In this document: positions 1 through 37,364 of the stretch, piece after piece
Layout of the letters: every line of letters begins with the position of its first letter
Position numbering within the stretch: position 1 is the first letter of the stretch
Source: Deltaproteobacteria bacterium
Lineage (GTDB): Bacteria; Myxococcota; Myxococcia; Myxococcales; SZAS-1
NCBI GenBank assembly: GCA_018266075.1
Contig: JAFEBB010000073.1
Coordinates: 1 to 37,364 of the forward strand
Length of the DNA: 37,364 bases
Direction of reading: 5' to 3'
Translations under genes and position numbers: made by a program
The notes under the pieces: model-generated
What the model saw: only the letters and a program-made list of their open reading frames with translations
Database searches by the model: none
Told to the model about the DNA's origin: nothing

Positions 1-110
1 TACGACTGGCCGTCGATGATGAACGACTGCCCGCTCGTCAGCGCGGTCTGCACCCCGTGGATGAGCTGGTTGAGCTTCTGGTCGAGCGTCTTTGCGGTCC
101 GGGTCGACAT
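1..110 (-). CDS. Unknown protein, N-terminal 36 residues only (runs off the left edge)
   Basis: An ATG at 110 is preceded by AGGAG with a 7-base spacer, so this is a convincing start. The visible peptide begins MSTRTAKTLDQKLNQLIHGV and continues to the edge without a stop. I do not recognise a function. Its beginning (basic start, short helix, then a strand ending in a DGQSY turn) resembles the start of the unknown protein at 33120-33698, so the two may be distant members of one family; that is inference from layout. About 50 bases upstream lies a perfect hairpin (163-181) that could serve as its operator. Confidence 0.6.
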   Translation of the reverse strand, partial: MSTRTAKTLDQKLNQLIHGVQTALTSGQSFIIDGQS

Positions 111-162
111 GGCACGACTCCTGGGTCGTGTTCCGCGGCTGGGCACTGGGCTTCGCCGCGGT

Positions 163-181
163 GTTGAGCGAAATGCTCAAC
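163..181. promoter_or_regulatory. Perfect inverted repeat GTTGAGC-N5-GCTCAAC
   Basis: Seven-base arms are separated by GAAAT. It lies about 50 bases upstream of the leftward start at 110 and no coding sequence overlaps it. It may be a repressor operator or a small RNA hairpin; there is no T tract, so a terminator is unlikely. Confidence 0.35.
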
Positions 182-295
182 GGACCAGGTCCAAAGCAGG
201 CGTCGTGCCACCCAGCCGGCACCGCCGAAGTCGCCTGAAACCGTTATGGGATTGGAAGTGCCCGCCCTGGCGAGCATGCCTTCTTCGCGGCTCCG

Positions 296-312
296 ATTCC
301 GCACTGCGGAAT
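296..312. promoter_or_regulatory. 17-bp perfect palindrome, copy 1
   Basis: ATTCCGCACTGCGGAAT: eight-base arms around a single central base. A near-identical copy lies at 400-416. The symmetry and the TTCCGC/GCGGAA half-sites are like operators of IclR-type or similar dimeric regulators, but no regulator gene is adjacent. The assignment to a family is only a suggestion. Confidence 0.4.
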
Positions 313-399
313 TCGTGAGAAGCGGGGCTCAGCGATGCCAACAACGCGAAAGCTCAGCAGATAGAACCCTGCATGCCGTCTGTGTGCGGTGCGGGCGCC

Positions 400-416
400 A
401 TTCCGCAGTGTGGAAT
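400..416. promoter_or_regulatory. 17-bp palindrome, copy 2
   Basis: ATTCCGCAGTGTGGAAT differs from copy 1 at the central base and at one arm position. Spacing between copies is 104 bases (about ten helical turns), which would allow two bound dimers to face the same side of the DNA. The nearest gene starts are at 110 (leftward) and 1066 (a broken transposase). Confidence 0.4.
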
Positions 417-483
417 TCCATTCGCGAGTAGCGACAATCGATAACGTCGCGTGTCGTGTCCGTGGGATGGAGACCCGGCTCGG

Positions 484-861
484 TCGAATCAGCACGGTCT
501 GGGATTTGGTCCAACCGAGGTTCGATCGAATGAGGACGACCCTGGGTTTTATCGAACCTGGGGCCGGTCGAATGGAGACGACCCCTGGTTTGACGAAACC
601 CGCGTCCGGTCGAATGAGGACAAGCTCCGGTCTGGTCGAACCTGGGTTCCGTCGAACCAAGACGACCTTCGGTTTGGTGAGACATGTGTCCGGTCGAACG
701 AGAGCGACCTCCGGTTTGATCGAACGTGGGCTCCGTCGAATGGAGCCCCGTCGAGACGTGATCGAGGCCATGCGCGATCCAAGCCGAGGAAGCTTTTCAT
801 CCATCGAAGGGAGGCTCCATCGAACGAAGACGAGCCTTCATCCGGTCGAAGGGAGGTTCGA
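484..861. repeat. Minisatellite: about nine 42-bp tandem units
   Basis: The TCGA at the head of each unit recurs at 484, 526, 568, 610, 652, 694, 736, (778, degenerate) and 820, always exactly 42 bases apart. The consensus starts TCGAATGAGGACGACC and carries a second half-site GATCGAACCTGGG 26 bases in. Because 42 is divisible by three and units lack stops, several frames stay open on both strands and encode 14-residue repeats such as RPxxGSIKP. I see no start signal that makes any of them a credible gene. Units are diverged, and their right end abuts the transposase stub. Confidence 0.85.
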
Positions 862-872
862 GCGCCAGCGGT

Positions 873-1066
873 GGGCGCTCTTTCAGGCCGTCGATCCCCA
901 GCGCTTCGTACCGCGCCAGCCACTTGTAGCCAGTCTTCCGACTGATCCCGAATCGCCTGCAGACCTCTGCGAGATTCGGCTCCTCACTGCATGCCGCGAT
1001 GAATCGGACCTTCTCATATATGGGACAGGTTTCCTTCCACGGCATGGCCGCCTCCTCGACGGTCAT
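873..1066 (-). pseudogene. Truncated IS481-type transposase (N-terminal helix-turn-helix only)
   Basis: Reading leftward from the ATG at 1066 (AGGTGA just upstream), the peptide carries MPWKETCPIYEKVRFIAAC, then CRRFGISRKTGYKWLARY and ends its family-like part at DGLKERPP. This is the characteristic opening of IS481-family transposases, which normally run about 300 or more residues with a DDE integrase core. Here the core is missing: after about 65 residues the frame passes into the 42-bp repeats, giving two EPPFD-containing units 14 residues apart, and stops at 797. It cannot be active. It marks an old insertion and deletion at this site. Confidence 0.85.
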
Positions 1067-1073
1067 GCTCACC

Positions 1074-1117
1074 TGTCACCCAAGCTCCCGGTTTGATGTG
1101 TTACCGGAGGTCCCGGT
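1074..1117. repeat. Pair of 19-bp direct repeats at the presumed end of the IS481 remnant
   Basis: TGTCACCCAAGCTCCCGGT (1074-1092) and TGTTACCGGAGGTCCCGGT (1099-1117) repeat with a 25-base period, just upstream of the transposase stub. Repeated CCGGGA-type boxes near the end are what I remember for IS481-like elements and would be transposase-binding sites. The precise terminal base and any target duplication cannot be defined because the other end is gone. Confidence 0.5.
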
Positions 1118-1143
1118 TCATACCGCGTCGCGGGCGTCGGTCT

Positions 1144-1221
1144 TCAGTCGCGCAAGAGATACAGCTCGCTGCGGCGGTCGCCGAGCTCACGGCCGATGGT
1201 CACGGTGATAGCTCCGGACAT
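1144..1221 (-). CDS. 25-residue ORF with a good ribosome site, possibly a truncated gene
   Basis: ATG at 1221 follows AAGGAGAGAGCGACC, an unusually clear Shine-Dalgarno for this region, and the frame reads MSGAITVTIGRELGDRRSEL then YLLRD before a TGA. It resembles the N-terminal strand of a larger domain cut off abruptly, and the IS481 remnant begins right after it. The simplest reading is a gene whose 3' part was lost in the rearrangement; a genuine micropeptide is possible. I do not recognise a family. Confidence 0.35.
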   Translation of the reverse strand: MSGAITVTIGRELGDRRSELYLLRD

Positions 1222-1255
1222 GGTCGCTCTCTCCTTGCACTTCGAGTGCGTGGCA

Positions 1256-1272
1256 GACCGATGCTATCGGTC
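1256..1272. promoter_or_regulatory. Inverted repeat GACCGAT-GCT-ATCGGTC upstream of the 25-codon ORF
   Basis: Perfect seven-base arms with a three-base centre, 35 bases upstream of the start at 1221. The position suits an operator or a leader hairpin. Nothing else in 1222-1385 looks like a gene; that stretch separates this ORF from the end of the lipoprotein gene. Confidence 0.3.
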
Positions 1273-1385
1273 CTGAGGGAGCGGCCTCCTCATCCCATCT
1301 ATCCTCAAGTTCATGTGCGTTTGTGATTGTCGTCTTTGACGGCCGAGAGGCGGGATGGCCTCGTGGGCGGTGGACCGCCGCCGGG

Positions 1386-4300
1386 TCAGTAGCAGGCCGA
1401 CGCCTGGTTGAGCAGGACGTCGAGGTACTGCGCGACGTAGTTGTCATAGACGATCGCCGCGACATCCGGACGACCATCGCCGTTGAGGTCCGCCGCGGCC
1501 ACCCCGCTCACGCCCGCGCCGGCCGGGTACTTCACCTGGTTCGTGAAGGTGCCATCGCCCGCACCGTAGAGGATGGCCACCGAGCCGAAGTCGCCCGCGG
1601 CCACGAGGTCCAGGTTGCCGTCGCCGTCCATGTCGGCCACCGCGAGCGCACGGTTGGGCGCGAGCTGCGCGTCGTAGTCCACCGTGGTGCCCTTCACCGT
1701 GGGGAACGCGCCGTTGCCGTCGTTGAGCCCCACCTCGACCTGGACCCCGACCGCGAGGATGTCCGGGTAGCCGTCGTTGTTGAAGTCGGCCACCAGCGGC
1801 CAGCCGGAGTTGCCTGCCACGCCGGCGACGGAGGTCGCGGTCTGGAAGGTGAAGTCGCCGTTGCCGAGCGCGACCAGCGGGGGCACGAAGAGGTCCCAGT
1901 TGCCGTCGTGGTTGAGGTCAGCCACCGCGAGCTTGTTGGTGTTCACCTGGTTGACCAGCGCCGCGTGGGCGAGGCCGAAGGTGCCGTTGCCGTTGCCCGG
2001 GTAGATGGAGATCTGCGAACCGGTGTTCACCACCACGTCCACCTTGCTGTCGTTGTTCACGTCGACGGCGGCGAGCTGCGCCGAGACCACCGACGAGAAG
2101 CTGGTGCGGCTGGCGCTGGTGAAGTGGCCCGCGCCGTCGCCGGTGAAGACGTCGAACGCGCTGACGCCGTTAAAGGCGTTCTCAGAGATCACCAGGTCGA
2201 CGTTCCCGTCGCCGTTGATGTCGGCGGCCGCGAAGAACGGCCACCCCGCCTGCTGGTTGGTGGCCAGCGTGGTGCGCACCGGCGCCTGCAGCGTGCCGTC
2301 GGCGTTCACCTGCCGCGACGCGACCTGCATGGTGAAGGAGTTGTTCACGTCCCACTCCAGCGAGATCACCGCCAGCGGCGCGCTGGTGCCCAGGCGCGTG
2401 ACGAGCAGATCGGTGAGCCGCGCCGTGCTGGTGTACTGCGCGGGCAGCTCGAAGCCGCCGTCGCCGAGGCCGTGCACCGGGATGATGCCGGTGATGTCGC
2501 TCTCGGGTGCGAGGGCCAGGTCGAGGTTGCCGTCATGGTCGAAGTCCGCGGCCGCGATGCCGCCGATGGCCGGGACCGCGTAGGTCCTGAGCGCGCCCAG
2601 GGTGGAGGTGCCGGTGCCGAGCGCCACGTCGAGGAAGCCCGGGCTGTAGGTCGCGTTTCCATTCACCGGAGAGCAGTTGCCGTTGCCGGCGGCGAGGAGG
2701 TCCGGCAGGCCGTCGTGGTTCACATCGGCGACCAGCAGCGCGTCGTGCCAGCAGCTGGTGGCAAAGTTCTGCGGCGCGGCCAGCCCGCCGTCGCCGAGCC
2801 CGAGCAGCAGGCTGATGCCCGGCGCGTCACCCGCGGTGAGCACGTCGAGCTTGTTGTCCTTGTTGAAGTCGGTGATCACCACCGGCTTGGCCACGCGCGT
2901 GTAGGAGGTGTCGTTGAAGTATCCGAGCGTGTCGAACTCGGTGCCGGGCTGGAAGGTGCCGTCGCCATTGCCGCGCTGTACGAAGATCGCCGAACCCGAG
3001 GGCGAGCTGGTCGCGCTGTTCGTGGCCACCACCAGGTCGAGGTGGCCGTCGCCATCGAGGTCGCCGAGGCCCAGGCCGCGCACGCCCTGACTGCCCGGGA
3101 GCACCGTGTCGCCGCGAACCGGAAAGGTGCCGTCGCCCTGGCCCAGGAACACCGAGTAGGTGCGGCCCGGGCTGAACACCACGTCGAGGTGGCTGTCGCC
3201 GTCGATGTACCCGACCGCGGCCGCAACCGCTTGCGAGGTCAGCGTGCCCACCGCCACGCCGGGGCCGAAGCCGCCGTCGGTGTAGCCCGCGAAGAACTCG
3301 ATGTTGCCCAGCGCGCCGCCGAGGTTCACGTCAGCCACGTAGTCGGGCACGCCGTCGCCGTTGAAGTCGCCCGTGACGGCGAGCCCACCGCCCGCGCCGC
3401 TCACCAGCTGCGCGCGCTCGAATGTGCCGTTGCCTTGGCCCAGGAAGGTGGAGCGCTGGCCGGAGCTGTTGCCCGCGAGGGCGAGCACGTCGGGGTTGCC
3501 GTCGCCGTTCAGGTCGCGCGCGAAGATGTTGAGGTAGCCCGTGGCTGCGTCTGACTTGTCATTGATGGGCCAGCCCGAGAGCGACACGCCGCCGCAGGGC
3601 GTGGACGCGGCGACCGTTGCGTCGGAGCCATCGCCGACCGCGTTGATGGCGTGCACCGAGAAGGTGAACGACACACCGTCCTGCAGCCCCTCGAGCATCG
3701 CGCGGTAGCGCGGGTTGCCGAAGGTGTCGGTATAGGTGGTCGTGCTCCAGGTGGTGGTGCCGTCGGTCCAGGAGAGGGCGAAGCCGCTGACGGTCTGGCC
3801 GCCGTTGCCGGCCGGATCGTTCCAGGTGAGGGTGGCGATGCCGAAGCCCACGGTGGCGACGAGCGCGGTCGGGGCGCTGGGCACGTCGTAGGTGGTGATG
3901 GAGTTGCTGACGCCGGGCGCGCTGTCGCCCACCGCGTTGGTGGCCACCACGTTGAAGGTGTACGCGGTGCCGTTGGCGAGGCCGGTCACGGTGGCGGAGG
4001 TGTCGCCGGGCGCGGCGGTCGCGGTCCCGCCCGCGGGGTTGGAGGTGAGGGTGTAGCCGGTGATGGCGCTGCCGTTGTCATTGGGCGTGGACCAGGTCAC
4101 GGTGGCGCTGCGAATTCCGGTGCCGGCGTTGACGTTGCCCGGCGCGTCCGGGAGGCCCGCGCCCGTGGAGCCGCTGCTGCCCGAACTCGACGACGAGCTC
4201 GACGCGCTGCCGGAGCTCGAGCCGGTGGAGCTGCTGGATCCGGAGCTGCTCGACGAAGAGCTGGAGTTGCTCGCGCTCGAGCTGCTCGCGGAGGTGCTGG

Positions 4301-4553
4301 TGTTGCTCGAGGAGCCGCTGGAGGTCGTGGAGGTGGTGCTCCCGCTAGCGGTGGTCGACGAGCTCGTGGTGGACTCGGTGCTCGTCGTGGACCCGGTGCT
4401 CGTGGACGAGGTCTGCGTGCCGGTGGAGGTAGTCGACGCGGTCGCGGTGGTGCCGGCGGTGGCGGTCGAGCTCCCGCTCTTCGAGCCGCCGCAGGCCGAG
4501 GCAGCGAGGCAGAGGGCTGCGAGGACGGCGGTGGAAATCCGGGCATGAATCAT
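1386..4553 (-). CDS. Large FG-GAP/VCBS-repeat lipoprotein with two fibronectin III domains
   Basis: 1055 residues from the ATG at 4553 (GGAG 8 bases upstream). A signal peptide ends in the lipobox LAASAC with Cys21. Residues about 24-133 are an almost pure Ser/Thr/Gly linker, as expected for a stalk crossing the periplasm or leaving the surface. Two fibronectin III domains follow (about 135-222 and 225-310, each with a GLxxGxxYTF-like strand). The rest is about a dozen FG-GAP/VCBS repeats with DLNGDGxxDVL-type calcium-binding loops, which probably fold into a beta-propeller-like, integrin-alpha-type structure. The likely role is surface adhesion or binding; the ligand is unknown. A second protein of this type lies at 33975-36713. 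Its start is only 23 bases from the divergent start at 4577, so promoters must overlap coding sequence. Confidence 0.88.
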   Translation of the reverse strand: MIHARISTAVLAALCLAASACGGSKSGSSTATAGTTATASTTSTGTQTSSTSTGSTTSTESTTSSSTTASGSTTSTTSSGSSSNTSTSASSSSASNSSSSSSSSGSSSSTGSSSGSASSSSSSSGSSGSTGAGLPDAPGNVNAGTGIRSATVTWSTPNDNGSAITGYTLTSNPAGGTATAAPGDTSATVTGLANGTAYTFNVVATNAVGDSAPGVSNSITTYDVPSAPTALVATVGFGIATLTWNDPAGNGGQTVSGFALSWTDGTTTWSTTTYTDTFGNPRYRAMLEGLQDGVSFTFSVHAINAVGDGSDATVAASTPCGGVSLSGWPINDKSDAATGYLNIFARDLNGDGNPDVLALAGNSSGQRSTFLGQGNGTFERAQLVSGAGGGLAVTGDFNGDGVPDYVADVNLGGALGNIEFFAGYTDGGFGPGVAVGTLTSQAVAAAVGYIDGDSHLDVVFSPGRTYSVFLGQGDGTFPVRGDTVLPGSQGVRGLGLGDLDGDGHLDLVVATNSATSSPSGSAIFVQRGNGDGTFQPGTEFDTLGYFNDTSYTRVAKPVVITDFNKDNKLDVLTAGDAPGISLLLGLGDGGLAAPQNFATSCWHDALLVADVNHDGLPDLLAAGNGNCSPVNGNATYSPGFLDVALGTGTSTLGALRTYAVPAIGGIAAADFDHDGNLDLALAPESDITGIIPVHGLGDGGFELPAQYTSTARLTDLLVTRLGTSAPLAVISLEWDVNNSFTMQVASRQVNADGTLQAPVRTTLATNQQAGWPFFAAADINGDGNVDLVISENAFNGVSAFDVFTGDGAGHFTSASRTSFSSVVSAQLAAVDVNNDSKVDVVVNTGSQISIYPGNGNGTFGLAHAALVNQVNTNKLAVADLNHDGNWDLFVPPLVALGNGDFTFQTATSVAGVAGNSGWPLVADFNNDGYPDILAVGVQVEVGLNDGNGAFPTVKGTTVDYDAQLAPNRALAVADMDGDGNLDLVAAGDFGSVAILYGAGDGTFTNQVKYPAGAGVSGVAAADLNGDGRPDVAAIVYDNYVAQYLDVLLNQASACY

Positions 4554-4576
4554 GAGCTGGGTCTCCAAGGTCGCGA

Positions 4577-4966
4577 ATGCGTACCGCAAATCGCGAAAAC
4601 TACATCGTGTCGCGCCCCGAGGGCTATCCACCGATCGCGACCACGCCGCCGGAGGGCGCGACGGCCGGCGATCGCTGGTTCGACCCGTGCGAGCTGACGC
4701 TGATGCGCCATGTCGGCCGCGCCTGGCTCGCGACCCGGCCGACCGCGCGGTGGCAGATGCACGGGATGATCGAGGTCTCGACCCGCGTGCCGCGCGAGGT
4801 CCAGGTCGAACCACCCTACCAGGCGCTCGATCCGGCGCGGCTCACGCCCGCGGGCGACGAGACCGCGCGCTGCACCGAGCTCACCCATGGAGAGGCCACG
4901 CTGTACGCGTGGTTCTTCAACAAGGGCCTGCCGCATCGGTTCGACTGGCGCTCCTGGATCACCTGA
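4577..4966 (+). CDS. Unknown protein, 129 residues
   Basis: The frame is rich in G/C at third positions, and its product looks globular and soluble, with many Trp and Tyr residues and a C-terminal WFFNKGLPHRFDWRSW segment. No signal peptide or membrane helix is visible. I do not recognise a family. The ATG is close to the divergent lipoprotein start and has only a weak ribosome site (CCAAGG), so the true start could be a few codons later, for example the GTG at codon 11. The opposite strand is also open here but gives an arginine-rich, unconvincing product. Confidence 0.55.
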   Translation: MRTANRENYIVSRPEGYPPIATTPPEGATAGDRWFDPCELTLMRHVGRAWLATRPTARWQMHGMIEVSTRVPREVQVEPPYQALDPARLTPAGDETARCTELTHGEATLYAWFFNKGLPHRFDWRSWIT

Positions 4967-5048
4967 GCCAGACGCGCTTACCTTCCAGAACTCTCTCGAC
5001 GCTGGGCCTGATTGCGAGCTGCTCAAGGTCGGGTGCGACAGGCAGGTT

Positions 5049-5083
5049 CCCCTTCCCAGCCGCTACGGCGGAGAGGGAAGGGG
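5049..5083. repeat. REP-like long hairpin in an intergenic gap
   Basis: CCCCTTCCC (5049-5057) pairs perfectly with GGGAAGGGG (5075-5083), and the loop contains a nested CCG-CTA-CGG stem. There is no T tract. It sits between the ends of two convergent genes (4966 and 5197). A GC-rich two-tier hairpin there is typical of dispersed palindromic elements; it could also serve as a transcription or mRNA end. The rest of 4967-5196 shows no gene. Confidence 0.5.
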
Positions 5084-5196
5084 GCGGCCCGGTGGGGTTG
5101 CGATGACGCAGGTTGCCTGGCGTCGAAGGGCCGCTTTGAACGGGTTCTCTCCCTTCATGGACACTGCTGGGACCGACAGGCCATCCGAGTCACTTG

Positions 5197-5907
5197 CTAC
5201 TGCGTGGCCTCGACCTCGAGGCCTTCATCCGCCGAAGCCGACGGCAGCTCGACATCCGGCTGGGGCAGCGTGAGCAGCGCGGCCTCGAGCAGGTGCTTGG
5301 CCTGCTTCATGGCCGGCTCCAGTCGAATCGCGGCCAGGCGCACGGCATCGCGCGCGCTCTCGGCCTCGTCGCCCTCGAGCGGCGGCGCGGTCAGCGCGGC
5401 TTCCCACGCGGCCAGCCGCGCGTTCACCTCGTCCACGAGCGGCTGCACGAAGCGCGCGTCGTCATCCGCGAGCATGCGCGCGACGTACGAGGTCTTCAGC
5501 CGGCGATCGAAGTCGGCCTGGAAGCCGCGGACGATGTCGGGCTTGGGCTTGCGCAGCGCCGCGAACTTCTGGTGCGGAAAGAGCGCCTCGAGCAGCGGCG
5601 CGCGCCGGCCGAGCTGGTAGGAGATGCCGGCCCAGAGCCGCTCGAGCGCGTCGGCCCAAGCGTTCTGAGGCGCACGCGCGAACATCTCGCGCTCTGACTC
5701 GAGCTCCGGCAAGCGCTGCGCGGCCTGCAGCGGCGCGACCATGGCCTCGAGCCGCTCGACGAGGATCGCGTGGGCGTCGTTGAGCCAGGCCTTCTCGCGC
5801 GCGAAGCCCTTGAGGCCGATCGCCTCGCGGACGCGCCGGTCGATCTTGTCGGCGAGGGACTGGCCCTGCACGGAGAGCCGGTAGTGCTCGAGGATGCCGT
5901 CGCTCAT
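5197..5907 (-). CDS. Unknown helical protein, 236 residues
   Basis: Chosen start is the ATG at 5907 (MSDGILEHYRLSVQGQSLAD); the frame is open six codons further but without a better start. The product is soluble, strongly helical and rich in Ala, Leu, Glu and Arg. Repeated heptad-like stretches suggest helical bundles or coiled coil, and the tail is acidic. No catalytic motif or membrane segment is visible and I do not recognise a family. It is transcribed away from the secretion cluster that starts about 100 bases upstream, so the two share a divergent control region. A link to that system is possible but rests only on position. Confidence 0.7.
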   Translation of the reverse strand: MSDGILEHYRLSVQGQSLADKIDRRVREAIGLKGFAREKAWLNDAHAILVERLEAMVAPLQAAQRLPELESEREMFARAPQNAWADALERLWAGISYQLGRRAPLLEALFPHQKFAALRKPKPDIVRGFQADFDRRLKTSYVARMLADDDARFVQPLVDEVNARLAAWEAALTAPPLEGDEAESARDAVRLAAIRLEPAMKQAKHLLEAALLTLPQPDVELPSASADEGLEVEATQ

Positions 5908-5997
5908 GAAACAGGGTTGTTGCAATCCCCGAGATCGGCGTCAAGTGCCCAGGATCTCAGGGCGCCTGGGCCTCGGGCCTTTCGCACCCGAACGGGC

Positions 5998-6003
5998 TAC
6001 ACT
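5998..6003 (+). promoter_or_regulatory. Candidate -10 box TACACT six bases before the sctO start
   Basis: TACACT is followed by six bases and the ATG at 6010, and no Shine-Dalgarno is present. Transcription would begin at or next to the start codon, giving a leaderless message. No clear -35 is seen at the usual distance, so the call is tentative. Confidence 0.35.
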
Positions 6004-6009
6004 GACTCC

Positions 6010-6525
6010 ATGCCCCAGTACCGGCTGCAGACCGTGCTCGAGATGCGCGAGCGCGCGGAGGAGGCCGCCAAAGAGGCCTTCGCCGCGGCCATGCGGGCGC
6101 TGACGGAGGAGCAGAAGCGCCAGAAAGACATGGAGGAAGACCTCGCCCGCCGCAAGGTGGAGCGCGCTCAGAAGGTCGCCGCGTACCTGCAGGACGCGCT
6201 CTCCAAGGGTTCAGCCGCCAACGCCATGCAGAACATGAACCGCTTCGACCAGCGGCTCCGCGACGAAGAGGCGCAACTCGCCCTCGACATCGAGAGACAA
6301 AAAGAGGTGGTGGCCCAGAAGCAGAAGGAGGCCGACGAGAAGCGCGGCGAGCTGGCCGAGGCGAGCAAAGAGAAGAAGGCCATCGAGAAGCACAAGGAGA
6401 AGTGGAGCGCCCAGGTGAAGCACGAGCGCGAGGCCAAGGAAGAGCTCAACCAGGACGAGGTCGGCAGCGCGCTCCACCTGGCCCGCCAGCGCGACGCCGC
6501 CCGGCGTCACGGCTCCGACGATTGA
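6010..6525 (+). CDS. FliJ/SctO-like stalk protein of a flagellar-type export apparatus
   Basis: 171 residues, almost entirely charged coiled coil. The opening MPQYRLQTVLEMRERAEEAA matches the FliJ pattern (F/Y-x-LQ-x-VL-x-x-R...E-x-x-A), and the length is close to FliJ/YscO. In known systems this protein inserts into the hexameric export ATPase and couples it to the export gate. It opens a co-directional cluster (sctO-sctP-sctQ-fliO-sctR-sctS-sctT-sctU). The cognate ATPase (FliI/SctN) is not downstream in the window and may lie elsewhere. Family assignment from the N-terminal pattern and neighbours is solid; sequence conservation in this family is always low. Confidence 0.82.
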   Translation: MPQYRLQTVLEMRERAEEAAKEAFAAAMRALTEEQKRQKDMEEDLARRKVERAQKVAAYLQDALSKGSAANAMQNMNRFDQRLRDEEAQLALDIERQKEVVAQKQKEADEKRGELAEASKEKKAIEKHKEKWSAQVKHEREAKEELNQDEVGSALHLARQRDAARRHGSDD

Positions 6526-6555
6526 CGCGAGCGGCCCTCCCGGGTCGAGACCTGC

Positions 6556-7569
6556 ATGCGGATCGACGACGACAGCGCAGAGCGGGCCCAGCAGGAGGCG
6601 CGCGCCCAGGATCGCAAGCTCCAGGAGCAGGCGCAGAAGCGCAAGGTCGATGAGGCCACCGCGTTCGACAAGGCCATGCAGGGCAAGCAGACCTCTGCCC
6701 AGGTCCAGAAGAGCTTCGCCCAGGCGCAGAAGCAGGAGGCCAAGAGCGCGATCCAGTCGCTGCTCCAGGCCCAGAAGGACACCACCGCCGAAGGCAAGAT
6801 GGAGGGCCGGCTGGAGCACGCCGAGGTCGAGTCCCTCGCCGACGACGCGCACCACACCGAGCAGGCCACCGACCAGCAGAAGCTCCAGCGCGGCGCCGCG
6901 GGTCGAAAGGACGTGGATCGCAAGACCGGGCGCATGGTCGAGAGCGGCCGGGGTGAAGACCAGCACGTCCAGGGCGGCATGACCGAGCGCGCCCAGGCCA
7001 GCCAGCAAGGCGCCGAGACGCGCCAGGCGCTGCGAAAGACCGACACCGAGGCCGACCACCACCGCGAGGAAGGCCGCGACGAGCGCCAGCCCGGGCAAGG
7101 CGCGCCGAAGTCGTCGAGCGGCGTGCAGGGCAAGGTCACCGAGCGCAAGGAGAAGCAGGGCGACGGCCAGCAGCAGCAAGGCGGCGGCGGTCAGCAGCAG
7201 CCGGGCGCCTTCCGCTTGCCGCCCGCAGCGCTCATGGCCCCGCCGCCGGTCGCGGTCCCCAAGGGTCAAGGCCAGGTCTCGCGGCTGCGCCAGGTGGCCC
7301 AGGAGATCGCCGAGAAGATCGTCCAGGCGGCGCGCGTCGGCACGAACCGCATGGGGTTGCCCGAGTTCCAGATTGAGCTCAAGAGCGACGTGCTCAAGGG
7401 ACTCAAAGTGAAAGTCTCGGGCCGGCATGGCAGAATCCGGGCGCTGTTTTCCAGCCGGGATCCGCAGGTCCTCAAGCAGCTCCGCGCCGAAGCCGATGGG
7501 CTCCGGCAGGCGCTGACAGCCCGAGGGCTCAAGGTCGACGCGCTGGAGATTGAAGAGGAACGCGCCTGA
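6556..7569 (+). CDS. FliK/SctP-like substrate-switch protein
   Basis: 337 residues. The first two thirds are hydrophilic, disordered-looking and rich in Gln, Lys, Glu and Ala. A folded C-terminal region (about residues 245-337) contains the RVGTNRMGLPEFQIELKSD and LKVKVSGRHGRIRALF strands and a final helix, matching the hook-length-control C-terminal fold of FliK and the HpaP/YscP group. Members measure the length of the external rod or needle and then contact the SctU C-terminal domain to change export specificity. Genes for SctU and an extra SctU-like domain lie downstream in the same cluster. The long Gln-rich arm would be the ruler segment; its length is not unusual. Confidence 0.75.
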   Translation: MRIDDDSAERAQQEARAQDRKLQEQAQKRKVDEATAFDKAMQGKQTSAQVQKSFAQAQKQEAKSAIQSLLQAQKDTTAEGKMEGRLEHAEVESLADDAHHTEQATDQQKLQRGAAGRKDVDRKTGRMVESGRGEDQHVQGGMTERAQASQQGAETRQALRKTDTEADHHREEGRDERQPGQGAPKSSSGVQGKVTERKEKQGDGQQQQGGGGQQQPGAFRLPPAALMAPPPVAVPKGQGQVSRLRQVAQEIAEKIVQAARVGTNRMGLPEFQIELKSDVLKGLKVKVSGRHGRIRALFSSRDPQVLKQLRAEADGLRQALTARGLKVDALEIEEERA

Positions 7570-7637
7570 GCTCGCGCCGCGACGACCGCACCACCCTGGG
7601 CCCCCCGCCGGCGCCGCGCCGGCCGGGGCAGCCCAAC

Positions 7638-9221
7638 GTGCGCCCCGCCGCGTCCCAGCGAATCGCGCCGGATCGCACGCGCACGCTCGTCGGCAGCGAC
7701 GCGGACGAGGACGAGCCCACCACCTCGACGGATGGCAACGGGCTCTCCTCGCGTCCAGCTTCGCGGCAGGCGCCGCCGCCCATCCCCTCGCCGCGCCGTA
7801 GCCAGGCCCGCGAGCCGGAGTACACGCCCACGCCCTCGGCCGGAAACCGCCGTGGTCAGCCCGAGCCCGAGCCGCAGCGGGTGAGGCTGCCCTCCCAGGC
7901 GATGCGCCAGCGGCCGTACACGCGCTTCGCCTGGACGAACCTGCCCAAGGTGCCGTCGTCGGAGGTCACGCTGATGTCGCGGGTGCAGGGCGTGCTCCCC
8001 GCGGACCCGCACGCCGCCGCGGCGGCCGTGGCCGAGCGGGTGCAGCAGTTGCTCGAGCACCCCTGCGTCATCAAGCTCACGCATGTGTTCCTCACCAAGC
8101 CCGCGGAGCTGCGAAAGCTGGTGCCCGAGCCGAGCTTCCTCGCGCAGCTCGCGCTCGCGCCGCACGTGCCGCGCGGCATCCTCGACGTCGAGCTGGCGTT
8201 GGCCCACGCGCTCATCGACCAGCTCCTCGGCGGCGCAGCGGGCGAGGCGGTGGTGCTGCGGCCGCTCACCGACATCGAAGAGGGCGTGCTCAGCTACATG
8301 ATGCTCGAGGGCTTCAAGGCCCTGGCGCCGTCGATGGATCCCGAGCGCCCCAAGCTGCGCGTGGAGAGCGCGCTGCGCGGCGTGGACGAGGCGCTGGCCC
8401 TGCTCGATCCCGAGGACCCGCTGGTGGTGCTGCAGTACGTGTTCAGCGTGGGCGAGGTGGCGTCGGGCTACTTCCGGCTCTTCTTGCCCTCGGCCGCCGT
8501 GGACGCCGCCCAGCCCTCGCCCCAGAGCGCCGACGTGAAGCTGCGCCGCCAGAAGCTCTTCGAGGCCCACGCCGAGCGGTTGAGCCTGGTGAAGGACACG
8601 CTGCGCGCGGAGATCGCCCACTGCGAGCTCTCCGCGCTCGACCTCCGCGGCCTCGGCCCCGGCGACGTGGTGCTGGTGGAAGAGCCCATGGCCCGGCCCG
8701 ACCTGGGCGAGGGCGGCCACTGCAAGCTGCGGGTGGGTCTGGGGCAGCGCGGCCACTGGAAGGCCAAGCTCGACGTGGGCGAGTCGGGGCTCCAGGCCAC
8801 GCTCGAAGAGGTGGTGCTGGGCACGGAGCTGCCCGCGCCGCAGGCGCCTGCGCCCGCGGAAGCGCCTTCTGAAGACCCGGCGTCGGAGTTCGAGGAGCTG
8901 CCCGGCGGCCGCACCACGGAGACCACGCTCCCGAGTAACCCCTGGGAAGCGAACGAGAGGACCAACGTGAGCTCATCTTCCGGTGGCGCGGAGAGCGCCG
9001 AGCTGCTCAACGACATTCCGCTGCACGTCTCGGTGGAGCTGGCCCGCGTGCCGGTGACCGCCGAAGAGGTCGTCGCCTTGCGAGCAGGGCAGGTGGTGGC
9101 GCTGGGACGGCCGGCGTCGAGCGCGGTGGAGCTCTCGGTGAACGGCAAGATCGTGGCCCAGGGCGAGCTCGTCGAGGTCGACGGGCAGCTCGGCGTGAAG
9201 ATCACCCAGCTGGTGGCGTGA
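7638..9221 (+). CDS. sctQ: FliM/FliN-like C-ring (sorting platform) protein, SctQ
   Basis: 527 residues from a GTG at 7638; the frame is open back to 7554 but has no better start codon, and the first in-frame ATG (7974) would remove conserved sequence. Residues 1-90 are Pro/Arg-rich and probably unstructured. The middle is a FliM-like domain. Two SpoA-type modules follow: one around 330-395 (GPGDVVLVEEP, then WKAKLDVGESGL) and a canonical one at about 445-527 (IPLHVSVELARVPVTAEEV through LRAGQVVALGRP to the C-terminus). SctQ/FliN rings receive substrates and bind the ATPase-stator complex. The start is the weakest part of this call. Confidence 0.8.
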   Translation: MRPAASQRIAPDRTRTLVGSDADEDEPTTSTDGNGLSSRPASRQAPPPIPSPRRSQAREPEYTPTPSAGNRRGQPEPEPQRVRLPSQAMRQRPYTRFAWTNLPKVPSSEVTLMSRVQGVLPADPHAAAAAVAERVQQLLEHPCVIKLTHVFLTKPAELRKLVPEPSFLAQLALAPHVPRGILDVELALAHALIDQLLGGAAGEAVVLRPLTDIEEGVLSYMMLEGFKALAPSMDPERPKLRVESALRGVDEALALLDPEDPLVVLQYVFSVGEVASGYFRLFLPSAAVDAAQPSPQSADVKLRRQKLFEAHAERLSLVKDTLRAEIAHCELSALDLRGLGPGDVVLVEEPMARPDLGEGGHCKLRVGLGQRGHWKAKLDVGESGLQATLEEVVLGTELPAPQAPAPAEAPSEDPASEFEELPGGRTTETTLPSNPWEANERTNVSSSSGGAESAELLNDIPLHVSVELARVPVTAEEVVALRAGQVVALGRPASSAVELSVNGKIVAQGELVEVDGQLGVKITQLVA

Positions 9222-9239
9222 TTCGCGCCGCGGCGACGT

Positions 9240-9269
9240 TTGACCCCCTCTGCGAGCGCGCGCTACAAC
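9240..9269 (+). promoter_or_regulatory. Sigma-70-type promoter before fliO
   Basis: TTGACC (9240-9245), an 18-base spacer and TACAAC (9264-9269), 44 bases before the ATG at 9314. It lies in the only sizeable gap (92 bases) inside the core of the export cluster, so fliO-sctRSTU may be expressed separately from sctOPQ. Confidence 0.5.
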
Positions 9270-9313
9270 CTTCGCTCGCTTGCGGCCCCTCGTCGCACGC
9301 GAACCTGCCCACG

Positions 9314-9916
9314 ATGCTCCGCGTCTTCCTGCTCAGCGCGCTGCTCGCGGCGCCGCTCGTGGCGGCCGCCGACATCCCGCCATTGCCGCGCAAGCCCGCC
9401 GTGCCCGCGCAGCCGACGACACCCGATCCAGCGCCGCCCGCGCCGGTCGCGACGCCGACGCCGCCCGTGACGCCGCCTGCTCCCTCGCCGCCCTCGCCTG
9501 CACCGCAGAAGGATCCCTCGCTCTACGCCACGCCCGACGACCTCGGCTCGCCCACCGACGGCACCGGCTACCTGCTCTTCAAGACCCTGGTCGTGCTGGG
9601 CGTGGTGGTCTCGGTCATCTACCTCACGCTCAACGTGGGCGCGCGGAAGCTGCTCAAGCTCGGGCCGCAAGCGAATGCGCTCGTCAAGGTCATCGACCGC
9701 GTGCCGCTGGATCCCAAGAAGAGCCTCTACGTGCTCCAGGTGGGCGGCGAGTTCCTGCTCGTGGGCGCCAGTGAGCAGGGCCTGAACCTCATCTCCAAGC
9801 TCGACGGCGAGAGCGTGCAGAAGCTCCTCGCCGAGCGCCTCGCCGCGCAGCCCTCGTCCAACTTCCTCGAGCGGCTCAACGCGCTCGCCAAGCCCGCGCC
9901 CCGGAAGCCCCAATGA
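9314..9916 (+). CDS. fliO: FliO-like assembly factor of the export gate
   Basis: 200 residues from the ATG at 9314. A signal-like N-terminus (MLRVFLLSALLAAPLVAAAD) is followed by a Pro-rich segment (about 21-65), one membrane helix (about 86-106) and a cytoplasmic FliO domain with ALVKVIDRVPLDPKKSLYVL and VGGEFLLVGASEQGLNLIS. FliO helps assemble the FliP pentamer in flagella. It overlaps the following sctR gene by four bases (ATGA), so the two are translationally coupled, as is common for fliO-fliP. FliO is normally a flagellar component and absent from classical injectisomes, which makes its presence here informative. Confidence 0.82.
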   Translation: MLRVFLLSALLAAPLVAAADIPPLPRKPAVPAQPTTPDPAPPAPVATPTPPVTPPAPSPPSPAPQKDPSLYATPDDLGSPTDGTGYLLFKTLVVLGVVVSVIYLTLNVGARKLLKLGPQANALVKVIDRVPLDPKKSLYVLQVGGEFLLVGASEQGLNLISKLDGESVQKLLAERLAAQPSSNFLERLNALAKPAPRKPQ

Positions 9917-10746
9917 AAAGCCCGCTCCAGGTCTTGCTCCGCAGGCTCATTCCGCTGGCGATCGTGCTCGGGGCCGTCGGGTCGGGCGGGCTGGCCTGGG
10001 CCGCGCGCGCGTCGCACGCCGCCGCGAGCACCGCCGCCACCACCGTCAGCCCCGAGGTGACGAGCGCGCTCACCAACAACAGCTTCGGGGGCAAGCCGCT
10101 GGTGCTGCTCGTCGCGCTGGCGGCGATGGCGCTCCTGCCCTTCGTGCTCTTGATGGTGACGAGCTTCGTGAAGATCGCGGTGGTGCTCTCGATCGTCCGC
10201 AGCGCGCTGGGAACGCAGCAGATCCCGCCGACCCAGGTGATCACCGGTCTGGCGATCATCCTCACCGTCTACATCATGGCGCCCGTGGCCCTGCAGATGT
10301 ACCGCGCGACCGGCAACCTCGCGGACAACAACGGCGAGCTCTTCAGCGAGAAGAGCGTGCCGCTGCTCCTCGACGCGGCCAACAAGGCGAAGGAGCCGCT
10401 GCGCAACTGGCTGGAGAAGCACGCCACCGAGAAGGACCGCACGCTCTTCTACTCGCTGGCGAAGCGCATGCGAGAGGGCCCGGACAAGGACAGCGTCACC
10501 GAGCGCGACTTCCTCATCATCGTGCCCAGCTTCGTGATCAGCGAGCTGAAGCAGGCGTTCCAGATTGGGTTCATCCTCTTCGTGCCGTTCATCGTCATCG
10601 ACATGGTGGTCGCGAACATCCTGCTCGCCCTGGGCATGCACATGCTCTCGCCCACCACGATCTCCATGCCGTTCAAGCTGCTGCTCTTCGTCCTCGTCGA
10701 TGGGTGGTACCTCATCGCCAAGGGCCTGGTCATTGGCTACCTGTGA
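9913..10746 (+). CDS. sctR: Export gate protein SctR (FliP family)
   Basis: 277 residues. It has an N-terminal signal-like segment (about 11-30), four predicted membrane helices and both family signatures: PFVLLMVTSFVKIAVVLSIV continuing to RSALGTQQIPP (about 76-106), and SFVISELKQAFQIGF followed by FVPFIVIDMVV (about 206-233). FliP/SctR forms the pentameric core of the export channel with SctS and SctT. Gene order R-S-T-U matches both flagellar (fliPQR-flhB) and injectisome (sctRSTU) operons. The N-terminal extension of about 50 Ala/Ser/Thr-rich residues is like that of flagellar FliP with its cleaved signal peptide. Confidence 0.95.
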   Translation: MKSPLQVLLRRLIPLAIVLGAVGSGGLAWAARASHAAASTAATTVSPEVTSALTNNSFGGKPLVLLVALAAMALLPFVLLMVTSFVKIAVVLSIVRSALGTQQIPPTQVITGLAIILTVYIMAPVALQMYRATGNLADNNGELFSEKSVPLLLDAANKAKEPLRNWLEKHATEKDRTLFYSLAKRMREGPDKDSVTERDFLIIVPSFVISELKQAFQIGFILFVPFIVIDMVVANILLALGMHMLSPTTISMPFKLLLFVLVDGWYLIAKGLVIGYL

Positions 10747-10755
10747 GGTGAAGTG

Positions 10756-11025
10756 ATGGTCACCGAGTTCATCAGCCAGATCACGCGCGAGTCGCTGTAC
10801 CTGGTCATCACCGCGTCGATGCCGCCCATCATCATCAGCTTGATCGTGGGCCTCGCCGTCTCGATCTTCCAGGCCACCACGCAGATCCAGGAGCAGACGC
10901 TCACCTTCGCGCCCAAGCTGGTCGTCGTGTTCGGCGTGTTGGCGCTCGCGGGGCCGTGGATTGGCTCGCAGCTGGTGCGCTTCACCTTCGAAGTCTTCGA
11001 CCGCTTCCCGCAATTCGTGCACTGA
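10756..11025 (+). CDS. sctS: Export gate protein SctS (FliQ family)
   Basis: 89 residues with two membrane helices and the family pattern MPPIIISLIVGLAVSIFQA, then TTQIQEQTLTFAPKLVVV. The ATG at 10756 is chosen over the GTG immediately before it because GAGGTGAAG gives a ribosome site at normal spacing. It starts 9 bases after sctR and ends 3 bases before sctT. Four SctS copies wrap around the SctR/SctT core in known gates. Length is exactly typical. Confidence 0.95.
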   Translation: MVTEFISQITRESLYLVITASMPPIIISLIVGLAVSIFQATTQIQEQTLTFAPKLVVVFGVLALAGPWIGSQLVRFTFEVFDRFPQFVH

Positions 11026-11028
11026 CGC

Positions 11029-11844
11029 ATGGAAGCGTTCGGTCAGCTCAGCCACCTGCTGGGTCAAGCAGGCTTCACCCAGATCCTGCTCCAGCTCGCG
11101 CTGGTGATGGGCCGGGTGCTGCCCATGGCGCTCATCGCGCCGTTCCTCGGCGGCGAGCTGGTGCAGAGCGAAGTGAAGCTGGGCGTGGGAATCACGCTCG
11201 CGCTGTTGCTCTATCCGCTGGTGGGCGCAGGCCAGCCGGTGCCCATGTTCGCGTTCCCGTTCATGGCGCTGCTCATCAAGGAAGTGGCCATCGGCGGGGT
11301 GATGGCCTTCACGGTGAGCATGATCTTCGAGGCCGCGCGCGCAGCAGGCACGTTCGTGGACACCATGAGCGGCGCGAACCAGGCCACGGTGATGGTGCCG
11401 CAGATCCAGCAGCAGGCGTCGCTGTTCGCGGATCTGCAGTTTCAGTTCGCGGTGGTCCTCTTCCTGGTGCTCAACGGGCACCACGTGGTGATCACCGCCA
11501 TGGCCGACTCCTTCGTGCTGATTCCGATCAACGACTATCCGCACTTTACGCACGGCACCTGGCCGTTCTTCGAGCTCATGCTCCGCACCTGCGCGCACCT
11601 CATGTTCGTGTGCGTGGCGCTCTCGGCGCCCGCGGCCGCGGCGAGCTTCCTGACCGACGTGTCGCTCGGCCTCATCAACCGCGTGGCCCCGCAGATCCAG
11701 GTCTTCTTCATGAGCATGACCGTGAAGCCCATCGTCACGGTCTTCGTGATGCTGCTCGCGATTCACGTGTTCTCCGACGAGCTCGCCAAGCAGTTCGGCC
11801 TCGTGCTCGACGACATGAAGCGCTCGTACATGCTGATGCACTAG
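11029..11844 (+). CDS. sctT: Export gate protein SctT (FliR family)
   Basis: 271 residues, very hydrophobic, with about six to eight membrane segments. Recognisable FliR features include RVLPMALIAPFLGGELVQSE near the N-terminus, FMALLIKEVAIGGVMAFTVS in the middle and a GLINRVAPQIQVFFMSMTVK segment before the last helices. A single SctT closes the SctR-SctS helical assembly. It lies between sctS and sctU with short spacers, so co-translation is likely. Confidence 0.93.
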   Translation: MEAFGQLSHLLGQAGFTQILLQLALVMGRVLPMALIAPFLGGELVQSEVKLGVGITLALLLYPLVGAGQPVPMFAFPFMALLIKEVAIGGVMAFTVSMIFEAARAAGTFVDTMSGANQATVMVPQIQQQASLFADLQFQFAVVLFLVLNGHHVVITAMADSFVLIPINDYPHFTHGTWPFFELMLRTCAHLMFVCVALSAPAAAASFLTDVSLGLINRVAPQIQVFFMSMTVKPIVTVFVMLLAIHVFSDELAKQFGLVLDDMKRSYMLMH

Positions 11845-11853
11845 GGCTCAGCC

Positions 11854-12936
11854 ATGGCGGACGAGAGCGGCGAGAAAACCGAAGAACCCACACAAAAGAA
11901 GCTGGACGACGCTCGCAAGCGCGGCCAGGTGTGGAAGAGCCGCGACCTCACCGGCGCGCTCGTGTTCTTCGTGGGCTACGCGATGCTGACCGCGGGCGCC
12001 TCGCAGGTGTACCTGCGCTTCCACATGCTCTTCGACGGCGCGATGGACACCATCGCCCACCTGGGCACGCCCGAGCACGACACCAACGAGGCGCTCATGA
12101 ACGGGCTGGTGTCGCTGCTCGTCCTCTGCCTGCCGGTCGTGGCGGGCGCGGCGATCGTGGGCGGGCTCGCGGACTTTCTCCAGGTGGGCCCGCTCTTCAC
12201 CGGCGATCCGGTGATGCCCAAGCTCGAGAAGCTGAACCCGATGGACGGGCTCAAGAACATCTTCAGCAAGAAGACCGTGGTCGAGGCCTTGAAGAACATG
12301 CTCAAGGTCTCGCTCGCCGGGTACCTGGCGTGGACGGTGCTCCGCGATCATGTGCCGGTGGTGATCCAGACGGTGCACACCACGCCGCTCGGGCTGGTGA
12401 TTGTGCTGGGCGAGCTCGTCTATCGACTCACGATCAAGGTGGGCTTGCTGCTCGTGCTCATCGCGCTCTTCGACGTGTGGTGGCAGCACCGCACGTACAT
12501 GAAGGACATGATGATGACGCGCGAGGAGGTGAAGCGCGAATACAAGGAGAGCGAAGGCGACCCGCACCACAAGGCCAAGCGCAAGGAGCTGCACCAGGAG
12601 ATCCTCGAGCACTCCGCCATCGAGAGCGTGCAGAACGCCGACGTGGTGATCACCAATCCCACGCACGTGGCGGTGGCGATCTCGTACGACAAGGAGAAGG
12701 ACGCCTCGCCGCGCGTGCTTGCCAAGGGCGTGGACGAGCTCGCCGCGCGCATCCGCGAGCTGGCCAAGAAGCACGACGTGCCCATGGTGCGGAACGTGCC
12801 GCTCGCGCACGCGCTCAACCGGCTCGATCTCGGAACCGAGATCCCCGAGGAGCTCTACGACGCCGTGGCCGAGGTGCTGAACTTCGTCTACGGGCTGCAG
12901 AACGAGCAGGCGCCGAGCATGGAGCCGCGACGCTAG
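11854..12936 (+). CDS. sctU: Export switch protein SctU (FlhB family), with autocleavage motif
   Basis: 360 residues. A basic N-terminus (SGEKTEEPTQKKLDDARKRG) is typical of FlhB/YscU; four membrane segments follow up to about 205, then a linker and the cytoplasmic domain. The autocleavage motif NPTH is intact at 268-271, so the chain should split between Asn268 and Pro269 to give the C-terminal fragment that sets substrate specificity. The C-terminal part contains VRNVPLAHALNRLDLGTEIP and then EELYDAVAEVLNFVY. A free-standing copy of this fragment is encoded at 14315-14599. SctU is normally the acceptor for the ruler protein encoded at 6556. Confidence 0.95.
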   Translation: MADESGEKTEEPTQKKLDDARKRGQVWKSRDLTGALVFFVGYAMLTAGASQVYLRFHMLFDGAMDTIAHLGTPEHDTNEALMNGLVSLLVLCLPVVAGAAIVGGLADFLQVGPLFTGDPVMPKLEKLNPMDGLKNIFSKKTVVEALKNMLKVSLAGYLAWTVLRDHVPVVIQTVHTTPLGLVIVLGELVYRLTIKVGLLLVLIALFDVWWQHRTYMKDMMMTREEVKREYKESEGDPHHKAKRKELHQEILEHSAIESVQNADVVITNPTHVAVAISYDKEKDASPRVLAKGVDELAARIRELAKKHDVPMVRNVPLAHALNRLDLGTEIPEELYDAVAEVLNFVYGLQNEQAPSMEPRR

Positions 12937-12958
12937 ACTTGCTGCTCGAGGGGTCGCC

Positions 12959-13501
12959 ATGAGCCAGGACAAGCTCTTCTTCGGCCACGCCGTCTCGGGC
13001 CTGTACCAGCACGCGCTCGGCAACCGAATGATGCCGGAGCTCCGCGAGCAGCTCCGCGAGGCCGGGCTGGATCTCGACAAGCCGCTCTTGCCCGCGTACC
13101 CGGCCGAGCTCTTCGTGCGCTGGTTGGACGTGGCGGGCGCTGCGCTCTTTCCGAACCGTTCGCGTGCCGAGCAGCTCTACGAGATGGGCCGGGTGACGGT
13201 GCAGGGCTTCGCGCAGATCGAGCTCGGCAGCGCCATGTTCGATCACCTCAAGGTCATGACCGCCGAGAAGTCGATGCAGCGCCTCGAGCGGAGCCTGCGC
13301 GCGGCCATGAACTTCATCGCCGTGCGCTTTCACCCGCTGAGCCCCACCGAGTTCGAGCTCCACCTCAACGACGTCGTGGGGATCCCGGACTTCTTCCGTG
13401 GCCTCGTGGAAGGCGGCTCGAGCGCCGCGGGTCGGAGCTCGAGCGTCACCGTGAGCCGGCTCGAGGGCGAGGGCTGCGTGCTGCTGTATCGAGCGGGTTA
13501 A
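12959..13501 (+). CDS. TIGR02265/DUF2378 family protein, 180 residues
   Basis: The features FGHAVSGLYQHALGN, YPAELFVRWLDVAGAALFPN, GRVTVQGFAQIELGSAMFD, LRAAMNFIAVRF and NDVVGIPDFFRGLVEGG match what I know of TIGR02265, a paralogous family of Myxococcus and relatives. The biochemical role is unknown; proteins in the family are roughly this length. It begins 22 bases after sctU with a GAGGGG ribosome site, so it is probably co-transcribed with the export genes. It is the strongest taxonomic marker in the window. No membrane segments or metal-binding motifs are visible. Confidence 0.85.
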   Translation: MSQDKLFFGHAVSGLYQHALGNRMMPELREQLREAGLDLDKPLLPAYPAELFVRWLDVAGAALFPNRSRAEQLYEMGRVTVQGFAQIELGSAMFDHLKVMTAEKSMQRLERSLRAAMNFIAVRFHPLSPTEFELHLNDVVGIPDFFRGLVEGGSSAAGRSSSVTVSRLEGEGCVLLYRAG

Positions 13502-13528
13502 CCAGTTCGTTAACAAGGCGGACGGCCG

Positions 13529-13861
13529 ATGATTCGCGCGCTCGTACTTCTCGCCACGCTCGCCGGAGCAGACCTGAAGACGGTGGGCTCGTCGAAGGAG
13601 GCCGCCGCCGCCATCGGCCAGGACGTGCGCGTCAGCGGCATCGCGCAGGATTCCAAGCTCTCGGGCGTGGTGGTGACGGGCGAGCTCGTCGTCTACTGCC
13701 TCGATCACCCGAGCTGGAGCGCGCGCGCCGGCAAGCGCATCACCGTCGAGGGCAAGCTGGAGCAGACGCGCGAGCTCGAAGCGCACGTCGACGACGCAGG
13801 CGCCATCAGCCAGGGCACGGGCGGCCCCATCTTCGTCATCCGCGCGTGCACGGTGAAGTAG
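13529..13861 (+). CDS. Small exported protein of unknown function, 110 residues
   Basis: A short signal-like segment (MIRALVLLATLAGA) is followed by an all-beta-looking domain: DVRVSGIAQDSKLSGVVVTG, then KRITVEGKLEQTREL and ending FVIRACTVK. Alternation of strands around VSGIAQ and VEGKLE suggests an OB-like fold, by analogy with small periplasmic OB proteins; this is inference. Cysteines are at the YCLD and RACT positions and could pair. It follows the DUF2378 gene by 27 bases, a gap that contains two GTTAAC sites. I do not recognise a named family. Confidence 0.65.
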   Translation: MIRALVLLATLAGADLKTVGSSKEAAAAIGQDVRVSGIAQDSKLSGVVVTGELVVYCLDHPSWSARAGKRITVEGKLEQTRELEAHVDDAGAISQGTGGPIFVIRACTVK

Positions 13862-13879
13862 GCGCTACACTCGCCGCGC

Positions 13880-14299
13880 ATGGCCGACACCTTCCGCCTT
13901 CACGAACTGGGCAGCCTGGTGCTCCTCGACTGGCTCGCCACGCCCACCGTGCCCGCGCTCGACGAGATTGGCCAGAAGCTCGATGCCGCGATCGCGCGCG
14001 GCAAGCCGCTCGCGCTCATCACCGTCATTCGCGACGGCACCGTGGCGCCCGACTCCAAGGTCCGCGACCACATGAACACCATCTTCAAGCCGCGCCTGAT
14101 GCAGCTGCGCGCGCACTGCCTGGTGATCGAGGGCAAGGGCCTCGCGGCGGATGCCAAGCGGCTCTTCACCCGTGCGGCGCTCGCGCTCATCGGCCAGGGC
14201 GCGCCCATCTTCGACTCGCTCCAGAGCGCGCTGCGCAGCCCCGCGTTTGCTCCCGAGGCCGCGCTCGAAGCCCAGGCGCTGGCCCTCAGGGCAGGGTGA
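13880..14299 (+). CDS. Unknown cytosolic protein, 139 residues (STAS/SpoIIAA-like layout)
   Basis: The order of elements is strand (HELGSLVLLDWLATP), helix (DEIGQKLDAAIARGKP), strand (LALITVIRDGTVAP), helix and strand (AHCLVIEGKGLAADAKRL), then a final helix. This resembles the small alpha/beta folds of STAS or SpoIIAA-like domains. No catalytic signature is visible, and the similarity is by layout only. A TACACT box eight bases before the ATG, with no Shine-Dalgarno, suggests a leaderless start. It lies between a DUF2378-linked pair and the detached SctU domain, so it may serve the export system. Confidence 0.6.
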   Translation: MADTFRLHELGSLVLLDWLATPTVPALDEIGQKLDAAIARGKPLALITVIRDGTVAPDSKVRDHMNTIFKPRLMQLRAHCLVIEGKGLAADAKRLFTRAALALIGQGAPIFDSLQSALRSPAFAPEAALEAQALALRAG

Positions 14300-14302
14300 T
14301 CC

Positions 14303-14308
14303 TAGAGT
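14303..14308 (+). promoter_or_regulatory. Candidate -10 box TAGAGT six bases before the SctU-like gene
   Basis: TAGAGT, six bases, then ATG at 14315, with no ribosome site between. The same spacing is seen before sctO and the gene at 19938. No convincing -35 is present. Confidence 0.3.
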
Positions 14309-14314
14309 CGGAAC

Positions 14315-14599
14315 ATGGCCGCCGATGATCGCGACACGCAAATCGCCGTCGCCATCAAGTACAACAAGGACGAGGACAAGGCCCCCAAGGTCGTGGCCAA
14401 GGGGATGAACCTCAAGGCCGAGCGCATCAAGGAGATCGCCAAGCAGGCAGGCGTCCCGATCATGCGCAACGTGCCGATGGCGCACGCGCTGAACAAGGTC
14501 GACATCGGCGACGAGATTCCGGAAGAGCTGTACGACGCCGTGGCCGAGGTGCTCAACTTCGTCTACGCGCTGGCCCAGGACAAGGAACCCAAGCCCTGA
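14315..14599 (+). CDS. Free-standing SctU/FlhB C-terminal domain, 94 residues
   Basis: The protein aligns from its start with the part of SctU just after NPTH: VAIKYNKDEDKAPKVVAKG against VAISYDKEKDASPRVLAKG, then VRNVPLAHALN-like MRNVPMAHALN, and both share EIPEELYDAVAEVLNFVY exactly. The membrane domain and the NPTH motif are absent. It therefore looks like a soluble stand-in for the cleaved SctU fragment, comparable to FlhX of Helicobacter pylori, an FlhB C-terminal homologue. It may modulate substrate switching or chaperone the platform. The closeness to the local sctU at both protein and DNA level suggests duplication within the cluster. Confidence 0.88.
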   Translation: MAADDRDTQIAVAIKYNKDEDKAPKVVAKGMNLKAERIKEIAKQAGVPIMRNVPMAHALNKVDIGDEIPEELYDAVAEVLNFVYALAQDKEPKP

Positions 14600-14613
14600 C
14601 GGGCGGAGACCCC

Positions 14614-15021
14614 ATGAGCGACTACGACTACGAGAACTCCTCCGCGGGCCAGCAGAAGTCTGGTTCGGTGGTGCCGTGGATCCTGCTCACCTTCATCACC
14701 GTGGGCGCCGGCTTCGGCATGTTCTTCTTCAACATGCAGAAGGAGCAGGCCGTCTCGGCGCTCGAGAAGTTCAAGGCCGAGTACGACACCCTCAAGAAGC
14801 GCCAGGCCGCGACGGATCAAGCCAAGCAGGATCTGGAGAAGCAGCTCGCGGACATGAAGACCGAGCGCGACACCCAGGAGACGGCCAAGAACGACGCCCT
14901 CCACAAGCTCGACGAGGCCACCCAGCAGCTCTCGCTCGCCAAGGCCGAGTCGAGCGACAAGGGCAAGGGCAAGGGCGGCAAGAAGGGCATCGTGATGGTG
15001 AAGGGCAAGCGCCACCGCTAG
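14614..15021 (+). CDS. Membrane-anchored coiled-coil protein, 135 residues
   Basis: A short polar N-terminus is followed by one membrane helix (about 19-39, VVPWILLTFITVGAGFGMFF) and a continuous coiled coil (about 42-110). The tail is very basic and rich in Lys and Gly (KGKGKGGKKG). The arrangement is that of a bitopic protein whose basic tail could bind nucleic acid, peptidoglycan or membrane phosphates, depending on its side. It is the last gene of the rightward cluster, 14 bases after the SctU-like gene, with GGCGGAGACC as ribosome site. I do not recognise a family. Confidence 0.7.
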   Translation: MSDYDYENSSAGQQKSGSVVPWILLTFITVGAGFGMFFFNMQKEQAVSALEKFKAEYDTLKKRQAATDQAKQDLEKQLADMKTERDTQETAKNDALHKLDEATQQLSLAKAESSDKGKGKGGKKGIVMVKGKRHR

Positions 15022-15031
15022 CCCCCCGCCG

Positions 15032-15595
15032 TCACTGCAGCGGCTGGCCCGCCTCGTGGTGGATGCGCTGGAGCAGCGTGGCCATGTCGTCGGCGTGCTC
15101 CTCTTCCTTCTCGAGGATGCGCTCCATCACCCGCCGGCTGGTCGGGTCTTTCTCGCCCAGGTACTGGATGATCTCGCGGTAGGTCTCGATGGCGATGCGC
15201 TCCGCCACCAGGTCCTCCTTGATCATCTCCACCAGCGAGGCGCCCTCCTCGAACTGCGAGTGCGACCGGGCCAGGAGCCCGTCGGGCGAGAAGTTGGGGT
15301 GCCCGTTCAGCTGGCGGATGCGCTCGGCGATCTGGTCCGCGTGCTGCGCCTCCTCGTTGGAGTGCTGCATGAACTCCTCGGCGACGGCTTGGTAGTGGAT
15401 GCCCACGGCCATGTAGTAGTGCTGCCGGTACCGCAGCGTGCAGACGATCTCCGTGGCCAGCGCGTCGTTCAGGAGCTTCACCACCACGTTCACGTCACCC
15501 TGGTAGTCGGGCGTGACCGCGCCTTGCTCGATCTGCTCGCGGGCGCGCTTCTGGATCTCCTTCACGTCGGTCAGGAAGGGCTGCTTGGAAGTCAC
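15032..15595 (-). CDS. Bacterioferritin-like di-iron protein
   Basis: 187 residues from a GTG at 15595. The four-helix-bundle ligand pattern of bacterioferritin is present: Glu49 in ALATEIVCTLRY, Glu82 and His85 in NEEAQHAD, Glu132 in DLVAERIAIETY, and Glu164 with His167 in EKEEEHADD. These would form a ferroxidase centre. The heme-ligand methionine of bacterioferritin (Met52 in E. coli) corresponds to Ala83, so heme binding in the usual way is not expected. An N-terminal extension of about 30 residues precedes the bundle. It ends 10 bases from the convergent secretion cluster. The likely role is iron storage or oxidative-stress protection. Confidence 0.85.
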   Translation of the reverse strand: MTSKQPFLTDVKEIQKRAREQIEQGAVTPDYQGDVNVVVKLLNDALATEIVCTLRYRQHYYMAVGIHYQAVAEEFMQHSNEEAQHADQIAERIRQLNGHPNFSPDGLLARSHSQFEEGASLVEMIKEDLVAERIAIETYREIIQYLGEKDPTSRRVMERILEKEEEHADDMATLLQRIHHEAGQPLQ

Positions 15596-15748
15596 GGGGC
15601 TCTCCTCGCGCGATGTGCGTGTGGCGCAAATCTCCTCACGAGGCAGTGAGCGTCCAAGCAGCGGGGCCCCGGCCGCTCGGTTGCCATGAACACCTGAAGC
15701 GAGCAGACACACGTCCGCTCGCCGAGCAGATCCAACGCGAGGGAGCGG

Positions 15749-15946
15749 TCACTCGGTCGCGCGCTGCGTCTCGTCGTGCAGCGCTTCGATGCCGCGGGCC
15801 AGGGCGATGCGCAGCGCCACGCTGCGGTCCACGCGCGTGAGCTGGCCCATGGGCGTGGCGCGGAGCTGCTCCACCAATTCCTGAAGCTGCTCCAGGAGCT
15901 CCTCGGGGAGCTCCACGCGGGTGGGGTGGGTGGGCGTATCCATCAT
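15749..15946 (-). CDS. Small ribbon-helix-helix-like protein, 65 residues
   Basis: Two adjacent ATGs (15946 and 15943) could start it. The peptide has a short strand (TRVELPEELLEQLQELVEQL), a linker and a second helix (DRSVALRIALARGIEALHDE), the usual layout of CopG/Arc-type DNA-binding proteins. No toxin gene is next to it, so an antitoxin role is not supported; it may be a stand-alone regulator. It is divergent from serC with about 115 bases between the starts. Confidence 0.6.
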   Translation of the reverse strand: MMDTPTHPTRVELPEELLEQLQELVEQLRATPMGQLTRVDRSVALRIALARGIEALHDETQRATE

Positions 15947-16009
15947 GAAGCGAACGCTATGCACCAGCGAACGCACGGCCAACGGTGGCCAGCCGGGCAG
16001 GTAAACGCT

Positions 16010-16039
16010 TTGGAGTTCCGGCGCTGCGCGCGCTATCAA
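16010..16039 (+). promoter_or_regulatory. Candidate serC promoter
   Basis: TTGGAG (16010-16015), 18-base spacer, TATCAA (16034-16039). The ribosome site AGGAGG follows at about 16051, 5 bases before the ATG. Confidence 0.4.
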
Positions 16040-16061
16040 GGGCCGTCCCCAGGAGGATCTG

Positions 16062-17189
16062 ATGGCCCGCACCATGAACTTCAACGCCGGCCCCGCCGCG
16101 CTGCCCTTGCCGGCCCTCGAGCGCGCGCGCGAGGAGTTCCTCGACTTCTCGGGCAGCGGCATGTCGGTGATGGAGCACTCGCACCGCGGCAAGGAGTACG
16201 ACGCCGTCCACGAAGAGGCCCTGGCCCAGCTCAAGGCGCTCCTCGGCGTGCCCCACTCGCACGCGATCCTGTTCCTGCAAGGCGGCGCCAGCCAGCTCTT
16301 CGCCCAGGTGCCGATGAACTTCCTGCCCGCGGGGCAGAGCGCCGACTACGTGGTCAACGGCGTCTGGGGCGAGAAGGCCATCGGCGAGGCCAGGGCCATC
16401 CAGAGCCTGGGCGGCGGTACCGCGCGGCTCGCGGGCAGCAGTGGCGTCGGCGACGGCAAGGAGAAGCAGTACACGCGCGTCGTTCGCCAGGACGAGCTCC
16501 AGCTCGACGGCAAGGCCGCCTACCTGCACTTCACCAGCAACGAGACCATCCACGGCAACCAGTACGCGGTGGTGCCGGAGCGGCCGTTCCCGGTGGGGCC
16601 GTCGCCGCTGGTCTGCGACATGTCGAGCGACTTCCTCTGGAAGCCCACCGACGTCTCCAAGTTCGCGCTCATCTACGCTGGCGCGCAGAAGAACATCGGC
16701 CCGAGCGGCGTGGTGGTGGTCATCGCGGCCAAGGAGTTCATCGAGCGCGGCCGCAAGGACATCCCCAAGATCTTCCAGCTCCGCACCGTGCTGGAGAACA
16801 ACTCGCTCTACAACACGCCGCCCACGTTCGGCATCTACATGATCCGCAACGTGCTCGCGTGGGCCCAGAAGCTCGGCGGCCTGCCTGCCATCGAGAAGCT
16901 CAACCGCGAGAAGGCCGCGGCCATCTACGGCGCCATCGACGGCAGCAACGGCTTCTTCAACTGCCCGGTGGAGAAGGAGAGCCGCTCGGTGATGAACGTC
17001 GTCTTCCGGCTGCCGAACGAGAAGCTGGAGGAGGAGCTCGTGGGCGCCGCCAAGAAGGAGGGCATGGTGGGACTCAAGGGCCACCGCTCGGTGGGCGGCA
17101 TCCGCGTGTCGCTCTACAACGCCGTGGAGCTCGCCTGGGCGAGGGAGCTGGCGTCGTTCATGAAGCAGTTCGCGCAGAAGAAGGCCTGA
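16062..17189 (+). CDS. serC: Phosphoserine aminotransferase SerC
   Basis: 375 residues, the usual length. It makes 3-phosphoserine from 3-phosphohydroxypyruvate and glutamate in serine biosynthesis, and the equivalent step in pyridoxal phosphate synthesis. The N-terminus [11 protein letters not shown], the [10 protein letters not shown] loop that holds phosphate, and [12 protein letters not shown] with the PLP-binding lysine at 210 are all diagnostic. The C-terminal [12 protein letters not shown] segment matches the family. The start is fixed by AGGAGG. Serine partners serA and serB are not in the window. Confidence 0.96.
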
Positions 17190-17248
17190 AGAAAGGCTGA
17201 AGGCCGGAATACGCGGGCCCGCCGTGCGTCGAACGCGGGCGGCCTGCG

Positions 17249-17277
17249 TTGACACCCCCTGGGGCAGGGTGTTGTGT
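17249..17277 (+). promoter_or_regulatory. Promoter before the thiolase gene
   Basis: A consensus TTGACA (17249-17254), a 17-base spacer and TTGTGT (17272-17277), 23 bases before the ATG. The -35 is perfect; the -10 is weak, which often means an activator is needed. Confidence 0.5.
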
Positions 17278-17300
17278 TGGGCGGCTCTGTTGGAGGCTCC

Positions 17301-18464
17301 ATGTCGGAAGCGGTGATCGTCGAGGCGGTGCGGACCGGGCGCGGCAAGCGCAAGGGGACGCTGGCCGGTGTCCACCCCGTGGACCTGGCCGCGCACGTGC
17401 TCGAGGCCGCCATCCGCCGCGCCGGCATCGCGCCCGCGCTCGTGGACGACGTGGCACTCGGCTGTGTCTCGCCGGTGGGCGAGCAGGGCTTGAACATCGC
17501 GCGTGGCGCGGTGCTCGCGGCGGGACTGCCCATCGACATCGCCGGCGTCAGCGTGAATCGCTTCTGCGGTTCGGGACTTCAGGCCGTGAACCAGGCCGCC
17601 TTGGCCGTGATGGGCGGACAGAGCGAGATCGCCATCGGCGGCGGCGTCGAGAACATGACCCGCGTGCCCATGGGCTCCGACGCGGTCGGGCCGGGCAATG
17701 GACCGGCGTCGCCGCAGCTGCTCGAGCGCTGGCCCAACCTCGTTCCGCAGGGCATCTCCGCGGAAATGATCGCCGAGCAGTGGAAGCTCAGCCGCCGCGA
17801 GCTCGACGAGTACAGCGCCGCCAGCCAGCAGAAGGCCGGCGCAGCGATTGCCGCGGGCAAGTTCAAGAACGAGATCGAGCCGCTCGACGTGGACCTGCCC
17901 GACGGCCGCAAGGTGAGCTTCGCCACCGACGAGCACTGCCGCCCCACGACGACCGTCGAGGTCCTCGCGGGCCTGAAGCCGGCCTTCAAGGAAGACGGCG
18001 TCATCCACGCGGGCAACAGCTCGGGCATCGTCGACGGCGCCGCGGCGGTCGTCGTGACCTCGCCCGAGGGCGCGAAGAAGCACGGCCTCAAGCCGCGCGC
18101 GAAGATCGTGAGCATGGCCGTGGCCGGCTCGGACCCGGTGATCATGCTCACCGGCCCCATCCCCTCGACGAAGAAGGCGCTGGCCAAGGCCGGCCTCACC
18201 ATCAACGACATCGATCTCTTCGAGATCAACGAGGCGTTCGCGCCGGTGCCCATCGTGGTCGCGCGCGAGCTGGGCATCCCGCTGGAGAAGCTGAACGTGA
18301 ACGGCGGCGCCATCGCCCTTGGCCATCCGCTCGGCGCCACCGGCGCGATCCTCGTGGCCACCGTGCTCAACGAGCTGGAGCGCCGCGACCTGCGCCGCGG
18401 CCTGGTCACGCTCTGCATTGGCTACGGCATGGGCATCACCACCATCATCGACCGGAAGGTCTGA
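17301..18464 (+). CDS. Thiolase (acetyl-CoA acyltransferase)
   Basis: 387 residues from the ATG at 17301. Catalytic features of thiolases are complete: nucleophile Cys89 in VNRFCGSGLQAV, the NGGAIALGHPLGATGA loop with His342, and the second cysteine Cys372 in CIGYGMG. Family members either cleave 3-ketoacyl-CoA at the end of fatty-acid beta-oxidation (FadA) or condense two acetyl-CoA (AtoB/PhaA). Sequence alone does not decide between them; the VNRFCGSG form and the absence of a neighbouring phaB lean slightly to FadA. The usual partner fadB is not adjacent. Confidence 0.93.
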   Translation: MSEAVIVEAVRTGRGKRKGTLAGVHPVDLAAHVLEAAIRRAGIAPALVDDVALGCVSPVGEQGLNIARGAVLAAGLPIDIAGVSVNRFCGSGLQAVNQAALAVMGGQSEIAIGGGVENMTRVPMGSDAVGPGNGPASPQLLERWPNLVPQGISAEMIAEQWKLSRRELDEYSAASQQKAGAAIAAGKFKNEIEPLDVDLPDGRKVSFATDEHCRPTTTVEVLAGLKPAFKEDGVIHAGNSSGIVDGAAAVVVTSPEGAKKHGLKPRAKIVSMAVAGSDPVIMLTGPIPSTKKALAKAGLTINDIDLFEINEAFAPVPIVVARELGIPLEKLNVNGGAIALGHPLGATGAILVATVLNELERRDLRRGLVTLCIGYGMGITTIIDRKV

Positions 18465-18490
18465 AGAAGAGCTGCACGAAGGAGCAACCG

Positions 18491-19879
18491 ATGCACGCCG
18501 TCGCGCTGTTTGCCGCCGCGCTTCTCTCCGCGGCCTCCCCGCCTCCCGAGGCCCAGCGGGCCAAGGACCAGGCCGACGCGCTCAAGAAGCAGGGCGACGT
18601 GTCCGGCGCCGAGGCCGCGTACAAGCAGGCCATCGCCCTCTTCCCGATGTACGCGCTCGCGCATAACGACTACGGCTCGCTGCTCTTCGAGAACGGCCGC
18701 GTGCCCGAGGCCATCGGCCAGTTCCAGGAGGCCACCAAGGGCGATCCGGACTACGCGATTGCTTGGTTCAACCTGGGCTTCGCTTCGCGCAAGACCGGCG
18801 CGTATGCCGAGGCGGTGAAGGCCTACCAGAAGTACGTGACCCTCAAGCCCGACGACACCGACGGCTGGTACGGCCTGGGCGAGTCGTGCCGCAACGCAGG
18901 CCAGAAGGAGTGCGCGATCACCGGGTACAAGACCTATCTCGATCGTGAGCACCGTCCGAGCGAGCAGAAGTGGATCGACAAGGCCCACGCGTACCTCGCC
19001 GATCTGCAGCCGCAGAACGCGCCCGCCCCTGCGACGACCTCCACGGCGGTGACCACCACCACCAGCCCGACGCCGACGACGACCGCGGCACCGGTGCCGA
19101 CGCCGATTCCGTCGACGCCTGCGCCAGCCACCACCGTGGCGCCGACCGCGGTGGCTGCGGCCAGCTCGCCGCTCGCGCTGCAGAAGATCTCCCAGGGCGA
19201 CCAGCTCTTCTCGGCCAAGCAGTTCCGCGATGCGCTCTTCGCCTATCAGGACGCGGTGAACGCCGATCCGGCGAACGTCGAGGCGCTCTTCGACCTGGGC
19301 AAGACCTACGCGGTGATGGGCTACTACCCGCAGGCCATCGATCGCTGGCAGCGCGTGGTGGAGCTCGCCGCCGATCCGGGCGTGAAGCAGCGCGCGCAGG
19401 AGAACATCGCCAAGGCGCAGGCCAAGGTGGGCATTACCAACTCGCCGCCGGCCACGCCGACCAGCGCGCCCGCGCCGCAGCCCACCGTGGTGCCCGCTGC
19501 CACCGGCGCCGACGCCGCCCGCCAGCACTACGAAGAGGGCGTGGCGCTCATCAACCAGCGCCAGTACCAGCCCGCGATCGACGCGCTCAACGCCTCGCTC
19601 CAGGCCAGCCCGGGCTACGCGCTGGCGATGGCCGCGCGGGGCAGCGCGCACGTGGGTCTGCGCCAGTATCCCGAGGCGGTGGACGACTACCAGTCCGCGC
19701 TTCGCCTGGATCCGAACATGGCCACGCCGCTCTTCGGCGCGGCCGAGGCGTTCCGCGCGCTGGGCCGCAAGCAGGACGCCAAGCTCTACTACCAGCGCTA
19801 CGCCGACTCGCGTGCGCCGGACGTCTCGCCGCAGCTCCAGGACGAGGCGCGTCGCCGGGTGAGCGAGCTCGGGCCGTAG
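18491..19879 (+). CDS. Exported TPR-repeat protein, 462 residues
   Basis: The ATG at 18491 follows GGAG with an 7-base gap. A short signal-like N-terminus (MHAVALFAAALLSAASPPPE) precedes two blocks of tetratricopeptide repeats (about 20-165 and 230-310). A third set follows (about 345-455, for example YPEAVDDYQSALRLDPNMA). Low-complexity Pro/Thr/Ala linkers (about 175-225 and 315-340) separate the blocks. TPR solenoids bind peptide segments and act as scaffolds, here probably in the periplasm or at the outer membrane. It lies 26 bases after the thiolase gene but no functional link is evident. Confidence 0.85.
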   Translation: MHAVALFAAALLSAASPPPEAQRAKDQADALKKQGDVSGAEAAYKQAIALFPMYALAHNDYGSLLFENGRVPEAIGQFQEATKGDPDYAIAWFNLGFASRKTGAYAEAVKAYQKYVTLKPDDTDGWYGLGESCRNAGQKECAITGYKTYLDREHRPSEQKWIDKAHAYLADLQPQNAPAPATTSTAVTTTTSPTPTTTAAPVPTPIPSTPAPATTVAPTAVAAASSPLALQKISQGDQLFSAKQFRDALFAYQDAVNADPANVEALFDLGKTYAVMGYYPQAIDRWQRVVELAADPGVKQRAQENIAKAQAKVGITNSPPATPTSAPAPQPTVVPAATGADAARQHYEEGVALINQRQYQPAIDALNASLQASPGYALAMAARGSAHVGLRQYPEAVDDYQSALRLDPNMATPLFGAAEAFRALGRKQDAKLYYQRYADSRAPDVSPQLQDEARRRVSELGP

Positions 19880-19902
19880 CCGGAACTTCGCCGCCAGGCG
19901 GG

Positions 19903-19931
19903 TTGTCGCGCGCGCGGACGGTCCCTACCGT
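19903..19931 (+). promoter_or_regulatory. Promoter giving a probable leaderless message
   Basis: TTGTCG (19903-19908), a 17-base spacer, TACCGT (19926-19931), then only six bases to the GTG at 19938. No ribosome site is present, so transcription probably starts at the start codon. Confidence 0.5.
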
Positions 19932-19937
19932 TTCCGG

Positions 19938-20351
19938 GTGGAGACTTCTGCCCGCAGCTTCCGCACGGGAGCCATCTTGCGGCTGGCGCTGGCCGGCGCG
20001 GGCATCTTCTGGGCGGTGTGCTTCCTGGGCCTGGAGCTGCGCGGCCACGGCCTCGTCTCCGGCGCGACCACCTGGGGCTGCGCGGTGTTCGCCGGCTTCT
20101 TCTTCGCGCTCTGGGTGTACCACTCGCGCCTGCGCATCGACGTCGACGGCGCGGGCGTGCACTACCGCACCCTTCGCAAGAGTGTGCGGGTTGCCTTCGG
20201 CGACATCTTGCGCGTGAGCGTCTTGCCCACGGTGAGCCTGCGCATCTACCTCGTGCAGACCCGGCGCGGGCTCATCTCCTTCACCAGCAACTTGAAGGGA
20301 CACCGCGAGCTCTTCGCGCTGCTCGTGGAGCGCGCGAACCTCGCGGCCTAG
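19938..20351 (+). CDS. Membrane protein with a PH-like domain, 137 residues
   Basis: GTG start at 19938. Two membrane helices (about 12-32 and 42-58) are followed by a soluble domain. Its strands RIDVDGAGVHYRTLRKSVRV, AFGDILRVSV and YLVQTRRGLISFTSN have the look of bacterial PH-like domains found in small two-helix membrane proteins. The function is unknown. Its TAG stop shares the CTAG at 20348-20351 with the stop of the convergent gene. Confidence 0.65.
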   Translation: METSARSFRTGAILRLALAGAGIFWAVCFLGLELRGHGLVSGATTWGCAVFAGFFFALWVYHSRLRIDVDGAGVHYRTLRKSVRVAFGDILRVSVLPTVSLRIYLVQTRRGLISFTSNLKGHRELFALLVERANLAA

Positions 20352-20689
20352 CGCAGCTCCGCGCGCAGGAAATCTTTCGCGCCCGCGGGCCCGCTCAGCC
20401 GCAGCCACACCGGCCCCTGGTGTGGCTCGGCCGCGAGCGCGAGGGTGAGGAACCGACAGCAGCGGCGCTCGGCGTCGATCCACTCGGCCAGCTCGGTCAG
20501 CGGCATCTTGGCCGCGTCGACGTGCAGCCCGAAGCCGGCATCCAGCTCGCGCAGCTCGATGACAGCGGTCCGCAGCTTCTGGCTCAGCACCTGGTGACGC
20601 GCGCGCTGCGCGGGATCGAGCGCGTGAAGGTCGCAGGCCATCGGTTCGGGCGAAGCAGCGAGGGCGACGGTCAGCACGGCAGCGAACAT
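20348..20689 (-). CDS. Small RRCC-motif protein controlled by the adjacent MerR regulator
   Basis: 113 residues from the ATG at 20689, which has a strong AAGGAGGAA ribosome site. A short hydrophobic N-terminus (MFAAVLTVALAASPEP) may be a signal peptide. The core LAEWIDAERRCCRFLTLAL, then GPVWLRLSGPAGAKDFLRAE, is a pattern I know from small proteins of unknown function encoded next to merR-type regulators. Vicinal Cys77-Cys78 could bind a soft metal. The gene is divergent from the MerR gene with the operator between them. Confidence 0.7.
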   Translation of the reverse strand: MFAAVLTVALAASPEPMACDLHALDPAQRARHQVLSQKLRTAVIELRELDAGFGLHVDAAKMPLTELAEWIDAERRCCRFLTLALAAEPHQGPVWLRLSGPAGAKDFLRAELR

Positions 20690-20714
20690 GGGTTCCTCCT
20701 TGGGTTCGCGGCCA

Positions 20715-20745
20715 AGGCTGCAAGTTGAAGTACACTTCAAGTCAA
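20715..20745 (-). promoter_or_regulatory. MerR-type promoter with operator dyad between -35 and -10
   Basis: The leftward -35 is TTGACT (20745-20740), the -10 region CAGCCT (20720-20715), and the spacer is 19 bases, longer than the usual 17. Inside it is the perfect dyad TTGAAGTACACTTCAA (20725-20740). An over-long spacer containing the operator is the hallmark of MerR-controlled promoters, in which the activated regulator untwists the DNA. Confidence 0.75.
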
Positions 20746-20759
20746 GCGAAAGGGCGTGC

Positions 20760-21155
20760 GTGCGCATCGGCGAGCTGGCCAAGAAGGCGAACGTGGCGAC
20801 CTCGACGGTGCGCTTCTACGAGCGCGCGGGGCTCTTGCCGCGGGCGGATCGCAGCTCGGGCCGGCGCGTCTACGACGGGAGCGAGCTCGATCGGCTGGCG
20901 CTGATTGGTTTCGCGCAGGCGTGCGGGTTCACGCTGGCCGAGGTCCGCACGCTGCTCTCGGGAGAGAAGCCCGGCCGCGCGCGCGAACGCTGGATGCCGC
21001 TCGCCAAAGCCAAGCTTCTCGAGCTTCGGCAGACCGAAGCGCGGCTGCGCGGGATGCGTGGGCTCCTCACGCGCCTGCTCGATTGCCAGTGCGTGGACGT
21101 CGGCGAGTGCGGGCGACGGATTCGGTCGGCGGCTAGCGCACGGCCCAAGCGATGA
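20760..21155 (+). CDS. MerR-family metal-type regulator
   Basis: 131 residues from the GTG at 20760. The N-terminal winged helix is textbook (MRIGELAKKANVATSTVRFY, then ERAGLLPRADRSSGRRVY), followed by the long dimerisation helix and a C-terminal loop CQCVDVGEC (Cys109, Cys111, Cys117). CueR and ZntR-type sensors hold their metal with cysteines at this place, so a metal or thiol-reactive effector is likely, but which one cannot be read from the sequence. It probably activates the divergent gene at 20348-20689 and limits its own expression. Its 3' end overlaps that of the FHA gene by 23 bases. Confidence 0.88.
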   Translation: MRIGELAKKANVATSTVRFYERAGLLPRADRSSGRRVYDGSELDRLALIGFAQACGFTLAEVRTLLSGEKPGRARERWMPLAKAKLLELRQTEARLRGMRGLLTRLLDCQCVDVGECGRRIRSAASARPKR

Positions 21156-21966
21156 CCACCGCGCCGGCGCCCGCGGCGAAGAGCGCCAGGCCCATGAGCA
21201 TCACCTCGAAGCCGGCCAGCGCGGGCTGGCGCTTCTTCTTCGGCTGCGGTTCCGGCGTCTCGACGGGCTCGGGCTTCGGCTCGGGCGCGACGACCTTGGG
21301 CTCCACGGGCTTGGTCGGCTCGGGCGGCGGCGTCGGACGCTGCGGCTCGAGCGGCTTCTCGAACGCCAGGATCGTGTTGCCAATCTGAATCGTCTCGCCG
21401 CCGCGCAGGCTCTGGGAGCCCGTGAGCCGCACGCCGTCGACGAGCACGCCGTTGGCGCTCATCAGATCCACGACCTGAAACGAATCGCCTGTTCGGACGA
21501 GCTTGGCGTGCATGCGCGACGCGAGCGCGTCGCTCACGCGGGCCACGCAACCTTCGCCGCGGCCGACGAACGTGGCCTGCTCCATGAGCACCACGCGCCG
21601 GCCGATGTCCGGACCGTTGAGCCAGAGCAGCGACGGCAGGCCCGGCTTCACCGGCATCGGCGTCCCGCGCAGCATCGCGCGCGCGAGCAGCTTGGTCTGG
21701 GGCGCGGCGTCGGGCAGGGCGACGAGCGCCACCTCGACCGCACCGATCTTCACCACGTCGCCCGGCCGCAGCAGCCGACGCGAACCCGCCGCGAGCTTCT
21801 GCGCGCCGATCTGCGCCTCGGCCTTCGCGGAGGCGATCGCGTGGTCACCGCGTGGCTCCAGGGCCAGAGCGCCTTCGGGCAGGCCGTGCGCGGCGCCGAG
21901 CACCAGGCGGCCTTCGAGGGCGAGCTTCTGGGGGTTGGCGCCCGCGCGGATTTCGAGGGAGAGCAT
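21133..21966 (-). CDS. FHA-domain protein with a C-terminal membrane anchor
   Basis: 277 residues from the ATG at 21966; a TTG 36 bases upstream is an alternative start. A diverged FHA-like segment (about 60-85, RPGDVVKIGAVEVALV) precedes a canonical FHA domain (about 115-205). Its phosphothreonine-binding residues are visible: Gly-Arg 135-136 in FVGRGEG, Ser150 and His153 in ALASRMHAK, and Asn-Gly at 172-173. A Pro/Lys/Glu-rich linker (about 206-245) leads to one membrane helix (about 255-275). The FHA part would face the cytosol and recruit proteins phosphorylated by Ser/Thr kinases, which are abundant in myxobacteria. Confidence 0.85.
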   Translation of the reverse strand: MLSLEIRAGANPQKLALEGRLVLGAAHGLPEGALALEPRGDHAIASAKAEAQIGAQKLAAGSRRLLRPGDVVKIGAVEVALVALPDAAPQTKLLARAMLRGTPMPVKPGLPSLLWLNGPDIGRRVVLMEQATFVGRGEGCVARVSDALASRMHAKLVRTGDSFQVVDLMSANGVLVDGVRLTGSQSLRGGETIQIGNTILAFEKPLEPQRPTPPPEPTKPVEPKVVAPEPKPEPVETPEPQPKKKRQPALAGFEVMLMGLALFAAGAGAVVIAWAVR

Positions 21967-22004
21967 GCCGGCCGGTAGTTCACGGACCGTGCCGACAGCC
22001 AAGC

Positions 22005-22055
22005 GCCTGAAAAGAGGAACCCCCGAGGCCGGCCTGTCGGCGCGGCGATCGGGGG
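22005..22055 (-). terminator. Rho-independent-type terminator for the 69-residue gene
   Basis: Reading leftward, CCCCCGA pairs with TCGGGGG across a GC-rich loop, followed by the pyrimidine-rich TTCCTCTTTTC. It lies 26 bases after the stop at 22081 and before the FHA gene start, so it separates the two units. Confidence 0.55.
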
Positions 22056-22080
22056 CTGTCTGCGGCGCGATCGGGACTGC

Positions 22081-22290
22081 TCAGAGCGCCTTGCGCAGCT
22101 CGACGACGTTCCCGTCGATCTTCACCGGGCCCTCGCTCGCCGCCTTCAGCTCCTGGGTCACCAGGTCGAGCAGCTCCGTCGAGATGGCGACGATGGCGTT
22201 GTGGTCGTAGCCGTTCTCGCGCAGCTCTTTGAAGAACGACTTGGCCAGGATCTTCGGCGCGTTGTTCGTCTTCATGGCTTGGCTCCGCAT
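22081..22290 (-). CDS. Unknown 69-residue protein behind a sigma-54-type promoter
   Basis: ATG at 22290 follows AGGAG with a 7-base spacer; a second in-frame ATG lies five codons later. The product is helical with a central NGYDHNAIVAISTELLDLVT stretch and a C-terminal beta element (GPVKIDGNVVELRKAL). No cysteines, signal peptide or membrane helix. I do not recognise a family. Its dedicated promoter (22331-22347) and terminator show it is a monocistronic, regulated gene. Confidence 0.7.
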   Translation of the reverse strand: MRSQAMKTNNAPKILAKSFFKELRENGYDHNAIVAISTELLDLVTQELKAASEGPVKIDGNVVELRKAL

Positions 22291-22330
22291 GATGGGCTCC
22301 TGGTTGCGACCAGCGACGGCACCCTGCTTA

Positions 22331-22347
22331 AGCAACCGCTCTGCCAA
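22331..22347 (-). promoter_or_regulatory. Sigma-54 (RpoN) -24/-12 promoter
   Basis: Leftward TTGGCAGAGCGGTTGCT matches the YTGGCACGRNNNTTGCW consensus at all but two fixed positions, with GG and GC exactly ten bases apart. It lies 41 bases before the ATG at 22290. Such promoters need an AAA+ enhancer-binding activator; none is encoded in the window. Confidence 0.65.
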
Positions 22348-22518
22348 GTCCGGAAGGATTTTGAAAATTCCCTGATCTCGGCATGTTGCAACGCGCTGTT
22401 CAGTCCCAGGCTGCGAAGCGCAGTTCGCATTTGGCCCGATTTGCCCCCAAGCGGGGCGCGAACAGGGAAGCGCATTACGCACCCGAAGAACGCGGGAGGA
22501 CCGAAAGATTCCGCGATG

Positions 22519-22547
22519 TTGAAGATGCTTGGGGCGGTCTGTTACAC
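22519..22547 (+). promoter_or_regulatory. Promoter for the flavoprotein gene
   Basis: TTGAAG (22519-22524), 17-base spacer, TTACAC (22542-22547), 15 bases before the ATG at 22563. The leader would be short and there is no clear Shine-Dalgarno. Confidence 0.45.
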
Positions 22548-22562
22548 CCCGACCAAGCAGCC

Positions 22563-24161
22563 ATGACCTACCGCGTCTCGAACATTGGCATCTGGCTCGA
22601 CGAGGACGAGAGCCTGCTGGGCAAGCGCGCAGCCGAGAAGCTGGGCGTCGACGCCCGGTCGGTCGGTGAGCTGCGCGTGGTCCGGAAGATCCTCGACGCC
22701 CGCAAGCGCAACCACCCGCGCTTCGTGTACCAGGTCGACGTGCAGGTGGAGCAGGGCCCGCGCATGCCGCGCCTCGGCGGCGACGTGATGCTCGCGCCGG
22801 AAGCGGACAAGCCGCTGCCGCCGGTGCGTGCACCGGAGCAGATGCCGATCATCGTCGGGCTCGGTCCGGCGGGGCTGTTCTGCGCGCTGGGGCTCCTGGA
22901 GCGCGGCGTTCGCAGCATCCTCATCGACCGCGGTCGCCCTGTTCAGCCGCGCCGCCGCGACGTGGCCAAGCTCTTCCGCGATGGCACGCTCGACCCGGAC
23001 AGCAACATGAACTTCGGCGAGGGCGGCGCCGGCGCGTACACCGACGGCAAGCTCGCCACGCGCGTGAGCCATCCTCAGGTCCGCAAGGTCGTCGAGACCT
23101 TCGCGCACTTCGCCAGCCTCGACCGCATCCTCACCGAGGGAAAGCCGCACGTCGGCTCGGACCTGCTGCCAGGCGCGATCTCGGCGTTCCGCGCGCACCT
23201 GGAAGAGCAGGGCTGCAAGGTGATGTGGGAGACGCGCGTCGACGATCTGCTCTACCGCGACGGCCGCTGCGTGGGCGTGAAGCTGCGCTCCGGCGAAAAG
23301 CTCGAGAGCGATCGCGTGATCCTCGCGCCGGGCAACTCCGCGCGAGAGCTGTACGAGCGCTTCGCCGCCGACGGCAAGCTCGAGCTCGAGCCCAAGCCGT
23401 TCGCGGTGGGGTTCCGCGTCGAGCATCCGCAGTCGATGATCGACAAGCTCCAGTACGGCGCCGCGTGCGGCAATCCCAAGCTGCCGGCCGCGGACTACAA
23501 GCTCGCCGAGAACCCGGTCGTGGGCGGGAAGCCGCGCGGCGTCTACAGCTTCTGCATGTGCCCGGGCGGCATCGTCGTCCCCACGCCGACCGAAGAGGGC
23601 ATGCAGTGCACCAACGGCATGTCCAACAGCCACCGCTCGGCCAAGTTCGCCAACGCGGGCATCGTGGCCGCGGTGACCCTCGAAGACTTCGCGCACGAGG
23701 GCTTCACCGGGCCGCTCGCGGGCCTGCAGTGGCAGCGCAAGTGGGAGAAGGCCGCGTTCGTGCTCGGCGGCGGCGGGTACATGGCCCCGGCGATGCGCGT
23801 GTCGGACTACCTCGCGAACGCCAGGCCCAGCGCGCTCGGCGACACGACCTATCGCCCCGGCTTGACCCCGGCCGACGTGAACCAGCTCTTCCCCGAGCCG
23901 GTGAAGGTGGCGCTCAAGGAGGCGTTGCGCGGCTTCGACCGGAAGATGCGTGGCTTTGCCTCGGGCGAGGGCGTGCTCATCGGCATCGAGGCGCGGACCA
24001 GCGCGCCCTTGCGCATCACCCGCGGCGACGACTTCCAGGCGACGGCGCTTCGCGGCCTTTATCCAGTGGGCGAAGGCTGCGGGTACGCCGGCGGAATCGT
24101 CTCGGCGGCGGTGGACGGGCTGCGGGCCGCTGAGCAAATCTGCGTCGAACTCGCGGCGTAG
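22563..24161 (+). CDS. FAD-dependent dehydrogenase (COG2509 type)
   Basis: 532 residues. Residues 1-90 form a small N-terminal domain (YRVSNIGIWLDEDES, RNHPRFVYQVDVQVE). The Rossmann motif VGLGPAGLFCALGLLERG begins at about 98 (Gly99, Gly101, Gly104) and is followed by the acidic ribose-binding end ILIDRG. Further family marks are NMNFGEGGAGAYTDGKL, PGNSARELYE, SFCMCPGGIVVPT, MSNSHRSAKFANAG and the C-terminal GEGCGYAGGIVSAAVDG that closes the FAD site. Length and layout match the COG2509 group. Physiological substrate is not established to my knowledge; oxidoreduction of a carbonyl or thiol compound is a guess. Confidence 0.88.
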   Translation: MTYRVSNIGIWLDEDESLLGKRAAEKLGVDARSVGELRVVRKILDARKRNHPRFVYQVDVQVEQGPRMPRLGGDVMLAPEADKPLPPVRAPEQMPIIVGLGPAGLFCALGLLERGVRSILIDRGRPVQPRRRDVAKLFRDGTLDPDSNMNFGEGGAGAYTDGKLATRVSHPQVRKVVETFAHFASLDRILTEGKPHVGSDLLPGAISAFRAHLEEQGCKVMWETRVDDLLYRDGRCVGVKLRSGEKLESDRVILAPGNSARELYERFAADGKLELEPKPFAVGFRVEHPQSMIDKLQYGAACGNPKLPAADYKLAENPVVGGKPRGVYSFCMCPGGIVVPTPTEEGMQCTNGMSNSHRSAKFANAGIVAAVTLEDFAHEGFTGPLAGLQWQRKWEKAAFVLGGGGYMAPAMRVSDYLANARPSALGDTTYRPGLTPADVNQLFPEPVKVALKEALRGFDRKMRGFASGEGVLIGIEARTSAPLRITRGDDFQATALRGLYPVGEGCGYAGGIVSAAVDGLRAAEQICVELAA

Positions 24162-24196
24162 GCGTGGTGTCCAACCCGAGAACCTCGGGAGGCTGC

Positions 24197-24547
24197 GTGA
24201 AGTACTTCGTCAAGAACGAGCACGGTGAGCTGACGTTCGGCTCCATCCACGAGCTGCGGGCCATGTTCCAGCAGGGCATGGTCGAGGCGGACGATGACGT
24301 CCGTCCCGAGGACAGCCAGATCTGGCGCAAGGCCGGCGCCATCCCCGAGCTGCGAGAGCTCGGAGCGTCGACGCGGGCATCGAACTCCCAGTTCGCCTTC
24401 ATCGCGGTGACGCTGGTGTGCCTGTCGGTCTCGCTGTATGCGCTCGTGCATCTGCACAACCTGCTGCTCGCCGCCATCTGCATGGTGCCGGTGATCGGCA
24501 TGAGCACGCGGGCCTTCACCAAGGCCATGAAACGGGAGCGGGGCTGA
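24197..24547 (+). CDS. GYF_2/DUF4339-like domain membrane protein, 116 residues
   Basis: A GTG at 24197 with GGGAGG just upstream is preferred to the GTG at 24164. The N-terminal domain (KYFVKNEHGELTFGSIHELR through DDVRPEDSQIWRKAGAIPEL) has the pattern of GYF_2-type domains: an aromatic strand, a G-x-hydrophobic turn, a helix and a W near the end. These are thought to bind Pro-rich peptides. Two membrane helices follow (about 66-105) with a short basic tail. It overlaps neither neighbour but sits 1 base before the SDR gene, so it is likely co-expressed with the flavoprotein and SDR. Confidence 0.7.
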   Translation: MKYFVKNEHGELTFGSIHELRAMFQQGMVEADDDVRPEDSQIWRKAGAIPELRELGASTRASNSQFAFIAVTLVCLSVSLYALVHLHNLLLAAICMVPVIGMSTRAFTKAMKRERG

Positions 24548-24548
24548 C

Positions 24549-25328
24549 ATGGGCGACACCCAGAAGGCGCTGGTGACCGGCGCATCCAGCGGCATCGGCT
24601 ACGCGCTGTGCAAGAAGCTCGCGGCGCGCGGCGTGGAGGTCTGGGTCTCTGCGCGTCGGCAAGAGCTGCTCGACAAACTCGTCGGCGAGATCACCGCCGC
24701 GGGCGGCAAGGCGCACCCCTTCGTCCTCGACGTGAGCCGCGCCGACGAGACCCACGACAAGCTCCTCAAGCTCGACGCCGATGTCGGCGGCATCGACCTC
24801 GTCGTCGCCAATGCGGGGCTCGGCGGTGAGCAGGGCGCGCGCACCGTGGTGGAGACCGGCTGGAAAGAGGTTCGCGATCTCTTCCAGGTGAACCTGCTTG
24901 GCGCGGCGGCCACGCTCACGCCGTTCGTGAAGCCCATGGTGGAGCGCAAGAAGGGCCACCTGGTGGGGGTGTCGAGCATTGCGGCGCGGCTGCCCATTCC
25001 GCGCGGCGCGCCCTACGGCGCGAGCAAGGCCGGGCTCACCTTTCTCCTCGAGAGCATGGACATCGAGCTGCGCGCGCTGGGCGTCCCGGTGACGGTGGTT
25101 GAGCCCGGCTTCGTGCGCACGCCCATGAGCGATCAGCTCGTGAACGATCCGCGGCCGTTCCTGGTGGAAGTCGACGACGCCGCCGAGATCATCGACCGCG
25201 GCATCCAGCGCCAGGCGCGCATGGTGCGCTTCCCGTGGATCCTGGGCGCCATCTCCAGCAGCACCAATGCGTTGCCCCGCGCGTTCTCGGCGCCGCTCAT
25301 CCGCAACGCGACCAAGCCGCGCGCCTGA
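24549..25328 (+). CDS. Short-chain dehydrogenase/reductase
   Basis: 259 residues with the classical SDR marks: TGASSGIG at 10-17 for the dinucleotide, NAG at 88-90, Ser142/143, and Tyr156-x3-Lys160 (YGASK). An arginine pair after the second strand (SARRQ, 35-38) suggests NADP(H) preference. The catalytic tetrad is complete. Substrate cannot be told. The C-terminus (FPWILGAISSSTNALP) resembles SDRs with a hydrophobic tail associated with membranes. Its stop is directly adjacent to the stop of the convergent HdeD-type gene, with no base between. Confidence 0.9.
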   Translation: MGDTQKALVTGASSGIGYALCKKLAARGVEVWVSARRQELLDKLVGEITAAGGKAHPFVLDVSRADETHDKLLKLDADVGGIDLVVANAGLGGEQGARTVVETGWKEVRDLFQVNLLGAAATLTPFVKPMVERKKGHLVGVSSIAARLPIPRGAPYGASKAGLTFLLESMDIELRALGVPVTVVEPGFVRTPMSDQLVNDPRPFLVEVDDAAEIIDRGIQRQARMVRFPWILGAISSSTNALPRAFSAPLIRNATKPRA

Positions 25329-25874
25329 TCAGACCGCCGCTTCGGGAACGCGCCGGTGCAGCTTCACGCCGAGCATGATCAGCGTGGCCCCGAAGGCCAG
25401 CGCGTAGGCGCCGAGCAGGTACACCAGCCCGAGCATCCCCGCTCTGGGCCAGACCAGCATCAGCACGCCCAGCACCAGCGAGAGCACGCCGCCCAGGCCG
25501 AGCAGCCACTCGCCTTCGATCTCCTTGCGCAGCCGAAAGGCCGCGGAGATCTCCATCACGCCGGTGATGATGGCCCACGCGCTCACCAGGAGGAGCATGG
25601 CGATGGCCGCGCTCGAGGGGAACACGAGCGCGATGAAGCCGATGATGAGCCCGGTGATGCCCTGGAGCACCAGCGGCGCCCAGGGCTGGTGGCCGCGCGC
25701 GGCGCGGACGGAGGAGATGAGCGCGAAGAAGCCGTCGAAGATGGCGTAGAGGCCGAAGAACATCACCAGCGCGCCGAGCCCCGACCACGGCCGCGAGAAG
25801 CAGAGCAGGCCGAAGATCAGCGCGATCACGCCGCGCACCACCACCATCCACCAGTTCTTGGCGAGAGATTCCAT
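25329..25874 (-). CDS. HdeD-family membrane protein, 181 residues
   Basis: Start is the ATG at 25874 (MESLAKNWWMVVVRGVIALI). Six membrane helices in three pairs with glycine/proline-rich turns, and the pattern WWMVVVRGVIALIFGLLCF...GLYAIFDGFFALI, match the HdeD/DUF308 family. E. coli HdeD is linked to acid resistance; in other bacteria the role is unclear. It follows nuoD on the same strand 70 bases downstream with a 15-bp palindrome in between, so it probably has its own control. Confidence 0.85.
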   Translation of the reverse strand: MESLAKNWWMVVVRGVIALIFGLLCFSRPWSGLGALVMFFGLYAIFDGFFALISSVRAARGHQPWAPLVLQGITGLIIGFIALVFPSSAAIAMLLLVSAWAIITGVMEISAAFRLRKEIEGEWLLGLGGVLSLVLGVLMLVWPRAGMLGLVYLLGAYALAFGATLIMLGVKLHRRVPEAAV

Positions 25875-25882
25875 GCCGCCAA

Positions 25883-25897
25883 CGTGGACAGTCCACG
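25883..25897. promoter_or_regulatory. 15-bp perfect palindrome between nuoD and the HdeD-family gene
   Basis: CGTGGACAGTCCACG: seven-base arms around one base, 9 bases before the start at 25874. It may be an operator for that gene or part of the nuoD mRNA end; no T tract follows. Confidence 0.35.
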
Positions 25898-25944
25898 GGC
25901 CGACGACAAGGCCAGTTCTCGGAGAGCGACCGAACGGCCGAGGG

Positions 25945-27195
25945 CTACTGCTCCACCTCGCCACCGATCATGTTGATGGTGTCGAAGGTCGGCACCATGT
26001 CGGCGAGGAGCGAGCCCTCGATCATGCTGGGCAGGCCCGAGAGGATGGGGATGCCCGGCGCGCGGCAGTGGACCTTGTACGGGCGGCCCGAGCCGTCGCT
26101 CACCACGTAGAAGCCCAGCTCGCCGTTGGCGGCCTCGGTGTAGCCGTAGGCCTCTCCCGGCGGGATCTGGATGCCCTCGATGATGAGCTTGAAGTGCGCC
26201 ATCACGCCTTCGATGGTGGCGTACACGGCGGGCTTGGGCGGCAGCGCCACGCGCCAGTCGCCCACGATCACCGGGCCGGCGGGGATGTTCTGCAGCGCCT
26301 GGCGGATGATGCGGTCGCTCTGCTTCAGCTCCTCCACGCGGATGGCGTAGCGGTCGAAGTTGTCGCCGTTGGAGCCCACCGGCACGTCGAAGTCGAGCTT
26401 GTCGTAGGCGAAGTAGGGCGCCGCCTTGCGCACGTCGTAGCCCACGCCGCACGCGCGCAGGCACGGACCGGTGAAGCCCCAGTCGATGGCCTCTTCCTTG
26501 CTGATGATGCCCGTCTTCACCGTGCGGTCGAGGAAGATGCGGTTGCGCGTGAGGAGGATGTCCACCTCTTCGCGCAGCTCGGCGCAGCGGTTCAGCGTGG
26601 CGATGAGCTTCTCCGAGAAGCCCACCGGGAGATCGCGCTCCACGCCGCCCACGCGGCCAAACGTCGTCGTGAGCCGCGCGCCGGTGAGCTCGCTCACGCG
26701 GTCCCACAAGAGCTCGCGGGCCTCCACGCCGTAGAGGAACGCGGTGAAGCCACCCAGCTCGAGCGCCATGGCGCCCACGAGCGTGAAGTGGTCGCACATG
26801 CGGTGCATCTCGCTGGCGATGGTGCGGATCCACTTGGCGCGCTCGGGGATCTCGATGCCCGCGAGCTTCTCCACCGCGTGGAGGTAGCCAAAGTTGTTCA
26901 TCATCGCCGACACGTAGTTCAGCCGATCCGTGTACGGCAGGCACTGCGTCCAGGTGCTGTTCTCGCAGCTCTTCTCGAAGCCGCGGTGCAGGAAGCCAAT
27001 CTCCGGCTCGGCCTTGATGATGGTCTCGCCGTCGAGCTCCATGCGCATGCGCACGGTGCCGTGCATGGCCGGGTGCGACGGGCCGAAGTTCACCAACATG
27101 TGCCGGGTGGGAAGATCCGCCTCGAGCTCGTCGGGCTCGCCGGCGCTCGGGTTGACCTCACTCACCTTCTCGTTGCTGTGCGGAACGGTAGCCAT
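25945..27195 (-). CDS. nuoD: NADH-quinone oxidoreductase subunit D (complex I)
   Basis: 416 residues. NuoD forms the quinone-binding site with NuoB at the base of the peripheral arm. Diagnostic segments are NFGPSHPAMHGTVRMRMELD, EIGFLHRGFEKSCEN, LPYTDRLNYVSAMMNN, WTQCLPYTDR, the internal YDVRKAAPYFAYDKLDFDVP and the C-terminal SLLADMVPTFDTINMIGGEV close. A hydrophilic stretch of about 28 residues precedes the conserved part. It follows nuoC by 27 bases. No nuoE, F or G comes next; the operon ends here in this window. Confidence 0.97.
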   Translation of the reverse strand: MATVPHSNEKVSEVNPSAGEPDELEADLPTRHMLVNFGPSHPAMHGTVRMRMELDGETIIKAEPEIGFLHRGFEKSCENSTWTQCLPYTDRLNYVSAMMNNFGYLHAVEKLAGIEIPERAKWIRTIASEMHRMCDHFTLVGAMALELGGFTAFLYGVEARELLWDRVSELTGARLTTTFGRVGGVERDLPVGFSEKLIATLNRCAELREEVDILLTRNRIFLDRTVKTGIISKEEAIDWGFTGPCLRACGVGYDVRKAAPYFAYDKLDFDVPVGSNGDNFDRYAIRVEELKQSDRIIRQALQNIPAGPVIVGDWRVALPPKPAVYATIEGVMAHFKLIIEGIQIPPGEAYGYTEAANGELGFYVVSDGSGRPYKVHCRAPGIPILSGLPSMIEGSLLADMVPTFDTINMIGGEVEQ

Positions 27196-27222
27196 TCGAG
27201 GGATCCGGATTTAACGAGAATG

Positions 27223-27768
27223 TTAAGACGTCTTGGGGCTGGCGCCGGGGCCACGGACGAGGTCGCGGAAGTCGCGCTCCTCCACCAGCGGCTGGCGGCC
27301 CTTGAGCGGGTAGTCCTTGCGGAGCGGGTGGCCCACGAACTCCTCGTACATGTAAAGGCGCTTCATGTTCGTGTGGCCGGTGAACGTGATGCCGTACATG
27401 TCCCAGACCATGCGCTCCCACCAGTCGGCCGTCTTCCACACGGTGGACACGGTGGGGACCTCGGGGTTCTTGCCCGGCGCGGGCTCGTCCACGCGGACCT
27501 TGAGGCGCACGCGCTTGTTCTTGGTCACCGAGTACAGGTGGTAGATGACCTCGAACCGCGGGCTCGCCTCGGGCAAGAGCATGCGGTCCACGGCGGTGAC
27601 GCTCTCGAGGAGCTTGAAGTCGAGCGCCTCGTCGGTCTTCAGGAACTGGCAGATCTCCACCAGCTGCGCGGCGTTGACGACGGCCGTGTCGTCGCCGCGC
27701 GCGTGGTGGGTCTCGAGGATCGCCGCGCCAAACTTCTCCTTCAGGCGGTCCAGGGCAAGCTGGCTCAT
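27223..27768 (-). CDS. nuoC: NADH-quinone oxidoreductase subunit C (complex I)
   Basis: 181 residues from the ATG at 27768. The 30-kDa-subunit signature is present: WWERMVWDMYGITFTGHTN, then LRKDYPLKG. NuoC lies beside NuoD in the peripheral arm. It is separate from nuoD, not fused as in E. coli. Upstream in the reading direction is a 98-base gap after the cysteine-rich lipoprotein gene, with CCCC-TAGGAAAAT-GGGG as a weak hairpin and a TAATTT that might be a -10, so nuoCD probably has its own promoter. Confidence 0.96.
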   Translation of the reverse strand: MSQLALDRLKEKFGAAILETHHARGDDTAVVNAAQLVEICQFLKTDEALDFKLLESVTAVDRMLLPEASPRFEVIYHLYSVTKNKRVRLKVRVDEPAPGKNPEVPTVSTVWKTADWWERMVWDMYGITFTGHTNMKRLYMYEEFVGHPLRKDYPLKGRQPLVEERDFRDLVRGPGASPKTS

Positions 27769-27866
27769 CAAGGCTCCCAGGGCAGACGGAGGCGCGCGGA
27801 AATTACCGCTGCGGGCCCCATTTTCCTAGGGGTTTCGCGCTCGCTCGCTTGGTCGAGGCGGGCGGC

Positions 27867-28382
27867 CTACTCGTAGAAGATGTTGCAGCCGCCCGCGTCG
27901 CCGCAGGGGCTCCCGCAGAAGCCCGCGTCGTTGATGGTGCCCTGGCAGATCTGGCAGCCGCCGTCGGGGATGCCCTTGCAGCGCAGGTTGCAGTTCGAGG
28001 TGCAGTTGTTGATGTAGCAGGTCGTGGCGTTCTGGCAGTAGGCGCCGCAGCCGCCGCCGGGGCAGTCGATGACGTTGTTGCCCGTGCCCTGCGCGGAGAG
28101 GGTGCAGTCGCCCTTGAGGCAGCCCAGCGTGGACGACGCGCCCGGGGTGATGTCGGCGTTGCAGCTGCCGCCGGGGCAGTTGAGGGTGCAGCTGTTGGCG
28201 TTGCACTGGAAGAAGCAGTTGCCCGCGGCGCAGTTGTCGTTGCAGTCCTTGTCGCAGGTGCACTGGTCGTTGGATGCGCACTCGACGGGCGTGAGGTTCT
28301 TCGACGCCGGCGGGGCGTCGCTGCACGCCGCGCACGCGACGAGCAGGAGCGTCAGCGAAGCCAATCGGACGGGGCGGGCCAT
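27867..28382 (-). CDS. Cysteine-rich lipoprotein, 171 residues
   Basis: Signal peptide with lipobox LVAC, Cys17 being the likely lipidated residue (Cys20 follows). The mature part has about 24 further cysteines spaced every four to eight residues, with repeats of the kind CPGGSCNADI and CPGGGCGAYC. Such density implies many disulfides or a metal-loaded shell. No known domain is recognised; the CxxxC-rich, Gly/Asn-rich style resembles myxobacterial surface proteins. It lies between complex I genes but nothing links it to respiration. Confidence 0.75.
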   Translation of the reverse strand: MARPVRLASLTLLLVACAACSDAPPASKNLTPVECASNDQCTCDKDCNDNCAAGNCFFQCNANSCTLNCPGGSCNADITPGASSTLGCLKGDCTLSAQGTGNNVIDCPGGGCGAYCQNATTCYINNCTSNCNLRCKGIPDGGCQICQGTINDAGFCGSPCGDAGGCNIFYE

Positions 28383-28420
28383 GGGCCGATTCTAGGCCGA
28401 CTTCCTGGTTTGCGTGCACC

Positions 28421-30964
28421 TCAAGCGAGCTGCGAAAGCGCCTTCCACTGGGCGAGCACCCGGGCGTAGCCGCGCGCCTCGAACCAGCCGAGCGCCTGCT
28501 GAAGGCCTTCCCGGGCCACGAAGGCGCGCCCCACGGCCAGCGCCTGGTGCGAGACCACGTTCTGCGGCGGGATCTTGGCGGCGCCGCGCTCGAGGGTTTC
28601 GCGGGCAGCCGCGTCCTGGCCGGCGAGGCGGAGGGCGGCGGCGGTGAGGGCGTAGATCTCGCCGGGGTCGAGCTCTTCGACCCATGCCGTTGACCGCTCC
28701 TCGAGCTCGTCGAGGGCGGCGAGGAGCTCGCTGCGGGCGCGGCCGAGGTCGAGCCGGTCGCGCGTCTTGGCGAAGCGGAGCAGGCGGCTCTTGCCGGAGA
28801 GCGCGCGGGTCTGGGCGAGGAGCATGGCCCAGCCGTTGGCCTCGGCGTGCTTGCGCGCGGTGACGATGAAGGCGTCGGCCTCGGCGAGCGCGCCTCGAGC
28901 GATGGCCACGTGCGCGAGCACCGCGGGCGCCTCGGCCTTGCCCGCGTGGTTGCCGATGGTGACGGAGAGCTTGCCGTAGAGCGTCTCCGAGGCGCGAGCG
29001 CGCTCGAGCTCGCCCAGCTCGGTGAGCACCAGCGCGAGGTTGTGGGTGGCGATGGCCTCGCGGCGCAGCCAGCCGGTGGTGCGGCCCAGGTCGCGGCTGC
29101 GCTCGAAGGCCTTCTTCGCCTGCGCGAGCTCTCCCATGCCGAAGTGGAGGATGGCCCGCGCGTTCCACGCGAGGCACTCCTCGCGCTTCTCGCCCAGGCG
29201 CTGGGTGAGCGCGACCAGCTGCTCGGCCAGCGTCCGGGCGCGATCGAAGTCGCCCGAGCCCGACGAGGCCATCACCTCGGCGCGCAACAGATGCAGCATC
29301 AGCGCGTCGTCCTGGAGGTCCTTGGCGGGCACGCGCCGCCGCACCTCGCCGCAGATCTCCAGCGCCTGCTGCGGCCGCCCCAGGATCTCCGACGCGAACC
29401 ACGCCCACGTCTTGGCCCAGCGCACCCAGAGCTGCGCCGCCGCCGGACCCTCGAGCCGAACCAGCCGGTGGTGCGCCTCTTCGAACGCGCGGATGGTGTC
29501 GTCGCGGCGCACCAGGTGTGAGAGCGCCTCGGCGCGGCCGAGCTCCACCGCGGCCAGGGCGGCGTCGGGCGAGAGCGCGTCCCATTGGTCGACGAGCGGC
29601 CGCGGCCGGGCGCGCAGCATGGCGCCTGCGGTTCCGGGCGGCAGCGGGGTGGGCGCCGGCGAGGTGTGTCCAAGCGGCTCCAGGGTGCGCAGCGCGGCAT
29701 CGGGCTGGCCCGCGAAGATCTGCGCATCGGCCAGCCGGCGCAGGAGCACCACCTTGCGCACGCCGACGGCGTCCTGAACGGCCTGCTCCAGCGCCGAGCG
29801 CCGGCCCTCGCCCGCGCGCACGTCGGCGAGCGCCTCCAGCCACATCGACCGCGCCGGACCGGACATCGCCGGCGCAGCCAACGGCACCAGCTCCTCGGCG
29901 CGCGCCGCAAACTCGCTCGGCGCGAGCGCCTCGAGCGTGCGCGCGGCCCAGGCACCCGCAGAGAGACGCCAGGCCTTTGCTTGCGCGTCATCGACCGACT
30001 TCGCGAGCGACGCACGCAACCGGGTGTCGTTCAGCAGCGCTGTTGTGTCGCGTCGGGTGACGACGCCTGCTCTCTCGAGCGCGTCCATCGGCGCCACGTC
30101 GCCCAGCGCGTCCAGCGGCGCCTCGCCGCCGAGGATGGCCAGCGCCTGCGCGAGTCGAGCTGCGGGCTCGCCGAGCGCGCGGACGTTCGCCAGACGGAGC
30201 GCGTCGAAGCTCGCGGCCGAGGGATCGGCGAGCAGCGCCAACGCCAGCCCGGGATTTCCGCGCGACACGGTCACGAGCCGGGTTGCGTCGGCGGTCGACG
30301 CGCCCCGCGCAGTGAGCAGCGCTTCGAGCGCGTCGTTCTCGAGCGGTCCCAGCTCCAGTGCACGAAAGCCCTCGCGCATCGCGGGCCAGCCGGCGGCGAA
30401 GGCCGGCGCAGCGTGCTCCGGCGCCGCGTCGAGCGAGAGCAGCAGCACCAGCGGCAGCCGCTCCTCGAGGTGCGCCAGGTAATCGATGAACGCGAGCGAG
30501 TCGGCGTCGGCGAGGTGCACGTCGTCGAAGGCGAGCAGCAGAGGTCCTGTGCCCGAGTGAAGCGCCAGCCAACGCGCGAGCTCCACGAAGGCGGCCTCGC
30601 GGCGACCTGCATCGTCGAGCGCGGCCGTGGCGGTGCGGGACAAATCCGGAATCACGAGCTCAGCGAGCAGCTCCGCAGCGAGCAACTTGCGCTCGCCGTC
30701 GAGCTCGGCGAGCTCGGGCGCGCCGAGGATGGCGTCCAGCGTCGTGGCCTCGGGGCGCAGCGCGCGGAGCAGGGCGGCGGGCGCGTCGTGTCCGGGGACG
30801 ACGAAGGCGGGCCTCTGCTGCGCATGGAGCCTGTCGGCGAACGCCTGGAGCAGGGTGGTGCGGCCCATGCCCTCCGGCGCGGACACCGCGAGCTTCACGG
30901 CCGCGCGCTCGCTCACGGCCTGGGCCGCTGCGGTCTCGAGCTCGGTGAGGAGGGCGTTCGACAT
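28421..30964 (-). CDS. Large ATPase/TPR signalling protein with unusual Walker A motif
   Basis: 847 residues. The N-terminal 250 residues form an AAA_16-like NTPase: P-loop APEGMGRT at 29-36, in which the usual lysine is arginine, and Walker B LLLAFDD at about 142-148 followed by VHLADADSLAFIDYL. The remaining 500 or more residues are helical TPR-like repeats (for example RSDLGRTTGWLRREAIATHN-like segments). This layout is known from regulators of the MalT/STAND type and from domains beside Ser/Thr kinases, but there is no DNA-binding or kinase domain here. The start has no ribosome site; a -10 TAGAAT lies 14 bases before it. Confidence 0.8.
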   Translation of the reverse strand: MSNALLTELETAAAQAVSERAAVKLAVSAPEGMGRTTLLQAFADRLHAQQRPAFVVPGHDAPAALLRALRPEATTLDAILGAPELAELDGERKLLAAELLAELVIPDLSRTATAALDDAGRREAAFVELARWLALHSGTGPLLLAFDDVHLADADSLAFIDYLAHLEERLPLVLLLSLDAAPEHAAPAFAAGWPAMREGFRALELGPLENDALEALLTARGASTADATRLVTVSRGNPGLALALLADPSAASFDALRLANVRALGEPAARLAQALAILGGEAPLDALGDVAPMDALERAGVVTRRDTTALLNDTRLRASLAKSVDDAQAKAWRLSAGAWAARTLEALAPSEFAARAEELVPLAAPAMSGPARSMWLEALADVRAGEGRRSALEQAVQDAVGVRKVVLLRRLADAQIFAGQPDAALRTLEPLGHTSPAPTPLPPGTAGAMLRARPRPLVDQWDALSPDAALAAVELGRAEALSHLVRRDDTIRAFEEAHHRLVRLEGPAAAQLWVRWAKTWAWFASEILGRPQQALEICGEVRRRVPAKDLQDDALMLHLLRAEVMASSGSGDFDRARTLAEQLVALTQRLGEKREECLAWNARAILHFGMGELAQAKKAFERSRDLGRTTGWLRREAIATHNLALVLTELGELERARASETLYGKLSVTIGNHAGKAEAPAVLAHVAIARGALAEADAFIVTARKHAEANGWAMLLAQTRALSGKSRLLRFAKTRDRLDLGRARSELLAALDELEERSTAWVEELDPGEIYALTAAALRLAGQDAAARETLERGAAKIPPQNVVSHQALAVGRAFVAREGLQQALGWFEARGYARVLAQWKALSQLA

Positions 30965-30978
30965 GTCGGCCGAGCGCG

Positions 30979-31019
30979 ATTCTAGCGGGGCCGACTCCTG
31001 TCGACGGTGACCGTCGACA
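30979..31019 (-). promoter_or_regulatory. Promoter with a 21-bp palindromic operator over its -35 region
   Basis: Leftward -10 TAGAAT (30984-30979) lies 14 bases before the ATPase gene start. At the -35 position there is no TTGACA but a palindrome with arms TGTCGACGGT and ACCGTCGACA around one base (30999-31019). A dyad covering the -35 suits either an activator replacing the -35 or a repressor. It could also act as a hairpin after the ROK gene, whose stop is 6 bases away. Confidence 0.55.
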
Positions 31020-31024
31020 CGTCC

Positions 31025-32056
31025 TTAAGGGGCATCCGCGCCGCGTCGGACGCCCACCGCGCGCACGCCCGCGCCCGTGCCGGCGGCGAGGTGCTTGCGC
31101 GAGAGCACGCACGCGCCCAGCGCGCCCGAGTACGAGCCCAGCGCCGAAGACACGATGCGGACCTTGTTCAGGTTGGCGGTGTTGAGCAGCCGGCTGTACG
31201 CGCGCACGCGGATGCGCTCCACGAACCGCTCGCCGAAGCGCTCGGCCAGGCCGCCGCCGATGACCACGACCTCCGGATCGAGCGAGTTGATGAGGTTTCC
31301 CGCCAGATCGCCCACGTGATCCTGCGCGGCGTGGAAGACCTTGTGCATGACCTTGTCGCCCTTATCGAGCGCGCGCTCCACCACGCTGGAGGTCATGCGG
31401 TCCTTGTTCTTCTTCTTCATGATCTCGAGGACCACGCTCTTGCGGCCCTTCTTGATCTGCGCGCGCACGTCGCGCTCCATCGACGTCCGGCTCGCGAGCG
31501 CCTCCGCGCAGCCACGGCGACCGCAGCCGCACTTGGGGCCGTCGTTCACGAGCACGGTGTGGCCAACCTCGCCGGCCGAGCCGCGGTTCCCCAGCCAGAG
31601 CTCGTCGTCGAGGATGATCGCGCCGCCGATGCCCGTGCCCACCCAGATGGCCACCGCCGAGCGCGCGCCCTTGGCCGCGCCGTAGGCGTGCTCGCCGAGC
31701 ATGGCCACGTGCACGTCGTTGTCCACGACGGTGGAGAGGCCGGTGCGCTTGCGGAGCAGGTTCGCGAGCGGCACATCCTTCCAGCCGAGGTTCGGGGCCA
31801 CGCGCACCACGCCGGTGCCCGGTTCCACCGCGCCCGCAGGGCCAACGCCCAGGCCGCCGAGGTCGAAGACCTTCACGCCCGCGGCCTTCGCCGAGGCCTC
31901 GAGCACCTGCACCACCTGGTCGATCACCGCGTCCGCGCCCTTTCCGCGGATGGTCTCGACGGCGGCCTCGCCGCGAACCTTGCCTTGCGCGTCGGCCACC
32001 ACGCAGAGCAGCGACGTGCCGCCCAGGTCGACACCGGCCACCAGGTCGGAGCCCAT
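31025..32056 (-). CDS. ROK-family sugar kinase (glucokinase-like)
   Basis: 343 residues from the ATG at 32056, which has a GAGGGGGA ribosome site. The ATP-binding DLGGTS at 10-15, catalytic Asp114 in VDNDVHVA, the ExGH motif at 163-166 and the zinc site CGCGRRGC (Cys176, Cys178, Cys183, with His166) mark a ROK kinase, not a repressor, since no helix-turn-helix precedes it. The most likely reaction is ATP-dependent phosphorylation of glucose or N-acetylmannosamine/glucosamine. A charged insert (about 190-235, rich in Lys) is longer than usual. It starts 33 bases after nuoB. Confidence 0.9.
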   Translation of the reverse strand: MGSDLVAGVDLGGTSLLCVVADAQGKVRGEAAVETIRGKGADAVIDQVVQVLEASAKAAGVKVFDLGGLGVGPAGAVEPGTGVVRVAPNLGWKDVPLANLLRKRTGLSTVVDNDVHVAMLGEHAYGAAKGARSAVAIWVGTGIGGAIILDDELWLGNRGSAGEVGHTVLVNDGPKCGCGRRGCAEALASRTSMERDVRAQIKKGRKSVVLEIMKKKNKDRMTSSVVERALDKGDKVMHKVFHAAQDHVGDLAGNLINSLDPEVVVIGGGLAERFGERFVERIRVRAYSRLLNTANLNKVRIVSSALGSYSGALGACVLSRKHLAAGTGAGVRAVGVRRGADAP

Positions 32057-32089
32057 GTGCTGTCCCCCTCGCGTTGAGATGTGGCGCGG

Positions 32090-32641
32090 CTAGCGCAGCG
32101 TCAGGTCGACGCTCGGCTTCTGCGGCGCGGAGCGATCGAAGAGCTTGTGCGTCTGGCCGGAGATCTTGTCCTGCAGCAGCATCAAGCCGTCGAGGATCTG
32201 CTCCGGGCGCGGCGGGCAGCCGGGGATGTACACGTCGACGGGGATGATGCGGTCGATGCCCTGCAGCACCGCGTAGTTGTCGTAGAAGCCGCCCGAGCTC
32301 GCGCACACGCCGAAGGCGACCACCCACTTCGGCTCGCACATCTGCTCGTAGACGCGCTTGAGGATCGGCGCCTGCTTCTGGTTGATGGTGCCCACCACCA
32401 TCAAGAGATCAGCCTGGCGCGGCGAGAAGCGGGGGAACTCGGCGCCGAAGCGGGCGATGTCGTAGCGGCTGGCGGCGACGCTCATGTACTCCATGCCGCA
32501 GCACGCGGTGGCGTACGGGTAGACGAAGAGCGAGTTCTTGCGCGCCCAGCCCAGGCCCTTGGAGATGATGCCCTTGAGGCCGGTGACGGCCTCGTCGCGG
32601 CGGGTGAAGACGGCGTTCTTGGAGACGTCGGCGTCGGACAT
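32090..32641 (-). CDS. nuoB: NADH-quinone oxidoreductase subunit B (complex I)
   Basis: 183 residues. NuoB carries the terminal iron-sulfur cluster N2 that passes electrons to quinone; its ligands are present as Cys47-Cys48 (YATACCGMEYM), Cys113 (GVCASSGG) and Cys142 (IPGCPPRPE). The start is only two bases from the nuoA stop, so nuoAB are coupled. The C-terminus is slightly extended. The next gene leftward is the ROK kinase, not nuoC. Confidence 0.97.
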   Translation of the reverse strand: MSDADVSKNAVFTRRDEAVTGLKGIISKGLGWARKNSLFVYPYATACCGMEYMSVAASRYDIARFGAEFPRFSPRQADLLMVVGTINQKQAPILKRVYEQMCEPKWVVAFGVCASSGGFYDNYAVLQGIDRIIPVDVYIPGCPPRPEQILDGLMLLQDKISGQTHKLFDRSAPQKPSVDLTLR

Positions 32642-32643
32642 GG

Positions 32644-33003
32644 CTAATCCCAGTTCAGCGCGCCCTTCTTCCACACGTAGACCAGCCCCACCACCAGCGT
32701 GAACGCGAACACCAGCATCTCGATGTAGCCGAACCAGCCCAGCGCGTTGAAGTTGCGAGCCCAGGGGTAGAGGAACACGGTCTCGAGGTCGAAGACGATG
32801 AAGAGCAGGGCGACCACGTAGAACTTCACGCTGAAGCGCTGCTTGGCCGAGTCGAGCACCTCGGAGCCGCACTCGAAGGGCGCCTGCTTGATCTTGGAGT
32901 AGCGGCGCGGGCCGAGCGCCCCACCGAGGATGGCGATCAGCGCCGCCATGATTCCGCCCACGGCGAGGACGATGGCCAGGGGCAGGTAGTCGTGCATGGT
33001 CAT
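32644..33003 (-). CDS. nuoA: NADH-quinone oxidoreductase subunit A (complex I)
   Basis: 119 residues with three membrane helices and the strongly conserved loop FECGSEVLDSAKQRFSVKFY followed by FIVFDLETVFLYPWA. NuoA joins the membrane arm to the peripheral arm near the quinone site. ATG codons at 33003 and 32997 are both possible; the promoter lies so close that the first would give a nearly leaderless message. Confidence 0.96.
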   Translation of the reverse strand: MTMHDYLPLAIVLAVGGIMAALIAILGGALGPRRYSKIKQAPFECGSEVLDSAKQRFSVKFYVVALLFIVFDLETVFLYPWARNFNALGWFGYIEMLVFAFTLVVGLVYVWKKGALNWD

Positions 33004-33012
33004 GGCGCGGGC

Positions 33013-33041
33013 AGGATACGAGCGGGGGTGCGGCCGGTCAA
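33013..33041 (-). promoter_or_regulatory. Strong promoter for nuoAB
   Basis: Leftward TTGACC (33041-33036), 17-base spacer, TATCCT (33018-33013), then nine bases to the ATG at 33003. Spacing and hexamers are the best in the window; the transcript leader would be only a few bases. Confidence 0.65.
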
Positions 33042-33119
33042 CGGAGATTGTCCGGCCTGCCTCAGCCGCGGCGAGGGCACCTCGCCGGCCGAGGTGCCCT
33101 CATGCCTGATCCATCCCGC

Positions 33120-33698
33120 TCAGCTCGCGGCCTTGGTCGCCGGCTCCATCGCGTCGTTGGCGGCCGGGGTGGCTCCGAGTTGCACCGGCTGCGCGGGCGC
33201 GCCGCTCGCGGTCGTCGCGGTCTCGTTGCCGTCCACGCTCACCGCCACCGGCCCGGCCTGGATGGCCTCCTTCTGCCGGCGGCCCATGGTGTGGCGCAGC
33301 GCGCGGGTCTGGTTCGCGCGCTCGCGGGCGGCCGTCTTCTCCTTGACCGTGAGCTGCTTCTTCGGCTTCACCGGCGGCACGCCGGCCTGGCCGAGCTTCA
33401 CCGCGTCCGGCCCGAAGTGCGCCTCGAGCCCGGTGATCGCCGCCTTCACGAACGCCTTGGCCTCCGGCTCCACGGCGTTGCGCTCGGCCACCGCCTGGGT
33501 CGCCTCGGCCTGCCGCTGCTCGGCGCGGTCGTAGCGCTCGAGGAACTGACCGGCGCGCGCCGCGAGCTTCTCGCCGGTCATCTCCACGCCCGCGACCTTC
33601 ACCGTCTCCTTCGCCCCGAGCTCGCCGGCCACCTTGTCCTTCAAGGTCTTCAGCACCGACTCCACCGGTGCGCCCCGGATCTTCGTTCTCGATGCCAT
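33120..33698 (-). CDS. Unknown basic protein with a structured leader, 192 residues
   Basis: Start is the ATG at 33698 (MASRTKIRGAPVESVLKTLK); the longer open frame upstream has no support and runs through the folded leader. The product is helical and Ala/Lys-rich. Its central part is EKLAARAGQFLERYDRAE, and a basic tail RANQTRALRHTMGRRQKEAI precedes a Ala/Thr/Pro-rich C-terminus. I recall unannotated proteins of this style in myxobacteria, ending in a KATRxTMGxxQ-type basic segment, but no function. The gene at 1-110 may be a relative. The leader at 33713-33766 can fold into a three-way junction. Confidence 0.65.
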   Translation of the reverse strand: MASRTKIRGAPVESVLKTLKDKVAGELGAKETVKVAGVEMTGEKLAARAGQFLERYDRAEQRQAEATQAVAERNAVEPEAKAFVKAAITGLEAHFGPDAVKLGQAGVPPVKPKKQLTVKEKTAARERANQTRALRHTMGRRQKEAIQAGPVAVSVDGNETATTASGAPAQPVQLGATPAANDAMEPATKAAS

Positions 33699-33712
33699 GT
33701 GGCACCCCCGAA

Positions 33713-33766
33713 TCGTCTGCGCGTCGCCGCCCCATGCGGCGACTCCGCGTCGCGCGGAGCAGACGA
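33713..33766 (-). ncRNA. Candidate cis-regulatory RNA: perfect three-way junction in a 5' leader
   Basis: In the leftward RNA, P1 is TCGTCTGC with GCAGACGA (8 bp), P2 is TCCGCG-CGA-CGCGGA (6 bp) and P3 is GTCGCCG-CATGGGG-CGGCGAC (7 bp). All 21 pairs are Watson-Crick in 54 bases, with only GC unpaired at the junction. It ends 14 bases before the ATG at 33698, right before the GGGGGTGCC ribosome region. It does not match a riboswitch I know. It could be a leader regulator or a mobile palindromic repeat. The rest of 33767-33974 shows no gene. Confidence 0.55.
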
Positions 33767-33974
33767 GGGTTCGCTGGTGCACTCGGCGGGCCAACGCGCA
33801 AGTCGACAGATCTCGGAGGAGCGCGCTGCGGCGGGTGTGTCTCGCGGCCCGCGGGTGTGGCTTGCGGCGTTCGCGCCGGCTCCAACACGGACCCTCTCCG
33901 TGGTCGCGTCGAATGACGGATCGATGCGTCTCGGCGACCTGTCGGAGCTCGAAACGGCCGTGCGGCCTCACGCC

Positions 33975-36713
33975 TCACTCGAAGTCCGGTGTACCGCCGG
34001 GCTGGGTGCGATTGAGCAGCGTCTGGATCCGGCCCGTCTTGAAGTTCGCGAGCACGAGGTCCACCCTTCCGTCGTTGTCGACGTCCATGGGGAGCAGGGT
34101 GGTGTCGTACGTGATCGGGAGCGAGTCGAGGCGCGTGTCCTCGAATGACGCGTCCGCTCGCTGCCGGAAGAAGTGCACGTTGTACGAGCCGGACTCGGTG
34201 ACGAGCCCCAGCAGGTCCGTGAGCCCGTCGCCGTCCACGTCCGCGACGAGCATGCTCGCCCTGTACAGGTTCGTCCCGATCGCGTGGAGCTCGCCGTCCG
34301 CCGGGCGCAGCGTGAAGTAGTACTGGGTTCCCGTGTTCTGCTGCTCCGCGGCGAAGATGAGCGTGTCGCTCCGGTCCCCCACGCGCATGGGGAACGCCGG
34401 CCCGCTGAGCTGCACGCCCACGACCTGAAGGTCGGGGAGGGTGGTCGCGTCGAAGACCTGAGTAGGCGTGGCGGGCCAGGCGACGCTGCCGTCCGTCGCG
34501 CCGGGGTAGAACTCGACCCGCGTTCCGTCGAGCTCCACGAGGTCATTGAGCCTGCCCGACGCGGACTGCACCGGGTACACCCCGACCGTCGTTTCCGCCC
34601 AGGGGAAGGTCGTCTCGGCGCTCACCCCGCCGTCCGTCTCCACGGTCATGGCCAGGCCGCCGTCGCGCGTCAGCACGAGGAGGACGCTCCCCGCGGTGTC
34701 CCCGGGCTCGTCGAGCACGGCCCAGAGATAACTGGCCGCGGGCACATCGACGTGCAGCTCCGGGCTGGAGTCGAAGGGCACGCCGACGAGCTGGCCGCTC
34801 CAGGGCGAGGTGCCCCACAGCGCATGCTGGTCCGCGTTGGCGACCACTCCAACCAGGCCGGTGACGTTGTTCAGGTCTTCGAGAGAGAGGCCGCCGTCCG
34901 CGGCGGTATCCAGGACCGCCACGCCGGACTTGAGCGAGCCCACCACCCGCGACGAGCGCGGCCAGGAGCTGCTCGTGCTCTGGAAGGTCTGCGGCTGGAC
35001 CTGGAACTCGCGGCCCCCGTGCAGGTCGCCGAGGACGTTGGCGCGGCGGTAGACCACGCTGTGGTCGTCGTCGAAGGTGACGTAGTCCATGCGTCCGTCG
35101 CCGTTCACGTCGGCGGCGAGGCCGTTGGTGAGCTCGGGCAGCGGAGGCGCCGGCTCGAACGCCCAACCGCCGTCCACGAACTCGGCCACCAGGGCATCGG
35201 CCCCGACGAGCATGAGGCGATCTGCGGGGTGAAGCACGTCTCTCCAGAGAGGGAAGAGATAGGACTCGCCGTGGGGTGGGTCGATGGCGATCCCATGGTC
35301 GAAGCCGCCGTCGGGAAGGCCGAGGTTGACACAGAGCTCTGTCGCCAGCGGGAGGTGCACGGCGTCGTCGATGCCATCCCCGTTGACGTCGAAGAGCTGG
35401 TAGCCCCTGCCGGCGATCTGCGGCGCGCAGTCGACGGTCGGCGTGGAGACCAGCATGCTCGGTTGCCCGATGCCGTACGGGCCACCTTGAAAGTGCGAGG
35501 CCACGCCGATGATGGGTGTCAGGCCGAAGACGCTGGCGATGGTCTCGGACCACGTGACCATCATCGCGTCGTGCCCGGTGGAGACCTGGGCCGACGTCGC
35601 GGCGGAGGACACCCCCGTGATGCCCAGGCCGCTCATGTCGAAGGCGAAGAGGGTGTTGAGCTGGAAGGGCGCGGGGCCGAGGTCCGTGTTGCCGCCCCCG
35701 CCATCGCCCTCTTCCGCGAGCGCCACCACGAAGAATGGATTGGAGAGCGAGCCCTGGATCGTGTGATCGACGATGACCACGGCCTCTTGGGACACCGCAG
35801 GGCGAGCGTCGACCGTGGCCAGCTGGGAGAAGTCGTAGGCATCGCCCCCATCGATGGTGGCGTGCCAGGGCCACCCCGCCGCGGGAATGAGCTGGCCGTC
35901 GAAGCCACCGCGCAGCAGGAACAGCGTGCCGCTGCAGTCGCCGAGGATGTCGTCGTGGCCGTCGCCGTCCTCGTCCACGATGGTGAGCGCGTTGGCGTCG
36001 CAGGGCAGCTCCATGGTCTGGGTGAGCACCGGCGTGGTGGGCGTGCTGAGGATGACCTCCAGCACCGTGCCGCTGATGACCACCACGTCCTGGCGGCCGT
36101 CGCCGTTGAAGTCGCCGGTCTTGAGCTGGGTTGCCCCGAACGTGACGATGGGCACCGTGGTGTCTCCCACGGCAATGGGCGCCTGGGTGGTGATCCCAAT
36201 CTGGTCGATGACCTCCACCCGGTCGACCACATCGGGGTTGATGCCCGCGGTGTACTGGCCGCTCGAGGTGATGGTGCCGAAGCTCGAGTTCGACCGGGGC
36301 GCCATGCGGAAGGTGTAGGGCGGCTTGCCTCCCTGGGCGAGGAACGTGAGCTGGCCACCGGGCACCGTCGACGCATGGTCCGGCGAGAGCACCAGCGGCG
36401 GCCCAACTTGCACGTTCACGGAGGCGCGGGCCTGGGTGCCGTCGGTCACGACGATGGTGTCGATGAGGTTTCCCTGGAGCCCGGCGGTGTAGACGCCGTC
36501 GGGCGTGACCGTGCCGCCGTGCGTCGGGTCGGCCACCGAGAGGGTGTAGTTCCCGTCGCCGCCGCCGGGGTGCACCGAGGCATGGTCGCCGGGCGCGAGC
36601 TGGGTGGCGTCGCAGGTGAGCTGCAACGGCACGGCTTGGTTCTTCGGCGCCACGAAGTTGCGTGAACATCCCAGCAAGGTGAGCAGCGTCGCGGCCACGA
36701 CTCGAAGTCGCAT
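33975..36713 (-). CDS. Second FG-GAP repeat lipoprotein, 912 residues
   Basis: Start is the ATG at 36713, giving a signal peptide MRLRVVAATLLTLLGC with lipobox LLGC and Cys16. The N-terminal third has two Ig-like or cadherin-like beta domains (PVPLQLTCDATQLAPGDHAS and PLVLSPDHASTVPGGQLTFL start them; each contains a GTxTxxGxYTAG strand). FG-GAP/VCBS repeats follow, with loops such as DFNGDGRQDVVVI, DEDGDGHDDILGD, DVNGDGIDDAV, DVNGDGRMDYV and DVDGDGLTDLL. These bind calcium and form blades of a propeller. Unlike the one at 1386-4553 it has no Ser-rich stalk and no fibronectin domains. A -10 TAGAAT lies at 36745-36740. Role: cell-surface binding, ligand unknown. Confidence 0.88.
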   Translation of the reverse strand: MRLRVVAATLLTLLGCSRNFVAPKNQAVPLQLTCDATQLAPGDHASVHPGGGDGNYTLSVADPTHGGTVTPDGVYTAGLQGNLIDTIVVTDGTQARASVNVQVGPPLVLSPDHASTVPGGQLTFLAQGGKPPYTFRMAPRSNSSFGTITSSGQYTAGINPDVVDRVEVIDQIGITTQAPIAVGDTTVPIVTFGATQLKTGDFNGDGRQDVVVISGTVLEVILSTPTTPVLTQTMELPCDANALTIVDEDGDGHDDILGDCSGTLFLLRGGFDGQLIPAAGWPWHATIDGGDAYDFSQLATVDARPAVSQEAVVIVDHTIQGSLSNPFFVVALAEEGDGGGGNTDLGPAPFQLNTLFAFDMSGLGITGVSSAATSAQVSTGHDAMMVTWSETIASVFGLTPIIGVASHFQGGPYGIGQPSMLVSTPTVDCAPQIAGRGYQLFDVNGDGIDDAVHLPLATELCVNLGLPDGGFDHGIAIDPPHGESYLFPLWRDVLHPADRLMLVGADALVAEFVDGGWAFEPAPPLPELTNGLAADVNGDGRMDYVTFDDDHSVVYRRANVLGDLHGGREFQVQPQTFQSTSSSWPRSSRVVGSLKSGVAVLDTAADGGLSLEDLNNVTGLVGVVANADQHALWGTSPWSGQLVGVPFDSSPELHVDVPAASYLWAVLDEPGDTAGSVLLVLTRDGGLAMTVETDGGVSAETTFPWAETTVGVYPVQSASGRLNDLVELDGTRVEFYPGATDGSVAWPATPTQVFDATTLPDLQVVGVQLSGPAFPMRVGDRSDTLIFAAEQQNTGTQYYFTLRPADGELHAIGTNLYRASMLVADVDGDGLTDLLGLVTESGSYNVHFFRQRADASFEDTRLDSLPITYDTTLLPMDVDNDGRVDLVLANFKTGRIQTLLNRTQPGGTPDFE

Positions 36714-37206
36714 CGTTCTCCCGAACCCAAAGGAGCGACATTCTATGCGGACGGGGACGCTCCGAGGGTGCCTCCCTTGGGCCTCGCGTCTCCCAGGCAG
36801 GCTCGGCGGTGCGCGCGGCGCCCCGGACATCTCGAGACGAGGCGCCCCTCGACCGAGGTGAGCCCGTCGCCGTCTGGAGCGCGCGAGCCCTGCTCGATCG
36901 CGGCGCGGCTTCCCTGCGCTGCTGCGCGCGCTGCGGGGGCGAGCGGCTCTTCTCATTGAGAGTGAAAGGCTGCCGATCTCTTCCTCGCCGCGCGCGACGA
37001 ATGACGCCACGGCACCTGGCTCCCACACAGTCTCAATCGACTTGGGATTGAAAACGAAGCGGCCTCCATCTGAGACATCCGTGCGACTCGCGCGACGCAC
37101 CCTGGGGGACCCAACGAGGGTGGCATGGGCAGGGAAGGGCAGGGCGGCGGAAGGCTGGATTTGCCATGTCGTCCCAACACGGACGTTCTGTGGCCGCTTG
37201 TCCGGC
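36714..37206. other. About 490 bases without a convincing gene
   Basis: Apart from the TAGAAT -10 of the lipoprotein gene, I see only open frames with arginine-rich, low-complexity products and a weak TCAATC/GATTGA inverted repeat at 37033-37051. One rightward frame (36809-37051) contains a CCARCGG zinc-ribbon-like half but no second half. Confidence 0.5.
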
Positions 37207-37364
37207 TTACCCTCTGGATTCGTGGGTGGCGGGCTGCTCGCCGGGAAGGCGCTCCCGACTCACCTTCGCCACGAGCGACTGTCGAATGCCACCGCCATGT
37301 GGGAAGCGCCCATCGACAAGCGTGCCGTGCCAATCCAGCTGGTCACGGTCACCATCGACAAGCG
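37207..37364 (-). CDS. C-terminal end of a leftward ORF, possibly MORN-like (runs off the right edge)
   Basis: The leftward frame enters from the edge and stops at a TAA (37209-37207). It contains DWHGTLVDGRFPHGGGI, close to the MORN pattern (aromatic-x-G-x4-D/N-G-x3-G-x-G), and LVDG recurs 14 residues apart, from a 12-base direct repeat (37311-37322 and 37353-37364). MORN repeats bind membranes or proteins. Only about 51 residues are visible. The opposite strand also has an open frame from 37297 beginning MWEAPIDKRAVPIQLVTVTI, so the strand is not certain. Confidence 0.35.
   Translation of the reverse strand, partial: LVDGDRDQLDWHGTLVDGRFPHGGGIRQSLVAKVSRERLPGEQPATHESRG

Follow-up and report, generated by a model that had tools for sequence, protein, structure and literature searches.

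The 37,364-base window analysed here is the complete contig C73 of a draft genome (7.84 Mb in 166 contigs, 96.6% complete) assigned to the same order as Myxococcales bacterium UBA5297. It most probably carries one of three dispersed pieces of the 'long' Myxo NF-T3SS, known in Myxococcus as T3SS*, an anti-prey export machine of predatory, gliding myxobacteria, for which we propose a working model that includes a needle or rod. The genome encodes the export gate SctR, S, T, U and V together with SctN and SctJ, these gate proteins fall on the Myxo NF-T3SS branch of our trees, and no dedicated T3SS secretin was found.

Genes from position 6010 to 12936 are identified by curated models as SctO, P, Q, FliO, R, S, T and U, all of which had been named in a first-pass annotation of the sequence, and SctU is followed up to 15021 by a DUF2378 protein, two small ORFs, FlhX and a small coiled-coil protein (Table 1). 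The limits of 6010 and 15021 proposed in that annotation fit the gene run; it did not include the stand-alone FlhB C-terminal protein named here as FlhX. The open frame of FliO extends from 9218 but the start at 9314 is more likely, being followed by a signal peptide and then a TM segment. Our comparison set of 80 named related loci contains no match for the DUF2378 protein and no relative of the two small proteins or of the coiled-coil protein. The DUF2378 gene and the two small ORFs (12959-14299) split SctU from FlhX, and an insertion of about 1-3 kb with other content is present at the same place in four loci (L047, L073, L076 and L078).

Table 1. Features of the gene run and the FHA protein in the window
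Feature	Position	Strand	Evidence
SctO / FliJ-type stalk (YscO-like)	6010..6525	+	PF16789 1.9e-35; TIGR02473 FliJ 3e-11
SctP / FliK-type length-control protein	6556..7569	+	PF02120 Flg_hook at C-terminus 2.4e-7, barely over cut-off
SctQ, C-ring protein, FliM-like middle and FliN-like end	7638..9221	+	PF02154, PF01052; TIGR02551 SctQ 2e-33, over cut-off
FliO	9314..9916	+	PF04347 5.7e-13; TIGR03500 7e-14, slightly below its cut-off
SctR, export gate	9913..10746	+	PF00813 7e-70; TIGR01102 yscR above cut-off, TIGR01103 fliP below
SctS, export gate	10753..11025	+	PF01313 5e-30
SctT, export gate	11029..11844	+	PF01311 3e-50
SctU, switch protein, NPTH autocleavage motif intact	11854..12936	+	PF01312 1e-116; TIGR01404 SctU above cut-off
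DUF2378 protein, between SctU and FlhX	12959..13501	+	PF09536 1e-36
Small protein, same run	13529..13861	+	ORF with coding-type GC3
Small protein, same run	13880..14299	+	ORF with coding-type GC3
FlhX, stand-alone SctU/FlhB C-terminal domain	14315..14599	+	PF01312 2e-28; kept after SctU in Myxococcaceae T3SS* loci
Small coiled-coil protein, one TM, run end, membership uncertain	14614..15021	+	ORF only
FHA protein, YscD-type cytoplasmic domain, C-terminal TM, without periplasmic ring domain	21133..22002	-	PF16697 8e-16

Outside the run, the FHA protein matches the SctD model TIGR02500 at 1e-4, below its cut-off, and its homologues are located on the minus strand shortly past SctV in about a dozen relatives. 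It might be a SctD-like partner of the system, SctD being the large inner ring protein expected in the long variant, although this assignment is uncertain. Near each end of the contig, on the minus strand, lies a gene for a very large FG-GAP repeat protein, one of 1142 aa with fn3 (1386-4814) and the other of 1041 aa (33975-37100). Both are likely to be secreted or surface proteins.

The first-pass annotation described the system as having no visible ring or ATPase genes, which is correct for the window but not for the genome. On the minus strand of contig C96 are genes for a SctF-like protein, an LcrH-type TPR protein, a SctI-like protein, SctJ with a lipoprotein signal, a FliG-like protein, SctL and SctN, while contig C37 carries a second SctF-like protein, two LcrH-type TPR proteins and SctV; the TPR chaperones match TIGR02552 (LcrH) at 2e-20. 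Because SctJ, SctL, SctN and SctV are present in the same draft genome, the apparent absence is an effect of the window. SctN of C96 is the only T3SS ATPase found in the whole genome. The YscJ/FliF proteins found are two short lipoproteins, both of the SctJ type, and a FliF-type MS ring was not found in the genome. Of the genes that the annotation had proposed to look for elsewhere, sctV, sctN, sctL and sctJ are thus present, whereas secretin and flagellin were not found: the best match to the SctC model (TIGR02516) anywhere in the genome reaches 138.9 of 238 bits, on contig C3, which is none of the contigs found to carry T3SS genes, and flagellin has no match in the genome, in agreement with the annotation, which saw no filament genes. 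The SctI-like protein of C96, a rod candidate, is assigned by position alone, and a PDB profile search with it gave nothing.

In Myxococcaceae and Archangiaceae records the genes form one cluster in the order I-J-G-L-N-O-P-Q-FliO-R-S-T-U-FlhX-TPR-A-TPR-V (letters are Sct names, except G for FliG-like and A for SctF-like), which agrees with the E. coli order fliF-G-H-I-J-K-L-M-N-O-P-Q-R plus flhB-flhA. Each module missing from the window is contiguous with the window module in the single cluster of most Myxococcaceae relatives. In the window genome this series has two breaks, one following N and one following FlhX. An artefact of assembly or binning would be conceivable in a draft of 166 contigs whose relatives have one cluster, but it is quite improbable: no T3SS piece sits at a contig end, and UBA5297 (G141) has the same modules likewise on three separate contigs, so that the dispersal looks real in this sub-lineage.

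The identity of the system was examined with a SctRSTUV alignment of 42 systems, comprising flagella (E. coli, Myxococcota and one from Bacillota), injectisomes (rhizobial, Paraburkholderia and Desulfovibrio), T3SS*, the 'short' Myxo NF-T3SS and related deltaproteobacterial systems. In the FastTree result flagella are split off from all other systems (0.99), and T3SS*, the short and the related systems form one group (1.0) that is sister to injectisomes; IQ-TREE with 21 systems recovers the same splits at 98-100. The root on the flagellar branch is an assumption in these trees. This placement agrees with an earlier study (PMC3459982). SctR, SctU, SctV and SctN score over cut-off with the injectisome models, but with the flagellar models they do not. 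The first-pass reading as a secretin-less, non-flagellar myxobacterial T3SS is upheld by this position outside flagella and by the lack of a secretin over the SctC cut-off. A canonical flagellum, for which the annotation had named a complete flagellar gene set or a placement inside flagellar FliPQR/FlhB as evidence, is ruled out, as SctRSTUV fall outside flagella, the genome has no flagellin and its SctJ lipoproteins are not FliF.

Two other readings of the flagellar features need to be weighed here. FliO and the FliM-, FliJ- and FliG-type features, in a genome without flagellin, could be what is left of a degenerate flagellum, but we regard such a relic as extremely improbable: all parts are intact, they are 40-80% conserved over many genera in the same order, neither frameshifts nor relaxed selection is seen, and both the model cut-offs and the tree position given above point away from flagella. 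The system might instead be a primitive intermediate that retained flagellar FliO and FliG and whose ancestors never had a secretin, representing a stage before secretin capture. The branching order (our trees; PMC3459982), the match of the gene order to that of E. coli flagella and the presence of a FliG homologue in the slot held by SctK in injectisomes argue for it. However, the flagellar root is assumed, some other NF-T3SSs also have FliO (PMC12403147) and a secretin could have been lost in one lineage. We rate this reading at slightly less than an even chance. The description of the system as an intermediate between flagellum and injectisome in the first-pass annotation does not conflict with the branching order. 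With its SctF-like and FliG-like proteins, however, the system lacks fewer parts than was assumed there.

The same annotation regarded FliO as unusual outside flagella, and this has to be withdrawn. FliO is a general feature of NF-T3SSs in Myxococcota, and 143 of 174 genomes of this phylum have a FliO match. It was already reported in 2025 for both NF-T3SSs of M. xanthus (PMC12403147), so its presence in the Myxo NF-T3SS is known and not new. Flagellin is found in 45 of the 174 genomes, which means that at least 98 genomes have FliO without flagellin. Among the flagellin carriers are genera belonging to the order of the window genome and to family f7; the order is thus not uniformly flagella-free. 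Several Myxococcota genomes hold a flagellum, T3SS* and the short system together.

The gene located between SctJ and SctL encodes, on the evidence of sequence and predicted fold, a homologue of FliG covering its middle and C domains. The protein of the window genome matches PF01706 at 3e-9, and matches are also present in L067, L087 and L090. A profile of the family gives FliG as its first PDB match (E 2e-6) and aligns with real FliG over 202 columns (hhalign 96.4%, E 1e-9). The 14 best structural matches of its AF2 model (pLDDT 86, pTM 0.73) are all FliG, with Z of 5.9-8.2 against 4.2 for the next. In the 174 genomes, 37 weak PF01706 matches lie on a contig that also has FliO, and 33 of them are 6.1-7.5 kb away from it. 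In injectisomes the position between SctJ and SctL is that of SctK. Identity with SctK was considered and rejected, and because the protein shows no match to the Desulfovibrio J-L protein (hhalign 0.1%, single sequence) only FliG homology is claimed. A 150-aa protein in the same slot of the short system (C16:2512-2964) has no Pfam or NCBIfam match. Myxo systems have been stated to lack FliG (PMC3459982), a statement which the homologue corrects; we did not find an earlier report of it in T3SS* clusters. Its presence in the SctK slot is also relevant to the question of where SctK came from; that SctK acts like FliG had previously only been guessed (the SctK entry in a published table reads 'FliG (?)'; PMC4045390).

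T3SS* has been described as having no needle, secretin or translocon (PMC10433427, PMC12075869). From the sequences analysed here the 'needleless' part of this description appears doubtful. Two SctF-like proteins of the window genome match PF09392 faintly. An HMM built from the 62 C-terminal residues and run iteratively against every ORF in the loci collected 52 SctF-like ORFs in 84 sequences and none from shuffled or reversed ORFs, and a SctF-like gene is present in the U-to-V interval of 29 of the 31 loci that span it. The proteins are 71-290 aa in length and resemble SctF in their C-termini. Searched against PDB, the profile of a 34-member family places PrgI, EscF and MxiH at the top (E 2.6e-7 to 3e-5), a subset including the two upstream-type proteins has MxiH first (2.8e-6), and the Myxococcus-type subset has EscF alone (3e-4); the last aligns poorly with one environmental SctF (hhalign 1.6%). 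Twenty of the 34 members match PF09392 (Pfam, best 2.9e-8) and seven match TIGR02105 (NCBIfam, best 5e-6). Most single members fall short of the curated cut-offs, and the match to SctF holds at the level of the family. On FliO-bearing contigs all 43 weak PF09392 matches lie within 15 kb of FliO, and most of them cluster at distances of about 5 or 11 kb. This positional enrichment is the stronger fact, since the PF09392 search is loose on its own and at E <= 1 also finds matches in 3 of 14 control genomes. An AF2 model of a SctF-like protein is a hairpin of middling confidence (pLDDT 70), and the structural matches of such helical hairpins include many unrelated proteins, are not specific and are given no weight here. 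The possibility that the family is a paralogue of the SctI-like family was rejected (hhalign 0.5%). L065, L085, L092, L089 and L093 have two to four SctF-like genes each, arranged in tandem or close to one another.

It is possible that T3SS* truly lacks a needle, with effectors crossing the inner membrane only and being carried onward by the tips of the Kil pilus; the SctF-like proteins would then be, for example, secreted cargo or tip-associated proteins that share the export signal region of SctF. Both the reviews and the Kil paper are on the side of this reading. Outside Myxococcus-type genomes the SctF-like proteins have long Ser/Ala/Gly-rich N-termini unlike needles of 70-90 aa, and N-termini of such length and variability are more suggestive of cargo than of a needle. 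SseC is a weak additional match for three members. Nevertheless we consider it unlikely. Needle subunits are the best matches of the family by three independent routes, members from Myxococcus, Corallococcus and Citreicoccus can be of needle size (71-78 aa) without a cargo domain, and the genes adjoin those for LcrH/SctY-type chaperones. The occurrence of SctF-like proteins in the window system hence calls the published description into question and not its membership in T3SS*. Apart from the stated absence, our literature search found no report of SctF in Myxococcus, and we did not find SctF-like proteins in T3SS* clusters reported before.

In the window the cleavage motif of SctU reads NPTH, as in flagella and the short system; nearly all of the other T3SS* read (loci L047-L126) have NPDH or NPEH. 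FlhX starts at the position that follows the SctU cleavage site. FlhX could plausibly provide a switch domain that does not depend on cleavage of SctU. Neither the conserved FlhX nor the replacement of NPTH by NPDH or NPEH was found reported before.

In the working model that we propose, FliO would help SctR to start the SctR-S-T gate, which SctU and SctV would complete, with FlhX acting as a second copy of the SctU switch domain. SctN, SctL and SctO would energise export, and SctQ and the FliG homologue would form a cytoplasmic ring beneath SctJ. The first-pass annotation left the export cargo as unknown; concrete candidates can now be named, as the first substrates would likely be the SctI-like rod protein and SctF-like subunits held by the LcrH-type TPR chaperones. 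These subunits may polymerise into a short needle or rod across the periplasm. Because the system has no secretin of its own, cargo would have to pass the outer membrane through a different channel, for which the Kil (Tad) pilus is the simplest candidate. In M. xanthus the Kil pilus recruits T3SS* to sites of contact with prey (PMC12075869, PMC10433427), and prey lysis depends on T3SS*, as shown in this species only (PMC12075869); the window system may have a similar role in predation. That a periplasmic SctF-like needle meets the Kil channel is tentative, and we consider it clearly less probable than not. Similarly speculative, with chances well short of even, is the wider proposal that T3SS* is a nearly complete proto-injectisome, which has kept FliO and FliG, the latter in the place of SctK, and whose genuine SctF needle or rod stops in the periplasm and is plugged into the Kil (Tad) channel of the outer membrane to give a chimeric anti-bacterial machine. 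The passage of cargo from T3SS* to prey has been an open question premised on the absence of a needle, and this premise falls if each cluster does encode SctF-like subunits. Confirmation of the needle-like and FliG-like components would mean that current depictions of T3SS* need to be revised.

Among named systems, T3SS* of M. xanthus (MXAN_2434-2464) has the same gene set and order as the window system and belongs to the same SctR-V clade, and the block from FliO through R, S, T and U to FlhX is 50-74% identical between the window and M. xanthus AM003 (L088). The window system differs in being distributed over three loci in place of one, in the DUF2378 gene and two small ORFs between SctU and FlhX, and in the NPTH motif of SctU where most relatives have NPDH or NPEH. 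T3SS loci of the Myxococcota type also occur in records labelled as other taxa, namely Comamonas sp. KCTC 72670 (L061), Microvirga (L120), Nitrospira (L122) and Acidobacteriota (L125). The Comamonas record has a SctR that is 71% identical and full Myxococcus-type synteny, and mislabelling or contamination is therefore likely.

The same genome also contains the short Myxo NF-T3SS (C16:785-9686, L003), with SctJ, Q, FliO, R, S, T, U, V and a SctF-like protein. It is a sister system that shares all of these components with the window system, and its SctR is about 50% identical to that of the window. Unlike the long system, it has no FlhX, TPR chaperones or ATPase within the stretch examined. As one T3SS ATPase was found in the genome, it may serve both export gates; alternatively, a second ATPase gene falls into a gap of the assembly. 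The flagellar export apparatus is similar to the window system in gene order, FliO, the FliG homologue and the FliM-type domain, but the window system has no flagellin, its SctJ is a short lipoprotein and not FliF, and its position in the tree is different. Canonical injectisomes (for example Nitratidesulfovibrio pDEVAL01 and rhizobial T3SS) have in common with the window system the SctJ lipoprotein, SctF with a TPR partner, SctN and the grouping of SctV. They possess a secretin and SctK, whereas in the window system no SctC-level secretin was found and the SctK slot is occupied by the FliG homologue.

Follow-up and report, generated by a model that had tools for sequence, protein, structure and literature searches.

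A three-way-junction RNA as the predicted 5′-terminal leader of a gene in an apparently undescribed multicopy family of Myxococcota

Positions 33713 to 33766 of the window (the whole stretch of 37,364 nucleotides that was analyzed, a contig from a member of the Myxococcota) can fold into three nested helices immediately ahead of a gene. This raises the question whether the fold is an accident of base composition, a copy of a known or mobile element, or a control element of the gene that follows.

The junction, the gene and its promoter all lie on the minus strand. A closing helix of 8 bp, P1 (UCGUCUGC/GCAGACGA; 5′ strand 33759-33766, pairing with 33713-33720), encloses two hairpins: P2 at 33744-33758, with 6 bp and a CGA loop (UCCGCG-CGA-CGCGGA), and P3 at 33723-33743, the core hairpin, with 8 bp (GUCGCCGC-AUGGG-GCGGCGAC). 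A preliminary description of this DNA had given 8, 6 and 7 pairs; the lengths of P1 and P2 hold, while P3 really has 8. Its statement that linkers are nearly absent is accurate, as the only one is a GC at 33721-33722, and so is the distance of 14 nt between the end of the junction and the ATG at 33698-33696.

Chance nesting, already thought unlikely in that description, was addressed in two ways. The region 33700-33780, folded as the plus strand, has a minimum free energy of −48.1 kcal/mol (z −4.0), and none of 200 shuffled sequences was equally stable. With wider flanks the minus strand scores z −2.6, weaker than the value for 33700-33780, and the predicted transcript leader of the gene z −2.5. 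Moreover, a scan for junctions of perfect helices (P1 of at least 7 bp, P2 and P3 of at least 6 bp, at least 20 pairs in total, linkers of at most 3 nt) returned 33713-33766 as its single match in the 37-kb window and nothing in 25 shuffles. Shuffle folding and junction scan together rule out a chance origin: the three-way junction at 33713-33766 is real.

The 7.84-Mb genome holds no second copy of the 91-bp junction sequence, the remaining matches being GC-rich scraps, and no Rfam 15 family matches the junction at or above its gathering cut-off; a permissive Rfam scan of 33600-33900 yielded one sub-threshold match of 14.6 bits, outside the junction. Without a second genomic copy and without an Rfam match, the junction is neither a dispersed repeat nor a member of an Rfam family, and the earlier remark that it fits no known riboswitch class is borne out.

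The gene behind the leader (33120-33698) encodes a protein of 192 amino acids. A hairpin of 12 bp, a possible terminator lacking a T run, lies just after the stop codon at 33073-33101. The AlphaFold model (mean pLDDT 84) consists of a helix, a β-hairpin, a helix of 54 residues, shorter helices, a basic C-terminal region and a disordered tail. No sequence match was found in Pfam, NCBIfam, PHROGs or PDB sequences, which agrees with the initial view of a structured leader before an unknown gene, and no convincing fold match was found among PDB or viral folds. The family is strongly multicopy: the gene's own genome has 14 matches, including fragmentary or weak ones, and the genomes of relatives have at least tens. 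Across the phylum it occurs in 5 of 195 genomes, around one relative in 6 of 145, and the named matches are metagenome-assembled genomes of Myxococcales; no members were found in phages, plasmids or viral contigs. No orthologue of the window gene was found either, only paralogues at roughly 20-35% identity, which is also about the identity of the paralogues to each other. In the family alignment T131 is invariant and G37, L102, F105, G106, R132, R135, T137 and G139 are nearly so, and a basic segment, TR..RGTMG..QK, is conserved. The C-terminal tails are disordered, but their last residues agree among the members of a genome group: NGxxH in G000, and SGK, TGK or GGK in G008, G014 and G019. These shared endings suggest a possible sorting or partner signal. 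Many contigs break off inside or beside family members (L070, L071, L090, L095, L097, L099 and the start of the window), which would follow from repeats or near-identical copies disrupting the assembly. Rfam, the protein libraries and the papers searched gave no account of this family, of its leaders or of the arrays treated below, and this is apparently a large, undescribed multicopy family of Myxococcota, certain soil bacteria.

Upstream of the junction, TTGGCCCGCCGAGTGC (33794-33779) carries GG at −24 and GC at −12 with the fixed spacing of a σ54-type promoter, and the genome encodes rpoN (σ54). A transcription start 12 nt downstream of the C in the −12 GC would fall at 33767, as a prediction only. 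P1 then begins one base further on, at +2, and the junction would extend to +55. With this start, the junction would fall at the 5′ extreme of the transcript and is the predicted 5′-terminal leader of the mRNA. The probable Shine-Dalgarno sequence, GGGGG at 33705-33709, lies downstream of the junction and takes no part in its pairing. It is partly covered by another, weak hairpin (GGUGCC-ACAU-GGCAUC), whose loop contains the start codon. A translation switch as it was originally proposed is thus unsupported, because the junction is located upstream of the Shine-Dalgarno sequence and leaves it unpaired.

The same arrangement recurs in the genome. In its family copies a σ54 box is directly followed by two tandem hairpins, a Shine-Dalgarno stretch and the ATG. 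Nine of the ten own-genome copies examined have a σ54 box at the right distance, compared with 3.3% of control windows, and six have its strict form, which was absent from all 2328 controls. Relative to the predicted start, a hairpin begins within −2 to +4 in eight other own-genome leaders (combined p about 3e-4, for copies that are not fully independent), just as P1 begins at +2. Folding z-scores of the own-genome family leaders range from −1.0 to −3.7. Searching the whole genome with the σ54 pattern TGGCAC-N5-CTGCT gave 21 sites, against two when the spacing was wrong. Of the 21, five lie before family members and one more, on contig C68, lies before a shortened member. At the five family sites the leader z-score lies between −1.6 and −4.2, whereas most other σ54-like sites score around 0, with extremes of −1.5 and +1.7. 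As these other sites lack folded leaders, the fold is a trait of the family and not of σ54 messages in general. In distant relatives (L112-L147, L152-L179) the leader hairpin is kept without a σ54 box, and a different, AT-rich promoter-like stretch lies ahead of it.

A second family member, MSTRTAKTLDQKLNQLIHGVQTALTSGQSFIIDGQS..., is cut by the contig end (positions 110-1, minus strand). It has a σ54 box, TGGCACGACGCCTGC, at 196-210 (minus strand), a predicted leader at 111-184 (minus strand) with a double hairpin (GTTGAGC-ATTTC-GCTCAAC and CCGCGGC...GCCGCGG), palindromes and, upstream, tandem arrays with a period of 42 bp (526-621 and 625-740). A leader near-identical to this one is found on contig C68 (L202; G000:C68:39375-39648), before a gene whose protein has lost its middle and kept a tail ending in NGASH. 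The C68 leader folds less well (z −0.7).

Conservation among the leaders is concentrated in a loop. A pentaloop of the form C-A(U/C)NNN-G, of which the P3 loop AUGGG is a single instance, is present in 18 of 94 family leaders compared with 2.1% of control windows, and the stricter A(U/C)G form in 13 of 93 compared with 1.3 expected. Hairpins of 5 bp in general are no commoner in the leaders than in the background, which is itself GC-rich throughout. In the genomes of two relatives the aligned leaders share one fold: outer helix, internal loops and, as the tip, the hairpin GC-AYGGU-GC. Both sides have changed at 7 of 15 pairs (10 sequences) and at 9 of 13 pairs (16 sequences), counts that are biased towards structure because the regions used, A4 and A5, were picked by eye after their complementarity had been seen. 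A covariance model of the relatives' group, R1, recovers its own training group, and its best match in the window, at 33709-33751, overlaps P3 and is weak (15.1 bits, E 2.6). A single general covariance model for all leaders was set aside on this weak match. We read the leaders as a single kind whose sequence is only loosely constrained.

Of the parts of the junction leader, P1 has the weakest support. Its pairing lies inside the predicted transcript in this copy only. Paralogues do have P1-like complementarity, and in nine leaders the pairing of matched arms exceeds that of mismatched arms (p 0.003 if the window gene is included, 0.015 if it is left out). Because the 5′ arm of the paralogues is mostly located upstream of the predicted start, a conserved P1 was set aside and the helix is treated as specific to the window copy.

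Further upstream, a tandem array is found within about 1.1 kb of 61 of the 94 members, and its period is exactly 21, 42, 63, 84, 105 or 126 bp in 50 of the 61 arrays. The upstream regions show autocorrelation peaks at lags of 21, 42 and 63 (0.41, 0.445 and 0.395, over a base of about 0.285), and their density of arrays with a period that is a multiple of 21 bp is 13- to 20-fold that of the rest of the loci. The units have a different sequence at each locus, and many contain short palindromes. Examples lie 130-900 bp upstream of family genes at L014, L021, L035, L088, L010 and many other loci; a further one is the window's 526-740 array. The window gene itself has no more than two copies of a 20-bp direct repeat (33831-33868) upstream of its promoter, which correspond in short form to the 21-bp arrays seen in paralogues. 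Perfect or near-perfect palindromes of 17-21 bp were seen at L014, L026, L029, L032, L035 and L069 and in the window at about 280-420. They occur in one to three copies upstream of the σ54 box, in several own-genome copies between array and promoter, and their sequence differs between loci; they are possible activator sites. Given that the family copies each have a folded leader, often with a 21-base array upstream, the fold probably acts as a control element for this family.

What kind of control element this would be can be weighed against several other accounts. A mobile palindromic element, which the preliminary description had considered, for example of the REP, BIME or MITE type, or another kind of dispersed repeat would explain the perfectly palindromic arms, but it should exist in many copies at unrelated sites. 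The genome has no second copy, and the folded leaders keep a fixed position before family genes and their predicted starts, so that this account is the least credible of all. Scarcely more credible is a metabolite-sensing riboswitch, which a compact three-way junction beside a start codon resembles in outline: riboswitches keep their junction core conserved, whereas the family leaders vary from copy to copy without such a core, and no Rfam match was found. An inverted repeat acting at the DNA level, as a double-stranded site or a cruciform at the promoter and with no role in RNA, is improbable to a lesser degree. The P1-like complementarity of several paralogues joins the −12 to +2 region to the start region, and the advantage of matched arms fits such a site; its basis is nine leaders only, and the hairpins are found past the start, in the transcribed part.

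Two accounts that place the function in the RNA carry more weight, and each is doubtful to about the same extent when taken alone. In one, which the preliminary description had also raised, the leader is autoregulatory: the basic family protein would bind the pentaloop hairpins of its own and sister mRNAs and repress their translation. The loop letters are more conserved than the stem letters, the hairpin is retained in relatives without the σ54 box, and the protein has its conserved basic segment; on the other hand, no known RNA-binding fold was found in the protein, the window junction leaves the Shine-Dalgarno sequence uncovered, and a conserved loop could suit any factor. In the other, the leader is purely a 5′-end stabilizer, for which any strong 5′-terminal stem suffices and the details of loop and junction are irrelevant. 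The position of the hairpins and of P1 at the predicted starts is what such a stabilizer would require, but the loop bias and the internal-loop architecture shared in other genomes need more than a stem.

The explanation that we prefer, with a probability of about 0.6, is a structured 5′-terminal leader of a monocistronic, probably σ54-driven mRNA that acts in cis after transcription. As far as computation goes, it is firm that the structure belongs to a gene family as a folded leader located in cis at the predicted 5′ end, and it is very probably transcribed and cis-acting; judged from the sequence, a 5′-UTR element affecting mRNA stability or translation is the most likely form. How the folded 5′ end acts post-transcriptionally we infer, at somewhat less than even odds, as a combination of 5′-end protection with a loop-recognizing factor. 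A stable stem 0-4 nt from the 5′ end would block 5′-end-dependent decay of the RppH/RNase E type and give a long-lived message, and the conserved A-Y pentaloop would be contacted by an RNA-binding factor acting in trans, which might itself be a family member and would adjust stability or translation. The two hairpins of the window copy would be enclosed by the extra helix P1 and so turned into a three-way junction.

Three known kinds of system come closest. 5′-terminal stem-loops of the ompA type stabilize bacterial mRNAs, and the present leaders share with them a strong stem at the 5′ end, a monocistronic mRNA and a free ribosome site downstream; they differ in having tandem hairpins or a three-way junction, a biased pentaloop, and an occurrence common to a multicopy family. 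The likeness lies in predicted start and fold, and for the present leaders an effect on decay is hypothetical. Ribosomal proteins and phage coat proteins repress translation through leaders or operators in their own mRNAs, where, apparently as here, a conserved loop on a variable stem precedes the gene of a basic protein. Here, in contrast, there is no Rfam match, the gene is neither ribosomal nor coat, and the binding is putative. σ54 regulons have palindromic upstream activator sites, and the present loci resemble them in their many −24/−12 boxes preceded by palindromes, in a genome with rpoN. They differ in that the palindromes are locus-specific, that there are arrays of 21-bp period and that folded leaders are confined to family genes.

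An isolated RNA fold is thereby linked with a gene family that is large, apparently undescribed and conserved in its non-coding architecture. The leader itself is a structured 5′-UTR, a known kind; the module as a whole may be new. Tentatively, it could be pictured as a dispersed genetic module of Myxococcota, with from ten to several tens of units in a genome. Each unit would comprise a 21-bp-phased repeat array (locus-specific and often palindromic), a promoter (σ54 in this lineage), a 5′-terminal hairpin leader with an A-Y pentaloop and a fast-diverging protein without a fold match; protein, array and leader would recognize one another as a set. Should a common factor bind the leaders, a single genome would supply about ten natural variants from which to derive the recognition rule. 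The 21-bp-phased arrays raise a second testable question, namely what binds them and why every copy differs.
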